The position numbers and the translations under genes were made by a program. Source: Puniceicoccales bacterium Verruco_02 (GTDB lineage Bacteria; Verrucomicrobiota; Verrucomicrobiia; Opitutales; Oceanipulchritudinaceae). From it: DNA of 53,702 bases. This document shows, piece after piece, positions 1-53,702 of the stretch; within the stretch, counting starts at the first letter, position 1, and every line of letters begins with the position of its first letter. The DNA lies in NCBI GenBank assembly GCA_001604585.1, contig LVBW01000061.1, positions 1 to 53,702 of the forward strand. The letters are read 5' to 3'. The notes beneath the pieces are model-generated. The model worked only from the letters and a program-made list of their open reading frames with translations, searched no databases and was not told where the DNA came from.

Positions 1-109
1 CTCTGACAACAAGGCACATAGCTTTGCAGGGAGACCATATGCCATGTCATATGACCGTTTGCATGATTTGGTGAGACTTGTACATACACTTATGGTCAAA
101 TCACGGCCT

Positions 110-802
110 ATGAAAGCGATCCGCCTTCTTGTTTTAGGCTTGTTCACATTTGCCTGCTTGCTCGGAGCAAGTCGCGCCGACGATCTGACCGCTTCTGTTG
201 TGGCAGAACTTCAATGGCGTGATGCCAACACGCTTTCCGATGTGAGCTACTTGGTAAAAGAAACTACCAAGGATAATACTATCGAGTACCGCACGCATGT
301 TCTCAAAAACGAGGCCCAGCGTCATACCCTGTTGAGCGTCAATGGAAAGGCCGCCACTGAAAAGGAAGCCGCCGTGTTTGCCAAAGAGCGTGATACCATG
401 TCAGACGCCAAGCCAAAGGACGACGATAAGGATGGCCTGTTGGCACTAATTAAGCCTGGCAGTATTAGCTACGTCTCCGAAACCGATACCACTGCATTGT
501 TCAGCTTTGTCGCAGTGATGGATTTTGACGGCAAAATCATAGAAATGGACGGAAAGCTTAGTTACGACCTCAAGGGCTGTTATGTTGACACGTTTTCCAT
601 TCAGAACCGCGACACGTTCAAACCTGATTCAAAGGTCAAGATAAAGACCTTCATCATGAGCATGGAGTTTGTGCGCAACGAGGAACTTGGCCATGTGGTT
701 CCCACTCTCATGTTCACTAAAGTCAAGGGCACGGCCATGCTCGTTGTCGGCATCGACGAAGAGGCCAAGGTCAGTATTAGTGACTATCGTCGTGAAACTT
801 AG
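110..802 (+). CDS. Secreted protein of unknown function
   Basis: I do not recognise this 230-residue protein. Starting at the ATG at 110 puts a clear signal peptide at the N-terminus: Met-Lys, a charged start, then a run of Leu/Val/Phe/Ala ending near residue 25 in GASRADD. An upstream in-frame ATG at 44 would add 22 residues ahead of the signal peptide and is less likely. The mature part is soluble, rich in Lys, Asp and Thr, and looks like alternating beta strands, with no Cys pair, catalytic motif or repeat that I can name. It precedes adenine deaminase by 72 bp on the same strand, but nothing links the two functionally. Periplasmic or exported location is inferred from the signal peptide only. 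Confidence 0.6.
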   Translation: MKAIRLLVLGLFTFACLLGASRADDLTASVVAELQWRDANTLSDVSYLVKETTKDNTIEYRTHVLKNEAQRHTLLSVNGKAATEKEAAVFAKERDTMSDAKPKDDDKDGLLALIKPGSISYVSETDTTALFSFVAVMDFDGKIIEMDGKLSYDLKGCYVDTFSIQNRDTFKPDSKVKIKTFIMSMEFVRNEELGHVVPTLMFTKVKGTAMLVVGIDEEAKVSISDYRRET

Positions 803-874
803 CAATCTGCATATGTGTGACTAGGCATCAACTCTTGCCCTACTGCTGCCTGATATGTATGTCAGGAAGCGGCT

Positions 875-2530
875 ATGAATCATGACAATAGCAAGGGCTG
901 CTTTTCGTGGACCGGCAACATCGCCGATGTGAGTCATGCACGCTTGTACCGTGGGACTATCCACGTTAGCGACGGGCTGATTGTGCAAATCGAGCATCTT
1001 GGCGAGCCTCAGCCCGGTCCGGTGATGGTGCCCGGACTCATTGACGCGCATCTGCATGTAGAGAGTACCCTCCTTACTCCATCATCTCTTGCCAAGGCGC
1101 TGCTTCCCTGCGGAACGCTCGCCACACTGTCAGACCCGCACGAGATAGCCAACGTCATGGGCATGGAGGGCCTTGCCTACATGCTGGATGACTCAGAAGC
1201 CTGCCCGCTTGCCTATCACTTTGGTGCCCCCTCCTGCGTTCCGGCCACTGCATTTGAAAGCTCCGGTGCCTGCTTTGGTCCGGCAGATATCGGCGCTCTG
1301 CTCGACAAGCCGCGCATCCGCTATCTATCGGAGATGATGAACTTCCCCGGCGTTGTAGCGGCGGATCCAAGAGTTCTTGCAATAATCGAGCAGGCAAGGC
1401 GCCGCGGAAAACCCATCGACGGGCATTCGCCCGGCCTTGGAGGTGAAGCCCTGCGAAAGTACGTGGCCGAGGGCATATCCACAGACCACGAATGCACCAG
1501 CATCGAAGAGGCGAGGGAGAAGGCCGCGCTTGGGATGCATATTCTAATTCGCGAAGGCAGTAGCGCGCGCAACGCCTCGACCCTATTGCCACTATTACGC
1601 GAATGCCCTCTCCAGTGCATGTTGTGCAGCGACGACTTGCACCCCGGAGACATCGAGGCGCGGGGACACATCGACCACATTTTGCGCAAAGCCGTTGCTG
1701 CCGGGCTGGACCCAATGGACGCTCTTCGCGCAGCCACAGTCAACCCCGTGCGTCATTACGGGCTTCCGGGTGGTCTCCTGCGCATAGGCGACCCTGCGGA
1801 CATGGTGGAGATGGACGGACTATCCACCTTCGAGGCCCTTCGCGTATGGTCTGCCGGGCGACTCGTGGCTGAAGGCGGGCGCTGCCTCTGGGAAGGGGCG
1901 CCTCCGCGAAGTGTCAACCGCTTCGATGCGCGGCCAATCGAGGCCGCTGCCCTGCGAATCCCGGCGCGCCCCGGTCGCGCAAGGGTGATAGAGGCCATTG
2001 ACGGACAATTGCTTACCGGCTCTGCCTTTGAGGCCCCGCTCATATCTCGGGGCTGCGCGATAGCGGACCCTGAGAGAGACATTTTGCAAATCGCTGTCCT
2101 AAGCAGGTACGCCGCCGATGCCGTACCGGCGCTTGGTTTTGTACGCGGGTTTGGCCTTCGCGAAGGAGCCATCGCCTCTTCCGTGGCGCACGATTCGCAC
2201 AACATCGTTGCCCTTGGTGCAGACGCCGAATCCATCGCCAGGGCCATCAACATGGTGATCGCAGAGCGCGGCGCACTGGTGACAGTCGGTGCTGGGCGAG
2301 AGACTGTGCTGCCCCTGCCCGTGGCTGGCCTTATGAGCTGCCTTGACTGGCGCAAAGTAGTCCGGCTTCAGCGGGAGTTGGATCAGCACGCTGGCGAACT
2401 TGGCGCCAAGGTCCACAGTCCACACATGTTGCTATCGTTCATGGCGCTGCCCGTAATACCGGCCCTGAAGATAAGCGACCGGGGCCTTTTCGATGTGAAT
2501 ACCTTCCGGCCAGTTGGGCTGTGGGAGTAG
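875..2530 (+). CDS. ade: Adenine deaminase (AdeC type, amidohydrolase superfamily)
   Basis: This enzyme hydrolyses adenine to hypoxanthine and ammonia in cytoplasmic purine salvage. The 551-residue length fits the bacterial AdeC family. The metal-binding signature DAHLHVES lies at residues 58-65, followed by SDPHEIANVMG near residues 86-96, both hallmarks of this family. The C-terminal part carries the typical ASSVAHDSHNIV segment and ends in the family-like ALPVIPALKISDRGLFDV stretch. The ATG at 875 follows a purine-rich AGGAAG at 864-869, a plausible ribosome binding site. An SDR gene begins 53 bp after the stop on the same strand, so the two may be co-transcribed, although no shared pathway is evident. 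IMP dehydrogenase, also in purine metabolism, is encoded about 20 kb away. The identification rests on motifs read by eye. Confidence 0.93.
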   Translation: MNHDNSKGCFSWTGNIADVSHARLYRGTIHVSDGLIVQIEHLGEPQPGPVMVPGLIDAHLHVESTLLTPSSLAKALLPCGTLATLSDPHEIANVMGMEGLAYMLDDSEACPLAYHFGAPSCVPATAFESSGACFGPADIGALLDKPRIRYLSEMMNFPGVVAADPRVLAIIEQARRRGKPIDGHSPGLGGEALRKYVAEGISTDHECTSIEEAREKAALGMHILIREGSSARNASTLLPLLRECPLQCMLCSDDLHPGDIEARGHIDHILRKAVAAGLDPMDALRAATVNPVRHYGLPGGLLRIGDPADMVEMDGLSTFEALRVWSAGRLVAEGGRCLWEGAPPRSVNRFDARPIEAAALRIPARPGRARVIEAIDGQLLTGSAFEAPLISRGCAIADPERDILQIAVLSRYAADAVPALGFVRGFGLREGAIASSVAHDSHNIVALGADAESIARAINMVIAERGALVTVGAGRETVLPLPVAGLMSCLDWRKVVRLQRELDQHAGELGAKVHSPHMLLSFMALPVIPALKISDRGLFDVNTFRPVGLWE

Positions 2531-2583
2531 GGGCCTATCTTCGCAGGTTGATTTCTCTGGCTGCTGCCGCGATACTTGGCCAT

Positions 2584-3354
2584 ATGGCAGTATCTATAGA
2601 TCTTCGCGGGCGCCTTGCGCTCATAACCGGGGCCAGCGGTGAACTTGGCCGGGTAATGGCGCGCACTCTGGCACAGGCAGGGGCTGACATCGCCGTGCAT
2701 TACCACGGCAATGCCGAAAAGGCCGCCGCTCTGGTGGCTGAATTGCAAGGCATGGGCGTTCGCAGTGCTGCGTTCAAGGCAGACGTGGGCAGCCTTGATG
2801 AAGTGCTCACAATGCGCGACGCCATATTCGCCCAGCTTGGCAAGCCAGACATTGTGGTGGCCAACGCCGTGGCGCAGATTCACCCCTGGGACAGCGTGCT
2901 GGACGAGTCAATCGAGGACTACGAAAGCCAGTTCCGCAGCAGCGTGCTGCACAACGTCCACCTGGCCAAGGCATTCGTCCCCGCAATGAAGGAGCGCCAG
3001 CGAGGCCGCTACATCGGCATAAATACCGAGTGTACCATGCAGATGCACCCCACGCAGTCCGCCTACGTGTCGGGCAAGCGCGGGATGGACGGCGTGCTGC
3101 GCGTGCTTGCTCAGGAAGTGGGGCCGGACCAGATTACTGTCAATCAGGTGGCCCCCGGCTGGACGATCAGCGAACGCTATCGCCACGAGGGCACAAGCGG
3201 AGACGAGGCCTACGTGGCCGCCGTCCCGATGCGCCGCAGGGGCAGCGATCAGGAAGTGGCCAACGCCGTGGCCTTTCTAGCCTCGGATCTAGCCAGCTTC
3301 ATCACCGGCTGTTACCTCCCCGTCTGCGGCGGCAACGTAATGCCAAGGGTGTAA
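2584..3354 (+). CDS. SDR family NAD(P)-dependent oxidoreductase
   Basis: This is a classical short-chain dehydrogenase/reductase of 256 residues. The nucleotide-binding glycine motif TGASGELG is at residues 15-22, the NA-type strand motif (VVANAVAQ) is present, and the catalytic Tyr/Lys pair is Y161/K165 in YVSGK. The position 13 residues before the Tyr, where the catalytic Ser normally sits, holds Thr148 (INTECTM), so the usual Ser-Tyr-Lys triad is altered. The ATG at 2584 is preferred because the upstream extension to 2521 would overlap the end of ade and add a non-homologous segment. Fold-level similarity is to FabG and pteridine-reductase-like SDRs, but the substrate cannot be named. It lies 53 bp after ade and probably shares its transcript. 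Confidence 0.85.
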   Translation: MAVSIDLRGRLALITGASGELGRVMARTLAQAGADIAVHYHGNAEKAAALVAELQGMGVRSAAFKADVGSLDEVLTMRDAIFAQLGKPDIVVANAVAQIHPWDSVLDESIEDYESQFRSSVLHNVHLAKAFVPAMKERQRGRYIGINTECTMQMHPTQSAYVSGKRGMDGVLRVLAQEVGPDQITVNQVAPGWTISERYRHEGTSGDEAYVAAVPMRRRGSDQEVANAVAFLASDLASFITGCYLPVCGGNVMPRV

Positions 3355-3524
3355 GGCGTTTCTGGCATAAGAACACCGGGGACAATCCACGCTCCGACGG
3401 ATGAATGCGCTACACGGACGGCCTTCCTTGCTGTCCGTTCTGTGCTTTGAACAGCTAGGAGCATTGGCCGTTCTCGGGATTCTTTTGGCTACCAACCCTC
3501 TATGTGACCTTATGTTAAACAGCC

Positions 3525-5129
3525 CTATTGGACTTCTTGCGGCTCTATCCACAGTATGCGGCCAAACATGGGTGTCTCTTCGACGCGGAATGTCAGTCCG
3601 CTTGTATTGACAGAGTCCATAACCATTTCGGCATTGCAGCCCGGATCGTCCTGAAGGATGGCCTGCGTATAGCCTTTTGCGGCCAGCCAGCGCATGATCT
3701 GATGGCTAAGGTCTCGTTGTGCCCACATAATGCGCATTCCGGCCTTTCCTATGGAGTATTCGACTGTTCCGCTGTAGTGGTCAGCCCATACCACGTCTGC
3801 CTGAGCAAGGTCGCGCTCAAAGACATCAATCCTTGCCCTCAGCGTGGCGGTGGGAACGTCCGGTGCCTTGCGAAGGTTCAGCGCAATTACAAGTGCAATG
3901 AGGGCAATTGACACAGCCCCCGCCAGCAGTTGGCGGCGCCTTGTATTAAGAAACTCAATTCGAGATATGACCAATCCTGTCAGCACCGCAGCCGGGGCGT
4001 AAACGTAGTACTGGATGCGAACTTCGTGAACGAGGAAGAAGGCATAGTTCCACAAACATAGCAGCAAAGCCCATAGAAGCCATGTGCGCCTGCATCTGCC
4101 TGCATAAAAGAGCAGCGCAACAAGTCCCAGCAGCACAAGATGGGTGCCAAACCAGCACTCGTTGCGGAACCCTAAGTAGAATGACAGGTTTGTGCAGAAG
4201 CCGTCCCAGTTTGCCAATGCCTTGTCCGCAGATCCGTAAGGGCTTTTCAGCGGGTTGCCCAGCAGCAGCCATTGATAGAGAAGCAGCCAGCCAAGCCCCC
4301 ATGTAAAAGCTGTCCTGAGCGAACCAAGGCCTCGCACAACAAGCGTCCGCAACCCTGTGCGTCTGCCATCCTCAAAATACTCCTTGAACAACAGTGGAAG
4401 GGCGAAAATGGGCATAAGCCACACGTTGGCCACGCGGAACAGGCAGCTTGTCGCCAGAAGGACCAGCGCAATATGCGGGCTTTTGCGAATTACCATGCCA
4501 GCGAGGACTAGAATGGCGAAAGTGGGGCCGACCGAACCAAGCATACGCAGCTGGGAATTCATAGGGTCCAGCCATATGCAGAGCGCAGGCACGCAGAGCA
4601 TCACAAGACCGCTGCCCAGCAAGTCCAGCCCCTTGCGTCGCCATAGAAGCAGTGGCAAAAGGCATAGAGGTCCTATGACGAGGGCAGGATACAGCACACC
4701 GCGCCAGTCCCTTGGCAGGCAGCTTAGTAGCAGCGCAGCTCCGGGCGGATACTGGTTAACAATTTTTTCCGTGCCAGGGTCGTAGGTGTAGGCGTGCGGG
4801 GCCAGCGTCCAGCGATAATGATCGGGGTCGTCCGTGAGCGTGTCCAGATGCGCCACGAGGTCTTTTAGAAATGGCCTGTGGGTGTGATCGCAGAATAGGC
4901 GTGCCCTCGTTATGGCGTCGGCTTGATACAGGTAGCCGAACTCGTCGCAGCCCGCAGGGAGATGCTCCCTATCACCTTTGAAACGCCATAGAGATGTCCA
5001 CACCAATGCCGCAGACAGGGCGAGCAATACGGTCCATATGCCGATCCGCAGGGCGGAGTCCTTGAGCGAAATCTGCCAGCCTCGACTTGTTGACGCAGCC
5101 GGGGCGCCGGGGTTGTGTTCAGTCAGCAT
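3525..5129 (-). CDS. Multi-pass membrane glycosyltransferase-like protein (GT-C fold)
   Basis: This 534-residue integral membrane protein has one N-terminal transmembrane helix (about residues 30-47), then an acidic external loop with DEFGYLY, then roughly ten further hydrophobic helices. An Asp-Glu pair in the first large periplasmic loop, followed by a YPPG motif (NQYPPGAALLLS), is typical of GT-C enzymes such as the ArnT/PMT-like GT39 group, which transfer sugars from polyprenyl-phosphate donors. The last 120 residues are a soluble domain. Donor and acceptor are unknown. It reads away from the SDR gene (tail-to-tail, 170 bp apart) and lies 75 bp downstream of xseA on the same strand. It could also be an uncharacterised membrane protein that only resembles GT39. 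Confidence 0.65.
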   Translation of the reverse strand: MLTEHNPGAPAASTSRGWQISLKDSALRIGIWTVLLALSAALVWTSLWRFKGDREHLPAGCDEFGYLYQADAITRARLFCDHTHRPFLKDLVAHLDTLTDDPDHYRWTLAPHAYTYDPGTEKIVNQYPPGAALLLSCLPRDWRGVLYPALVIGPLCLLPLLLWRRKGLDLLGSGLVMLCVPALCIWLDPMNSQLRMLGSVGPTFAILVLAGMVIRKSPHIALVLLATSCLFRVANVWLMPIFALPLLFKEYFEDGRRTGLRTLVVRGLGSLRTAFTWGLGWLLLYQWLLLGNPLKSPYGSADKALANWDGFCTNLSFYLGFRNECWFGTHLVLLGLVALLFYAGRCRRTWLLWALLLCLWNYAFFLVHEVRIQYYVYAPAAVLTGLVISRIEFLNTRRRQLLAGAVSIALIALVIALNLRKAPDVPTATLRARIDVFERDLAQADVVWADHYSGTVEYSIGKAGMRIMWAQRDLSHQIMRWLAAKGYTQAILQDDPGCNAEMVMDSVNTSGLTFRVEETPMFGRILWIEPQEVQ

Positions 5130-5204
5130 ACGGAGCGAGTCTTGCGCGTAGTGTTATGGTCAGACAATACAGTGAGTAATTATCGCCCCCGCTCATCTGC
5201 TGTT

Positions 5205-6479
5205 TCAGCAAAGGCGCGCTTCCCTTGTCCCGTCTCGCATTTCTATGCTTACAGGCTCGTTCTCCGGCAGGCTTTGCAACTGTTCGGCAATGCTGCCATC
5301 CGCCCGGCGCACTATGGCAAAGCCGCGCCGTATTACGCTCTGCGCACTGGCACTATCGAGGCGCAGGGCGAGCTGCTCCAGCCTTTGCCGGGCCAGTTCC
5401 ATTCGGCGGTCCGGCGCGCTGCTTTCCAACCTTGCGCCAAGCCTATCCAGCCTGTCGCCCATTATGTGCAGGCCATCTTCAAGAGCGCGCCTGAGGCGTC
5501 CGCCCACGGCGTCCACGCGAAGGCGCTGCTGGCTGAGCATTCGCTCTGGCCCGAGGGCCGCCATGCGTAGAGAGGCCCTTTCAAGGCGGTTTGCGGCTCT
5601 TTCGAGGGCATTGGACATTATCTGTTCCATTTCCCCGGCGGCGCCCTCAACGCGGTCCTGAGCGTCCATGCGCAGCGAGGATAATAGCTCCGCCGCCGCG
5701 CTGGGCGTCTCAGCCCGGCGGTCCGCCACAAAGTCGCACAAGGTAAAGTCTGTCTGGTGCCCCACGGCAGAAATCGTCGGCAGGGGGCAGGCGGCCACGG
5801 CGCGGGCCAGTGCCTCTTCGTTGAAGGGCCAGAGGTCTTCGAGACTGCCCCCGCCACGGGCCAGAACGAGGGCATCCAGCCCGCCAAGTGTCACGGCGTT
5901 GCGCAGCATGGCGACAATCTCGCCCGCGGCCCCGGCCCCCTGCACGCGGGCAGGCAGCACAAGGACGCGCCCCGTCCAGCCCCGGCGGGATAGTATGCTT
6001 AGAAAGTCGTGCAGGGCGGCGCCGCTGGGGCTGGTCACTATGCCGATGCGGCGGGGTAGGGCGGGTAGGGCCTTTTTGCGCTCCGGCTCGAACAGGCCCT
6101 CGGCCTCCAGTTTGCGGCGGAGCAGCTCGAAACGCTCTCGCAGGGCCCCCTCGCCGGCGGGCAGAAGGTGCTGGCAGATTAGCTGGTAGCGCCCGCTTGG
6201 CGGGTAAACGGACAGGCGGCCAAAGGCGAGCAGCTGCGCGCCATCGCGCAGGGGCGAGGCAAGGCGCAGGGCGTTCTGGCGAAAGAGCACGGCGGAGATC
6301 TGCGCCCCTTCGTCCTTGAGCGTGAAGTAGCTGTGTCCGCTGTCCTGACGGCGAAGGTTCGAGACCTCGCCCCGTACCCAGATTTCCGCAAAGGCAGGCT
6401 CCAGCAGCTCGCGAACTAGGCCCGTCAGGGCGCTCACGCTAAGGATTTCTTCAGGACTGTGCCGGGGCATCTTCGACAA
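5205..6479 (-). CDS. xseA: Exodeoxyribonuclease VII large subunit
   Basis: XseA is the catalytic subunit of exonuclease VII, which degrades single-stranded DNA to oligonucleotides in both directions. The 424-residue protein starts with the OB-fold nucleic-acid-binding region (WVRGEVSNLRRQDSGHSYF, about residues 34-52) and continues with the conserved core GIVTSPSGAALHDFLSILSRR, LARGGGSLEDLWPFN and SAVGHQTDFTLCDFVADRRAETP. A long helical C-terminal region follows, as expected for the subunit-binding arm. The small subunit gene xseB is not next to it in this window. The start overlaps the end of the VTT membrane protein gene by 29 bp, so the two are probably translated from one mRNA. Confidence 0.95.
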   Translation of the reverse strand: MSKMPRHSPEEILSVSALTGLVRELLEPAFAEIWVRGEVSNLRRQDSGHSYFTLKDEGAQISAVLFRQNALRLASPLRDGAQLLAFGRLSVYPPSGRYQLICQHLLPAGEGALRERFELLRRKLEAEGLFEPERKKALPALPRRIGIVTSPSGAALHDFLSILSRRGWTGRVLVLPARVQGAGAAGEIVAMLRNAVTLGGLDALVLARGGGSLEDLWPFNEEALARAVAACPLPTISAVGHQTDFTLCDFVADRRAETPSAAAELLSSLRMDAQDRVEGAAGEMEQIMSNALERAANRLERASLRMAALGPERMLSQQRLRVDAVGGRLRRALEDGLHIMGDRLDRLGARLESSAPDRRMELARQRLEQLALRLDSASAQSVIRRGFAIVRRADGSIAEQLQSLPENEPVSIEMRDGTREARLC

Positions 6480-7170
6480 TTTCTCCGGGTGGGAGGGCGG
6501 CCTTGCGCCGGGTGAGTATGTCGCGCGCCAGCTTGGTCAGTATGCCAAGAGCCACAAGCAGGCCAAGGGCCATGAGCGCCTTCTGCCCCTCGCCCTTGAG
6601 CAGGGAGGAGCTGACGAACATCATCAGGATTGCCGGGGCTATCTGGAGAGGTATGCCCACGAGCATGTAGGTCATAAAAGGGATGTGCGAGAGGGCCAGT
6701 ATGTAGTTTTGGAAGGTGTAGGGCATCCCGCAGATGCGCACAAGCACGCTGAAGAGCACTTCGCCTTTCTTTGTCTTGGCATGGGGTATCTTCAGGTTCG
6801 CCCTCTCCAGCATACGCACGGCCAGCGGGTGCAGCAGGCTGCGCACCAGCCAGTAGCTGATGGCAAGATTGGCCGGTATGGCGAGGCAGATGCCCAACAG
6901 GGCCACAGGGCGAGGGAATATGCCCGTCGAGAGGTAGAAGAAGCTCATCGGCACGGGAAGTACGGGCAGCGTCGCCAGCAGAAGGAAGAAAAGCCATGCG
7001 GGCACATGCTGGAGCCATTCAAGGGCATAGTCGCGCCACTCCAGATACAGCGGGAACCATGCGTCCTTGTAATGGAAGGCCACTGCCGCGCAGCAGGTGC
7101 TAACTAGCGCCCCGAATACGGCTACGGCGATTCCCCAGCGTTTGAGTTTGCTTTTGTCCACGATGCGCAA
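6451..7170 (-). CDS. VTT-domain (TVP38/TMEM64 or DedA-like) membrane protein
   Basis: This 239-residue inner-membrane protein has an N-terminal helix (about 11-31) and a VTT-type core. The core contains a proline-rich re-entrant stretch (LPVLPVPMSFFYLSTGIFP, about 64-82), a conserved Arg/Gly segment (RICGMPYTFQNYILA, about 144-158) and several further helices. The related TVP38/TMEM64 and DedA families are linked to phospholipid scrambling or undecaprenyl-phosphate recycling and membrane homeostasis; which applies here is unknown. It lies 114 bp downstream of birA and overlaps xseA by 29 bp, so it sits in the middle of a minus-strand group nadC-birA-VTT-xseA. Confidence 0.72.
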   Translation of the reverse strand: MRIVDKSKLKRWGIAVAVFGALVSTCCAAVAFHYKDAWFPLYLEWRDYALEWLQHVPAWLFFLLLATLPVLPVPMSFFYLSTGIFPRPVALLGICLAIPANLAISYWLVRSLLHPLAVRMLERANLKIPHAKTKKGEVLFSVLVRICGMPYTFQNYILALSHIPFMTYMLVGIPLQIAPAILMMFVSSSLLKGEGQKALMALGLLVALGILTKLARDILTRRKAALPPGEIVEDAPAQS

Positions 7171-7284
7171 GGACGCTAGAAGCGCCCTTTGGTCCGGGCA
7201 AACAGAAACTTTGTCGCAAGGGAGGATGCCTCAAGGCTTTCACCAAGTTGTGACACAATAGTGCTGAGGCATCGAGGAAAGCTG

Positions 7285-8307
7285 CTAGGGGCGGGCGAAG
7301 GTCTCGGGCCTTGTGCCAATCGAGACCTCTCCGGCGTGGATGCGCTGGGTCTGGCCGTTTTCCAGGGTCAGGAGCAGGTTGCCGTGGTCGTCTATGCCGT
7401 CGGCCGTGCCCACTATCTCGGTCTTGCCCTTGCTGCCGCGCACCACGCGCCCGCGCAGGGCGTCGTAGCGGTTCCAGAGTTCGAAAATCTCGTTCCTGTA
7501 TGCTCCCGACACGTAGCGTTCGTATGCGCTGTTGACCGTGTACACAAGATCTGCCGCAAGCTGGTTTATCTTCAGGGGCTTGCCGTTAAGCTCCGCTAGA
7601 GATGTGGCAACGGCCGAGACCTCCTTGGGCCACTGCGAGCAGTTGCTGTTCACGTTAACGCCGATGCCGAAGATGAGGTCTCGGGTGCGGTCGGCGTCCA
7701 CGCGGGCCTCGGCTAGGATTCCGGCCAGCTTGCGCCCGTTGGAAACGATGTCGTTGGGCCACTTGATCATGGCCGGGAGGGCTAGCTTGCTGCTTATAAA
7801 GTGGCAGAGCTGGGTTCCCATCCAGAGGGTGATCATCTGCATCTGTGCCGGGGGAAGCTGGGGGCGGAAGGCAAAGCTGGTGTAAAGGTTGCCATCGTCC
7901 TGACTGTGCCAGGGCCTGCCCATGCGGCCGCGCCCCTTGTTCTGGCGCTGTGCTATCACGACGAAGGGCGTCTGTGTGCCATCGGCCAGCAGGCGTTCGG
8001 CGTCGGTGTTGGTGCTGTCGGTCTCGCTGCGGAACACCAGTTCTACGCCACTCTTGCCGATTTCCAGATATGCGCGGATGAGGGCCTCGTTGATGGTGGT
8101 CGGCTCGTCTATCAGGCGGTAGCCTCTGTGACGCACGGCCTCGACTCCGAAGCCCTCTTGGCGGAGCTTGTCAAGGCGTGCCCATACACCCACGCGCGAT
8201 ATGCCCAGCTGATTGGCCAGCATGTTTCCTGAGACGAAGCTGGAATTGGCCTCAAGGAGAGCTTTCAGTATGACTACATCGGTATCGGGCATGGTGCAGT
8301 GGGGCAA
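7285..8307 (-). CDS. birA: Biotin--[acetyl-CoA-carboxylase] ligase, bifunctional with N-terminal HTH
   Basis: BirA activates biotin to biotinyl-AMP and transfers it to the biotin carboxyl carrier protein. The 340-residue protein has an N-terminal winged helix-turn-helix (about residues 10-65, with LANQLGISRVGVWARLDKL), as in class II BirA proteins that also repress biotin genes. The catalytic domain shows SETDSTNTDAERL, the biotin-loop motif KGRGRMGRPW (about 135-145) and the KWPNDIV motif. A small C-terminal SH3-like domain closes the protein (GKTEIVGTADGIDDHGNLLL). A second ATG at 8292 is an equally plausible start. It follows nadC by 159 bp on the same strand. The HTH implies it may regulate biotin synthesis, but no biotin operator or bio genes are in view. 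Confidence 0.93.
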   Translation of the reverse strand: MPHCTMPDTDVVILKALLEANSSFVSGNMLANQLGISRVGVWARLDKLRQEGFGVEAVRHRGYRLIDEPTTINEALIRAYLEIGKSGVELVFRSETDSTNTDAERLLADGTQTPFVVIAQRQNKGRGRMGRPWHSQDDGNLYTSFAFRPQLPPAQMQMITLWMGTQLCHFISSKLALPAMIKWPNDIVSNGRKLAGILAEARVDADRTRDLIFGIGVNVNSNCSQWPKEVSAVATSLAELNGKPLKINQLAADLVYTVNSAYERYVSGAYRNEIFELWNRYDALRGRVVRGSKGKTEIVGTADGIDDHGNLLLTLENGQTQRIHAGEVSIGTRPETFARP

Positions 8308-8466
8308 ACTGGATGATTTCCTGCTGCCGCAGATGGAGCGTGGCGGGCTTGCAGGCGGGAGGGGACTCTTCGAGAATAGTTATCCTTCAGCCTCTTGCGA
8401 GCAAAACTTTTACCTGCTCCGCTGTTATGCTTGACATTGCGCTGTGTTAACCATGCAAAACGGCAA

Positions 8467-9405
8467 TCATAGCCAGTCCAGCCCTATGTCTATCCAGATG
8501 GCTCCGTGGGTAAGCGCGCCCGTGGAGGCAAAGTCCACTCCTGTGCGGCCTATTTCGGGCAGGCTGGCGATTGTTATGCCGCCGCTGGCCTCGGTGCGCG
8601 CGCGATCGCCTATCAGGGCCACGGCCTCGCGAAGCATGGGCACAGTGAAGTTGTCCAGAAGTATGATATGTGCCCCGGCTTCGATTACGGGCGGTATCTG
8701 CTCCATGCTGTCCACTTCCACCTGAACGCGTATGTCCGGGTAGGCGGCGATGGCGCGGCGCACGGCCTCGCAGAGGGCGTCGCCTCCGGTGGCCCCGGCG
8801 GCGGCAAGGTGGTTGTCCTTGAGCATCACCCTGTCGAAGAGGCCCATGCGGTGGTTCCAGCCCCCGCCGCAGGCCACGGCATACTTCTCCAGCACGCGGA
8901 AGGCGGGCGTGGTCTTGCGCGTGTCGAGCAGGCGCGTCGGGCTGCCTGCAAGAGCGGCCGCGTAGCTGGCCGTGTGCGTGGCCACTCCGCAGAGCTTTTG
9001 CATGAAGTTTAGAAGCACTCTTTCGGCCCGCAGTATCGTGCCCACATCACCCTCCAGGCGGCCCATGGTGCAGCCTTTGGCGATAGTATCCCCGTCGGCA
9101 CACTGGGGCACAAAGCGCACCCCGCCGCCGTATATGTCCAGCACTGTCTGCACTAGGCCGATGCCGCAGCACACAAGTTCGCGCCTTGCGTTCAGCTCCG
9201 CGGCGGCCCTTGCCCCGGCGGGCATGAGGTCTGTGCTCACGTCCACAGGCCGGGCCGGGCGGCGGGCGGCGCAAAGACCCGCCCCGCCCATGTCCTCGGC
9301 CCTTGCCAGCTCCACAAGCTGTGCGATGTAGTTCGGGTCGATGTCCTCCCAGCGGGTGCGGGAACAGAACTCTTCCAAGGGGCGCTTGCTCATGTGTGAC
9401 AACAA
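8467..9405 (-). CDS. nadC: Nicotinate-nucleotide pyrophosphorylase (quinolinate phosphoribosyltransferase)
   Basis: NadC converts quinolinate and PRPP to nicotinate mononucleotide, CO2 and PPi in de novo NAD synthesis. Recognisable family segments are LNFMQKLCGVATHTA, LDTRKTTPAFRVLEKYAV, GGGWNHRMGLFDRVMLKDNHL (substrate-binding Arg, His and Lys residues), the EVDSMEQ segment, LLDNF, and ASGGI near the C-terminus. The length of 312 residues is slightly long because of the N-terminus. An ATG at 9393, four codons inside, is also possible. It heads the minus-strand group with birA and reads divergently from the PIN-TRAM gene with 145 bp between the starts. nadA and nadB are not in the window. Confidence 0.95.
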   Translation of the reverse strand: MLSHMSKRPLEEFCSRTRWEDIDPNYIAQLVELARAEDMGGAGLCAARRPARPVDVSTDLMPAGARAAAELNARRELVCCGIGLVQTVLDIYGGGVRFVPQCADGDTIAKGCTMGRLEGDVGTILRAERVLLNFMQKLCGVATHTASYAAALAGSPTRLLDTRKTTPAFRVLEKYAVACGGGWNHRMGLFDRVMLKDNHLAAAGATGGDALCEAVRRAIAAYPDIRVQVEVDSMEQIPPVIEAGAHIILLDNFTVPMLREAVALIGDRARTEASGGITIASLPEIGRTGVDFASTGALTHGAIWIDIGLDWL

Positions 9406-9550
9406 ATGTAGTGTTGATAATCCGGCTCTTGCCGCAGTGGCTATTGTCGAATGCGGAGTAAGGCCGATGTATTGTTCGAGTCAGTAAATCATCAACCCCG
9501 ATACTGCGAGAAGCATTTTCCCCGCTTTTTCGTAGTCGTCCATAATAGCT

Positions 9551-10600
9551 ATGAACAAAACCATATTAATCATACGAGCGACGTTCTTTGCCGTGTGCGT
9601 TCTTTGCGGCTACCTCATCGCATATTCCATCCCGGAATGGGACCAGAGCCGCTGGGTGGCGGTGGGCATAAGCGCCGCGCTTTCTGCCCTTGTAATACTG
9701 GTTGACATGCTGCTCAAGGGCTTTTCCCTTAGGGGCCTGTCCGCCATCACCTTCGGCATGTTCCTTGGCTGGCTGGCCAGTGCCATACTGGCCAATTCCC
9801 CGCTATTTGATCAGGGAGACCCGGAGCTGCTATACCTTTTCCGCATAGCGCTTTTCCTTATCCTCAGTTACATTGGTGCCGTTCTGGCCCTTCGCGGCAA
9901 GGACGAGTTCAGCATCATCATCCCCTACGTGCGCTTTGCCCCTCAGCACGTGGATGCCCCGCTGGCCGTTGTGGACGCCAGCGCCCTTATCGACGGGCGC
10001 ATTGTGGGCGTGTGCGAGAGCCGCTTCATGGGCTTTGGCCTTGTGATACCGACCTTCGTAATCGAGGAACTGCACCGCATCGCCGACTCGCGAGATGTGC
10101 AGCGCCGCGAGCGGGGCCGCAAGGGCCTGGAGACGCTCAACAAGCTGCGCGCCATGCCCTTTCTCAGCATTCATATACACGACAGCGACGTATCGCGGCA
10201 GGAGAACCTTGAAGCGAAGCTCGTCTTTGTTGCCAATTCGCTCAACGCCAAGCTCTTGACGACCGACTACAACCTCGCGCAGGTTGCCAAGTTCCACAAC
10301 GTGGAGTGGCTCAACCTCAATACCCTTGCCCGTTGTCTGCGCACGGAATGCGCCGTGGGGCAGCGCATGGAGGTGGATCTGGTGAAAGAGGGCAGGGAGG
10401 CGGATCAGGGCGTGGGCTATCTATCTGATGGATCGATGGTTGTGGTTACTGGCGGGCACGATTACATAGGCTCGACCGCGCTTGTGGAGGTGCAGAACAT
10501 TTTGCCCTCGGCAGGCGGGCGAATGGTCTTTGCCACGCTCGTTCCCGATTCCTTTGACGAAGACCCCCCAGCTTCGTATCAAAAGCGCGTAAAACCTTGA
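9551..10600 (+). CDS. PIN/TRAM-domain integral membrane protein (YacL-like)
   Basis: The 349-residue protein has four N-terminal hydrophobic helices (about residues 3-115). A PIN nuclease domain follows at about residues 140-265, starting at VVDASALIDGRIVGVCESRF and continuing with VIPTFVIEELHRIADS and LLTTDYNLAQVA, which supply the acidic metal-binding residues. A C-terminal TRAM domain is at about 280-340 (GVGYLSDGSMVVVTGG). This order matches the YacL family of Firmicutes and other bacteria, membrane-attached PIN proteins whose RNA target is not established. The catalytic Asp and Glu residues look intact, so ribonuclease activity is likely but inferred. It is transcribed divergently from nadC and is followed 177 bp later by the pilin gene. 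Confidence 0.85.
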   Translation: MNKTILIIRATFFAVCVLCGYLIAYSIPEWDQSRWVAVGISAALSALVILVDMLLKGFSLRGLSAITFGMFLGWLASAILANSPLFDQGDPELLYLFRIALFLILSYIGAVLALRGKDEFSIIIPYVRFAPQHVDAPLAVVDASALIDGRIVGVCESRFMGFGLVIPTFVIEELHRIADSRDVQRRERGRKGLETLNKLRAMPFLSIHIHDSDVSRQENLEAKLVFVANSLNAKLLTTDYNLAQVAKFHNVEWLNLNTLARCLRTECAVGQRMEVDLVKEGREADQGVGYLSDGSMVVVTGGHDYIGSTALVEVQNILPSAGGRMVFATLVPDSFDEDPPASYQKRVKP

Positions 10601-10777
10601 TAATCGGCGCTTAGTCTTGCAAATTGACATATGCTGGGTTCAGTATGCATACCCTGCCAGTGGTATGGAGACTGGTGGGACGGATAATCATCCTAATCCG
10701 GCTGCAAGGTCCATATTTGGGCAGTGTGGCCGATATCTCCGAACAATCCCCGAACAACATCAGGAGAGTATAATACG

Positions 10778-11134
<357 letters not shown>

Positions 11135-11176
11135 GCCTCCCCCAGAAAACGGTATTTACCATATCATTTCCCACAG

Positions 11177-11209
11177 CGGGCCGCCTCTTTCGGGGCGGTC
11201 CGTTTTTTT
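11177..11209 (+). terminator. Rho-independent terminator of the pilin gene
   Basis: A GC-rich stem (CGGGCCGCC pairing with GGCGGTCCG, one G-T wobble) with a loop of eight bases is followed directly by seven T residues. It lies 43 bp after the pilin stop and is the best-formed terminator in the window. Confidence 0.9.
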
Positions 11210-11290
11210 GCAAGTCTCAATGCTGGGTTGTGTCTAGCGCATCTTCCCTTGCAAGCCGGGGCTTTCGCTGCCAATGCTAGGTTCCTTCAT

Positions 11291-12709
11291 ATGGCAGGCA
11301 AGGGAAACAAACAGGCAACGTGGGGAGGTCGCTACCGCAAGGGGCCGTCCCCGCTCATGGTGCAGTTCAGCGAGTCGGTGTCCTTCGACCGCGAACTGGC
11401 CCGTTATGACATTCAGGGGTCCACCGCTCATGCCCGGATGCTGGCCCATGTGGGCCTTATAAGCGCCGACGAGCGCGACGCCATTGTGGCGGGGCTAACC
11501 TCGATACTGGAGCGCATTGAGGCCGGACGCTTCGAGTGGAAAATCGAGAGTGAGGACGTGCACATGAACATCGAGCAGGTCCTGCGCGATGAGGTGCCAG
11601 CCGGTGCCAAGCTGCACACTGCCCGCAGCCGCAACGATCAGGTGGCCACCGACATGCGCCTGTTCCTTCGCGAGGCCTGCGCCTTGGTGATGACAGACCT
11701 TGAGGCGCTGATGCTGGTCCTTGTCGATCTTGCCGAGAACAACGCCCACATTCTCTTACCCGGTTACACCCACCTCCAGAGGGCACAGCCTGTCAGCGCC
11801 GCGCATCACCTTCTTGCATGGGTGGAAATGTTCGCCCGCGACCGCAAACGCTTTGCTCAGGTGGCGGACGAGGTGAATGTGTGCCCCCTTGGCTCGGGGG
11901 CAATCGCTGGCAGCACCCTGCCCATCGACCGCGAATTCGTCGCCCGCGAGCTGGACTTTGTGGATGCCGAGGGTCGCCCGCGAATCACGCAAAACAGCAT
12001 GGACGCGGTGGCCGACCGCGACGGCTACATTGACTTTGCCCACGCCTGCGCCCTTTGCGGGGTGCATATGTCCCGCGTGGCCGAGGATGTGATACTCTGG
12101 AACAGTGCGGAGTTCTCCTTTGTGGAGCTACCCGACGAGTACACGACAGGCTCCAGCCTGATGCCTCAGAAGAAGAATCCCGACAGCATGGAACTAGTCC
12201 GCGGCAAGAGCGCCCGGCTGCAAGGCAACCTGCACGCGCTTTACGCTATGGTGAAGGGCCTGCCTCTGACCTACAACCGCGACCTTCAGGAGGACAAACC
12301 TCCGGTGTTCGACTCTCTTCGCCAGACCCGCGCCTGTCTTCAGGTGCTGGCAGGGGCGCTGGGCGGAGCCTGCCTCAATGGCGTCCGCTGTGCCGAAGCA
12401 GTGGCGGACCCGGCGCTGCTGGCCACCGACCTTGCCGATTACCTCGTCAAGCAAGGCGTGCCATTCCGCGATGCGCACCATATCGTGGGCGCAATGGTGG
12501 CAATGGCCGAGGACAAGGCAACGCCTCTAGACCGCCTGCGCGATGAGGATCTGAAAGCCCTGCATCCGGCCTTGGAAAGCGGCCAGTGGCGCGAGGTGTT
12601 CGACCTATCCCGTGCGATGGCCGCCCGCGATAGGCCCGGAATGCCCGGTCCGGCACAGGTGCAGACCCGCATAACCGCGTGGCGCGAAGAACTGTCCCGG
12701 CAGGGTTAA
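11291..12709 (+). CDS. argH: Argininosuccinate lyase
   Basis: ArgH splits argininosuccinate into arginine and fumarate, the last step of arginine synthesis, as a cytoplasmic homotetramer. The 472-residue protein begins with the typical [23 protein letters not shown] region. It carries the [19 protein letters not shown] segment, the [20 protein letters not shown] catalytic region and the superfamily signature [21 protein letters not shown] with its mobile serine loop. The ATG at 11291 gives the standard N-terminus; an upstream in-frame start at 11228 would add a non-homologous stretch. It stands alone after the pilin terminator, without other arg genes nearby. A MITE-like element begins 25 bp after its stop. 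Confidence 0.97.
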
Positions 12710-12734
12710 GCAGGACGCCTGTCCAGATTGAATC

Positions 12735-12930
12735 TAGAGCATTTTCCAGTTATCTTGCGCAGTCACGCAAGGTTCGCGGCGCGAACCTTGTTTCTGGAAC
12801 GAGTTGCTGGAAAAGTTTCGGCTGCGTTTCGCAGACGGGCAGGGCCTTGGCCCAGCCCTGTCTGCAAAGCCTTGCCGTCTTCTTTCCCAGCTGCTCGCCT
12901 GACCGCGCCATTTAACTGAAAAATGCTCTA
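12735..12930. mobile_element. MITE-like non-autonomous element with TA-flanked inverted repeats
   Basis: A 196-bp segment is bounded by an 18-bp inverted repeat, TAGAGCATTTTCCAGTTA at 12735-12752 and its complement at 12913-12930 with one mismatch. Each outer end is the dinucleotide TA, as expected for Tc1/mariner or IS630-type insertion at TA. The inside has no coding capacity. It contains a perfect 10-bp stem with a 3-base loop at 12768-12790 (CAAGGTTCGC-GGC-GCGAACCTTG) and a longer imperfect hairpin at 12831-12865 (GCAGAC...GTCTGC around a GGGC-rich core). It fills the gap between argH and the outer-membrane protein gene, which converge there. No matching transposase is in the window. An unusual terminator or a structured RNA is the alternative reading. 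Confidence 0.6.
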
Positions 12931-12955
12931 TTAGAACCGCCTTTCCCTGCAAACA

Positions 12956-12992
12956 ATACGGCGCGGCCCTTTCAGAAGGAACCGCGCCGTAT
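12956..12992 (-). terminator. Hairpin terminator for the outer-membrane protein gene
   Basis: A perfect 11-bp stem (ATACGGCGCGG at 12956-12966 with CCGCGCCGTAT at 12982-12992) lies 33 bp beyond the stop of the minus-strand gene. The T-rich stretch after it on the minus strand is short (TTGTTTG), so termination may be moderate. It sits just outside the MITE-like element. Confidence 0.6.
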
Positions 12993-13025
12993 GTTATCCG
13001 CTGTGTGATATAGCGGTATGTATGT

Positions 13026-14063
13026 TTAGAACTTCCAGGTACTGCCTATCATGCCGCGGAATGAGGAGTAGTCGCTACCGTTCTCGGATATAAGGGTCAG
13101 CTTCACCGAACGCTTCTGGGTCAGCTTGAAGCCTAGCGATACGGCGTAGGACTGGAAGCTGCTCACGTAGGTGTTGTCGGACTTCAGGTAACGAGTGTCC
13201 ATCACGTAGGCGCTGTATGTGAAGCGGCCGCGCATGTGGATGAGTTGGAGGCCGTTGATGGCCACCTGCTGCTCGTCGCGAATCGGGTCGGGGTAGCTCT
13301 TGATGCTGGAACAGAAGGCCGCGGATACGGAGTTGCCCATGTTGACCACCCAGCCGGGGGCGAACTGGTAGGCGAAGGAGCTGGACAGGCCGACGTTGAA
13401 CACCATAGAGCCAAGGTTCATGTCGCTTGATTCACGAACGAAAAGACCTGCGGAAGGAGTCAGGTTCCAGCGGAACGGCCCCTCGCTGGCCTTGGTGATT
13501 ACCTTGCGCGTGTAGGACGCATTCAGGCCGTAACCATAGACCTTGGCGTTGTCGAGCGTCATGTTGCCGCTGCTGTCCAGCTCGGCAAGGACGTCCTTTA
13601 GGTTGGTGATGCTGATCGGGATGCTGAAGTCGAGCTTGTCACGCTCGGAAATTGTGTAGCCGAAGGGGATGCGCAGCGTATATACGTTGGCCTTCATGCC
13701 GCCGATGTCGTAAGAACCTGTGCCCAGTTCCGCGCCGAAGGAGTCCAAGCGGCCAGTTGCGCTCACTGCGCCTTCGCCGGTGCCAGGAGTCGTCTGCGGC
13801 TCGAAGCTTTCGATGGCGGTGTCTGGCTCGATAAAGGCTGATCCCAAGGCCGTTTCCTGCGCGGCGATGGTGGTCGAAGCCAGCGGGTGCCCGTCGGTCA
13901 CTGCGGTTGGCGTTCCGGGATAGTCGCTGCCTTCGCCGTTGTATATGGGCGACCAGTAGTTGTCGTGTTCGTGATAGGGCGGGTCGTATGGGTCGTATTG
14001 TGCAAGTCCCGACAGGGACGGAATGACAATGGCAGCCAGTGTCAGGGAGATGAGTTTTCTCAT
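13026..14063 (-). CDS. Outer-membrane beta-barrel protein, unknown function
   Basis: Started at 14063, this is a 345-residue protein with a clear signal peptide (MRKLISLTLAAIVIPSLSGLAQ). A Tyr/Pro/Asp-rich segment follows (about residues 22-50), then a Thr/Ala/Gly/Pro-rich stretch to about residue 110. The remainder is alternating hydrophobic and polar strands rich in Tyr, Ser and Gly. It ends in Lys-Phe, matching the C-terminal aromatic signature recognised by the BAM complex. No porin or transporter family is recognised. A longer reading from 14156 would bury the signal peptide and is rejected. It converges with argH and is divergent from the AsmA-like gene, with 362 bp between the two starts. 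Confidence 0.7.
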   Translation of the reverse strand: MRKLISLTLAAIVIPSLSGLAQYDPYDPPYHEHDNYWSPIYNGEGSDYPGTPTAVTDGHPLASTTIAAQETALGSAFIEPDTAIESFEPQTTPGTGEGAVSATGRLDSFGAELGTGSYDIGGMKANVYTLRIPFGYTISERDKLDFSIPISITNLKDVLAELDSSGNMTLDNAKVYGYGLNASYTRKVITKASEGPFRWNLTPSAGLFVRESSDMNLGSMVFNVGLSSSFAYQFAPGWVVNMGNSVSAAFCSSIKSYPDPIRDEQQVAINGLQLIHMRGRFTYSAYVMDTRYLKSDNTYVSSFQSYAVSLGFKLTQKRSVKLTLISENGSDYSSFRGMIGSTWKF

Positions 14064-14425
14064 ATACGGATTAGCTTGGGTTGTTTGGGGCTGTGCAGCG
14101 CGATGCAAGCATTCGTCAAGTACTGCTACTTGCGAAGCATGGCAGTCCGGGTGCATAGTTTAGCTTTACAGCAATTAAAGCAGTTGTTCGGGGATGAGCA
14201 CGGGTTAAGCTTGGACAGCTATGCAAACAGTATTTATCAATCATGCTTGCAGTTCAAGAACGGAGCTGCCCGGATACGCTAGTATAGCATACTTTTCTCC
14301 CTACTTCACGTCACGATTTCTGCCGAAAACGTTACTGATTGCTCGCTACATGCACAGGGGTGCATGATGCGTCTGCATAACGCTTTCCGGAATGTCGGGC
14401 CAACTCCCAATCCATCATTCCCGTC
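14064..14425. other. 362-bp divergent intergenic region
   Basis: This gap separates the starts of the outer-membrane protein (minus) and the AsmA-like protein (plus), so it must hold promoters for both. It is AT-richer than its surroundings. Apart from the inverted repeat at 14349-14366 I see no coding sequence, RNA gene or strong consensus promoter. Confidence 0.5.
14349..14366. promoter_or_regulatory. Perfect 18-bp dyad, candidate operator
   Basis: CATGCAC-AGGG-GTGCATG is an inverted repeat with two perfect 7-bp half-sites and a 4-bp spacer, centred about 68 bp upstream of the AsmA-like start. Its size and position fit a dimeric repressor or activator site. No regulator is known. Confidence 0.35.
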
Positions 14426-17400
14426 ATGGCCATACGTAAACGCCGTTGGGTATTCATATACCTTCCGCTTACAGTAATATTTGTCCTTGTGGCGCTGTTG
14501 TTTACAAGCGGGCTGCCACTGACGCCATTCGCACGCATGGCCAAGGGGCCGGTGCAGTCTCTTGGCTGGTCGATGGATATTCGCAAGGTGTTGCTGCGCG
14601 GGCATTTCGATGGGCGTCTGTCCATTGTGGCCGATGACTTGCGCCTTGGAGACAATGTGCTTGAAGACGCGGTTACGGCGCCCAAGCTCCGCGTGGAGTG
14701 GCGCTTCTCGCGCATTCTGGGTTTGTCCCTCGCCCCCTCTCTTGTGGAGCTTGAGGGTTGCACACTAAGGGCGCACAAGAGCCGCGATGGCTTCATAGTA
14801 GTGCTTGCCCCTCCGAAGAAAGTGGCCGATGAGCAGGATGAAACACAGGACAAGGGCGAAATCCAGATCCCGGATTATGCGCTGCCCGGCGAAGGCGATG
14901 CCATGCTCTTTCGCTTGTCCGGGTTCACCCTGCTGATGCCGGGTGCGGAAGATGGCCCGGAGCTTGCATACGGCCTCGAAACAGAGGGCAGGGCAAGGCG
15001 CGAGGGGGGGCAGCTCCACGTCGCTATCGAAAGCCTGCTCAATCTGGACGGACAGAGGCTGACAACAGACATAATCGGGGCCGTTCTGGATCTGTCCGAC
15101 ATGAACCTGTCTCTGGAACTGCGTTCAAAGGTGGAGCTGGACACCGCCTTCGACAAAGTCCTAGCCGAGCTGCCCAACAAGGCATCTGGTCAGCTCCAGA
15201 TAACGGCGCGCGTCAACAGCAGCCTGATGAACCCAGATGGTTCCTCGATGAGCGCCATTGTTCTTGCCGACGGCCTTGCAGTGAGCGGAGCACCCTTCCA
15301 GCAGCAATTCATGACCGGGCCCATGAAGGTGGAGACAGACCTTGTGATGCGCGATTTGTCCGCCGGGCACAAGGGAATGGGGCTGAAGCTGAAGGCCGAC
15401 TTTGACAAGGGCGCTCTGATGCTGAACCTGGGCAGCGATGTGGAGCTTGATACAAGCAGGGTGGCCTTCGACCTGGATATGCAACTGGGGCGTTCCGCCA
15501 CGGCAAGGGAGTTTATCGAAGCCTTCGGCCTGCCGGAAATCGACCTAGGGGCCAGAATCGACATGTCTGGCGAGTTCGACGCCAAGGCGCTTTCTCTTCG
15601 CAAGCTCAAGTTCGACCTCGCAAGCGAGCCGTTCAGGATCCTTGACAAGGGGCGAGAGTATTCCATCCCCGCAATGGAGTTTGCCCTCTCTGGTGCGCTT
15701 GAAAACCTCGATCGCCCCTTGCCCGATGCCGGGCTGGACTGCACCTTGTCTGTCCGCAACTCATCCGGCCGGGTATGGAGCAGCAATGTGGGTATTCAGA
15801 TTCTGGATTCCGGCCGCGATGCCAGCTTGTCCATCGACAGCAGAGGCTTCGGCATGGATCTGGTGGCGGACTTTTTACCGGAGAATCTGGGCGTAAAGGC
15901 CGCGGGCCAGATAGACTTTCTCGCCAATATCAGCGGCGACATTCAGGCGCGGAGCCTTGCTGAGGCCAATGTGGAACTGCTGGTGCCGGGCGACTTGTTC
16001 ATCAGTGCGCCAGAGTATCTTGGGCGGCTGCTCGTAGTGAAGCCATTTGCCATCAGGCTGGGCGCTCGCCCGGCGGATGGTCTTCTCTGCGTTGTGGACC
16101 CTTTCCGCGTGGACATTGGGCCGATAAGCCTGATTTCGGACGGTATCGAGGTGCTTGGCCGTGAGGGCGAAGGGCCTGCCGGACGGGGCAGTGTGGAGCT
16201 TGGCCCGGTGCAAGCTTCGGCGCTCGTTCCATACATTGGGGAAAAGCTGGCCGCCGCTCTGCCTTTTCCCGCGCAGGATCTCGAAGAGCTGGGGCTGGAG
16301 CTGATGAGGGCAGATCTGGAACTTGAGCAGTACCGGCCCGGAGCACTTGCGGCCCGGCTTAACTGGGACTGCCGCTTTCGCATGAACGAGGGTGTGCTGG
16401 CCTTTTCCGCAGTGGCGGATCTGGACAGCGGGCGGGAGAGCTGGAGCCTGCGCCTCGATGTGCCCGACTTTGTGCAGGCCCAGTGGAAGCTCGCCCTCTT
16501 GCGCAGCCTGCCATTGCCGGAGCTGGACCTGCCCATGCATGCATGGGTGGAGGCCGCGGGCGGCTTTGACGGCAGCGTGGAGAGGGCGCGCTGGATGCTG
16601 GAAGCAGGGCCGGGACAGATAAGGCCAACCCTGCCCCTTGGCCCCTGGGAGAGCGGCTCTCTGCCTTTGGACCGCTTCGCCCTGGGGGGCAGCCTCGGAG
16701 CCGGGCTGCGAAGCGTGAGTGTGGACCTTCTGGAGCTATTCAGCGGCAGGGCAGAGCTGAGGTTCAGCCGGGTAAGCCTCGAATCCGACAATCCTCTGAC
16801 AAAGCTTGGCGGCGCAAGGGCGTACGCCGGGCTGTCTTTTGGCATGAAGCACTGGTATGTGGGAGACTTTGTGCAACTGTTCGGCCCCGGCTTTTTCGAA
16901 AAACTGGGTGCTGGAGCCGATGAGCTGAAGAGCATCGGACTGGAGTCCTTCGACTTTGATGCCGACATAGGCATTAGTGCCGATTCCGAAGGGGCTGTGG
17001 CAGTGGAAAGCGCGCGCAGCAGCAATCTCGCCGTATTTTTACTCGGTCAGGAGAGGGTGCCGGTCAACATCGACATTAGTGGCGAGACAGGTCGCCTTCT
17101 GGCCACGGCCAGAATTGAGGATTTGCGCCCGGACCGCATCCAGCTCCCCATGCTGGACAAGCTGCCCATCTCCCTTTCCGATGTGCAGATACCCTTCGGG
17201 CTGAGTCTTGCGCTCGGGGCCGCCATGCCCGGCAGCGGGCCTCTTGATCCATCCATCCATGTGTTGGCCCAAGCGGGGCCGGGGCGCGTTATTGCAGGGC
17301 CTATGTTGGCCGAAGATCTGCCCCTAAAGTTCATGCGCTGCGAGTTGGACCTCAAAGTCGAGCAGATGCTTGTCGAGAACATGCGCCTTGTTGCCGACTT

Positions 17401-19561
17401 TGACGGCCCGGTGTTCGCCATCGAAAGGGCGGACATCAGCCTGCTAAGCACCGACAAGCCGGGCCTAAGCAAGGCCGGTCTGCGCCTTGAGGGTTGGACC
17501 CTGCCCTGGCTATGGGCAAAACTTCCCAAGGATAAGCTGCCGGAGAATATTCGTGCCATGACGGAGGGCATCCGTCTTGCTGGCGGACTGGACAGCATGA
17601 GGCTGGATGCAGAGTTTGAGATCGACCCCGCCAAGGCCGATCCATCCGCCCTTCGCAGTTGCGCCCTCGATGCGCGGGTGTCCGGCATAGAGCTGAAGCT
17701 AAAGGGCTATCCGGCGCTGCACCTTGCAAGGCTAGACGCGCGAGGCGGGCTGGACAGCCTGCGAATCGCCCTTAGGGATGCCGGGCTTGATGGGGCAGGG
17801 TTCGAGAGTCTGGACATAGAGCTTAACCGCGTGCTTGCGCCAGAGTGTGCGCTGGGCATTGCATTCCGCGCCGGGCTGGATCTGTCCGCCCTGCACGGCA
17901 TAGCCGCAGACTGGGACGAGCGCCCAGAGCTGCTCGAAGGGGCACTTGTTCGCTCTCTGCGCGGCCGCATCGGGCTGGCGGGTACAGCGTCGCTACACCC
18001 TTTCATGAAGCCCATTGCGCCCCTGGCCGGGCTTGACATAAACTACGACGCGCTCGGCTTCGACTCGCCGCAGCCGGGCTTTTCGCTCGCTTCGATAGAC
18101 GGGGCCACCCGCATCGACTTTGCTGGCGAGGCCCTCGATACGCATACCCGGCTGGCCTTTTCTGGGCTGTCGCTGGGGGCACTGTTTGGTGGCGATGCAG
18201 TCTTGGACCTTGCGGCTGGGGCGGCGGACGACACGGCCACGGCCCGTCTGGACATAGACCTAGCCAAGAGCTTTGTAACAATCGACGCGCTGCATTGGAG
18301 TAAGCCAGCGGGCGTTGCTGCATCGCTCGGCTTTGGTGCAGGGCTGAAGTCCATAGCTTCCCCGGTGAAGGAAGTGGACTTCAGCTATTACGCCAAGAAC
18401 CTATTGTTCAACAGCGTGAAGGGAGTTGGGACTATGAAGCTTGATCCCGCCTTTGAAGGACCGCTGGGGCCGCTATGCAGCTTGTCGGTCAAGCGTATGG
18501 ACTTTGACCGCAGTGACCTTGGACTGGACCTCAGCGCTGAGAAAGAGAAGCTTGTGCTCGCCCTGCGCAGCGGACTCATAGACCTGCCGGATATATTGCG
18601 CGTTATTGAGCCACTTGTGTGCTCTTTCAACACCAAGCCCGGCAGCGACCCTGCCGCATCAGAGAGTGGCACAGTCGCGGGGCCTGCCTCAAGGGCGGCT
18701 TCGGCGCAGTCATCGACTCAAGCCCCGGCGGCCCCGGCTCGTACAGCAGGGACAGTGGTCGGCCCTGCCGCCACGGCCAATGAGCTGCCCACCGGCCCAT
18801 CTGCGGAGCCTGCTCCGCCGCTCAAGGCCCTGCCGGATATGGAACTTAGCCTGAATGTGGCCCGCTTGCAGACCGGCCTTGATCAGGGGCTGGACTCGCT
18901 CAGCCTGCGGGCCAGAGTAGAGGCCGGGGAGCCTTCGAGGGTGGTCTTTGGCGCCGACATTGGGGCTGGCCGTATGTTGACGCTCGCCCTTGATAGGCCG
19001 GTCAACGGGCGCTTCCCCTTGATGTTGTCCGTGGACGATGTGGGGCTTCTACTTTCGCGGGCGGTATCGCCCATACAGTCGCTCCCGCCGACAGAGTTGG
19101 CCGCTGGGACACTGTTCGGCTCCATTTGCGAAATGCCTGACTTGATTTCGGGCGGAACGCTGACGATAAGCGGCGACATCGGGCTTCAGGAGCAGTCTGC
19201 CAAGCTGGACTTGCGCATGGATAAGCTAGTGTTGCGTCAGGACATAACTTTCCTGACCCGCCTTGCCGGACTGGCAAAGAAGAGGGTGATATTGGAGATT
19301 CCCTTCAGCCGCTTCGAGCTTAACGGCATATCGGCCAATCCTGAGGCAGTGGGCCTAACTAGCGGCTACATCGACGGCCCGATTACCCTGATACTCGAAA
19401 AGGTGGACCTGTCGCTAATTCAGAAAAGTCTCCAGATGCGTGGCCGGGTGTTCGGCGTCTGCTTCGAGGTGGCAGGGCCGCTTTCCAACCTCCAGTTCTT
19501 CCTGTGTAGTGACAGCAAGGTGATTCAGAGCTTTACTGATGCCGACGACTTTGATTGGTAA
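14426..19561 (+). CDS. Giant AsmA-like envelope protein
   Basis: At 1711 residues this is the largest protein in the window. One N-terminal transmembrane helix (about residues 8-30, after MAIRKRR) anchors it in the inner membrane. The rest is a long periplasmic chain of repeated amphipathic beta segments (patterns such as LDLSDMNLSLELRSKVEL) of the kind that forms the hydrophobic groove of AsmA, TamB and DUF3971 proteins. A flexible Ala/Pro/Thr-rich linker lies at about residues 1412-1468 and separates a C-terminal domain of about 240 residues. AsmA-like proteins are thought to carry phospholipids or help assemble the outer membrane, and a bridge-like role is likely by analogy. A DUF481-type outer-membrane gene starts 13 bp after its stop, suggesting a coupled pair. 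There is no homology by eye to one named AsmA paralogue. Confidence 0.75.
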   Translation: MAIRKRRWVFIYLPLTVIFVLVALLFTSGLPLTPFARMAKGPVQSLGWSMDIRKVLLRGHFDGRLSIVADDLRLGDNVLEDAVTAPKLRVEWRFSRILGLSLAPSLVELEGCTLRAHKSRDGFIVVLAPPKKVADEQDETQDKGEIQIPDYALPGEGDAMLFRLSGFTLLMPGAEDGPELAYGLETEGRARREGGQLHVAIESLLNLDGQRLTTDIIGAVLDLSDMNLSLELRSKVELDTAFDKVLAELPNKASGQLQITARVNSSLMNPDGSSMSAIVLADGLAVSGAPFQQQFMTGPMKVETDLVMRDLSAGHKGMGLKLKADFDKGALMLNLGSDVELDTSRVAFDLDMQLGRSATAREFIEAFGLPEIDLGARIDMSGEFDAKALSLRKLKFDLASEPFRILDKGREYSIPAMEFALSGALENLDRPLPDAGLDCTLSVRNSSGRVWSSNVGIQILDSGRDASLSIDSRGFGMDLVADFLPENLGVKAAGQIDFLANISGDIQARSLAEANVELLVPGDLFISAPEYLGRLLVVKPFAIRLGARPADGLLCVVDPFRVDIGPISLISDGIEVLGREGEGPAGRGSVELGPVQASALVPYIGEKLAAALPFPAQDLEELGLELMRADLELEQYRPGALAARLNWDCRFRMNEGVLAFSAVADLDSGRESWSLRLDVPDFVQAQWKLALLRSLPLPELDLPMHAWVEAAGGFDGSVERARWMLEAGPGQIRPTLPLGPWESGSLPLDRFALGGSLGAGLRSVSVDLLELFSGRAELRFSRVSLESDNPLTKLGGARAYAGLSFGMKHWYVGDFVQLFGPGFFEKLGAGADELKSIGLESFDFDADIGISADSEGAVAVESARSSNLAVFLLGQERVPVNIDISGETGRLLATARIEDLRPDRIQLPMLDKLPISLSDVQIPFGLSLALGAAMPGSGPLDPSIHVLAQAGPGRVIAGPMLAEDLPLKFMRCELDLKVEQMLVENMRLVADFDGPVFAIERADISLLSTDKPGLSKAGLRLEGWTLPWLWAKLPKDKLPENIRAMTEGIRLAGGLDSMRLDAEFEIDPAKADPSALRSCALDARVSGIELKLKGYPALHLARLDARGGLDSLRIALRDAGLDGAGFESLDIELNRVLAPECALGIAFRAGLDLSALHGIAADWDERPELLEGALVRSLRGRIGLAGTASLHPFMKPIAPLAGLDINYDALGFDSPQPGFSLASIDGATRIDFAGEALDTHTRLAFSGLSLGALFGGDAVLDLAAGAADDTATARLDIDLAKSFVTIDALHWSKPAGVAASLGFGAGLKSIASPVKEVDFSYYAKNLLFNSVKGVGTMKLDPAFEGPLGPLCSLSVKRMDFDRSDLGLDLSAEKEKLVLALRSGLIDLPDILRVIEPLVCSFNTKPGSDPAASESGTVAGPASRAASAQSSTQAPAAPARTAGTVVGPAATANELPTGPSAEPAPPLKALPDMELSLNVARLQTGLDQGLDSLSLRARVEAGEPSRVVFGADIGAGRMLTLALDRPVNGRFPLMLSVDDVGLLLSRAVSPIQSLPPTELAAGTLFGSICEMPDLISGGTLTISGDIGLQEQSAKLDLRMDKLVLRQDITFLTRLAGLAKKRVILEIPFSRFELNGISANPEAVGLTSGYIDGPITLILEKVDLSLIQKSLQMRGRVFGVCFEVAGPLSNLQFFLCSDSKVIQSFTDADDFDW

Positions 19562-19574
19562 TGTCCTACACACC

Positions 19575-20582
19575 ATGAAGCGCGATCTCCCATTCACCCG
19601 CTCCATATCGACAATCGTTGCGGTGGCCTTTTCCGCCAGCCTGCTCTTTGCCTGTCATTCGGCAAGTGCTGCCGACCGCCTGCGCCTGCCCAACGGAGAG
19701 ACTCTCCTTGGCAGCCTCGTGGCCGAGGACGCAGAGGGCTACCTCTTCCGTTCGGACAGCTTTGGCGAGTTGCGCGTGCCCAAGGCCAGCGCGGCCGTGC
19801 TGGAGCGCGATGTGAATGCCTCGGCTTCTCCCGAAGAGCGTCAGCCCGGTTGGGTGGCCGCCGCTCCGGCCCCGCTACCTCCCCCGCCTGCCAAGGCTGC
19901 GGCCCCGGCCCCTAAGAAGGCCGAGAAGTCCAAATGGGAGCGCAACCTGGAGGCTGGATACTCCTTTCAAGCAAGAGGAGACGACCTTCAGGGTCAGACG
20001 GCATATTTGCGCACCGACATCACGCGCAGGGACGGCGACAACAGCCTTCAGTTCTACGGCAAGTATCTCTTTGGCGAGCAGAACGATGTAAATAGCGCCA
20101 ACAAGCTGGAGGCCGGGGTGAAGCTGAGGCAGGGCTTCACAAGGTATGTGCAGATTCGCAACGATTTTTCATACAGCTACGACAGGCTCAAGGAGCTGTC
20201 CAATCAGTTCGAGGACATATTTGGCCTGAACTTCCGTCTCATCAACACCGAGCGCTTAATGTTCCGCATCGGCCCGGGCATCGCAGTGCAGTATGCAGAG
20301 CCGAAGTTGGGCGAGAACGGCTGGGAGCTGCTTGGTGACGTATCGCAGGAGTTTACCTGGAAGCTGTCCGATGGGGTGGACTTTTCCCAGAGCGCCAGCT
20401 ACCTGTACGACCCGAGGGATTTGAGCGACTATCGCTTCCGTTTCTTCAGCGTTCTTAAGTGCAGGCTGATGGGTAACGCGAGTGTCAACCTGCGCTACGA
20501 GTACGAGTTCGAGGCGCTGCGGGCCATTGCGCAGGGTCGTTCGGATCACAGGGTGTTCACGACCCTTGGTTACAGGTTCTAG
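19575..20582 (+). CDS. DUF481-like outer-membrane barrel protein
   Basis: Started at 19575 this is a 335-residue exported protein with signal peptide (to about residue 33, ACHSASAADR). A small N-terminal domain resembles the LPNGETLLGSLV-type beta unit that often precedes DUF481. An Ala/Pro-rich linker follows (about 90-120, APLPPPPAKAAAPAPKK), then a barrel-like region of about 210 residues with the alternating patterns of the DUF481/YdiY family (KLEAGVKLRQGFTRYVQIRNDF, YLYDPRDLSDYRFRF). It ends in Tyr-Arg-Phe, a BAM-type C-terminus. The in-frame ATG at 19539 would overlap the AsmA-like gene and precede the signal peptide, so 19575 is preferred. The 13-bp gap to the AsmA-like gene suggests translation from the same message. 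DUF481 proteins have no established function. Confidence 0.75.
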   Translation: MKRDLPFTRSISTIVAVAFSASLLFACHSASAADRLRLPNGETLLGSLVAEDAEGYLFRSDSFGELRVPKASAAVLERDVNASASPEERQPGWVAAAPAPLPPPPAKAAAPAPKKAEKSKWERNLEAGYSFQARGDDLQGQTAYLRTDITRRDGDNSLQFYGKYLFGEQNDVNSANKLEAGVKLRQGFTRYVQIRNDFSYSYDRLKELSNQFEDIFGLNFRLINTERLMFRIGPGIAVQYAEPKLGENGWELLGDVSQEFTWKLSDGVDFSQSASYLYDPRDLSDYRFRFFSVLKCRLMGNASVNLRYEYEFEALRAIAQGRSDHRVFTTLGYRF

Positions 20583-20588
20583 AACCCG

Positions 20589-21110
20589 CTACTGCTGCCC
20601 GTCGCGGGCGATGAGCCAGCATACGTCAGAGAGGCGGTTCACATACTGCAATAGGTCCGCCTCCACCATGTGCCCGGCCTCCATCGCGGCCACGATTTCC
20701 CTCTCTGCCCTGCGGCAGACGGTGCGGGCGTGGTGCAGGTGCGCGCTGGCGGGGCAGTCCCCAGGCAACACCCAGTCGCGGAAGGGGGGGGTGCGTGCTT
20801 CGAGATCTTTTACGATGGCGTCGAGTCTTTCGACGTCTTCGCTCGCTATCGGGCGGTAGCGCGGCCCCATCCGGGCCTTGTCGTCGTTATCCACGGCCAG
20901 CATGGCCATTATGCGCAAGAGGTCCTTCTGGATGGAGAGGATCATCTGCCCGTGCTCCGGTTTGGCGGCAAAGGCTCTCGCAAGCCCGATGGCCGAGGCG
21001 AATTCGTCCACAGCCCCGTAGGCACGCACGCGAGGATGAGTCTTGCTGACGCGCCTGTTGAAGGCCAGCGCCGTTGTTCCGTCGTCTCCGCCCCTTGTAC
21101 TGATGCTCAT
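20589..21110 (-). CDS. Cob(I)alamin adenosyltransferase (PduO type)
   Basis: This 173-residue enzyme transfers the adenosyl group of ATP to cob(I)alamin to make coenzyme B12. The N-terminal ATP-binding segment is STRGGDDGTTAL (about residues 3-14). YGAVDEFASAIGLARA follows at about 31-46, where most family members have YG-x-DELN. The C-terminal HHARTVCRRAEREIVAA and YVNRLSDVCWLIAR motifs are well conserved. It starts 4 bp after the IMP dehydrogenase stop and is probably translated from the same message. It converges with the DUF481 gene with only 6 bp between the stops. No corrinoid synthesis gene, B12-dependent enzyme or cobalamin riboswitch is seen nearby. Confidence 0.92.
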   Translation of the reverse strand: MSISTRGGDDGTTALAFNRRVSKTHPRVRAYGAVDEFASAIGLARAFAAKPEHGQMILSIQKDLLRIMAMLAVDNDDKARMGPRYRPIASEDVERLDAIVKDLEARTPPFRDWVLPGDCPASAHLHHARTVCRRAEREIVAAMEAGHMVEADLLQYVNRLSDVCWLIARDGQQ

Positions 21111-21114
21111 GGGC

Positions 21115-22701
21115 CTATTCCTCGTGTTTACTGGTCTTGACCTCGATTACGTCGTGCGGGGCAGCCTCTTTCATACCGGCGCTCGACACGCGGATATAGC
21201 GGGCCTTTGTGCGCAACTCGGGTAGATTCGCCGCGCCAAGGTAGCCCATGCCACTTTGTATGCCCCCGGCGAGCTGGCGGAGCACGTCGTCGAGCGAGCC
21301 GGACACCTCTTTGAGCGCTTCGATGCCCTCGGCGGCGGCCTTCTGGAAGCGCTTGTCATTGGAATCGTGTCCGTAGCGGGCGGCGCTGCCTGCCTTCATA
21401 GCCTCCAGACTGCCCATGCCTCGGTACTGCTTGAATATTTTGCCGTTTATCTCCATCACCCGGCCGGGGCTTTCGCGGCAGCCAGCCAGCAGCCCTCCGC
21501 ACATGACAGCGTCGGCCAATGTGAGGGCCTTTACGATGTCGCCGCTCTTGGTGATGCCTCCGTCGGCCAGTATGCGAACGCCCTTTTTTGCCGCAGCGCG
21601 GGTGGCCACGTACAGGGCTGTTAGCTGGGGAATGCCCACTCCGGCGACAATGCGCGTTGTGCATATGGACCCCGGTCCCTGACCGACCTTGATCGTGTCT
21701 GCGCCGCACTCTGCCAGGTACTCCACGCCTTCGCCGCTAGTGACATTGCCCGCGATAATGGTCATCCCCTTGCCAAACTCAGAGCGAAGGAGCTTCACCA
21801 TCTCGCCCACGCCCTTGCTGTGCCCATGTGCCGTGGATACGGCCAGAGCGTCCACTCCTTCGCGTACCAGTGAGTGTGCGTGGCCTAGCACCCGGTCGCG
21901 GTCTATGGAGCCGTCGCCCTTGCGAATCGCGCTCATTGCCGCGCCGCATACAAGGCGGAAATGTCCGTCGCGGGCTGGCTTGCGGTCTAGGCTGGCCTCC
22001 TCCTTGATGCGCTCTATGTCGGCAAGGGTGAACATGCCTTTGAGGCGCATGGCGTCGTCGAGCACGATGAGCTTGTGTATGCCCATGTGCCTGTCGAAGA
22101 AGCGGTCTGCAACGCCTATCGGGTCTCCGCCAAGGTCGCGCTCGTTGACCCAGAACACATCGTCGGGGCCTATCATGGCATCGCAGACGCGGGTGTTGCG
22201 GTAGCGTTCTTTGACCACTCGCCCAAGAAGAAGGCCGACGAACACGCCGCCATCTTCCACGACCGGGAAGGTGTGGAATCCGTAGCCCTTGTCGCTGATG
22301 TTCCTTAGTACGTCGCCTATTCTGTCGCTCGGCTTTACGGTTATAGGCTCCTGAATGAGGCCGTGAACGTGGTTCTTGACCCTTGCCACTTCCTTGAGCT
22401 GATCTTTCTCGCTCATGTTGTAGTGGATAAGGCCGATGCCGCCTGCCAGCGCCATGCCTATGGCCATGCGGGACTCGGTGACAGTGTCCATGTCCGCCGA
22501 GACTATGGGCAGGTGCAGCTCGAGAGATTCGGACAGGCGAGTGTCGAGCCTTGTCTCGCGCGGCAGTACTTCGGAGTAGCGGGTGGACAGGCTCACGTCG
22601 TCAAAGGTCAGCCCCGTGTGGCTGTTGCGCGTGAAAAAGCTGTCCGCATCCAGATAAAAACCTGTGTCCAGATTGAAAGTTCTTTCCGTAGGCTCCATCA
22701 T
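21115..22701 (-). CDS. guaB: IMP dehydrogenase, divergent subfamily
   Basis: IMPDH oxidises IMP to XMP with NAD, the committed step to GMP. The 528-residue protein has the TIM-barrel core interrupted by two CBS domains (about residues 112-235). It carries the catalytic loop [13 protein letters not shown] with nucleophile C347, the phosphate-binding ADGGI segment, and the flap [10 protein letters not shown] followed by the ARYG Arg-Tyr pair. It departs from the usual enzyme at a conserved spot: the Asp of the D-(S/T)-(S/A)-H-G-H-S motif, which contacts the NAD side, is Ser289 (AVSTAHGHS). The SAAMDTVTE motif is also SADMDTVTE (Asp70). A 26-residue N-terminal extension precedes the core. It lies 4 bp upstream of the adenosyltransferase gene and is divergent from menC. 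Confidence 0.88.
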
Positions 22702-22751
22702 TCATGAACAAAGCTTGCGCGGGCCTTGCGCAAGAAAAAACGGCTTAGTAG

Positions 22752-23798
22752 ATGTCCATCGACGAAGGAAATTTTTCATCTCGTGCAGAATGCAGCTCCG
22801 TGGAAGGGCCTTTGTCCCTCGCTTGGCGACTGGTGCGCCGCCCTTTTGCGCGACCACTCCTTACCGCGCACGGGCGCTGGGAGCAGCGTAGAAGCATCAT
22901 ATTGCGTCTGTCTGACGGGGCAGGGCGGCGCGGCTACGGCGAGATGGCCCCGGTGCCGGGTTTTCCCGGCCCGGACATAGATGCCTGCGAACTGATATGC
23001 CGCAGCCTTGGGACCAGCGTGCCCGTGGAGGCTTTGTGTTCCACTACCTTGCCCCCTTGCGCAGGCTTTGCCTTCGGCTCGGCTCTGTCGATGCTGGGGG
23101 GCAGGCTGCCCCGGGCCGGGCGCTGGCCACTAGCAAGGCTCCTGCCCGCTGGTCCGGGCGCCCTGTACGAGCTTGGGCGGGGCATTCGCGAGGGTTGCCG
23201 ATGTTTCAAATACAAGCTCTGTGGAATGCCCGACCGCACCGAGATGGAGATAGTGGAAATGTTGCTGGAGTCGCTTCTTGCGGCGAAGGGCAGGCTGCGC
23301 GTGGATGCCAACGGCGGATTGCCCGAGGATCGAGCAGGGCAGTGCCTTGAGTGGTTGCGCGATGCCGGGGGCAGGGCGCTGGACTATGTGGAGCAGCCTT
23401 TGCCGCCGGGCAGGGAGGAGCGGATGCTGGCCCTGATGCTGGAGAGCGGCGTGTGTGTGGCGCTGGACGAGAGCGTGGGCGGCATGGAGTCTCTGCAACG
23501 CTGGCTTGACTGGCCGGGGGCGCTGGTAGTGAAGCCCGCCCTTGCCGGAGACCCTCTGGAGCTGGCCGCTCTCCTAAAGCAGCGCCAGGGGCGGACTGTG
23601 TATTCTAGCGCGCTCGAAAGCCCAGTGGGCCTCTGGGGTGCCCTTCTGGCGGTGGGCCATGATGACCCCGAGCCTCTTGGCTTCTGCCACGGTCTCTGGC
23701 AGGAGGACGACGCTTGGGCACAGTTCACAAAGGGCACGTTCATCGACAGCCGTCTGCCCGGTCTTTGCGATCTGGATGCGCTGTGGGAGGCCCTTTAG
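22752..23798 (+). CDS. menC: o-Succinylbenzoate synthase
   Basis: MenC dehydrates SHCHC to o-succinylbenzoate in menaquinone synthesis and belongs to the enolase superfamily. The 348-residue protein begins with the family pattern of an RPFARPLLTAHGRWEQRR-type capping segment (about residues 30-47) and GYGEMAPVPGF. The barrel carries the expected ligands and catalytic residues: the Lys-x-Lys motif in FKYKLCG, Asp in RVDANGG, Glu in VEQPLP, Asp-Glu in ALDESVGG and the final catalytic Lys in VVKPALAG. Sequence divergence is high, as is normal for this family, so the neighbouring menE strengthens the call. It reads divergently from guaB with 50 bp between starts and precedes menE by 51 bp. The rest of the men pathway is elsewhere. 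Confidence 0.9.
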   Translation: MSIDEGNFSSRAECSSVEGPLSLAWRLVRRPFARPLLTAHGRWEQRRSIILRLSDGAGRRGYGEMAPVPGFPGPDIDACELICRSLGTSVPVEALCSTTLPPCAGFAFGSALSMLGGRLPRAGRWPLARLLPAGPGALYELGRGIREGCRCFKYKLCGMPDRTEMEIVEMLLESLLAAKGRLRVDANGGLPEDRAGQCLEWLRDAGGRALDYVEQPLPPGREERMLALMLESGVCVALDESVGGMESLQRWLDWPGALVVKPALAGDPLELAALLKQRQGRTVYSSALESPVGLWGALLAVGHDDPEPLGFCHGLWQEDDAWAQFTKGTFIDSRLPGLCDLDALWEAL

Positions 23799-23849
23799 GC
23801 AGCGTTTCCAAACGATACTGTCCCGGTCCATGTTGACGGACATTCAATA

Positions 23850-25133
23850 ATGACGATGCTAATACTGCGCATGGATAATTTGGCTTGGCACTGTGCTGAC
23901 AGCTTTGCTTTTCCGGATGCCGAGCTTGTGCAGACCGGGGCCGCTGCCTGCGCGGACGAGATTATATGCGAGCGAACGCCCGCCATTTTCATCGCTCGCT
24001 TCTTTGAGGCCGTTGTTCAGAGGCGGGGCGTGTGGCTGGCAGACCCGGACTGGGGAGAGGGGCGCATGGAGGAACTGGAGGCACTGTGCCGCGCCAATCA
24101 ACGCCCCGGCATGATCATGATACCTACTGGGGGCACAAGCGGGCGCCTACGTTTCGCCGTGCACAGCCTGAAGAGCCTGCTGGCGGCAGCGGACGGTTTT
24201 CTGGACTTTTTCCGGCAAGAAGGCGCCCACCGCACGCTATGTTCCCTGCCTCTGCACCATGTAAGCGGCCTCATGCAGGTGTTGCGCGTGGCACGCCGGG
24301 GCGGAAGCCTGTATTTTGCCAGACCCCAGGCCCCGCTGGCGGATCTGGCCGAAGATTTCTCGCCGGAGGGCTGCTTCATGTCGCTTGTGCCCACTCAGCT
24401 TCGCCGCCTTATAGATTCTGGCGCTGTGGACACTCTGCGCCGCTTTGCCTGCATATTGCTGGGCGGGGCCGGGGCGGACAGAAACCTGCTTGAAGAGGCC
24501 CGTTTGGAGCGCCTGCCCCTGTGCCCCTGCTACGGGATGACGGAGACGGCGGCCATGGTCTGCGCGCTCAGGCCGGACGAGTTCCTCTGCGTTGGCGCGG
24601 AGGGTGGCGTTGGGCGCAGCCTGCCTCATGCACGGGTGTGCATAGACGAGACTTCCGGCGTCACGGCAAGAGGGGGCAACAGCGGGCGGATAGTCGTCCG
24701 CGCCAGCTCCCTGTGCGTAGAGCTACTGCCCGGCGGCTCTGTGGATGCCCGCTGCGGACTGGAGACCAACGACATAGGCCGCATAGATTCGCAGGGGCGC
24801 CTGCATGTGCGCGGCAGAGCCGACAGGGTGATCGTGAGCGGCGGGCTTAAGCTGGACGCTGCCGAGGTGGAGGGCGTCATCCTGTCCAGCGGGCTTGTGA
24901 AGGATGCCGCAGTGCTGGGCCTGCCAGACCCCGAATGGGGGCAGGCGCTTGTGGCTTTCTGCGTGCCTATCGACGCCAAGGAGGGGCTGGACTTTGCCCT
25001 CGGCTGCCGCCTGCGAGAGAGTCTGTCCCCGGCCCATGTGCCGAAAAAGTGGCGCTTTCTTGACGAGCTGCCGCGCAGTTCCGCAGGCAAGCTCGACGGC
25101 GAAAGCCTGCTTAAGCAAACTTACACGCGCTGA
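23850..25133 (+). CDS. menE: o-Succinylbenzoate--CoA ligase
   Basis: MenE activates o-succinylbenzoate to its CoA thioester via an acyl-adenylate. The 427-residue protein is an ANL-superfamily enzyme of the short MenE kind. The ATP loop is PTGGTSGRLRFAVHS (about residues 90-104), the aromatic-rich A5 motif is CYGMTETAAMV, the A7-A8 hinge region is GRADRVIVSGGLKLDAAEVE, and the catalytic Lys of A10 is in RSSAGKLDGE close to the C-terminus. It directly follows menC and converges with the polyprenyl synthase gene with a 6-bp gap. No Shine-Dalgarno sequence is visible before the ATG at 23850, which is common for genes in this window. Confidence 0.92.
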   Translation: MTMLILRMDNLAWHCADSFAFPDAELVQTGAAACADEIICERTPAIFIARFFEAVVQRRGVWLADPDWGEGRMEELEALCRANQRPGMIMIPTGGTSGRLRFAVHSLKSLLAAADGFLDFFRQEGAHRTLCSLPLHHVSGLMQVLRVARRGGSLYFARPQAPLADLAEDFSPEGCFMSLVPTQLRRLIDSGAVDTLRRFACILLGGAGADRNLLEEARLERLPLCPCYGMTETAAMVCALRPDEFLCVGAEGGVGRSLPHARVCIDETSGVTARGGNSGRIVVRASSLCVELLPGGSVDARCGLETNDIGRIDSQGRLHVRGRADRVIVSGGLKLDAAEVEGVILSSGLVKDAAVLGLPDPEWGQALVAFCVPIDAKEGLDFALGCRLRESLSPAHVPKKWRFLDELPRSSAGKLDGESLLKQTYTR

Positions 25134-25139
25134 ACCTAC

Positions 25140-26147
25140 CTAGGCCAGCTTGTTGGCTAGTCCGGCGATAAAGTCTGCCAGAGCGCCAAGAGGCTTGCAG
25201 GGGGGAAGGGCGGAATGCGGTGCCAGAGATAGGCGGGCTGCCAGTATCTCGGCCTCGAAGGCTTCCTTTACGCAGGCTATGGAACCGGTTTCCTCCAGCA
25301 CCTCGCGCAGCTCATCCGCGTTCATCGACGCAAGTTCTGTGGCCATTTCAGCCCTTTCCTCCTCGCAGCGCCCCTCCAACAGCAGGAGTAGGGGCAGGGT
25401 GAACTTTCCGCTGGCAAGGTCGGTGCCGAGAGTCTTGCCGATTTTCCTTTCGTCGCCGAGAATATCGGCTACGTCGTCGTAAATCTGGTAAGCCCTGCCA
25501 AGGTGCAGGCCGAAGACACCCGCCGCATCGGCAAATGCCCTGCCATGCCCGCCCACCAGTGCGCCCAGAAGGCAGCTTGCGCGGAAAAGTTCGGCGGTCT
25601 TCAGCTCTATGGCGCGGTAGTAATCCTCCAGCGAAATTACCTTGCCTCTTGCGAAAGTCTGGCCCACCTCTCCGGCGCAGACGCGGCGGGTGGCGAGCGC
25701 CACGACGCGGCATACCTCGGTCGTGTCGAAGAGTGCCGAGAGGCGCAGCGCCTCCGAAAAGAGCGAGTCGCCCAGCAGCACGGCGGAATGCGCACCGTTG
25801 CGGGCAACGCTTGTGAGCGCTCCGTGGCGCAGCTTAGCCCCGTCCAGTATGTCGTCGTGGACGAGGGTTGCCAGATGCACCATTTCCACTATCGCGGCGC
25901 AACGCACAAGGTCCGCCGATGGTGCCTCGTCCGTCCAGCCGCCGAAAAATGTCAGTATGGGCCGCAGGCGCTTGCCGCTGTGTGCGAATACATCGCGCAC
26001 CATGTCGCGCAGCTCCGGCTCGAATTCTGCAAGGCCGGCCTCGAGAAATGCGTCCAGCGCGGCCATGTGTGCGGACAAGGGTGCTACCAGGGTTCCAATA
26101 CTCACCTTGCCATCCGTCCCGCTGAATTGTGCTGCCTCGCCATGCAT
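25140..26147 (-). CDS. Trans-polyprenyl diphosphate synthase (quinone side chain)
   Basis: This 335-residue isoprenyl synthase condenses isopentenyl diphosphate units onto an allylic primer to make the tail of a quinone. The first Asp-rich motif is in LVHDDILDGAKLRHG (about residues 95-109), followed by the LLGDSLFSEAL region. The second is YQIYDDVADILGDE with the downstream GKTLGTDLASGKFTLPLL segment. The N-terminal SGKRLRPILTFFGGW segment binds isopentenyl diphosphate. The product chain length cannot be read from the sequence, so octaprenyl, heptaprenyl and others remain open. Its position tail-to-tail with menC-menE suggests it makes the menaquinone tail. The start is divergent from hemB. 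Confidence 0.9.
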   Translation of the reverse strand: MHGEAAQFSGTDGKVSIGTLVAPLSAHMAALDAFLEAGLAEFEPELRDMVRDVFAHSGKRLRPILTFFGGWTDEAPSADLVRCAAIVEMVHLATLVHDDILDGAKLRHGALTSVARNGAHSAVLLGDSLFSEALRLSALFDTTEVCRVVALATRRVCAGEVGQTFARGKVISLEDYYRAIELKTAELFRASCLLGALVGGHGRAFADAAGVFGLHLGRAYQIYDDVADILGDERKIGKTLGTDLASGKFTLPLLLLLEGRCEEERAEMATELASMNADELREVLEETGSIACVKEAFEAEILAARLSLAPHSALPPCKPLGALADFIAGLANKLA

Positions 26148-26282
26148 CGGCGCAGCCTAGCGGCGAATGCTGACATTTTGCAAGCCGGGCCACATAAACA
26201 GAATGATGTAAGATGTCCAATGGCTCACGTTTTCCCTCAATCTGCGGTTAACATCCAGCCATTTATGTTCCATACTCGCCTC

Positions 26283-27338
26283 ATGGAACTGCCAATCCGT
26301 CCCCGCCGCCTCAGGAAAAGCCCCGCCGTGCGGGAAATGGTCCGCGAATGCGCCGTCCTGCCTGCCGACCTTGTGCAACCACTGTTTGTAATCGAAGCAG
26401 AGGGAGCGCCGGAGCCAATTCTGTCGATGCCAGGTCAGAGTCGTCTCCCTATTCCCCTTCTTGTGGAGGAATGCCGCCTGCTCTTTGCCCTTGGCATTCG
26501 TGGCGTGGCCCTGTTCCCGAAGCTCGACTCCGCGCTGAAAGACCCGCAGGGCTGCGAGGCGCTTAACCCGGACACCCTCGTGTTGCGGGCCGTGCGCGCG
26601 GTGAAGGCCGCAGTGCCTGGTCTTGTGCTCTTTGCGGACATAGCGCTGGACCCGTACACAAGCCACGGGCACGACGGCGTTCTTACGCCCGATGGGGCCG
26701 ACGTGGATAACGACGGCACGGTGGAGATTCTCTGCAAAATGGCCGTGTTGCACGCAGAGGCCGGCGTGGACTTTGTGGCCCCTAGCGACATGATGGACGG
26801 CAGGGTGGGGGCCATCCGTGCCGCGCTCGACACCGCCGGATATGCTGAGACTGGCATCATGGCGTATAGCGCAAAGTTCGCCAGCGCCTACTACGGGCCT
26901 TTCCGCGATGCTGTGGGCAGTGCCAAGGCCGCGGGGACCTCGCTGCTGGGCAAGGACACTTACCAGTTGGACCCGGCCAACGTCCGCGCCGCGCAAAGGG
27001 AGCTGCTTCTGGACGAGGCCGAGGGGGCGGACATGCTGATGGTGAAGCCCGCCGGGGCATACCTCGACATCATCCGCATGGCGCGGGAGAGCAGCACCTT
27101 GCCCGTGACGGCGTACCAGGTGTCGGGCGAATACGCACAGATAGTGGCTGCGGCGAAGCTGGGCTGGCTGGACCGCAATCGGGTGCGCGACGAGAGCCTG
27201 CTGGCGATACGGCGCGCTGGGGCGGACCTGATATTCAGCTACTTTGCGGGTGAGATAGCCCGCGAAAGAGCGCAGAGTGGCGGGCTTTCGCTGGACCCCT
27301 CGCTGCGCCCAAAGCTGAGAAAGCCGAGCGCGCTCTGA
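26283..27338 (+). CDS. hemB: Delta-aminolevulinic acid dehydratase (porphobilinogen synthase)
   Basis: HemB joins two molecules of 5-aminolevulinate to porphobilinogen in tetrapyrrole synthesis. From the ATG at 26283 the protein has 351 residues and begins with the family start RPRRLRKSPAVREMV. The active-site lysines are K198 in SAKFASAYYGPFRDA and K255 in MVKPAGAYLD. The metal site is of the Asp-rich type (D123 and D131 in DPYTSHGHDG) rather than the Cys-rich zinc type, so a Mg-stimulated enzyme is likely. An ATG at 26265 gives six more residues and cannot be excluded. A much longer open frame runs upstream to 25503 but lies antisense to the polyprenyl synthase and is not coding. It supplies precursors for haem and cobalamin. 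Confidence 0.96.
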   Translation: MELPIRPRRLRKSPAVREMVRECAVLPADLVQPLFVIEAEGAPEPILSMPGQSRLPIPLLVEECRLLFALGIRGVALFPKLDSALKDPQGCEALNPDTLVLRAVRAVKAAVPGLVLFADIALDPYTSHGHDGVLTPDGADVDNDGTVEILCKMAVLHAEAGVDFVAPSDMMDGRVGAIRAALDTAGYAETGIMAYSAKFASAYYGPFRDAVGSAKAAGTSLLGKDTYQLDPANVRAAQRELLLDEAEGADMLMVKPAGAYLDIIRMARESSTLPVTAYQVSGEYAQIVAAAKLGWLDRNRVRDESLLAIRRAGADLIFSYFAGEIARERAQSGGLSLDPSLRPKLRKPSAL

Positions 27339-27412
27339 GGGAGGCTTGGGAGATTACAAGCCTATGATATCTGCGGTAGAGGTCGGGATAAGCTCCTGCT
27401 AAACATGCGGAA

Positions 27413-27448
27413 ACACCCGCCGGTATGGGTTTGCATACGGGCGGGTGT
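27413..27448. terminator. Hairpin between hemB and the esterase gene
   Basis: Two 15-base arms (ACACCCGCCGGTATG and CATACGGGCGGGTGT, one mismatch) enclose a 6-base loop. The hairpin lies between two convergent genes, 75 bp after the hemB stop and 22 bp beyond the esterase stop. It can serve both strands, although the T-tracts are short. Confidence 0.75.
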
Positions 27449-27469
27449 CGTGTGTTTGTAGATTGTATT

Positions 27470-28399
27470 CTATTCGGCAGGCCCGTCGCCGGGGCGCTGC
27501 GGCTCGAAGACAAAGCGCAGACCGCGGTTGAATGCCTCCGCCACGCCTCCGCCGTGGTGCTCGCCTTCCAGAATGCGGAATTCGTAGGCAAAGTCGGCAT
27601 AGCCGCGGCTCTTGATTATCTCATCGAAGGCCCGGATGTCGCCCGTAAATTCTTTCCATTCATTGCCACCAACGCACATGAATAGGCGACTGGGAACGCT
27701 GTATGTGCCCTTTTCATCGTTGCCTATGGCCCTGTTGCGCAGCTCGCTCTCGCGGCGGAATATCCAGCGGTGGTCCCAGTTAATGGCCGGAGAGGATGAT
27801 ATTATGCCCTGAAAAAGGCCCGGTTCCTCGTACATGCAGAACAGGCTGAAAAGGCCCCCCATCGAAGAGCCTGCCATGACGCGGAAGCTTGGGTCGGCGC
27901 GGGTGTTGCCCTCCACGTATGGGATTATCTCGTCGCGTATGGCGTCTAGAAACAGTCTTGAGCCGCCCATCGGGGTTCCGTTCTCTGCCATGCCTGCCGT
28001 CCATCCGTAATTTTGCACGCTGGGCGATAGCTCGAACATGCGTTCGCGTCCGTAGTCGATATTGTCGCCAACGTAGCCTATGCCGACGACTATGTATTCG
28101 GGCGTTGCCCTGTCGTACCAGAGGCTGGATCCAAGCGAGTATGTCTTAACAAAGCCCCAGTAGGCATCCGTCATGTACACCACGGGATAGCGGCGCTCTG
28201 GGTGGTCGCGGTAGGAATCGGGGTAACCGATGTATAGCTGGTAGTTGCGCCCAGTGATGGCGCTTTTCAGGCTGTGCAGCTCGGTGCCGTGCAGCACGAG
28301 GGGTTGTTTGGCTTCGCCACCGGCCAGAAGGCTGCTTGCTGAGAACATGATGGCGAGCAGCGCCGCCGTCCTGCGGAGAGTATTTGTGAACAGTTTCAT
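27470..28399 (-). CDS. Secreted alpha/beta-hydrolase, esterase family (enterochelin-esterase-like)
   Basis: From 28399 this is a 309-residue exported hydrolase. A signal peptide occupies about residues 1-27 (LAIMFSASSLLAGG). The rest resembles the putative esterase family of Fes/IroE and feruloyl esterases: RRYPVVYMTDAYW near the oxyanion strand, the nucleophile elbow AGSSMGGLFSLF with its Ser, and a C-terminal EGEHHGGG that supplies the His. The substrate could be a siderophore, a feruloyl ester or another ester. A xylanase gene lies 1 kb away on the opposite strand, which makes a hemicellulose-linked ester plausible but not shown. The gene sits downstream of xthA on the same strand, 86 bp after its stop. 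An ATG four codons upstream (28411) is also possible. Confidence 0.8.
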   Translation of the reverse strand: MKLFTNTLRRTAALLAIMFSASSLLAGGEAKQPLVLHGTELHSLKSAITGRNYQLYIGYPDSYRDHPERRYPVVYMTDAYWGFVKTYSLGSSLWYDRATPEYIVVGIGYVGDNIDYGRERMFELSPSVQNYGWTAGMAENGTPMGGSRLFLDAIRDEIIPYVEGNTRADPSFRVMAGSSMGGLFSLFCMYEEPGLFQGIISSSPAINWDHRWIFRRESELRNRAIGNDEKGTYSVPSRLFMCVGGNEWKEFTGDIRAFDEIIKSRGYADFAYEFRILEGEHHGGGVAEAFNRGLRFVFEPQRPGDGPAE

Positions 28400-28485
28400 C
28401 GCGGAAACCATACACGCGATTACGCGAAATTACTTCATATTTGTACACGGGCGGCTATTTACGCCCACCTGCGGCGTCAAGGTGC

Positions 28486-29250
28486 CTACGAAAGCTCCAG
28501 GACTACCGGGCAGTGGTCGCTGCCGGTAACCTCTGGCATTATCGACGCCTCGCTTACACGGGGGAGCAGGGCGGGGGAGATTAGCCAGTAGTCGATTCTC
28601 CAGCCCACGTTCCTTTCGCGGGCGTTTGCGCGGAAGCTCCACCATGTGTAATGCCCTTCCTCGCCGGGGTGCAGTTGGCGGAAGCTGTCGATGAAGCCCG
28701 CCTCGACGAAGTTGTCGAAGCCTTTGCGCTCCTCGGGCGTAAATCCGGCGCTGCCCACGTTTTCCTTTGGCCGGGCAAGGTCGATTTCCTTGTACGCGAC
28801 GTTCAGATCTCCGCACACGGCAAGGGGCTTGATAGCTTGCAACTTTTGCATGTGCTCAAGGAAGAGCTTGTCCCATACATCGTGCCGGTAGGCGAGGCGC
28901 GAGAGGTCGTTCTTCGCGTTGGGCGTATATACGTTCACAAGGAAGAAGTCCTCGAATTCGCAGCTTATGACCCGGCCCTCTTTGTCGTGCTCGGGGTGGC
29001 CGAGGCCGAGGCTGACAGACAGTGGCTTTTCCTTGGATAGTACCAGTGTGCCCGAGTAGCCCTTCTTTTCCGCCGGGTTCCAGACCGCGTGGTAGCCCTT
29101 GGGCGGGAAGGATGGGTCGTCCACCTGTTCGGGCATGGCCTTGATTTCCTGAAAACAGTAGATGTCGGCGTTTGTCGCCGCCAGAAAGCCGGGCAGGGTG
29201 CTCTTGAGGACTGCGCGCAGTCCGTTGACGTTCCAAGATATCAGGCGCAT
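28486..29250 (-). CDS. xthA: Exodeoxyribonuclease III / AP endonuclease
   Basis: This 254-residue enzyme cuts DNA at abasic sites and removes 3' blocking groups in base excision repair. It begins MRLISWNVNGLRAVL, the standard start carrying the first metal-binding Asn. The metal Glu follows in CFQEIKAMPEQ. Further signatures are VVFNVYTPNA-like LVNVYTPNAKND, the GDLNVAYKEIDLARP catalytic Asp-Asn motif, GWRIDYWLISPAL, and the terminal GSDHCPVVLEL with the catalytic Asp-His. All key residues are present. It is divergent from the xylanase gene, with about 230 bp between the starts. Confidence 0.96.
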   Translation of the reverse strand: MRLISWNVNGLRAVLKSTLPGFLAATNADIYCFQEIKAMPEQVDDPSFPPKGYHAVWNPAEKKGYSGTLVLSKEKPLSVSLGLGHPEHDKEGRVISCEFEDFFLVNVYTPNAKNDLSRLAYRHDVWDKLFLEHMQKLQAIKPLAVCGDLNVAYKEIDLARPKENVGSAGFTPEERKGFDNFVEAGFIDSFRQLHPGEEGHYTWWSFRANARERNVGWRIDYWLISPALLPRVSEASIMPEVTGSDHCPVVLELS

Positions 29251-29477
29251 GGGTGTTATATAGTCTGTATTTCTAGAGCAGGCAAAGCTTCAATGGCTTC
29301 CCTTTCATAGATGCCATTTGTCGCCGATGCCGCAGGGGGATGGAATCCGGTTTTTGTCCTATTGTTTGCTTGTTGCTATTGTTTTCTTTTTCGCTGGTGA
29401 GGCGTATCATTTTGCCTGTTTGGCGGATGCGTAATGCATTCTTTACACTACTCTACTCACTCCACCCCCGATATATC

Positions 29478-31421
29478 ATGAAGACAGCTTCTTACTTGGC
29501 CGCTGTTGCCATGCTGGTTATTCCTGTACTGGCCTTTTCCCAAAATACCGCGTTTCTTGTCGAGGCGGAATCCGGTGTTCGTGGTGCCAATATGACCAGC
29601 GCAACCGCTGGTGGTGTCACTTACATAACCCCGAGCGTGAACAGCGCAGGCACAGTGCCTGCCTCTGCTGCCCATGTAGTTACTTACTCCGTCGTGTTCC
29701 CAGCTGCCGGGGACTATGACCTTTACGTGCGTCTCTACGTCGGCACTGCCGGGGCCGATGACGACAGCTTTTTCTACGGCAATGGCTTTGGCAATATGTC
29801 AGTCACTGATTCTGCCTCCTGGGTGATGGTCAACGGCATATACGGGGCAACCGGTTACGCCGCCCAGGACGCTATCATTATCAATGGCGGCATCGAGAAT
29901 GCCAGTGTGTGGAAATGGATAAAGTTGACCCGTGCTGAAGATGTAGGCCCCTTTGTTGTCGATGCTTCCTCGCTTACCAAGACCTTTGTGATAGCCGGGC
30001 GCGAGGATGGCCTTTTGATCGACAAGTTCGCGTTCGCTCTCAAGGGCTTGTATTTCACTGTCAACCAGATTGAGAACGGGCTGGAGGGTTCCACTACTGT
30101 CCCGGTGGAATACGTGCCCGTCGGCCCGGAAATCGCCATCGGCAAGGACAAGTTTCTTGGCTCATGTCATTCAAACAACGATCAGGACAAGTATTTCACG
30201 ACGTACTGGAACGCAGTCATCCCCGGCAACGGCGGCAAGTGGGGCTGGGTGGAGAGAACGCGCAACACCATGACATGGGACGACCTTGACGCTTCCTACC
30301 GGGCGGCCAAGGACAACGGCTACCCATTCTGTATGCATGTTCTAGTATGGGGGTCGCAGCAGCCGACTTGGATGCGCACTCTGGGGGCTTCCAACCAGAT
30401 GATCGAAATCCGCGAATGGTTCCAGGCCGTGGCCGAGCGTTACCCCGACATCGACTATTTGCAGGTGGTCAACGAGCCTATCCACGCCAAGCCCGACGGG
30501 ACCAAGACCGATAGCGGTAGCTACATCGACGCGCTGGGCGGCACCGCAAGCGACGGCACCCATCCTTGGATTGTGAAGGCGTTTGAGTTGGCCAAGGAGT
30601 ATTTCCCGGACACTCCGCTGATGATCAACGAGTACAACATCATCGGCAGCGATTCCAACACCACCGAATACCTCAGCATGATCAACGAGCTAAAGGACAG
30701 GGGGTTGATAGACATCATCGGGGTTCAGGGGCACGCTTTCGAGACCAAGTACTATTCGGTCGAGAACATGAAGCGCAACCTCGACAGGCTGGCGGCCACG
30801 GGGCTTCCCATCATGATTACGGAGATGGACATAGATGGCGACGCTGATGCGCTAGACTCTGTTTCCGATGCCAAGCAGCTTGCCGAAATGCAGAGGATAT
30901 TCCCCATGTTCTGGGATCATCCTTCGGTCATGGGCATAGTTATGTGGGGTTACAGGGTGGGCATGTGGAGAAGCCCAACCGATGCCTTCCTTACCGACGA
31001 TTACAGCTACGAGCGTCCGGCCCTGAAGTGGATGCGCCAGTATGTGCAGAGCGAGCCTTGGCTTGGCTACACAGTCAGCTACAATTGGGCAGACACGGGC
31101 GGCTGGCTCGGCGGCAATGTGTACGTCGGTTACAAGCCTTGGCTATATAGCGAAGGGCATTGGGTGTGGTCGCCGGACGCCTTGGCCAATGACGAGGGTT
31201 CCTGGGGCTTTGTGTTCAACCCCGATGGGGCAGGCTCTTCCGTGGTCGGTGGCAACTGGATGGGCTATGAGGTGAGCGGCGGCTGGGCCGATACGGGCGA
31301 CTGGCTAGGCAAAGTGTACACTGGCTACAAGCCTTGGGTATGGACCGACGTTGGCTGGCTCTACATCGACGATACATATCTTGAAACGAACGGCGCTTGG
31401 GCATGGATGCCCGTTGAGTAG
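29478..31421 (+). CDS. Secreted GH10 endo-1,4-beta-xylanase with aromatic C-terminal repeats
   Basis: The protein has 647 residues from the ATG at 29478, with a signal peptide at residues 1-22 (ending AFSQ). A beta-sandwich-like N-terminal domain (about 25-200, starting FLVEAESG, with FPAAGDYDLYVRLY) resembles CBM6/CBM35-type or carbohydrate-linked domains. The GH10 catalytic barrel spans about 220-520. The acid/base is E333 in VVNEPIH and the nucleophile is E449 in ITEMDID; HVLVWGSQQPTW and VMWGYRVG are further GH10 features. The C-terminal 120 residues (528-647) hold two copies of a Trp/Tyr-rich module (see the repeat entry). The enzyme probably cleaves xylan outside the cell or at its surface. 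An upstream in-frame ATG at 29340 is rejected because it precedes the signal peptide. A terminator follows the gene. Confidence 0.9.
   Translation: MKTASYLAAVAMLVIPVLAFSQNTAFLVEAESGVRGANMTSATAGGVTYITPSVNSAGTVPASAAHVVTYSVVFPAAGDYDLYVRLYVGTAGADDDSFFYGNGFGNMSVTDSASWVMVNGIYGATGYAAQDAIIINGGIENASVWKWIKLTRAEDVGPFVVDASSLTKTFVIAGREDGLLIDKFAFALKGLYFTVNQIENGLEGSTTVPVEYVPVGPEIAIGKDKFLGSCHSNNDQDKYFTTYWNAVIPGNGGKWGWVERTRNTMTWDDLDASYRAAKDNGYPFCMHVLVWGSQQPTWMRTLGASNQMIEIREWFQAVAERYPDIDYLQVVNEPIHAKPDGTKTDSGSYIDALGGTASDGTHPWIVKAFELAKEYFPDTPLMINEYNIIGSDSNTTEYLSMINELKDRGLIDIIGVQGHAFETKYYSVENMKRNLDRLAATGLPIMITEMDIDGDADALDSVSDAKQLAEMQRIFPMFWDHPSVMGIVMWGYRVGMWRSPTDAFLTDDYSYERPALKWMRQYVQSEPWLGYTVSYNWADTGGWLGGNVYVGYKPWLYSEGHWVWSPDALANDEGSWGFVFNPDGAGSSVVGGNWMGYEVSGGWADTGDWLGKVYTGYKPWVWTDVGWLYIDDTYLETNGAWAWMPVE
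31059..31418 (+). repeat. Two copies of a Trp-rich C-terminal module in the xylanase
   Basis: Residues 528-583 and 594-647 of the xylanase align with each other. Both have W-(L/M)-G-Y-x-V, then WADTG-(G/D)-WLG, then Y-(V/T)-GYKPW-(L/V)-(Y/W), G-(H/-)-W-x-(W/Y), and end in a G-(S/A)-W-x-(F/W) turn. The last part also matches the final 40 residues of the choice-of-anchor I protein at 45102-45221 (DEGSW is shared exactly). It is a repeated protein module and not a DNA repeat. Confidence 0.8.
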
Positions 31422-31488
31422 TCCGCAAGAGCAGTCTGGTACGCATATCAATCCAGAGGCCCACTCGCGGGCGCTCCCTTCAAGGATG

Positions 31489-31521
31489 GCCCCGTATATT
31501 TTTTACGGGGCTGTTCTTTTT
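31489..31521 (+). terminator. Rho-independent terminator after the xylanase
   Basis: An 8-bp stem GCCCCGTA/TACGGGGC with a T-rich loop is followed by TGTTCTTTTT. It starts 68 bp after the xylanase stop. Confidence 0.85.
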
Positions 31522-31611
31522 GTCGCGATGGTCGCTGCTCGATAGTTCTTGAGTCCCGGCTTTCTTGTCGTTTTGTATGTTGTTGCGGGAACGTAATAAT
31601 TCGACTTTCAC

Positions 31612-32223
31612 ATGGCGGGGTTCGACGAACAGATTGTCCGCGAGTACTTTGAATTGCAGGGCTTCATGGTCCGGCAATGGAGGAAGTATCAGACCCCGCC
31701 GCGCAAGAAGCTGCCCGAGGAGGAGATAGACCTACTGGTGTTCAATCCCAACTACCTGCGCGCCGGGCGGCAGCCGGGGTTCATGCTCTTTTCCAGCGAG
31801 CTGCCCTATATTCAGCGCGCCGTGGTGGCGGTGCGCGGCTGGCACACCGCACAGTATTTCACCCCGAGGATGATTCAAAATAGCTCCGAGATAGTGAAGT
31901 TTCTCGAACGGGACGTGCTCAAGAGTGCCGAGGAGTTCTTTGGGCCATCGGATGAGTATTTCGGGGCCGAGGCAGGCTCTTTGCACAAGATACTGGTCCT
32001 GCCGGGTCTGCCCACTGCCGAGCCTCACCGCGGGGAGAGCATAGCCCTGTTGCGCGAGAGGGGGGTGGATGCGGTGATTTCTTTCCGTTCCATGCTGGCG
32101 GACATCATTTCGATGGTCGAAATCAACCGCAACTATGCCAAGAGCGACCTGTTGCAGATTATCCGCATCCTGAAGACCTACGACCTTGTCAAGGATCCGC
32201 AGATGAAGCTGTTCGGCGAATAG
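31612..32223 (+). CDS. Conserved-looking soluble protein of unknown function
   Basis: This 203-residue protein has no signal peptide or membrane segment and is rich in charged residues. The N-terminus (DEQIVREYFELQGFMVRQWRK) followed by PEEEIDLLVFNP is reminiscent of the alpha-beta start and acidic strand of PD-(D/E)XK nuclease-like proteins. I cannot find the matching E-x-K, so no function is assigned. A second half (HKILVLPGLP, GVDAVISFRSMLADII) looks like a Rossmann-like alternation, and the C-terminus (LLQIIRILKTYDLVKDPQM) is helical. It stands alone between the xylanase terminator and the convergent STAS gene. Codon use and GC content match the neighbours, which suggests a resident gene. 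Confidence 0.6.
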   Translation: MAGFDEQIVREYFELQGFMVRQWRKYQTPPRKKLPEEEIDLLVFNPNYLRAGRQPGFMLFSSELPYIQRAVVAVRGWHTAQYFTPRMIQNSSEIVKFLERDVLKSAEEFFGPSDEYFGAEAGSLHKILVLPGLPTAEPHRGESIALLRERGVDAVISFRSMLADIISMVEINRNYAKSDLLQIIRILKTYDLVKDPQMKLFGE

Positions 32224-32267
32224 GACAGGGAGTGTTTGGCCTGTTGTGAGTGCATGGGCGAGGAGTA

Positions 32268-33338
32268 TTACAGTTCTGCTCCCTGGCCCTCCGCCGGGGT
32301 AAAGGATAGCAGTTCCTGCATCCCTGCCATGTAGATAACCCGCAGCACCGGGGCGGAGGAGGAGCATACGCGGAACCTGCCTGATGCCGCTTCCAAAAGG
32401 CGGTGGCTCTGGAGCAAGGCCCTAAGGCCCGATGAACTGAGGTATTCTAGGGCGCTTGCGTTCAGGCGTATGTCGCGGCAGCCCTCCTTGACGAGGCGCT
32501 CCACGTTTTCGAGAAAGTCTTTGGCCGTCACTACGTCCAGCCTTCCTTCAAGGCGCAGTTCCGTCCATTCGGGCTTCGGCTCGGCGTCGATACTGATGAC
32601 GCTTGGGGGTAGTATGGACAGTGCGTTGAAGTCCACGGGGTGTACGGAGAGGCGGACTTTGCGGAATGCTGCCATCGCCTGAACGGCCTTGCCGGGCGCG
32701 GCTATGGATACTCCTAGAAGAAGCAGCATGGACGCAATGAGTGTAACAGTCAGAAGGCTGTTATCCCCGTTATAAATTACTTCGTCGAACATGCAGCTAA
32801 GGTTCATCGCTATCCATAGCGCCATCGAGGCGTTTACGAGTGCCTCGGCTCGGTTGGACGAACGCTTGATCGACCACAAGGCTGCGCAAAAAGCCAGCAG
32901 GCCGCCCGCAGCGGCCAAGTGGAAATTGGCCTGCATCCACGATGCGTCCATCGCGAACCATAGCAGAGTGATGGAATAGCCCAGCTTGTCGTCAGCCCCA
33001 GACAGCTTGCCTCTCATGCTGTGCCAAGCCGCGCACAGCATGACAAAGCAGAGTGTCATCACCGTCATCGCAGCTACTTGCGCATGGGCAAAGTCGCTTA
33101 TATCTTCCAATAGCCAGAACAGGTCCATGCCCACCCAGAACATGGCCGCGGCGTTGATTATCCTCTCTGGTCTGTTGGCTGAGAGCGTTATGGAGGTCAG
33201 GCAGCTAAGTATGGTAAATAGCGCAAGCACGAAGGCCGCGTGTGTGTAGCCGAGCGTCCACGCAGCGTCGAATGAGAACCATACCAGTGTGTTGGCAAAA
33301 TCCAGTCTCTGGCTTATTTTGCGAGTGTCGCCTGCCAT
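32268..33338 (-). CDS. Duplicated membrane domain fused to a STAS domain
   Basis: This 356-residue protein joins about eight transmembrane helices (residues 15-215) to a C-terminal STAS domain (about 257-345). The membrane part is an internal tandem duplication with an offset of exactly 107 residues. LVWFSFDAAW (18-27) matches LLWFAMDASW (125-134), and NRPERIINAAAMFWVGMDLFW (55-75) matches NRAEALVNASMALWIAMNLSC (162-182). The STAS domain carries the LEYLSSSGLRALL segment with Ser301-303, where SpoIIAA-like antagonists are phosphorylated. This suggests a membrane sensor that passes a signal to an anti-sigma or PP2C-type partner, although no kinase or phosphatase is adjacent. It is not a SulP transporter, since the membrane part is too short. 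It converges with the 31612 gene and follows the antiporter gene on the same strand. Confidence 0.65.
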   Translation of the reverse strand: MAGDTRKISQRLDFANTLVWFSFDAAWTLGYTHAAFVLALFTILSCLTSITLSANRPERIINAAAMFWVGMDLFWLLEDISDFAHAQVAAMTVMTLCFVMLCAAWHSMRGKLSGADDKLGYSITLLWFAMDASWMQANFHLAAAGGLLAFCAALWSIKRSSNRAEALVNASMALWIAMNLSCMFDEVIYNGDNSLLTVTLIASMLLLLGVSIAAPGKAVQAMAAFRKVRLSVHPVDFNALSILPPSVISIDAEPKPEWTELRLEGRLDVVTAKDFLENVERLVKEGCRDIRLNASALEYLSSSGLRALLQSHRLLEAASGRFRVCSSSAPVLRVIYMAGMQELLSFTPAEGQGAEL

Positions 33339-33471
33339 GTATCAACAAATGGGGAGATGTCTTGGAGAGTATGTGTTTCCAACATCGTATATCAATGGTT
33401 ATCTGTCCATTGTGATTGCAATGGCTTGGTGCCGCCCACCTATAACGGGGGCCAATCGTCTTCTGCCCTTG

Positions 33472-35823
33472 TCAGCGTCTTTCGACGAAGTTGGCCAGTA
33501 GCACCTCGTTGCCCTCGGCCTCTTTGTTGACATGATCGCGGAAGGCTGCGCTGCGGGCGGCATTGCCAACGAACAGGATTAGATCGCCCGATTTGAGTAT
33601 TTCCTCGGCTCCGGGGCTGGTTATCTGCGTGGCTCCGCGCTGTATGCCGATAACACTGATGCCGAAGCGGCTGCGCAGCTCGCTGCCTGAGAGGGTGTTG
33701 CCGTCCAGGCTGCTGCCCGGTGGGAGGAGTATGTGCTCGATTTTGAATGAGCCGTGCGGAGCATTTTCTGAATCAACGCCCAGCTTTTCCTCTAGGATCG
33801 CCGCTGCCCTGTTGTTTGCCTCCTGCGGGCCTAGGAGCACGATGGTGTCGTCGGGAAATAGGTGCTCTTCCGGGCCGGGGTTGAAGACTTCCACACCACC
33901 GCGCGCGAGCGCGATTATCATGCTGCCGCTGCGGGTCGGGATGCTCAGCTCTCGAATCCTTTGGCCTGCGGCGACGCTATTGGAGGGCAGGCGAAGTTCC
34001 TTCACGCAGGCTGGCCAAGGGTAGTCGTGGCGGAGCTTCTCGGCTATGTCGGCGCGGCGTTGCTGGCTGTTATCCGCCTCATCCTCTAGGAAGCTGTCCC
34101 GGAACAGTGCCTCTATTCGGCAGTTGATATGCACCATGTTGCGCCAGAAGAACATGGCTATTCCAAGGACTAGTATGGCAAATAGGGCCAGCGCGGCACC
34201 TTTGGGCAGGAAGGGTGAAGCTACAGACAGGAAAAAGCCCCCGAGGACCAGTAGCAGCAGCAGGGTGGCCAGCAGGTTGACAAGGTTGTTCACCCGGCCC
34301 GAGAGCATGGGGGGGCGTCCTCGCTGCCGGAACAGGGTGTCCGTCACCATGAACACGATGGAGGAGGTGTTGCGTGCGATGGCTATCACGAAGGGCACCG
34401 AGAGCACCGCCGTACACACCCACACGGCAAGGCCCCATAGCAGGGGGTCTGGTAGATCCATCCGGGCAACCCAGCGTGCGGTGAAGGCTCCGCCAAGTAT
34501 TATGCCGCTTATGAGAAAGAAGTAGAAGCTTATCTGGAGCATGGGGCGGCGCACAAGGCGCAGGAGCCTGTTGCGTCCGATGACGCTGAGGGCCGTGTCG
34601 AGATAGCTGCGGTAGAACCTGCCAAGGCGTACGCTATGCCGGGGCATGTGCGTGGCCAGCCAGTTGAACTGCGTTGTGGATGTGGCGCTTAGGTAAGGGG
34701 TGAGCAGTATGCTGACAAGGGCCACGCCGAAGGCTATGGAGGTGAGCCTGTCGTCGGTTACGCCCAGTTGTTGCCCGAGGGCTGCGATGATGAAGCTGAA
34801 CTCGCCAATCTGTGCCTTGGCTACAGAGGCCCGGTAGCTGCTGCCGCTTGGCTGGCCAGAGAGAAAAAGGCCGATGAAGCAGCTTGCCACTTTGCCCACT
34901 ATCATCATGGCGCTAATAAGGAGCACCCAGCCGATGTTCGATGCTACAAGCAGGGGGTCTATCTGAAGGCCGATGGTTACAAAGAACACCGCGCTGAACA
35001 GGTCGCGGATGCTGCGGTTGTTGTCCAGCACGGTGTGGACAAGGCGGGTGCGGGAGAGTATGGCCCCGGCCACGAAGGCACCCAGAGCCTCCGAAAAGTG
35101 CATTTCCAAGGCCAGCGCACCGATGCCCAGCGCCAGCCCGACCGAGGCCACCGTAAGCCCTTCGCGTTTGTCTCCGCCTTCGGCTAGTTCCAGTGCCTTT
35201 GGGGCAAAGATGCGGCCGGCGAAGAATATGCCGATTACAAACACGCCCATCAGGAAGGAGACCAGCCACACGCTGTGCCAGTCGAAATTCTTGGTAACGG
35301 CCACGCCGCTCAGTATCACGAGCAGGAGCACCGCCAGCACGTCCTCGAGTATCAGCACGCCCACGGCGAGCTGTGCGTGCGGGAACTTGTCCCTTTTCTG
35401 CTCTTGCAGGACGCGCATTGTCACCATTGAGGAGCTGATGGCCAAAAGGCTGCCAAAGAACAGGCCGCTTACCTGATTCCAGCCCAGTAGCGGGCTTAAA
35501 AGGCGCGCCAGGTATAGCATCGCTATTGTCTGCGCCGCCACGGCCAGTAGCGCCGGGGCCATGACGCGGCGCAGGCGGGCAAGGTCGAATTCCATGCCGA
35601 TGAAAAAGAGTAGGAACAGCACTCCGAGCTGCGAAATCTGCCGTATGCTTTCGGCGTCGGAGAGCAGGGGCGCGGGCAGTATGCCGGGGCCAAGCAGCAG
35701 GCCCACGCTCAGGTAGGCGAAAATGACGGGCAGGCGCAGGCGGCGGAAAATGGCGGATGCTATGGCCGCGCCAGCAACGACAATGCCAAGGTCATGGATG
35801 AGGCTGGCCTCGTGGGAGGGCAT
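33472..35823 (-). CDS. Monovalent cation:proton antiporter (CPA2/KefB-like) with two RCK_C domains
   Basis: This 783-residue membrane protein has a CPA2-type antiporter domain in its first 400 residues, with the characteristic GLLLGPGILP near residue 41, FLLFFIGMEFDLARLRR near 70, the VGVLILEDVLAVLLL Asp pair region and VAKAQIGEFSFIIAALG. A second group of helices lies between about 425 and 575. The soluble C-terminus has two TrkA_C/RCK_C-type ligand domains, about 606-690 and 694-775. The NAD-binding RCK_N (TrkA_N) domain that KefB/KefC carry is absent. It probably exchanges K+ or Na+ for protons with regulation by a ligand bound to the RCK_C pair. It lies 57 bp downstream of the metallophosphoesterase gene and upstream of the STAS gene. 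Confidence 0.88.
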   Translation of the reverse strand: MPSHEASLIHDLGIVVAGAAIASAIFRRLRLPVIFAYLSVGLLLGPGILPAPLLSDAESIRQISQLGVLFLLFFIGMEFDLARLRRVMAPALLAVAAQTIAMLYLARLLSPLLGWNQVSGLFFGSLLAISSSMVTMRVLQEQKRDKFPHAQLAVGVLILEDVLAVLLLVILSGVAVTKNFDWHSVWLVSFLMGVFVIGIFFAGRIFAPKALELAEGGDKREGLTVASVGLALGIGALALEMHFSEALGAFVAGAILSRTRLVHTVLDNNRSIRDLFSAVFFVTIGLQIDPLLVASNIGWVLLISAMMIVGKVASCFIGLFLSGQPSGSSYRASVAKAQIGEFSFIIAALGQQLGVTDDRLTSIAFGVALVSILLTPYLSATSTTQFNWLATHMPRHSVRLGRFYRSYLDTALSVIGRNRLLRLVRRPMLQISFYFFLISGIILGGAFTARWVARMDLPDPLLWGLAVWVCTAVLSVPFVIAIARNTSSIVFMVTDTLFRQRGRPPMLSGRVNNLVNLLATLLLLLVLGGFFLSVASPFLPKGAALALFAILVLGIAMFFWRNMVHINCRIEALFRDSFLEDEADNSQQRRADIAEKLRHDYPWPACVKELRLPSNSVAAGQRIRELSIPTRSGSMIIALARGGVEVFNPGPEEHLFPDDTIVLLGPQEANNRAAAILEEKLGVDSENAPHGSFKIEHILLPPGSSLDGNTLSGSELRSRFGISVIGIQRGATQITSPGAEEILKSGDLILFVGNAARSAAFRDHVNKEAEGNEVLLANFVERR

Positions 35824-35880
35824 GGGTCAAACATTGGCAGTCTTGCGGCGATTTGCAAGATGCAGTGGGTCTGTCAGGAG

Positions 35881-37029
35881 CTACTCAATTATTTCTGCCG
35901 CTTTCTCGCCCTTGCTTGCCGGGTCGAGTTTGAAGCTGAAACGGTCGCTGGCATCGTTGCGCCATGCTTGCTGCTGGGTTGCGGGCGATATGCCGAACAA
36001 GGGGGAGAAGGTGCGCACGCTGACTGTCCTGCCGTCGGGGTGGAACTCGAGTATGCGCAGCCAGCAGTCGCCCCCGTTGCCGAACCAGCCCCCGCCAAGG
36101 GCCTGTGCGTTGAAGGCCATCTGGCTGATGCTGCGCCCTGCGGCGTTGGTGTCGGTGCGAAAGCCGATGTGGCCCAGAGGGTCTTCGGGCAGCGCGATGT
36201 GGCCGCTTATGACCATCTCGATGTTCTTCGAGGGCTGGACAAGCTTCTCGAATACAGCCCGGCCGTAGTTGCGGTCCTCGATTTTGTAGCCCTCGGTGAC
36301 GATGTGCTCGTTCTGGGCGTTGAGGTATGAATGGGTCAGCAGGATGATGGTGTGGTTGGCGAAGTTTGGGTCTGCAGCCACGTATTTGCCCCATTCAAGG
36401 GCGGAGTCTCTTGGGGCGAATTCCAGCACGAGCACAAGGAACTTGCGCCCCTGCGGGGAAACGAACTCGTAGGCGGCGTTGGTGAGGCTGGGGCGCCCAT
36501 TTGCGTTGCTTCCTGCACGTCGCAACATGGCCTGTGTAAGGTGGTTGCGCTCTGGCGGGAAGAACTCGTCAAGGCGGGTGTGGCGGTCTTCCACGCTTCT
36601 GATGCCGAAGTCGTGGTTGCCCGCCGTGACTATGTATGGCACGCGTCCGTCCAGCCTCTCAAAGGCGCGCGACACGGCCTTCCACTGCTGGGGGCCGGTC
36701 TGGTCGGCGTTCTGGCCGTCGGGGTCGAGCATGTCGTTCTGCTCCACCATGTCTCCGGTGCAGAGGACCAGTTTGATGTTAAGGTTCTTGCTGTTATCGG
36801 CAATCCAAGCTGTCATCAGTTCCAGAAGAGGTTGGTTGCGTGCATACTTGACGTAGGTCTGCGTGTCCGGGACGAGTATGATGGACCAGGAGCCATTTTC
36901 TTCCAACGCGGGAGCGATGAAGCCTGGCGCGTCGATGCCTGTGCGAATGGCGGAGAGCGGCACTGCGGCTGTCAGGCAGAGCGTCGCGGCGGTGGCGAGG
37001 ATATTGCGAAGGGAGCGGAGCGCGTTCAT
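35881..37029 (-). CDS. Secreted calcineurin-like metallophosphoesterase
   Basis: The 382-residue protein has a signal peptide (about 1-27, LTAAVPLSA) and the two-metal phosphoesterase motifs in order: PDTQ (first Asp), CTGDMVEQN, AGNHDFG, LLTHSYLN and SGHIALPED. The final motif is G-H-I where G-H-x-H is common. This arrangement is typical of exported metallophosphoesterases found in Planctomycetes and Verrucomicrobia. The natural substrate (phosphodiester, nucleotide or phospholipid head group) is unknown. A perfect 16-bp palindrome lies 66 bp upstream of the start and may control it. It precedes the antiporter gene by 57 bp. Confidence 0.87.
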   Translation of the reverse strand: MNALRSLRNILATAATLCLTAAVPLSAIRTGIDAPGFIAPALEENGSWSIILVPDTQTYVKYARNQPLLELMTAWIADNSKNLNIKLVLCTGDMVEQNDMLDPDGQNADQTGPQQWKAVSRAFERLDGRVPYIVTAGNHDFGIRSVEDRHTRLDEFFPPERNHLTQAMLRRAGSNANGRPSLTNAAYEFVSPQGRKFLVLVLEFAPRDSALEWGKYVAADPNFANHTIILLTHSYLNAQNEHIVTEGYKIEDRNYGRAVFEKLVQPSKNIEMVISGHIALPEDPLGHIGFRTDTNAAGRSISQMAFNAQALGGGWFGNGGDCWLRILEFHPDGRTVSVRTFSPLFGISPATQQQAWRNDASDRFSFKLDPASKGEKAAEIIE

Positions 37030-37094
37030 CGGCAGGAATGGCGGTTGGGCGTGGATGTGTAGATTAGCTGCCGCTACAAACGCAGCAAGCGCGG

Positions 37095-37110
37095 GCCTGT
37101 CATGACAGGC
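37095..37110. promoter_or_regulatory. Perfect 16-bp palindrome upstream of the metallophosphoesterase gene
   Basis: GCCTGTCATGACAGGC is a perfect palindrome in the 190-bp gap between the mutarotase stop and the metallophosphoesterase start, 66 bp from that start. It has no T-tract, so an operator is more likely than a terminator. No regulator is known. Confidence 0.4.
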
Positions 37111-37219
37111 AGAAAGTGATTCAATGGAGGGCAGCTCGGGCGTGCCAACAGTTAATTTTCCCTGCTCTTATCGGTCGTGAAACATGGGCCGGGAGTCGGT
37201 CTATTGACTATGTAGGCGC

Positions 37220-38110
37220 CTAAAGCTTCGTAATCGCGATTTCCGCGCTCAGGTGATGCGTCGTGTTCGGGCGCAGGGGCACGGCCACATCCGGGATGTT
37301 GGCGTTCTCAACGCATATGAACTGCGGCCACTGCTCGCCTATGTCGGCTTGCTTGGCCGCCGTGCTTTCCCAAGGGTTCCAAACCACGGTGGAGGCCGCG
37401 CCGCTACTGCTAATGTCTATCGCGCGGCCCCATTGCTCGTCTACGATGCGGACGGGCCTTGCGCAGTAGAACATGTTGGCCGCTTCGCCCTTCATAACGA
37501 CTGGTCCAGCTCCGTGGCTGTGGCGCTTACCGTCCCCGGCAAATTCCAGATATTCGGTATTCTCCAGCCCCTCCACGCGCACGTTGCGCACATCGCTGAC
37601 GGCATAATAGGTATGCATCGCTTCGGACAAGAGGAAGCTGTCCGCCCCCGTGTTGCGGATGGATAGCTCCATGCGCAGGCTTTTGCCAGCCGTGACTACG
37701 AAGCTCGCAACGGCGTCGTGGTTCCAGCCCGAGGCGCAGTCCTTGGGCAGGGATAGCTCGAAGCTAGCCCGCAGAGTGCCATCGTCCAGTGTTTCCACGC
37801 GCAACAGTTCCCAGAGCTTTGTGCGCACAAGGCCGTGCATCGGCGCGGTGGCCGCTGTGCGGTGCGGGCCAAACCACGGCGCGCAAAGGGGCACGCCGCC
37901 GCGTATGGGCTTGCCGCCCGCGCTGCCAGTCCGGCGCGAGAGCCAGAGCAGGGGGCGGCTGGAGGGTGAGGATGGTTCGGAAATGAACGAGAGTATGGTG
38001 GCTCCGTGAAGGGCGATTTCGGCGCGGCTGTGCGGGGATTCGAGCACAAGGACGGGGCCGAAGTTATCGCGTTCAGCTACATGGGCGCAGTCGGGAAGAA
38101 TGGGATACAT
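37220..38110 (-). CDS. D-hexose-6-phosphate mutarotase (YeaD-like)
   Basis: This 296-residue protein belongs to the galactose mutarotase-like superfamily and would interconvert anomers of glucose-6-phosphate. Recognisable parts are LHGATILSFI, the substrate-binding GGVPLCAPWFGPH (about 71-83), MHGLVRTKLWELL with the catalytic His, LSEAMHTYYAVSDV, and the catalytic Glu in CVENANI near the C-terminus. It is a soluble cytoplasmic enzyme. It follows gatB by 61 bp on the same strand and may be co-transcribed, but there is no functional link to tRNA amidation. Confidence 0.92.
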   Translation of the reverse strand: MYPILPDCAHVAERDNFGPVLVLESPHSRAEIALHGATILSFISEPSSPSSRPLLWLSRRTGSAGGKPIRGGVPLCAPWFGPHRTAATAPMHGLVRTKLWELLRVETLDDGTLRASFELSLPKDCASGWNHDAVASFVVTAGKSLRMELSIRNTGADSFLLSEAMHTYYAVSDVRNVRVEGLENTEYLEFAGDGKRHSHGAGPVVMKGEAANMFYCARPVRIVDEQWGRAIDISSSGAASTVVWNPWESTAAKQADIGEQWPQFICVENANIPDVAVPLRPNTTHHLSAEIAITKL

Positions 38111-38171
38111 GGTGTTGATTGGGGCAAGTGGTTTGGCAAGTGAAGTGGGCTATGTGTGCCGCGGCGTTGTT

Positions 38172-39644
38172 TCAGCCCAGGATCAACCTGCGCAGGATTT
38201 CGTCCACCATCTTGGCGTCGGCCTTGCCCTTGCTCGCCTTCATGATTGGTCCTTTGAGGGCGTTTATGGCCTTTTCGTTGCCAGCGCGCACTTTCTCCAC
38301 CGTGGCAGGGTCGGCCTCGATTGCGGCGCGGGCCATTGCCTCAAGCTCTCCGCTGTCGTTCTGCGCCTTAAGGCCCTTGCGTTCGACAAGGGCCGCGGGC
38401 ATCTCGCCGCTTTCAAAGATCTCGTGGAAAATGTCGCGGGCTATCTGCTTTGTAATCACGCCCTCGTCGCTGAGCTTCTGCAACTGTGCGATGTGCGCGG
38501 GCGTCATTTTGCACTCGCCGATGGGCCGGGCACTAGCTTCGTCAGTCGCCGTGGCGGCAAGCTCGCGGCGCAGGTCGTTGACTATCAAATTGGCAAGCTC
38601 AGCGGGCTTGTTGTAAATGTCCACCGCTTCCTCGAAGTAGCGGCACATGGCAAGATCGCCAATGAGCGCGCTGGCGCTCGAATAGGGCAGGCCCATTTTC
38701 TCCATGTAGCGGTGCTGGCGGTCGAAGGGCAGCTCGATGAGCTTTGCGCGAAGCTCGTCCTTCCAAGCCTCGCTTACGCGAACGGGCATGAGGTCCGGGT
38801 CGGGGAAATAGCGGTAGTCGTGGCTGTCCTCCTTGCTGCGCATCGAATAGCCGTAGCCCTGCTCGGCGTCCCAGCGGCGCGTTTCCTGCACAATCTCGTG
38901 CCCTCGGCCCGCCTCGTACAGCTCTATCTGACGGCGCGCTTCCCACTCGATGCAGGCCTTGATGTTCGAGGCGCTGTTCAGGTTCTTGCTCTCTGTGCGG
39001 GTGTTGAAATGCTTCTGCCCCATGGGGCGGACGGACACATTCGCATCGGCGCGCATCTGCCCCTTTTCCATGTCGCAGTCGGACACTCCCGCCTGACTTA
39101 GCGCCATGCGCAAGGCATTGACAAAAGCGGCCGCCTCGTCGGAGCTGCGGAAGACAGGCTCGGTCACGATCTCTGCCAGCGAGGTGCCCGTGCGGTTGTC
39201 GTCAATCAGGGAGAACTGGCCCTCGTGGTTCATCTTGGCCGGATCTTCCTCTAGGTGAATGCGCGTGAGGGCGAACTTCTTGTGCTCGCCCATCACGTTG
39301 CGGCTCTCTGCGGGCAGTTCCACCTCCACCTCTCCGCCAAGGCAGAGGGGCTGGTCGTACTGGGAAATCTGGTAGTTCTTGGGCGAGTCCGGGTACCAGT
39401 AGTTCTTGCGGTCCCACTTGCACTCTTTGGCGATGTCGCAGCCGAACATCAGGCCCATCGTTATCATCTTGTCGATGGCTTCCTTGTTAATGACTGGCAG
39501 CGCGCCGGGAAGGCCCAGCACGACGGGGTCGCAAAGCGTGTTCGGTTCCGCTCCATAGACGTAGGGCGAGGGGGCGAACACCTTCGAGCGGGTCTTGAGC
39601 TGGACGTGGACTTCGAGGCCGATGATGACTTCGTAGGAGGACAT
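38172..39644 (-). CDS. gatB: Asp-tRNA(Asn)/Glu-tRNA(Gln) amidotransferase subunit B
   Basis: GatB is the tRNA-binding and kinase subunit of the GatCAB complex that converts Glu-tRNA(Gln) or Asp-tRNA(Asn) to the amide. From the ATG at 39644 the protein has 490 residues and begins YEVIIGLEVHVQLKT. Family segments include LGLPGALPVINK, RKNYWYPDSPKNYQISQYD, HLEEDPAK, IDDNRTGTSLAEIVTEP, CDMEKGQMRADANVS, and the SKEDSHDYRYFPDPDL stretch. The C-terminal YqeY-like tail ends LVDEILRRLI-like. An in-frame ATG at 39665 adds seven residues and is less likely. gatA and gatC are not in the window, so the complex is encoded in pieces. Confidence 0.97.
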   Translation of the reverse strand: MSSYEVIIGLEVHVQLKTRSKVFAPSPYVYGAEPNTLCDPVVLGLPGALPVINKEAIDKMITMGLMFGCDIAKECKWDRKNYWYPDSPKNYQISQYDQPLCLGGEVEVELPAESRNVMGEHKKFALTRIHLEEDPAKMNHEGQFSLIDDNRTGTSLAEIVTEPVFRSSDEAAAFVNALRMALSQAGVSDCDMEKGQMRADANVSVRPMGQKHFNTRTESKNLNSASNIKACIEWEARRQIELYEAGRGHEIVQETRRWDAEQGYGYSMRSKEDSHDYRYFPDPDLMPVRVSEAWKDELRAKLIELPFDRQHRYMEKMGLPYSSASALIGDLAMCRYFEEAVDIYNKPAELANLIVNDLRRELAATATDEASARPIGECKMTPAHIAQLQKLSDEGVITKQIARDIFHEIFESGEMPAALVERKGLKAQNDSGELEAMARAAIEADPATVEKVRAGNEKAINALKGPIMKASKGKADAKMVDEILRRLILG

Positions 39645-39697
39645 GGATGGGCTAGAGCTTAGCAATACGCGGGCGGATTTCCAGACAAACGCCGTAC

Positions 39698-41389
39698 TTA
39701 CTTCGCATTTGCTTTCTGGCCATTCTCTGTTTGCCCGGAGGCGCCAAGGATTTCCCCTTCAAGAGCTGAAACAGCCTGTTTGAACGCCTTAGAAGCACCG
39801 CTTTTTTTCAGGTTGCGGAGGATCTCCAAAGCCAGCTCGGCGGACTTGTCGCTGTCGCCGCCTGCCAGTAGGCGCGCCGCTTCAAGCGCCACGCTGCGCT
39901 GTCCGCAGTCCATGTTCTCCGCTTTGGCCATCCAGTCTAGGCTGAGTTCTGCGCCAGTCTTGTCGCCTGCTGCTAGTTGCATTTGGGCTAGCTTTAGCGA
40001 GATTGCGTAGCCGGGCCTGCGCTCGTGCAGGTGCCGGGCCAGTCTAAGAGCGTCTTCGGCGCGCCCAGCCTTTTCAAGAGCGATTATCGCACGGATTTCT
40101 TCGTAAGTGTTCCCATCCTGCGTGGAGCTGGGTACGGGCACTGGGGTGCCGGGGCGCGTGAAGGGGCGGTAGAGCGGGTCGCCAATCACTATGCCCTGCC
40201 AGCTCAGGGCGGGCATGGCACACCAAGCGGCATCGCCAAAGCTCCAGCCAGAGAGCAGGGCTTGGCCGATGATGGAAAAGTCGTGCGTGAGGGCTAGCGT
40301 GGGTTCGTAAACATTGCCCACCGTGCCCGCTGCGCCTCGCTCCACAAGGGCGCTGCTCCAGAGTCTGCTGTCCTTCAGGCTGGAGGCCGAGAAGCTGTGC
40401 AGGTGCATGGCTATCGCGCCGGGGGGCAGGCTCATGCCAGGCTCCAGGAAGGCCCCGTTGACGTAATGTGTGTACCAGCCAAAGTACAGGGCCGGGGCGT
40501 CGAAGCGGGCATGGGCGGGGAAGGTTGCCTTGTCCTCATCAAGGTCCAGATCCCAGTTCGTAGCCCTGAACATGGCTGCAAGCTTGTCCAACCACTGCTC
40601 TGCCTGTGGGTAAGGGCCGCCCTTGTCGATGTAAACACGCCCGTGCAGGCCCTTGCGCTCGCCCTCGAGCGCGCTGTCCACGAGCTTTCGCGCCGCTTCG
40701 TAACTGCTGCCTCCGAGGCGTGCGGTGCGGATTATGCCCGCCATGTCCAGAAGCTCTGGGGAGATCTTGCGGTAGAGTGGGTTGGGGACAAAGCCGGTCA
40801 AGGGGTTCTGCGGGGCGGGCAGGGCGGCTAGTTCGCTGTCCACACTGGCGAAGTTCTTTTTCAGAAGGGCGTTTATATTGGCCCCCTTGCCGTCCGGCGA
40901 GCCAAGTATCTTTGCAAAGCCCGCCGTGGCCTCCGCTGTATTCAGCGCGGGGTCTTCGGCGATGCGCAGGGGCACTCCTTGGCATATTACGAGCCAGCCA
41001 ATGCGGTGAGTACCGATTCCGGCTTCCTTCCCTGTCTGCGGGGCATTGTGACTTACCCAACTGTTGGCGCGTAGCCATTCAACGAGTGGGCCGCGTATCT
41101 CCATGTCGAAGAGCAGGCGGCTGATTGTTTCCTCGCTGCTCATGTGCAGGGAGATGATGTTCTTTGGCGGTATGCCGCGCTTTTCCGCGTAGTAGTTTGC
41201 CAGTTCGAGCGATTGAGCTTCGTTCGCATTGGCCAGAATGAGCACCTCAAGGGGGCTTGCCTGCCGGGGCGCTGGCGGGATTGCGGACGCAGCAGGGGCG
41301 GGATTATTCGCGTTTATCTCGGCGGCAATGCTGCCGGCTGCTAGGGCGAATAGGCCCGCAATGGCCATGAGTATTTGCGTTGCCCTCAT
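39698..41389 (-). CDS. TIGR03790-like secreted protein
   Basis: This 563-residue protein has a signal peptide (about 1-23, ending SIAAEIN) and then matches what I know of the TIGR03790 family. Examples are VLILANANEAQSLELANYYAEKRGIPPKNIISLHM near the start and AGTVGNVYEPTLALTHDF with WQGIVIGDPLYRPF in the second half. The last 140 residues (IIALEKAGRAEDALRLARHL onward) look like TPR-type helices. The family is found in Verrucomicrobia, Planctomycetes and some proteobacteria, and has no known function. It lies 9 bp after the N-acetylmuramoyl amidase gene on the same strand, suggesting co-translation and perhaps a role at the envelope. Confidence 0.82.
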   Translation of the reverse strand: MRATQILMAIAGLFALAAGSIAAEINANNPAPAASAIPPAPRQASPLEVLILANANEAQSLELANYYAEKRGIPPKNIISLHMSSEETISRLLFDMEIRGPLVEWLRANSWVSHNAPQTGKEAGIGTHRIGWLVICQGVPLRIAEDPALNTAEATAGFAKILGSPDGKGANINALLKKNFASVDSELAALPAPQNPLTGFVPNPLYRKISPELLDMAGIIRTARLGGSSYEAARKLVDSALEGERKGLHGRVYIDKGGPYPQAEQWLDKLAAMFRATNWDLDLDEDKATFPAHARFDAPALYFGWYTHYVNGAFLEPGMSLPPGAIAMHLHSFSASSLKDSRLWSSALVERGAAGTVGNVYEPTLALTHDFSIIGQALLSGWSFGDAAWCAMPALSWQGIVIGDPLYRPFTRPGTPVPVPSSTQDGNTYEEIRAIIALEKAGRAEDALRLARHLHERRPGYAISLKLAQMQLAAGDKTGAELSLDWMAKAENMDCGQRSVALEAARLLAGGDSDKSAELALEILRNLKKSGASKAFKQAVSALEGEILGASGQTENGQKANAK

Positions 41390-41398
41390 GACTATGCC

Positions 41399-42418
41399 CT
41401 ATCGGCCCTTTGTCGCTTCGGCCCGTTTCTTTTCATCCTGCACCCGCTTCATGGTGCGGGCGTAGGCGTCCACTGCATCGGCAATGCATGTGGCCAGTTT
41501 CTGCCTGTGGGCAGAGCTGCCGATCGTGGCCCCTTCGCTGGCATTGCTTACAAAGCCTCCTTCAACGAGCACTCCGGGGCAGTTCAAGTCCCGCAGGACG
41601 GCGAAGCGCGCGCGCTTGAGGCCACGGTCTGGCGAGCCGAGCTTTTCGGCCATCTGCTTTTGCACGTAGTAGCCAAGGAGCATGTTCCACTCGTCCCAGT
41701 CGTTGCCTGGCTGCTTGGCGTTGTCTTTGTAGGATGCTCCCGAGGTGGCGACTTGCCCGGCTGGCACGAGGATGAAAGTTTCCACGCCGCGGACGCTGGC
41801 CGTTGGGCTGGCGTTGAAGTGCAGGCTGATGAACAGGTCGGCTTTCAGGGCGTTGGATTTTTTTGGACGGTCGGCAAGTTCGATGAAATCGTCCTTTTCG
41901 CGGGTTAGGAACACTTTGTAGCCGCGCTTTTCGAGGATGGGCTTGAGCGTTTTGGCAAGGCTTAGAGTGAGGTTCTTTTCCTTGAGCTTGAGGGCGTTGT
42001 TCTCGGCCCCGTTGTCCTTGCCTCCGTGGCCGGGGTCGAGGACTATGCGCAGGCTGCCTTTGGGCGGGGCGAGCTGCTGGGGCAGGAGCAGGGGCTTGAT
42101 GGTCTTGTGGTAGTCGTTGTCGGATATATACAAGGTGCCGTGCCTCTTGATCACAGCCTTGGAGAAGTGGACAACTATGCCGTTTATGGTGCAGCTTCGC
42201 TGACTTTCCTTGAGGACTATGCTGCTACCCTGACCGGAGAGGGTGATTTCCAGCTTTTCGCCCGGAGTGCGGCTTTCCGCCTTCATGCCAAGTAGTGTCG
42301 CAAGGCGGGATGCTGAGTGGTACTGAGCCTGCGCCTCTTCCGCAGCTAGGCGCTGTGGCATGGTTCCCAGCATTGCGGACAGGATTAACAGTAGCGTGCT
42401 CCAAGCTGGGATTTTCAT
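41399..42418 (-). CDS. N-acetylmuramoyl-L-alanine amidase (Amidase_3)
   Basis: From the ATG at 42418 this is a 339-residue exported enzyme with a signal peptide (MKIPAWSTLLLILSAMLG...). A small N-terminal domain of about 110 residues is followed by the amidase_3 catalytic domain (about residues 115-325). The zinc ligands and catalytic Glu are visible: LDPGHGGKDNGA, KEKNLTLSLAK, LFISLHFNA and LVEGGFVSNASEG. It cleaves the amide between N-acetylmuramic acid and L-alanine in peptidoglycan, as needed for cell separation or turnover. The long reading from 42463 would precede the signal peptide and run into the infC terminator, so it is rejected. The TIGR03790-like gene follows 9 bp later. Confidence 0.92.
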   Translation of the reverse strand: MKIPAWSTLLLILSAMLGTMPQRLAAEEAQAQYHSASRLATLLGMKAESRTPGEKLEITLSGQGSSIVLKESQRSCTINGIVVHFSKAVIKRHGTLYISDNDYHKTIKPLLLPQQLAPPKGSLRIVLDPGHGGKDNGAENNALKLKEKNLTLSLAKTLKPILEKRGYKVFLTREKDDFIELADRPKKSNALKADLFISLHFNASPTASVRGVETFILVPAGQVATSGASYKDNAKQPGNDWDEWNMLLGYYVQKQMAEKLGSPDRGLKRARFAVLRDLNCPGVLVEGGFVSNASEGATIGSSAHRQKLATCIADAVDAYARTMKRVQDEKKRAEATKGR

Positions 42419-42460
42419 TGGGCAAATGGCTGGGAATTGTGGAAGGCCCGGAGGGCACAG

Positions 42461-42493
42461 CAAAACTCCCGGCCTTCGCTAGCCGGAGTTTTG
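42461..42493 (-). terminator. Terminator hairpin after infC
   Basis: The stem CAAAACTCCCGGC/GCCGGAGTTTTG (12-13 bp with one bulged base) surrounds a short CTTCGCTA loop. It lies about 80 bp after the infC stop on the minus strand. The U-run is within the 3' arm (GTTTTG). It separates infC from the amidase gene. Confidence 0.7.
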
Positions 42494-42573
42494 GGAAATC
42501 TGTTAACGCGGTATTGTCTTCGCCGGAGGCATGTTGCCTGTCTAGGCTCCTGCCCCGGCGCTTGCGACGAATT

Positions 42574-43218
42574 CTAGTCCTCGTCGCCCTCGTCGGCATC
42601 GTTGGAATCATCGGGCGAGTCTTCGCGGTCGGCAATGTCGGCCTCGTTGTACTTCAGCTTGCGCTTGGCCTGAGGCAGGGGCGACATCGAGAAAGTTGCA
42701 ATTCGGCCGGAAACTCTCGGGGAGGTGTCGGCGCTGCCCACATGGTTCAGGTCTTCGATCACCCTCATGAGCAGTTCCACGCCCAGCTCCTTGTGCTCGT
42801 TTTCGCGGCCGCGATACATGAGCGTCACCTTGAGCTTGTTGCCCTTGTAGAGGAACTCCTCGCCGCGGCGCACCTTGGTCATGTAGTCGTGCTGCTCTGT
42901 GCGGACGCGGAACTTGATCTCCTTGATTTTGGAGCTGCTGTTGCTCTTTTCCTTATTCTTCTTGGACAGCTCGTACATGTACTTTCCAAAGTCTAGTATG
43001 CGACATACCGGTGGCTTGGCAGTAGCGGCGATTTCCACTAGATCCAGCCCATACTGGCGGGCTAGGATCAGGGCCTGATCCCTGTCCATGATTCCGAGCT
43101 GCTTGCCTTCGGGGTCGATCACGCGAATCTCCCTTGCACGGATACGGTCGTTCTTGCGGATGTAATTGTTACCAGGCGCGCCTCTGTTCTGGCCGCCTGA
43201 GCGTGGGTAATTAGGCAT
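42574..43218 (-). CDS. infC: Translation initiation factor IF-3
   Basis: IF-3 binds the 30S subunit, prevents premature subunit joining and checks the initiator tRNA. The 214-residue protein has the standard N-domain (YIRKNDRIRAREIRVIDPEGKQLGIM, DLVEIAATAKPPVCRILDFGKYMYE), a Lys-rich linker, and the C-domain (KEIKFRVRTEQHDYMTKVRRGEEFLYKGNKLKVTLMYRGRE). An unusual acidic tail follows (about residues 190-214, many Asp/Glu/Ser). A normal ATG at 43218 is used, not the rare ATT seen in E. coli. rpmI and rplT, which usually follow infC, are absent; a terminator and the amidase gene follow instead. It is divergent from the choice-of-anchor gene. Confidence 0.96.
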   Translation of the reverse strand: MPNYPRSGGQNRGAPGNNYIRKNDRIRAREIRVIDPEGKQLGIMDRDQALILARQYGLDLVEIAATAKPPVCRILDFGKYMYELSKKNKEKSNSSSKIKEIKFRVRTEQHDYMTKVRRGEEFLYKGNKLKVTLMYRGRENEHKELGVELLMRVIEDLNHVGSADTSPRVSGRIATFSMSPLPQAKRKLKYNEADIADREDSPDDSNDADEGDED

Positions 43219-43472
43219 CTAGTTGAGTCTTGTTTGTTTGGAGCAACAATATGAGTCGCGGCTCCGTCCTTGGTTCCCGGAGCTTGAGAATGCTTATAGG
43301 TGATGCGTTCGTGCCTTTCAATGCCTTTCTCCGAATAGCGGACTATCTGTGATGCTTGTTCGCCGCTTGTCATAGTGAGGGCAGTTCCGTGTTTGTAACA
43401 GCTATGTCTCTGGCGTGTCGTTTTTCCGTCACAGTGGCTGTACATGATGGGCCGCCTAACCCAAGTACCACT

Positions 43473-45224
43473 ATGTCTGTTCTACGCCCTATGACTGTTT
43501 CCGCGCTGGCCCTTGCCGGGCTTTGCGCCCTTGCCACTGCGCAAGAGGCTCCCTTCCCCGGCTCCGGCTATTCTGCCGACAAGCTGCCCAAGCCCATTGG
43601 CTCGCTAAGTGAGCTGTCCAGCTACAAGGCTCTGAGTGCCGAGATTATTTCCATAGATCCGTCAACGGGCTTTCTGCTTTCCACGGCCAATACTCAGGTT
43701 GAGTTTGTCAATATCTCCAACCCTGCTTCTCCCGTATGGGAGGCCACATATGGCTTTGCAGGGGTCTTCGACGCTCCCAACTCTGTTGGCAATGTCAGCA
43801 GCGTGGCTGCCGATCCGCTTGGCAGAGGCTTTGCCGCGGCGGCCCTCATTGGTACAGATGACACTGGTGCGCCCGGCAAGCTGGTGCTTTTCGACACCTC
43901 AACTGGTGCCGTTCTCAACGCTTTCGACGCGGGTTACCATCCCGACTGCGTGGCATTCTCCCACGACGGTCGCTATGTGGTGACAGCCAACGAGGGCGAG
44001 TGGAACAGCAGCGCCCAGACGATGGGTTCAGTGAGCGTTCTGGACCTTGGCGAGGGGGCAGGCAAGGCAGGGCTAAGCTCACTTACCCAGCAGAGCGTGA
44101 TGACGGTGGACTTTTCTGAGGCAAACCTTGCCGAGGGGGTCAGCTTGGCCGGTCTTCGCGTAAGCGACCCCTCCGAAGGGCTTCCCCTTGGCCTTGAGCC
44201 GGAGTACGTGTGCAGCCTCGGCGGCAAGGTGTATTGCAGCATTCAGGAAGCAAGCGCCATCGGAGTGTTGGATATAGATAGCGGCAAGTGGGAGCAGATT
44301 ATACGTATGCCCTACCTCTATCAGGTAATAGACGCCTCCGACAAGGACGGCATCAAGATTGACGACAGCGTCGTTGTCGGGATGCCAATGCCGGACACGA
44401 TCGACTGCTTCGAGCACGAGGGCAAAGTTTACATCGTCACGGCCAACGAGGGAGACTTCAACCCCAACGACAATGACAAGGCCCGCGTGGCCGACCTTGG
44501 CACGGGTAAGTATCCAGCCCTTGCCCCCGCCTATCTTGCCGAGCTGAACGCTCTTTACGGAGGCAACGCCCTAGCAAACAGCGCCCTTGGCCGCCTGAAC
44601 GTGTCCATAATCGACGGACTCAACGCCAGTGGCGAAATAGAGCTTCTTCACGTTCCGGGCACGCGCAGCTTTTCGATAATAGACGCAGGCACAGGTGAAA
44701 TGGTATGGGACAGCGGCAGCGACTTTGAAATCATAACTTCGCTTATCGACTCGGCAGGGTATCAGGATGGACGCTCCGACGACAAGGGGCCGGAGCCGGA
44801 AGGCATCACGGTGTTTGAGATGGCCAACGAGCGTTACGCGGCCATCGTCATGGAGCGCACCTACGCGGTGTTTCTCTACAACATCAGCGATCCTCTGGCC
44901 CCCCGCTTCGTTGATTACTTCCGCGGCCCTTCCACTCACACGGAGCCCGAATGTGTGCGCTTTCTTTCTCCCGCGCAGAGTCCTGACGGCAAGGCAAAGC
45001 TGATTGTCGGCTACGAAGCCAGTGCGACTATCAGCATTCTGGACCTAGCCACTTGGCAAGGCTTTCCGCGCAACCCTTCCCAGCCCAATGTGGATACGCT
45101 GGGCTGGATGGGCCTTATGTATGTGGACTCCGACTGGGCCTACAGCTGGGTGCTGGGCACATGGTTCTACATGCCTGATGCCTTCGGCAGCGACGAGGGA
45201 AGCTGGTCCTACATGATGAAGTAG
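43473..45224 (+). CDS. Choice-of-anchor I family secreted protein with an aromatic C-terminal module
   Basis: From the ATG at 43473 this is a 583-residue protein with a signal peptide (about 1-24, ending LATAQEAP). The body is a beta-propeller-like protein of the choice-of-anchor I family, named for its varied C-terminal attachment signals. Evidence is the repeated VTANEGEW/VTANEGDFN motifs (two similar segments about 145 residues apart), DAGYHPDCVAFSHDGRYV, and PEPEGITVFEMANERYAAIVMERT. The last 40 residues (544-583) are an aromatic module ending DEGSWSYMMK that matches the xylanase tail. No LPxTG, PEP-CTERM or Por-type signal is present. The family is surface or extracellular; activity is unproven. 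A longer upstream reading from 43356 precedes the signal peptide and is not used. Confidence 0.8.
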   Translation: MSVLRPMTVSALALAGLCALATAQEAPFPGSGYSADKLPKPIGSLSELSSYKALSAEIISIDPSTGFLLSTANTQVEFVNISNPASPVWEATYGFAGVFDAPNSVGNVSSVAADPLGRGFAAAALIGTDDTGAPGKLVLFDTSTGAVLNAFDAGYHPDCVAFSHDGRYVVTANEGEWNSSAQTMGSVSVLDLGEGAGKAGLSSLTQQSVMTVDFSEANLAEGVSLAGLRVSDPSEGLPLGLEPEYVCSLGGKVYCSIQEASAIGVLDIDSGKWEQIIRMPYLYQVIDASDKDGIKIDDSVVVGMPMPDTIDCFEHEGKVYIVTANEGDFNPNDNDKARVADLGTGKYPALAPAYLAELNALYGGNALANSALGRLNVSIIDGLNASGEIELLHVPGTRSFSIIDAGTGEMVWDSGSDFEIITSLIDSAGYQDGRSDDKGPEPEGITVFEMANERYAAIVMERTYAVFLYNISDPLAPRFVDYFRGPSTHTEPECVRFLSPAQSPDGKAKLIVGYEASATISILDLATWQGFPRNPSQPNVDTLGWMGLMYVDSDWAYSWVLGTWFYMPDAFGSDEGSWSYMMK

Positions 45225-45256
45225 GCAGTGCAAGACTCGCCGGATCATAGCTTATC

Positions 45257-45290
45257 AAGGCCCCGTGGCGAATGTCGTCGCGGGGCCTTT
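45257..45290 (+). terminator. Terminator of the choice-of-anchor gene
   Basis: A 9-bp stem AAGGCCCCG/CGGGGCCTT with a 15-base loop and a short T-run starts 33 bp after the stop. Confidence 0.75.
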
Positions 45291-45374
45291 GCATGTGTTG
45301 GCGTGTATTGTAAGTTTAGGGGCTTTTCGCAGTCGGATCGCAGCTTCGAGCGGCAAGCGCCATCTTTGCAGAAT

Positions 45375-45412
45375 ATAAGGCCGAATCCACGTTCCCGTGG
45401 ATTCGGCCTTAT
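45375..45412 (-). terminator. Terminator of the PEP-CTERM gene
   Basis: A perfect 17-bp stem (ATAAGGCCGAATCCACG and its complement) with a 4-base TTCC loop lies 20 bp beyond the stop of the minus-strand gene. It is the longest perfect hairpin stem I found. It can act on both strands between the convergent genes. Confidence 0.8.
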
Positions 45413-45431
45413 AGTAAGTTGTTGCTTGAGG

Positions 45432-46766
45432 CTACTTTATCTTGCGACGGCGCAGTGCTACAAACAGAACTGCAAGGCCTGCCAGTCCCGCCACTTCCGC
45501 AGGTTCGGGAACAGCATGCACATTTGTAAGGACGCCGAAGCCGCCCAGCCCGTTGTAGCCTGTTGCCAAGAAGCCGGATGAATCGTCGGCATACCAGTTG
45601 ATTGCGTAGTCATCTACCGTGGCCGAAACCCAGTTGCCGTCTTTAAACACCTCAAAGCCCGTGCCGTCAGTCACGTCCGCAAAGAGAAGAGTGGCTGCGT
45701 CGAGGTCAGCGGCCTTGATCGCAAGCAGACCATTGCCGATGCGGAGTAGGTTTTCGCTTGCAGTGCCGGTTTGCGTCACCGTCAGGGTACCGTCCAAGGT
45801 GACGAGCGCACCGCCGTCTATCAGCAGAATGTTGCCCTGGGAACTGGCCGAGTAGCCAATCGTAATAGAACCGCCTATGTACTGCGAATTGTCCTCGTCC
45901 CAGATCGGGGCAATGTCCAAGCGAGTGCCCACGCCGGTGACTGTCATCAGGTTGTTCGATGAGGAATTCCCGTTTGAGCCTCCTATGATGCACACGCTGG
46001 TATGCACATACGCCCCTGCGGACTGCGTGTAGGTGTTGGAGCCTGACACTGACCCCACATTGATGTAGCCTGCCGTTGCGCCTTGGAGGGCGTTGGTCAC
46101 CTCATCCGCCACGACCCGTGTGCCGGAACCTGTGATGACGACCGAATTGCCTGTCCCTGAAGAATTGTTGCCAATGTTGATGGCGGCTATGTTGGCCGTG
46201 GCACCGGAATTGATATTCAGGCTGTTATTGCCCGATGAGAAGCCTACGTAGAGTAAATGGGTCATCGTGAGCGTTCCGCCGTTGAGGTTGAACGCATTGC
46301 CGCCGAATGTCTGGCCGGGGGTGGAGCCGACGGGATAGGCGTCGGAATAGCCAATTATCATGCTCTTGACCGTCACGCTGGAGTTCGCATCGACGTTCAT
46401 CGTGTTGTTATCGCCAGGAGCACCAATGCTTAGCGTATTGTTGTTTTGTAGAGTCAGCGAGGTGCCGACGAGGTTCAGGGTGTTGTCGTTGCTGATGCGG
46501 TTCTGCGGGCCGGTGACAAGAGTGCCACCTGTGTTGCCGCCCACGCTGACTTTGCCGGACAATGTAAACGTAAGACCATCGAGGGTGAGGGTGGTGTTGT
46601 CTGTGGCACCCGTGCCAACGACGAGGTCTTCATATGGTGTCGAGTAAGAGCCAAGGCTGGTAAGCGTATGCGTGCCACCGTCGTCAAAAAAGATGTCTTC
46701 CGCTGAAGCGAATGCTGGGACAAGGACTGACGGTACGAGTATGGTAAGGAGGCGACTGGTTTTCAC
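45432..46766 (-). CDS. PEP-CTERM protein with autotransporter-like beta-helix repeats
   Basis: This 444-residue exported protein appears to start at a GTG (46766), which gives the signal peptide VKTSRLLTILVPSVLVPAFASA. An ATG at 46877 would add 37 unrelated residues. The body is a Gly/Asn/Thr/Ser-rich parallel beta-helix with repeated short strands (NTLNLVGTSLTLQNNNTLSI, NNSLNINSGATANIAAINIG), the pattern of passenger-type repeats. The C-terminus is a complete PEP-CTERM signal: VPEPAE, a hydrophobic helix (VAGLAGLAVLFVAL) and a basic RRRKIK tail, read by an exosortase (not in this window). It is probably displayed at the surface or in extracellular matrix. An 18-bp IS end lies 129 bp upstream of the start. 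Confidence 0.88.
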   Translation of the reverse strand: MKTSRLLTILVPSVLVPAFASAEDIFFDDGGTHTLTSLGSYSTPYEDLVVGTGATDNTTLTLDGLTFTLSGKVSVGGNTGGTLVTGPQNRISNDNTLNLVGTSLTLQNNNTLSIGAPGDNNTMNVDANSSVTVKSMIIGYSDAYPVGSTPGQTFGGNAFNLNGGTLTMTHLLYVGFSSGNNSLNINSGATANIAAINIGNNSSGTGNSVVITGSGTRVVADEVTNALQGATAGYINVGSVSGSNTYTQSAGAYVHTSVCIIGGSNGNSSSNNLMTVTGVGTRLDIAPIWDEDNSQYIGGSITIGYSASSQGNILLIDGGALVTLDGTLTVTQTGTASENLLRIGNGLLAIKAADLDAATLLFADVTDGTGFEVFKDGNWVSATVDDYAINWYADDSSGFLATGYNGLGGFGVLTNVHAVPEPAEVAGLAGLAVLFVALRRRKIK

Positions 46767-46894
46767 GGTTTGATGAGGTTGTCCGGAGTTCGTGCAAGGA
46801 ACGCGGAAGAGTTGTGTTTGAGATGGGAGCTTTACCTTGATAATATTGCTGGACTGACGTTGAGCAATGAGAATCATGGAATATCGAACAATTG

Positions 46895-47614
46895 GGGGCT
46901 GGCCCAGCTAAGCGTTACTTCTGAGACCTCCAATACCAGTATCTTAGCTGGTTGAGAAGGTATTTGTGATCTCATCCATTGAAGCGCTCTCACACTCCTT
47001 CAGGAACCAGTAGAAACTGGCTGGTTGAATACCGTTGAATTTGCGCTGGTGACGCTAGGCCTAGTTTCAGAAATTCTCGATTCCGTTGATGTGGTTATTC
47101 TCTTCTACGAACTCAACGGAATGGTTGATTCGTTCGTGGTGAATATCACTCAGCTCGATAGCTTTGTAGCGGCTCCATGTGTCCGTGTAAACAATACTGT
47201 CGGGCTTCACTTTCTCCTTGATGATCCGCAGGAGAGTCTCGGTCTTTGCGTTGGGGATAATCGCTGTGTAAACCTTGCCATTGCGCTTAATGAAGCCAAA
47301 TATGGCCACCTTGCCAGCCGCTCCTCAGCCGCGCTTGCCCTTGCGCACGCCGCCTAAATAACTCTCGTCGGCCTTCACTTCGCCCGATAGATCGTAACTG
47401 GGCTGCTTGCTGGCGATGAGCTTGGGCAGCTTCATGAAAAATGAGACGGCTGTGTTGCGATTCACTCCAACCAGCTCGGCTGTCGCCCTCGCCGTCTATC
47501 CCGCAACGAAGTGCTCCAGCTGCCTTCCTTGCTGTCTTTTACCCAGCCGACTTTTTCTCTCTTTCACTGCTCGAAGCATACGAACGTTTTTACGTCCTTA
47601 GCTAGGACAGCCCC
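46895..47614 (-). mobile_element. Decayed insertion sequence, IS1595 family (IS1016-like)
   Basis: A 720-bp element is bounded by 18-bp imperfect inverted repeats, GGGGCTGGCCCAGCTAAG at 46895-46912 and the complement of GGGGCTGTCCTAGCTAAG at 47597-47614 (16 of 18 match). One transposase remnant fills it on the minus strand. Size, GGG-starting ends and transposase motifs fit the IS1016 group. I find no convincing 8-bp target duplication, which is in line with decay. Confidence 0.75.
46944..47579 (-). pseudogene. IS1016-like transposase with five in-frame stops
   Basis: From ATG 47579 a single reading frame of 212 codons runs to a TAA at 46944 with no frameshift, but contains five internal stops. 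They are TAG at codon 28, TGA at 85 and 171, and TAG at 173 and 175. The translation between them has the family motifs: KSRLGKRQQ at the N-terminus, EHFVAG, the first catalytic Asp in VKADESYLGG (codon 71), KRNGKVYTAIIP, YTDTWSRY, NHINGIENF and KFNGI. By family comparison codons 171, 173 and 175 should be Trp, Gln and Lys (ENFWNQAKRH), each one base change from the stop seen. The end after KECE seems shorter than usual. The gene cannot make a working transposase. Confidence 0.85.
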
Positions 47615-47861
47615 AATATTTAAAGACTGTAAGTACATGTGATTGGCATACGCGCAGGGTGCCGGATTGTTTGGCCCGGGGAGAGTTTTTTTGTCTGAAT
47701 TTGGTAAAGTGCCCCAGTCCGCTGACGAATTACGCTGTGTTGAGAGCCAGAACAGCATCAGAGAAGGGAAGAGCAGAGAGCGTCAGAACAGCCGGTCAGT
47801 GCCCGAGGGCGACCGACGACGCCCGCCCCCGTCCAAACACAACGCACAGGAGATTGCTGTC

Positions 47862-48227
47862 ATGATACTTCTTCCACAGTACGAACGACCTCGCCCCGAA
47901 TTCCGTGGGCCAAGTTCCGATGAAGACGAGGCCGTGGTCGGCCTCCAGGCTTCGCTGCGCAGTTCGGCCTCGCTGAGGGCCATCTTGGAATGCGCAAAGG
48001 GGCGTTGCCGCAGTCGCAACATCGACAGCGAGCAGATGAGGCTTATCGAGCGCATCTGCCGGACCTACGAGCAGCATCAGAAGGACGTTCGCGACCACTG
48101 CCTCGACTATTTCAACACCGAGCCGGACCTGCGCATGAAGCAGGGCCTTCACGAGCGCACAGACCTGTTGCTGCGCAGCGGCAAGACCCTCTACGCAGAA
48201 CTGCGGGAGGCAATACTTACTTTCTGA
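47862..48227 (+). CDS. Small soluble protein of unknown function
   Basis: I do not recognise this 121-residue protein. The ATG at 47862 is chosen because CACAGGAG (47845-47852) is a good ribosome binding site at a proper distance and the upstream part of the open frame (from 47643) is low-complexity, Arg/Pro-rich and unlike a protein. The predicted product has an acidic N-terminus (SSDEDEAVV) and is otherwise largely helical, with Leu/Arg/Glu-rich segments (LRSSASLRAILECAKGR, EQMRLIERICRTYEQHQKD). Three Cys residues occur, two of them not in a metal-like pair. It lies between the decayed IS and the convergent glycosyltransferase gene. Confidence 0.5.
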   Translation: MILLPQYERPRPEFRGPSSDEDEAVVGLQASLRSSASLRAILECAKGRCRSRNIDSEQMRLIERICRTYEQHQKDVRDHCLDYFNTEPDLRMKQGLHERTDLLLRSGKTLYAELREAILTF

Positions 48228-48286
48228 AGGCGTGCGCGCCATCTCTAGGCGACATTTCATCTGAATACGTCTGTCATCTGGTTGGA

Positions 48287-48302
48287 GGATGCCCGGGCAT
48301 CC
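48287..48302. promoter_or_regulatory. 16-bp perfect palindrome between convergent genes
   Basis: GGATGCCCGGGCATCC lies 60 bp after the small unknown gene and 38 bp beyond the glycosyltransferase stop. As RNA it would form a 6-bp stem with a 4-base loop and no T-tract. A weak bidirectional terminator or a protein site is possible. Confidence 0.3.
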
Positions 48303-48339
48303 GTGCCGACTGAGGTGCGTATTCAAATGGCCGACTTGT

Positions 48340-50319
48340 TCAGGCGCGTATCGAGGCAAGCAGCTCCGCCAGTGAGGCGGGGTCTGCCGATGCCTGAGCT
48401 ATGTGCGCCCTTGCAATGGCCAGTTGAGAATCCCGCCTTTCATGGTAGGCTAAGGGGCGCAGGAGCGGTCTTGATTCCCTGTGCAGTCCTTCCACTGCCG
48501 CCCCGGCAAGGGAGCAGCCGCGCCAGCCCTTGGCCAGTAGGCGCAGCATGGCATCGCGCAGGAGGTCGGGCAGGTAATGGCCGTTCACAAACACCCCGCC
48601 GCAGTCAATCAGTGCCTCTTTGCGGAAAAAGCCGCGCAGGGGCTGTTCACTAGGCGAGATCAGTTGCAGCGCGTCGCTACGGAAAGGGCATGTCAAGAGG
48701 CCGTTCCAGCGAAGAAGGGGCGTGCAATAGCCAAGCTCCGGAAAAGTGGCAAAGGCGTTGGCAGCGCGTTCTAGGGCGTCGCTCGGCAGAATGTCGTCCG
48801 CCGCGCCTATGTAGATGACATCCGGCATGCTTGGAGCGTGCTCAGTCACTAGTGCGCGAGCATTCACGCAGGACCAGCCAGCGGGTACGGAGCAAGTGCC
48901 CTCTGCAATGAATAGCTTGGCGGACGGCTCCAGCGTCTGGGCGTCGATTGCCAAGGTCGCCCTCGGGATGCGCTCGGGTGCGGCACCATCGTCGGCAAGC
49001 AGGACGCCGGCCTTTGGCCTTGCGGGATCCGGGATGGAGGCGGCACAGCGGAGGGCCATGCCTTTGTAATACTCCTCGTGCAGGCGGAGAATGGTCGCAT
49101 CTGCGCAGATCTCCAGAATGCGCTCTCTTGCCCTTTGGCCCATTTGGGCAAGCTCGTCGGCACCTTTGGTCAGCATTTGGCGAAGGCCATCACGCAGATT
49201 GCGGGCCAGAGTGCCCCTGTCCTGCCCTTGCACTAGGCAGCCCTGTTTCGGCCCGGCCAGCATCTCGGCCATTCCTCCCTGATCCGACGCTAGTACGGGG
49301 CGGGCGCAGCTCATGGCTTCCATGCAGGTGTTTGGGTAATTGTCCCAGCGCGAGGGCACGGCCACAAACGAGGCGCTGCGATACTCCCTGCCCAACGCCT
49401 CGCGAGGCACGCGCCCGGCGAATGCAAAGCGCGCGCGAAGTTCTGCCGGGATAAGCGATTCGAGAAGGCGGGCGGTTTCCTCGCCCTTGATGCCGGAGCG
49501 CAGGTGCGGTCCGCCAACGAAGCGAAATCTGGCAGAGGGGAACTCCCGTGCGGCGTCCACAGCGGCTTCGACAAATTCAAAGACTCCTTTTCGCGGCTCC
49601 ACGCGGCCAACGAAAAGGCATAGACCGGGCTGGGGCGTGCTGTCTTGCTCGTATTCGAGCAAAGGGCCGATGAGGTAGGGTATCACTCGGACACTATCCT
49701 CGGACAGGCGCAGCCATTCACGGACCTGTGCGGCAAGGAATGCGCTCGGGCATAATACTCCGTCGGCCATCCAGATGCTCTGTGCTTCGTCCGCCTTGCG
49801 CGCCCGCAGCCACTGGGTGCAGGTGGGGTCGTCGTCGTGTTCAAATATTAGGTGGCTTGGAGAATGCAGATGTACGATGGTGGGGACTTTGCGCCAAGGG
49901 TGCGCAGGGGGCAGGGCAGCGCGCATCTGCTGGAAGTGGAGGAGAGGGGCCTCGTATTCAGGGGCCTCTATCGCGTCGATGTGTTCGTGAATGAGCAGCC
50001 TTTCGAGCGCCGAACTTACAATTGGGCCGAAGCCCGCCGCGCTGTCTCTGCGCATCAGTGCCTCGACAAGGGCGTTTCGAGCTTCGGGGCGCAACTGCCA
50101 CTTCTCATCGACAAAGGGCAGGTAGTAAACGCGAAGTCGCCCATCGAGGCTCAGGTGCGGGGTCTCGAAGCCCTGCGCCGGGGCTGCCGGGTGGTACTGC
50201 GTAAGCACGCTCACCCTGTGCCCCGCCTCGGCGAGGACTTGGGTCATGTTGGCTACGTAAGTGCCGATGCCTCCCATGAGGTTTGGCGGATACTCGCGAC
50301 TGACAAAACAGATATGCAT
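48340..50319 (-). CDS. GT4 glycosyltransferase with a C-terminal GT2-like domain
   Basis: This 659-residue cytoplasmic enzyme starts MHICFVSREYPPNLMGGIGTY, the standard opening of GT4 enzymes. The GT-B fold continues with LFVGRVEPRKGVFEFVEAA (about residue 240), GRVPREALGREYRSASFVAVPSRWDNYPNTCMEAMSCARPVLASDQGGMAEML and the C-terminal helices. After about residue 430 a second region contains VIYIGAADDILPSDALERAANAF, which resembles the DxD-containing loop of GT2 (GT-A) enzymes. The chain is therefore probably a GT4-GT2 fusion, but the GT2-like part looks degenerate. It may make a surface polysaccharide or glycolipid. The gene lies downstream of the two tRNA-Gly genes on the same strand and converges with the small unknown gene. 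Confidence 0.82.
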   Translation of the reverse strand: MHICFVSREYPPNLMGGIGTYVANMTQVLAEAGHRVSVLTQYHPAAPAQGFETPHLSLDGRLRVYYLPFVDEKWQLRPEARNALVEALMRRDSAAGFGPIVSSALERLLIHEHIDAIEAPEYEAPLLHFQQMRAALPPAHPWRKVPTIVHLHSPSHLIFEHDDDPTCTQWLRARKADEAQSIWMADGVLCPSAFLAAQVREWLRLSEDSVRVIPYLIGPLLEYEQDSTPQPGLCLFVGRVEPRKGVFEFVEAAVDAAREFPSARFRFVGGPHLRSGIKGEETARLLESLIPAELRARFAFAGRVPREALGREYRSASFVAVPSRWDNYPNTCMEAMSCARPVLASDQGGMAEMLAGPKQGCLVQGQDRGTLARNLRDGLRQMLTKGADELAQMGQRARERILEICADATILRLHEEYYKGMALRCAASIPDPARPKAGVLLADDGAAPERIPRATLAIDAQTLEPSAKLFIAEGTCSVPAGWSCVNARALVTEHAPSMPDVIYIGAADDILPSDALERAANAFATFPELGYCTPLLRWNGLLTCPFRSDALQLISPSEQPLRGFFRKEALIDCGGVFVNGHYLPDLLRDAMLRLLAKGWRGCSLAGAAVEGLHRESRPLLRPLAYHERRDSQLAIARAHIAQASADPASLAELLASIRA

Positions 50320-50419
50320 GTTGCTGCCACTGCATGTAAACGCAGATTCGGGGCCATAGATTCAGCCGCGGCAAAATACACCAAATGGCGCAAGGCCGAC
50401 TATGGCGCGGGGTCGAAAA

Positions 50420-50495
50420 TGGAGCGGGCGAAGAGACTCGAACTCTCGACAGCTACCTTGGCAAGGTAGTGCTCTACCAACTGAGCTACGCCCGC
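50420..50495 (-). tRNA. tRNA-Gly (GCC), copy 1
   Basis: The minus strand from 50495 reads GCGGGCG (acceptor), TAGCTCAGTTGGTAGAGC (D arm), CTACC-TTGCCAA-GGTAG (anticodon arm, anticodon GCC), the T arm with GAGTTCGAGTCTC, and CGCCCGC, then discriminator T and an encoded CCA (76 nt). All stems pair. It is the downstream member of a tandem pair, 48 bp from the other copy. Confidence 0.97.
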
Positions 50496-50543
50496 TTGAT
50501 TCGAAGCTTTTACGAAAGCTCCTATCTCGGAGGAAAGGAAAAA

Positions 50544-50619
50544 TGGAGCGGGCGAAGAGACTCGAACTCTCGACAGCTACCTTGGCAAGGTAGTGCTCTA
50601 CCAACTGAGCTACGCCCGC
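50544..50619 (-). tRNA. tRNA-Gly (GCC), copy 2
   Basis: The sequence is identical to copy 1 over its full 76 nt, including the encoded CCA and the GCC anticodon. It is the promoter-proximal copy on the minus strand. Confidence 0.97.
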
Positions 50620-50949
50620 TCTTGGGAAAGCACGTAAGAAACCTAAGAGTGCTCCTTCAGTCAAATGCAAAAATGAAAAATCTGCTCTCCGGGCCGGGGC
50701 ATTCTGCCCGGTGAATATCTTTCCTAGGCAATTGTGTGGGTATCCACTGAGAGTAATACTGTATTCCGGTATTGAGTTTGGTAATAGGGCTGCTTTAGTT
50801 AGCTTCGTCTGCGGTCTCCCGAATTCCCATCGCGACATTCGTTCCCTGCCTTCAGGCTTTGTCATCTCCATGCGCCTTTCCGCGCTGGATATAGTTGTTC
50901 CGGTCACTTCTGGAGTACCACCAATACGCAAACTTCCCAGCTACAAATC
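50620..50949. other. 330-bp region between tRNA genes and lipoprotein gene
   Basis: This gap holds the divergent upstream regions of the tRNA pair and the PEGA lipoprotein gene. Apart from the weak promoter candidate at 50636-50664 I see no RNA gene, repeat or clear control site. Open frames here are extensions of the well-known false ORF over tRNA genes. Confidence 0.5.
50636..50664 (-). promoter_or_regulatory. Candidate promoter of the tRNA-Gly pair
   Basis: On the minus strand TTGACT (50664-50659) is followed 17 bases later by TTTCTT (50641-50636), which ends 17 bases before the first tRNA base. The -35 is good and the -10 is poor, so this is tentative. Confidence 0.3.
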
Positions 50950-52743
50950 ATGAGACGTTCCCTCGCTCTACTGATTCCTGCCCTCGCTGTCCTCACCGCG
51001 TGCACCAGCACGGTCTATGAGGTGCAGGTCAATCCCGGTTCCGCCAACATCAGCGTGATGGGTCAGCCGCCCGCCGTAATGGCCAGGACTGCGCAGGGGG
51101 CAAAGATTACTATACCCTCCGGCGACGCACCTTATACCGTCACGGTCAGCGAACCCGGTTACGAAACGGGCAGCCATGTCATCGCTCCGGGTGCCAATCC
51201 CGATGTGCCGATTCGTATTGAGCTTTCTCCCCTGTTCCTCGACCGCGAGGTGGCCTTCAACAGCCAGCCCGAGGGTGCCCAGGTGTATGTTGACGGGAAG
51301 CTGCTCGGCGTCACCCCTCTGCGCCAGAGCCTGCGCTTTGAGCGCAGTTCCGCCAAGGCCCCTTGGAAGGACAAGGCGGTGGAGTTTCGCATGAAGGATT
51401 GGCAGAGCGAGTCCGCCGTCCTTGCCAGCAGCGGCGCCGAGCTGTCGGCCAAACTATCGCAGCTACGCCTTGAGAGAAAGTTCACCCTGCGCGCTGTTAC
51501 TTCCGACGGGCACGAGCTGGCGGCCAGCGTTTCGCTGGGCGACAAGGCCCTCGATAATGCCCCGCTAAGCATTCCTTTGGTTTATGAGCGGCAGGACAAG
51601 AGCCAGCCCTGGCCGGTTTTCCAGTGCAATGTTGGAATTGTCGATGAGTACAAGAGCCAGCAGATAGGTCTCACCCGCGACACACCGGACCTAGTGACTG
51701 TCACCTTGGAGCCTGTCACCGAGCTTGGCGTGCGGCGCATGGCCCCCGTCGTGCAGGTTGGGCCGCGCGGCGCACAGCTTGTCGTGGACTCGGCAGAGCG
51801 CAATGCCTCTGTCGATACCAACGAGCGCGCGGGCAGCGTGGCAGATCTGCGCCCTGTGACTTCTTTTCGTCGCAGCAGCCTGAAGGGAGAGCAGGTGAAC
51901 TCCTTCACCGTGTCGCCCGACGGGCAGTTCGTCGTGTATGCGCTGACGGAAAAAGTCGGCGAGGCCATTCAGAGCAATCTCTGGCAGGTGTCCACCCAGA
52001 TGGCTGGTGGCGCTCGTCAGAGCCTTACCAGTGGTCCTTACATGGACACCATGCCGCAGCTCCCCCTTGGCGAGGGAAGGCAGATGCTCGTATTCCAGAG
52101 TAACCGTGGAATGCGCGATAGCGTGGACATTTCCGCCATTCGCCTTGTCGATGGCCGTGCCGTGGGCGGCATTACGCAGATTACCCGCGAGGCTCGCTTC
52201 AATTTCTGCCCCGTTTTGCTGCGCGAGGAGTGGGAGCTGTTCTTCATCTCTATGGAGGACCGTTACCCGCAGGCCGTTCCGCAGATCAGCTACATGCGCG
52301 TGGACGGTTCCGCCCCGAGCTACCTCAACGAGAATGGCAACGATCTGGCCCTTTCTCCCGACGGCAGGCAGGTCTATTTCTCGCGCAAGGACAGCATCAC
52401 CGGACGCAGCCAGATATACTCCGTTCCGATGGAGGGCTATCCGCTGACTCAGGTCATCGCGCAGGCGGCCTTCAACAATGCCAACTGCTTCCAGCCTTCG
52501 CTAAGTCCTGACGGCAACCTGATGCTCTTTGTGAGCGACATGGCGCAGGATGCCTCGGGCAGGCGCAATAACGACATCTACGTGCTCAACATGACAAATG
52601 GACGCATCGAGCCTGTCACGAGCAACATTTCCGACGACATCATGCCCGCATGGTCGCCATCGGAAACGGGCGTAGTGTACTTCCTGAGCAATCGTGGCGG
52701 TTGCTACAATGTCTGGCGTCTGCGCCTGACGGATCTACAATAG
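50950..52743 (+). CDS. Lipoprotein with PEGA domain and TolB-like beta-propeller
   Basis: The 597-residue protein starts with a lipoprotein signal (LAVLTAC lipobox, Cys18), so it is membrane-anchored and exported. A PEGA domain follows at about residues 98-127 (AFNSQPEGAQVYVDGKLLGVTPL), preceded by a related segment around 30-75 (SGDAPYTVTVSEPGYE). The second half (about 320-597) is a TolB/PD40-like propeller with repeated S-P-D-G blades: TVSPDGQFVVYAL, LSPDGRQVYFSRKD, SLSPDGNLMLFVSD and WSPSETGVVYFLS. Such proteins bind envelope or surface structures, and the exact role is unknown. It starts divergently from the tRNA pair and is followed by a terminator and then fabZ. Confidence 0.87.
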   Translation: MRRSLALLIPALAVLTACTSTVYEVQVNPGSANISVMGQPPAVMARTAQGAKITIPSGDAPYTVTVSEPGYETGSHVIAPGANPDVPIRIELSPLFLDREVAFNSQPEGAQVYVDGKLLGVTPLRQSLRFERSSAKAPWKDKAVEFRMKDWQSESAVLASSGAELSAKLSQLRLERKFTLRAVTSDGHELAASVSLGDKALDNAPLSIPLVYERQDKSQPWPVFQCNVGIVDEYKSQQIGLTRDTPDLVTVTLEPVTELGVRRMAPVVQVGPRGAQLVVDSAERNASVDTNERAGSVADLRPVTSFRRSSLKGEQVNSFTVSPDGQFVVYALTEKVGEAIQSNLWQVSTQMAGGARQSLTSGPYMDTMPQLPLGEGRQMLVFQSNRGMRDSVDISAIRLVDGRAVGGITQITREARFNFCPVLLREEWELFFISMEDRYPQAVPQISYMRVDGSAPSYLNENGNDLALSPDGRQVYFSRKDSITGRSQIYSVPMEGYPLTQVIAQAAFNNANCFQPSLSPDGNLMLFVSDMAQDASGRRNNDIYVLNMTNGRIEPVTSNISDDIMPAWSPSETGVVYFLSNRGGCYNVWRLRLTDLQ

Positions 52744-52773
52744 GCGACAGGTTCCCTTTGTTGGAATTGCTTA

Positions 52774-52808
52774 CAAGGCCCCAATGGCAGCTCGCCAGCG
52801 GGGCCTTG
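52774..52808 (+). terminator. Terminator after the lipoprotein gene
   Basis: A perfect 9-bp stem CAAGGCCCC/GGGGCCTTG with a 17-base loop is followed by TTCGTTCT. It starts 31 bp after the stop. Confidence 0.75.
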
Positions 52809-52954
52809 TTCGTTCTAGCATAGATTCGGCGCAAGGCGGGTTCTGCCCTGCCTTGTTGGGCAATTCGCCGCGTCCGTGGGTTTTCCATCGTGACAATCCT
52901 TGCAGAGCATCTTTGACATGCCGCCCCATCTGGACACATATAAAGTCCTTCAGC

Positions 52955-53401
52955 ATGGACATACAGGCAATAATCCCACATCGCCCGCCCTTCCTCTTTG
53001 TCGATCGCGTAATAGAGTGCGACCGCGACCGCATCCTTGCCGAGCGCACATGGCGGGCCGAGGAGGACTTTTACAAGGGGCATTACCCGGATAATCCGCT
53101 TACTCCCGGAGTGTTGCTCTGCGAGAGCGTTTTTCAGACCGCGGCACTGCTCATTGCAGAGCGCATACGACTGGACGGGGGCGCCATCGAAGGGGCACCC
53201 GTGCCGGTGCTGGCCCGCATAGGTGCCACGCGCTTTCGCCGCATGGTAAGGCCGGGGCAGACCACGCGTATCGAGGCCCGCTTTCGCGAGACAGTGAAGG
53301 GCTTCCACTTCATGGAGGGCAAGGTGAGCGTGGAGGGCAAGACCGCCCTGGCCATAGATTTCTCGCTGACGCTGGTGGCCGAGGGCTCAGGAGCCGAGTA
53401 G
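52955..53401 (+). CDS. fabZ: 3-hydroxyacyl-ACP dehydratase (FabZ-like)
   Basis: FabZ removes water from 3-hydroxyacyl-ACP in fatty acid synthesis. From the ATG at 52955 the hotdog-fold protein has 148 residues. It begins with IIPHRPPFLFVDRV and carries the catalytic His in YKGHYPDNPLTPGVLLCES, with the partner Glu in CES. The later segment RFRRMVRPGQTTRIEARF is typical of the family. The His is followed by Tyr-Pro rather than Phe-Pro, a mild change. An in-frame open frame from 52784 is non-homologous and overlaps the terminator. Because FabZ-like hotdog enzymes also occur outside the main fatty-acid pathway, a specialised role remains possible; no other fab genes are adjacent. Confidence 0.87.
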   Translation: MDIQAIIPHRPPFLFVDRVIECDRDRILAERTWRAEEDFYKGHYPDNPLTPGVLLCESVFQTAALLIAERIRLDGGAIEGAPVPVLARIGATRFRRMVRPGQTTRIEARFRETVKGFHFMEGKVSVEGKTALAIDFSLTLVAEGSGAE

Positions 53402-53414
53402 GGCGATAGCTCGA

Positions 53415-53702
53415 TCAGAGGCCCGTTTTATTGCGGAAGGCGCGTGCCTGTCTGCGCGAGAACTCCACTTCCTTGCCGTCGCAGAGGGTTGCCTTCAGCC
53501 CGCCGCTGAACCAGGGGCTTACCCCTTCGATTTTGTGCAGGTTCACGATTTGCGAGCGGTTGGCGCGTATGAACAGGCTCTCTGGCAGGCGCTGCTCCAG
53601 AGAGTTGAGCGTGCGGTATAGCAGGGGACTGCCACTTTTCATGTGCAGGCGGGTGTAGTTTCCCTCGGTTTCGAGCAGCTTTAGTTCGCGCAAGGGGACA
53701 AA
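53415..53702 (-). CDS. LytTR-family DNA-binding regulator, C-terminal part
   Basis: The last gene runs off the end of the window; only its C-terminal 95 or so codons are visible. They form a LytTR DNA-binding domain: FVPLRELKLLETEGNYTRLHM, then LNSLEQRLPESLFIRANRSQIVNLHKIEGV and the terminal strand LCDGKEVEFSRRQARAFR. A TTG at 53691-53693 could be read as a start, but FVPLRE belongs to the LytTR core, so the true start is beyond 53702, probably after a response-regulator receiver domain. It would regulate unknown targets in answer to a sensor kinase. It converges with fabZ, 13 bp apart. Confidence 0.85.
   Translation of the reverse strand, partial: FVPLRELKLLETEGNYTRLHMKSGSPLLYRTLNSLEQRLPESLFIRANRSQIVNLHKIEGVSPWFSGGLKATLCDGKEVEFSRRQARAFRNKTGL

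Follow-up and report, generated by a model that had tools for sequence, protein, structure and literature searches.

The choline-binding (CW_binding_1) repeats, such as those of pneumococcal LytA, are short aromatic hairpins that act as autonomous folding units, occur in tandem and are joined to diverse cargo, and they offer a functional model for non-covalent surface retention via aromatic pockets (PMC4929436). The ~55-residue module that we describe here is like them in being often C-terminal, in occurring in tandem and in being carried by diverse secreted proteins. Unlike them, it lacks the ~20 aa consensus TGWb(K,Q)DNGSWYYLN, and their choline ligand, from Gram-positive teichoic acid, would not apply to its hosts; none of 39 aligned modules matched PF01473 (CW_binding_1) at E<=1. 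The module also resembles the carbohydrate-binding modules (CBMs) fused to GH10 xylanases, being an aromatic-rich ancillary domain beside a glycoside hydrolase. However, neither the tails studied here nor the 39 modules matched any CBM profile in Pfam, and the module is also found on proteins that are not carbohydrate-active. With the PEP-CTERM/exosortase system it shares a C-terminal location on secreted proteins of many unrelated kinds within a single genome but, unlike a PEP-CTERM signal, it also occurs internally and in tandem. Aromatic binding modules at the C-terminus are a known kind of domain; new to us are the family itself, its use throughout a clade and the way it interchanges with PEP-CTERM.

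Homologous module copies in two secreted proteins

The window (the whole stretch of DNA that was analysed, 53,702 nucleotides) encodes a secreted xylanase and a secreted choice-of-anchor I protein, the tails of which had been predicted from the sequence to share an aromatic module (Table 1). The xylanase is arranged as signal peptide, N-terminal region, GH10 domain and two module copies, A and B, which follow one another with a 198-base period; a third copy, C, lies in the choice-of-anchor I protein. In copies B and C the stop codon comes immediately after the module. The boundaries of all three copies were set by the family profile, which leaves the predicted start of the xylanase tail where it was and moves that of the choice-of-anchor I tail 48 bases upstream; copy B ends at 31412 or, counted up to the stop codon, at 31418. 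The choice-of-anchor I protein, for which the ATG listed is the probable start, scored 308.2 bits against the curated NF038117 cut-off of 300. A scan of the window found no module copy beyond these three, and the longer Opitutales aromatic tail considered below was also absent from it.

Table 1. Coordinates of the module-bearing proteins and module copies in the window
Feature	Position	Strand	Match	Sequence
Secreted GH10 xylanase, 647 aa (start 29478)	29478..31421	+	PF00331, E 2e-55	signal peptide MKTASYLAAVAMLVIPVLAFSQ
Module copy A (xylanase)	31059..31217	+	family profile, E 1.4e-16 (whole genome)	WLGYTVSYNWADTGGWLGGNVYVGYKPWLYSEGHWVWSPDALANDEGSWGFVF
Module copy B (xylanase)	31257..31418	+	family profile, E 5.6e-18 (whole genome)	WMGYEVSGGWADTGDWLGKVYTGYKPWVWTDVGWLYIDDTYLETNGAWAWMPVE
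Secreted choice-of-anchor I protein (probable start ATG 43473)	43473..45224	+	PF22494, E 2e-51; NF038117	signal peptide MSVLRPMTVSALALAGLCALATAQ
Module copy C (choice-of-anchor I protein)	45054..45221	+	E 8.5e-17 (whole genome)	WQGFPRNPSQPNVDTLGWMGLMYVDSDWAYSWVLGTWFYMPDAFGSDEGSWSYMMK

The three copies are homologous, with pairwise alignment scores far above shuffled controls: z was 13.7 for A-B and 10.1 for A-C (0 of 5000 shuffles as high in each case), and 5.5 for B-C (2 of 5000). Together with the profile matches, these controls bear out the proposed two copies on the xylanase and one on the choice-of-anchor I protein, and the DEGSW motif said to be identical in two copies is that of the first xylanase copy (A) and copy C. 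Since the 39-row family profile includes copies A, B and C among its own rows, independent matches in other genomes are the stronger evidence. The short consensus, over ~55 residues, is W-x-G-(Y/F)...(V/A)DTGxWLG...PW(V/I)(Y/W)...W(I/L)Y...G(A/S)W-x-(Y/F/W). In full, the consensus is W-x-G-x(6-10)-(V/A)-D-T-G-(D/E)-(W/F)-(L/M)-G-x-(L/V)-(Y/H)-V-x(3) for the first half and P-W-(V/I)-(Y/W)-x(4-7)-W-(I/L)-Y-x(8-12)-G-(A/S)-W-x-(Y/F/W), followed by a few residues and the stop, for the second. Trp makes up 10.6% of the module versus 2.6% of the remainder of the same proteins, and Lys plus Arg 2.9% versus 5.8%; the module is acidic, with a net charge of about -5.5.

An AlphaFold2 model of copy B (17 sequences; mean pLDDT 75) has short strands around the aromatic pairs. 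Strands were again seen for copy B in a model of the double tail (pLDDT about 57-80), where copy A, to which none of the alignment rows mapped (all lay on copy B), was poorly modelled. These models, of moderate confidence, suggest that the module may fold as beta-hairpins. Comparison of the module model with the PDB using Foldseek and VIA-align gave no usable fold match. The sole PDB sequence match, at an insignificant E of 0.23, was to a putative endo-beta-N-acetylglucosaminidase chain (7pl5) via W..W-(F/Y)-Y repeats; these look like the cell-wall-binding type, which is an analogy and not membership. The window tails and the 39 aligned modules had no plausible Pfam or NCBIfam match, the xylanase tail had no match in PHROGs, and a description of the 55-residue aromatic tail was not found in the open-access literature. 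The observation is real, and no description of the module exists in the profile libraries and open-access literature that were searched.

An autonomous domain on varied secreted proteins

The module is found, usually at the C-terminus, on a large number of secreted proteins whose N-terminal domains are unrelated to one another, an outcome that had been named in advance as support for a shared function. The contrary outcome, that the module is limited to two proteins, applies to the window's own genome, where a whole-genome profile search confined the strict module to the xylanase and the choice-of-anchor I protein, but not to the family: 16 of its 17 genomes match a profile of the three copies, with up to 34 matches each, and the only one without it is an 80%-complete genome. 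In a sample of the order, 40 of 372 genomes matched the 39-row profile at E<=0.001; strong matches were nearly restricted to the window's family, plus one genome of another family, and most of those outside the family lay near the threshold. A phylum-wide draw gave 6 matching genomes out of 387, four from the window's family and two near threshold, and a relatedness scan with an 8-row subset of the profile gave 11 loci. All named records in which the module occurs are MAGs assigned to Opitutales or Verrucomicrobia, one of them Puniceicoccaceae bacterium 5H; some of the Opitutales MAGs have sample codes that we take to denote soda-lake sediment.

Architecture was examined in 102 distinct module-bearing ORFs translated from targeted stretches, a sample biased by its higher-scoring matches, few genomes, included paralogues and C-terminal seed. 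Within it, 92 proteins end no more than 9 residues past the module and 94 no more than 15, and 22 have two copies. In the remaining eight the module is internal or near the N-terminus. Two examples have it near the N-terminus with other domains after it, and two others have a CotH-containing region on one side of it and a C-terminal region on the other; one of the eight (at 595) scores weakly, with 15 bits. Some proteins, among them two of 115 and 168 aa, are near stand-alone, being hardly more than a signal peptide and a module. The module is an autonomous domain, found at the C-terminus, internally, near the N-terminus, in tandem and almost on its own. A C-terminal position is not obligatory, as it would be for a strict C-terminal signal, and the original prediction is not supported to the extent that it implied one. 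A fixed basic C-terminal residue was likewise rejected as a signal feature: the final position is variable (R 25, P 14, K 12, Q 10, D 9 and others), with K or R last in only 37 of the 92.

The signal-peptide heuristic was positive for 82 of the 102 proteins, and several of the 20 negatives were truncated or had an atypical signal peptide discernible by eye. Their partner domains belong to 45 Pfam families, which include GH16 (8), GH10 (6), GH26, GH95, pectate lyase and sugar dehydrogenase, as well as multihaem cytochromes, CotH and choice-of-anchor I; many module proteins are ~300-aa secreted proteins without a recognised catalytic domain. Among the partners that could be recognised, glycoside hydrolases form the largest class. 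This also fits a substrate-binding module and, to that extent, speaks against retention.

Interchange with PEP-CTERM and probable relation to a longer tail

The most telling case for a relation to anchoring is provided by the choice-of-anchor I homologues. Those in the window's genus (G000, G014) have the module as their tail, and orthologues in the same family (G015, G016) have a PEP-CTERM tail at the module's position; the module is therefore interchangeable with PEP-CTERM in this one orthologue set, and does sit, as had been proposed, where an anchoring signal would be. A PEP-CTERM ending was also found in four other homologues elsewhere in the order. The two window proteins themselves end in neither LPxTG nor PEP-CTERM, in agreement with the original reading of their sequences. 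Several choice-of-anchor I homologues end at the propeller with no tail, so that a tail is not always required, and the existence of such tailless homologues weighs against retention. The GH10 orthologues found in the family all keep one or two module copies; four GH10 homologues outside it lack the module and have different C-terminal regions.

The module does not depend on the exosortase system. In G013, a genome of the window's genus that is 94% complete, module copies were present and searches with PF07589 and PF09721 gave no match; G012 combined 22 module matches with a single weak PEP-CTERM, and the window's own genome had 19 PEP-CTERM matches and one exosortase. Module and PEP-CTERM counts did not follow one another across the 17 family genomes (Spearman 0.28, p 0.28), nor was there an anticorrelation. 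The PEP motif was absent from the searched part of the last 45 residues of all module proteins. We rejected the tail as a PEP-CTERM signal, as it has no Pro-Glu-Pro motif, transmembrane helix or basic cluster; co-occurrence with exosortase did not support membership either, G013 having modules and no detected exosortase.

Similar aromatic tails had been mentioned for other Opitutae, and a longer tail does exist that is detectably related to the module. It follows the pattern WFG..PWIYH..LGWLY..LGWLWT..YPYLY..WLYY over ~85-90 residues, with a conserved His, lies mostly at the extreme C-terminus (usually 1-16 residues before the stop) and, in the window's genome, ends at least four proteins (on contigs C17, C22 twice, and C40). 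Its profile matched 57 of 223 sampled genomes of the order, from at least nine families, and two examples scanned had no Pfam or NCBIfam match. The two tails have in common the core W(L/F)G-x(6-8)-PW(I/V)Y-x(5-7)-W(L/I)Y. In alignments they differ in the WLWT, YPYLY and WLYY repeats that follow this core in the longer tail and are absent from the module; the longer tail is also present in at least nine Opitutales families, whereas the module is nearly confined to one. Profile-profile comparison of the first repeat of the longer tail with the module gave a probability of 94 (E 1.5e-7, 37 columns). As compositional similarity could inflate this score, the homology of the two tails is held as likely, not proven. 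More tentatively, both may be branches of an undescribed superfamily for exosortase-independent, non-covalent surface display in Opitutales with one conserved surface ligand. As a whole this idea, which we think possible but doubtful, includes use alongside exosortase and the ability to substitute for it, and a single ligand would serve enzymes, cytochromes and structural proteins alike.

Possible roles of the module

Surface retention or matrix binding is a plausible function. The reading we prefer, with moderate confidence, is that the module is a small, autonomous, aromatic binding domain, probably of beta-hairpins, that retains its cargo non-covalently at the producer's own cell surface or matrix. 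Proteins with the module would be exported by Sec and then released across the outer membrane, where exposed Trp and Tyr side chains would recognise a ligand belonging to the surface or extracellular matrix of the producer. The ligand would most likely be a glycan, and the target the producer's own surface rather than a food polymer. Cargo would then be kept at the surface without covalent attachment, tandem copies presumably giving higher avidity. Alternatively, the module could be a CBM that directs enzymes to external polysaccharide as food, with no role in cell retention. The GH16 (8), GH10 (6), GH26, GH95 and pectate lyase partners are consistent with this, as is a module that is aromatic-rich and at times tandem or internal, as CBMs are. 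We nevertheless consider it rather unlikely, given that choice-of-anchor I proteins, multihaem cytochromes, sugar dehydrogenases and many secreted proteins of ~300 aa with no recognised catalytic domain also carry the module, its swap with a PEP-CTERM sorting signal, and its conservation in one bacterial family whatever the enzyme specificity. The latter suggests a common ligand and, because several partners are not polysaccharide-active, retention is favoured over substrate targeting.

The extreme C-terminal location in 92 of the 102 proteins, the interchange with PEP-CTERM and the widely varied cargo would also be expected of a secretion or sorting signal of the type IX C-terminal domain or PEP-CTERM kind, one that a translocon or sorting enzyme of its own would recognise and perhaps cleave off. 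Such a signal is less easily reconciled with the eight internal or near N-terminal cases, the 22 tandem proteins and the near stand-alone proteins, nor does the end have a transmembrane helix, a basic cluster or an invariant processing motif, its last residue being variable. We regard it as unlikely, and a binding domain that is autonomous accounts for the facts better than a signal that is processed. Least probable, in our view, is a domain that binds no surface ligand and instead, as a structural cap or by oligomerisation, keeps secreted proteins stable in saline, alkaline habitats. An acidic composition poor in Lys and Arg and the putative soda-lake origin of some of the MAGs are compatible with it, but the xylanase homologues found in sister families do without the module, an anchor signal can take its place, and where a copy is almost the whole protein there is nothing for it to stabilise.

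Opitutales degrade polysaccharides in marine and saline habitats, and they secrete many enzymes with C-terminal regions that are left blank in databases. If the module is indeed a retention domain, it would reveal which enzymes stay on the cell, and hence whether the producer keeps or shares their products. A large set of hypothetical proteins could then be classified by where they are likely to be located, and the module might serve as a compact aromatic tag for surface display.

PEP-CTERM and exosortase

The choice-of-anchor I gene has a convergent neighbour whose product ends in a classical PEP-CTERM (VPEPAEVAGLAGLAVLFVALRRRKIK), placing the two types of C-terminus side by side. In a module-carrying genome of the same genus (G013, 94% complete), neither a PEP-CTERM nor an exosortase match was found, whereas its congeners have about 20 PEP-CTERM proteins; the exosortase system has apparently been lost in G013.

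The longer aromatic tail

Four further secreted proteins of the window's genome end in the longer aromatic tail (PWLYH..LGWVY..GWVYT..YPYVY..WLY), which is common across the order and has no name. One of the four resembles a Lamin Tail Domain protein.

Other carriers of the module

Small secreted proteins comprising a signal peptide, one or two modules and little else are possibly ligand competitors or matrix proteins. The C-terminal position of the module on multihaem (CxxCH) cytochromes suggests that these are surface-held electron carriers.

Locations of the genes discussed
Gene	Location	Strand
481-aa PEP-CTERM protein	window 45432-46877	-
Longer-aromatic-tail proteins	contigs C17, C22 (two, tandem), C40; loci L069, L070, L072	
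Multihaem cytochromes with C-terminal module	L081:3561-5171; L095; L023	
Small secreted proteins of signal peptide, module(s) and little else	L110:868-1176; L142:552-1043
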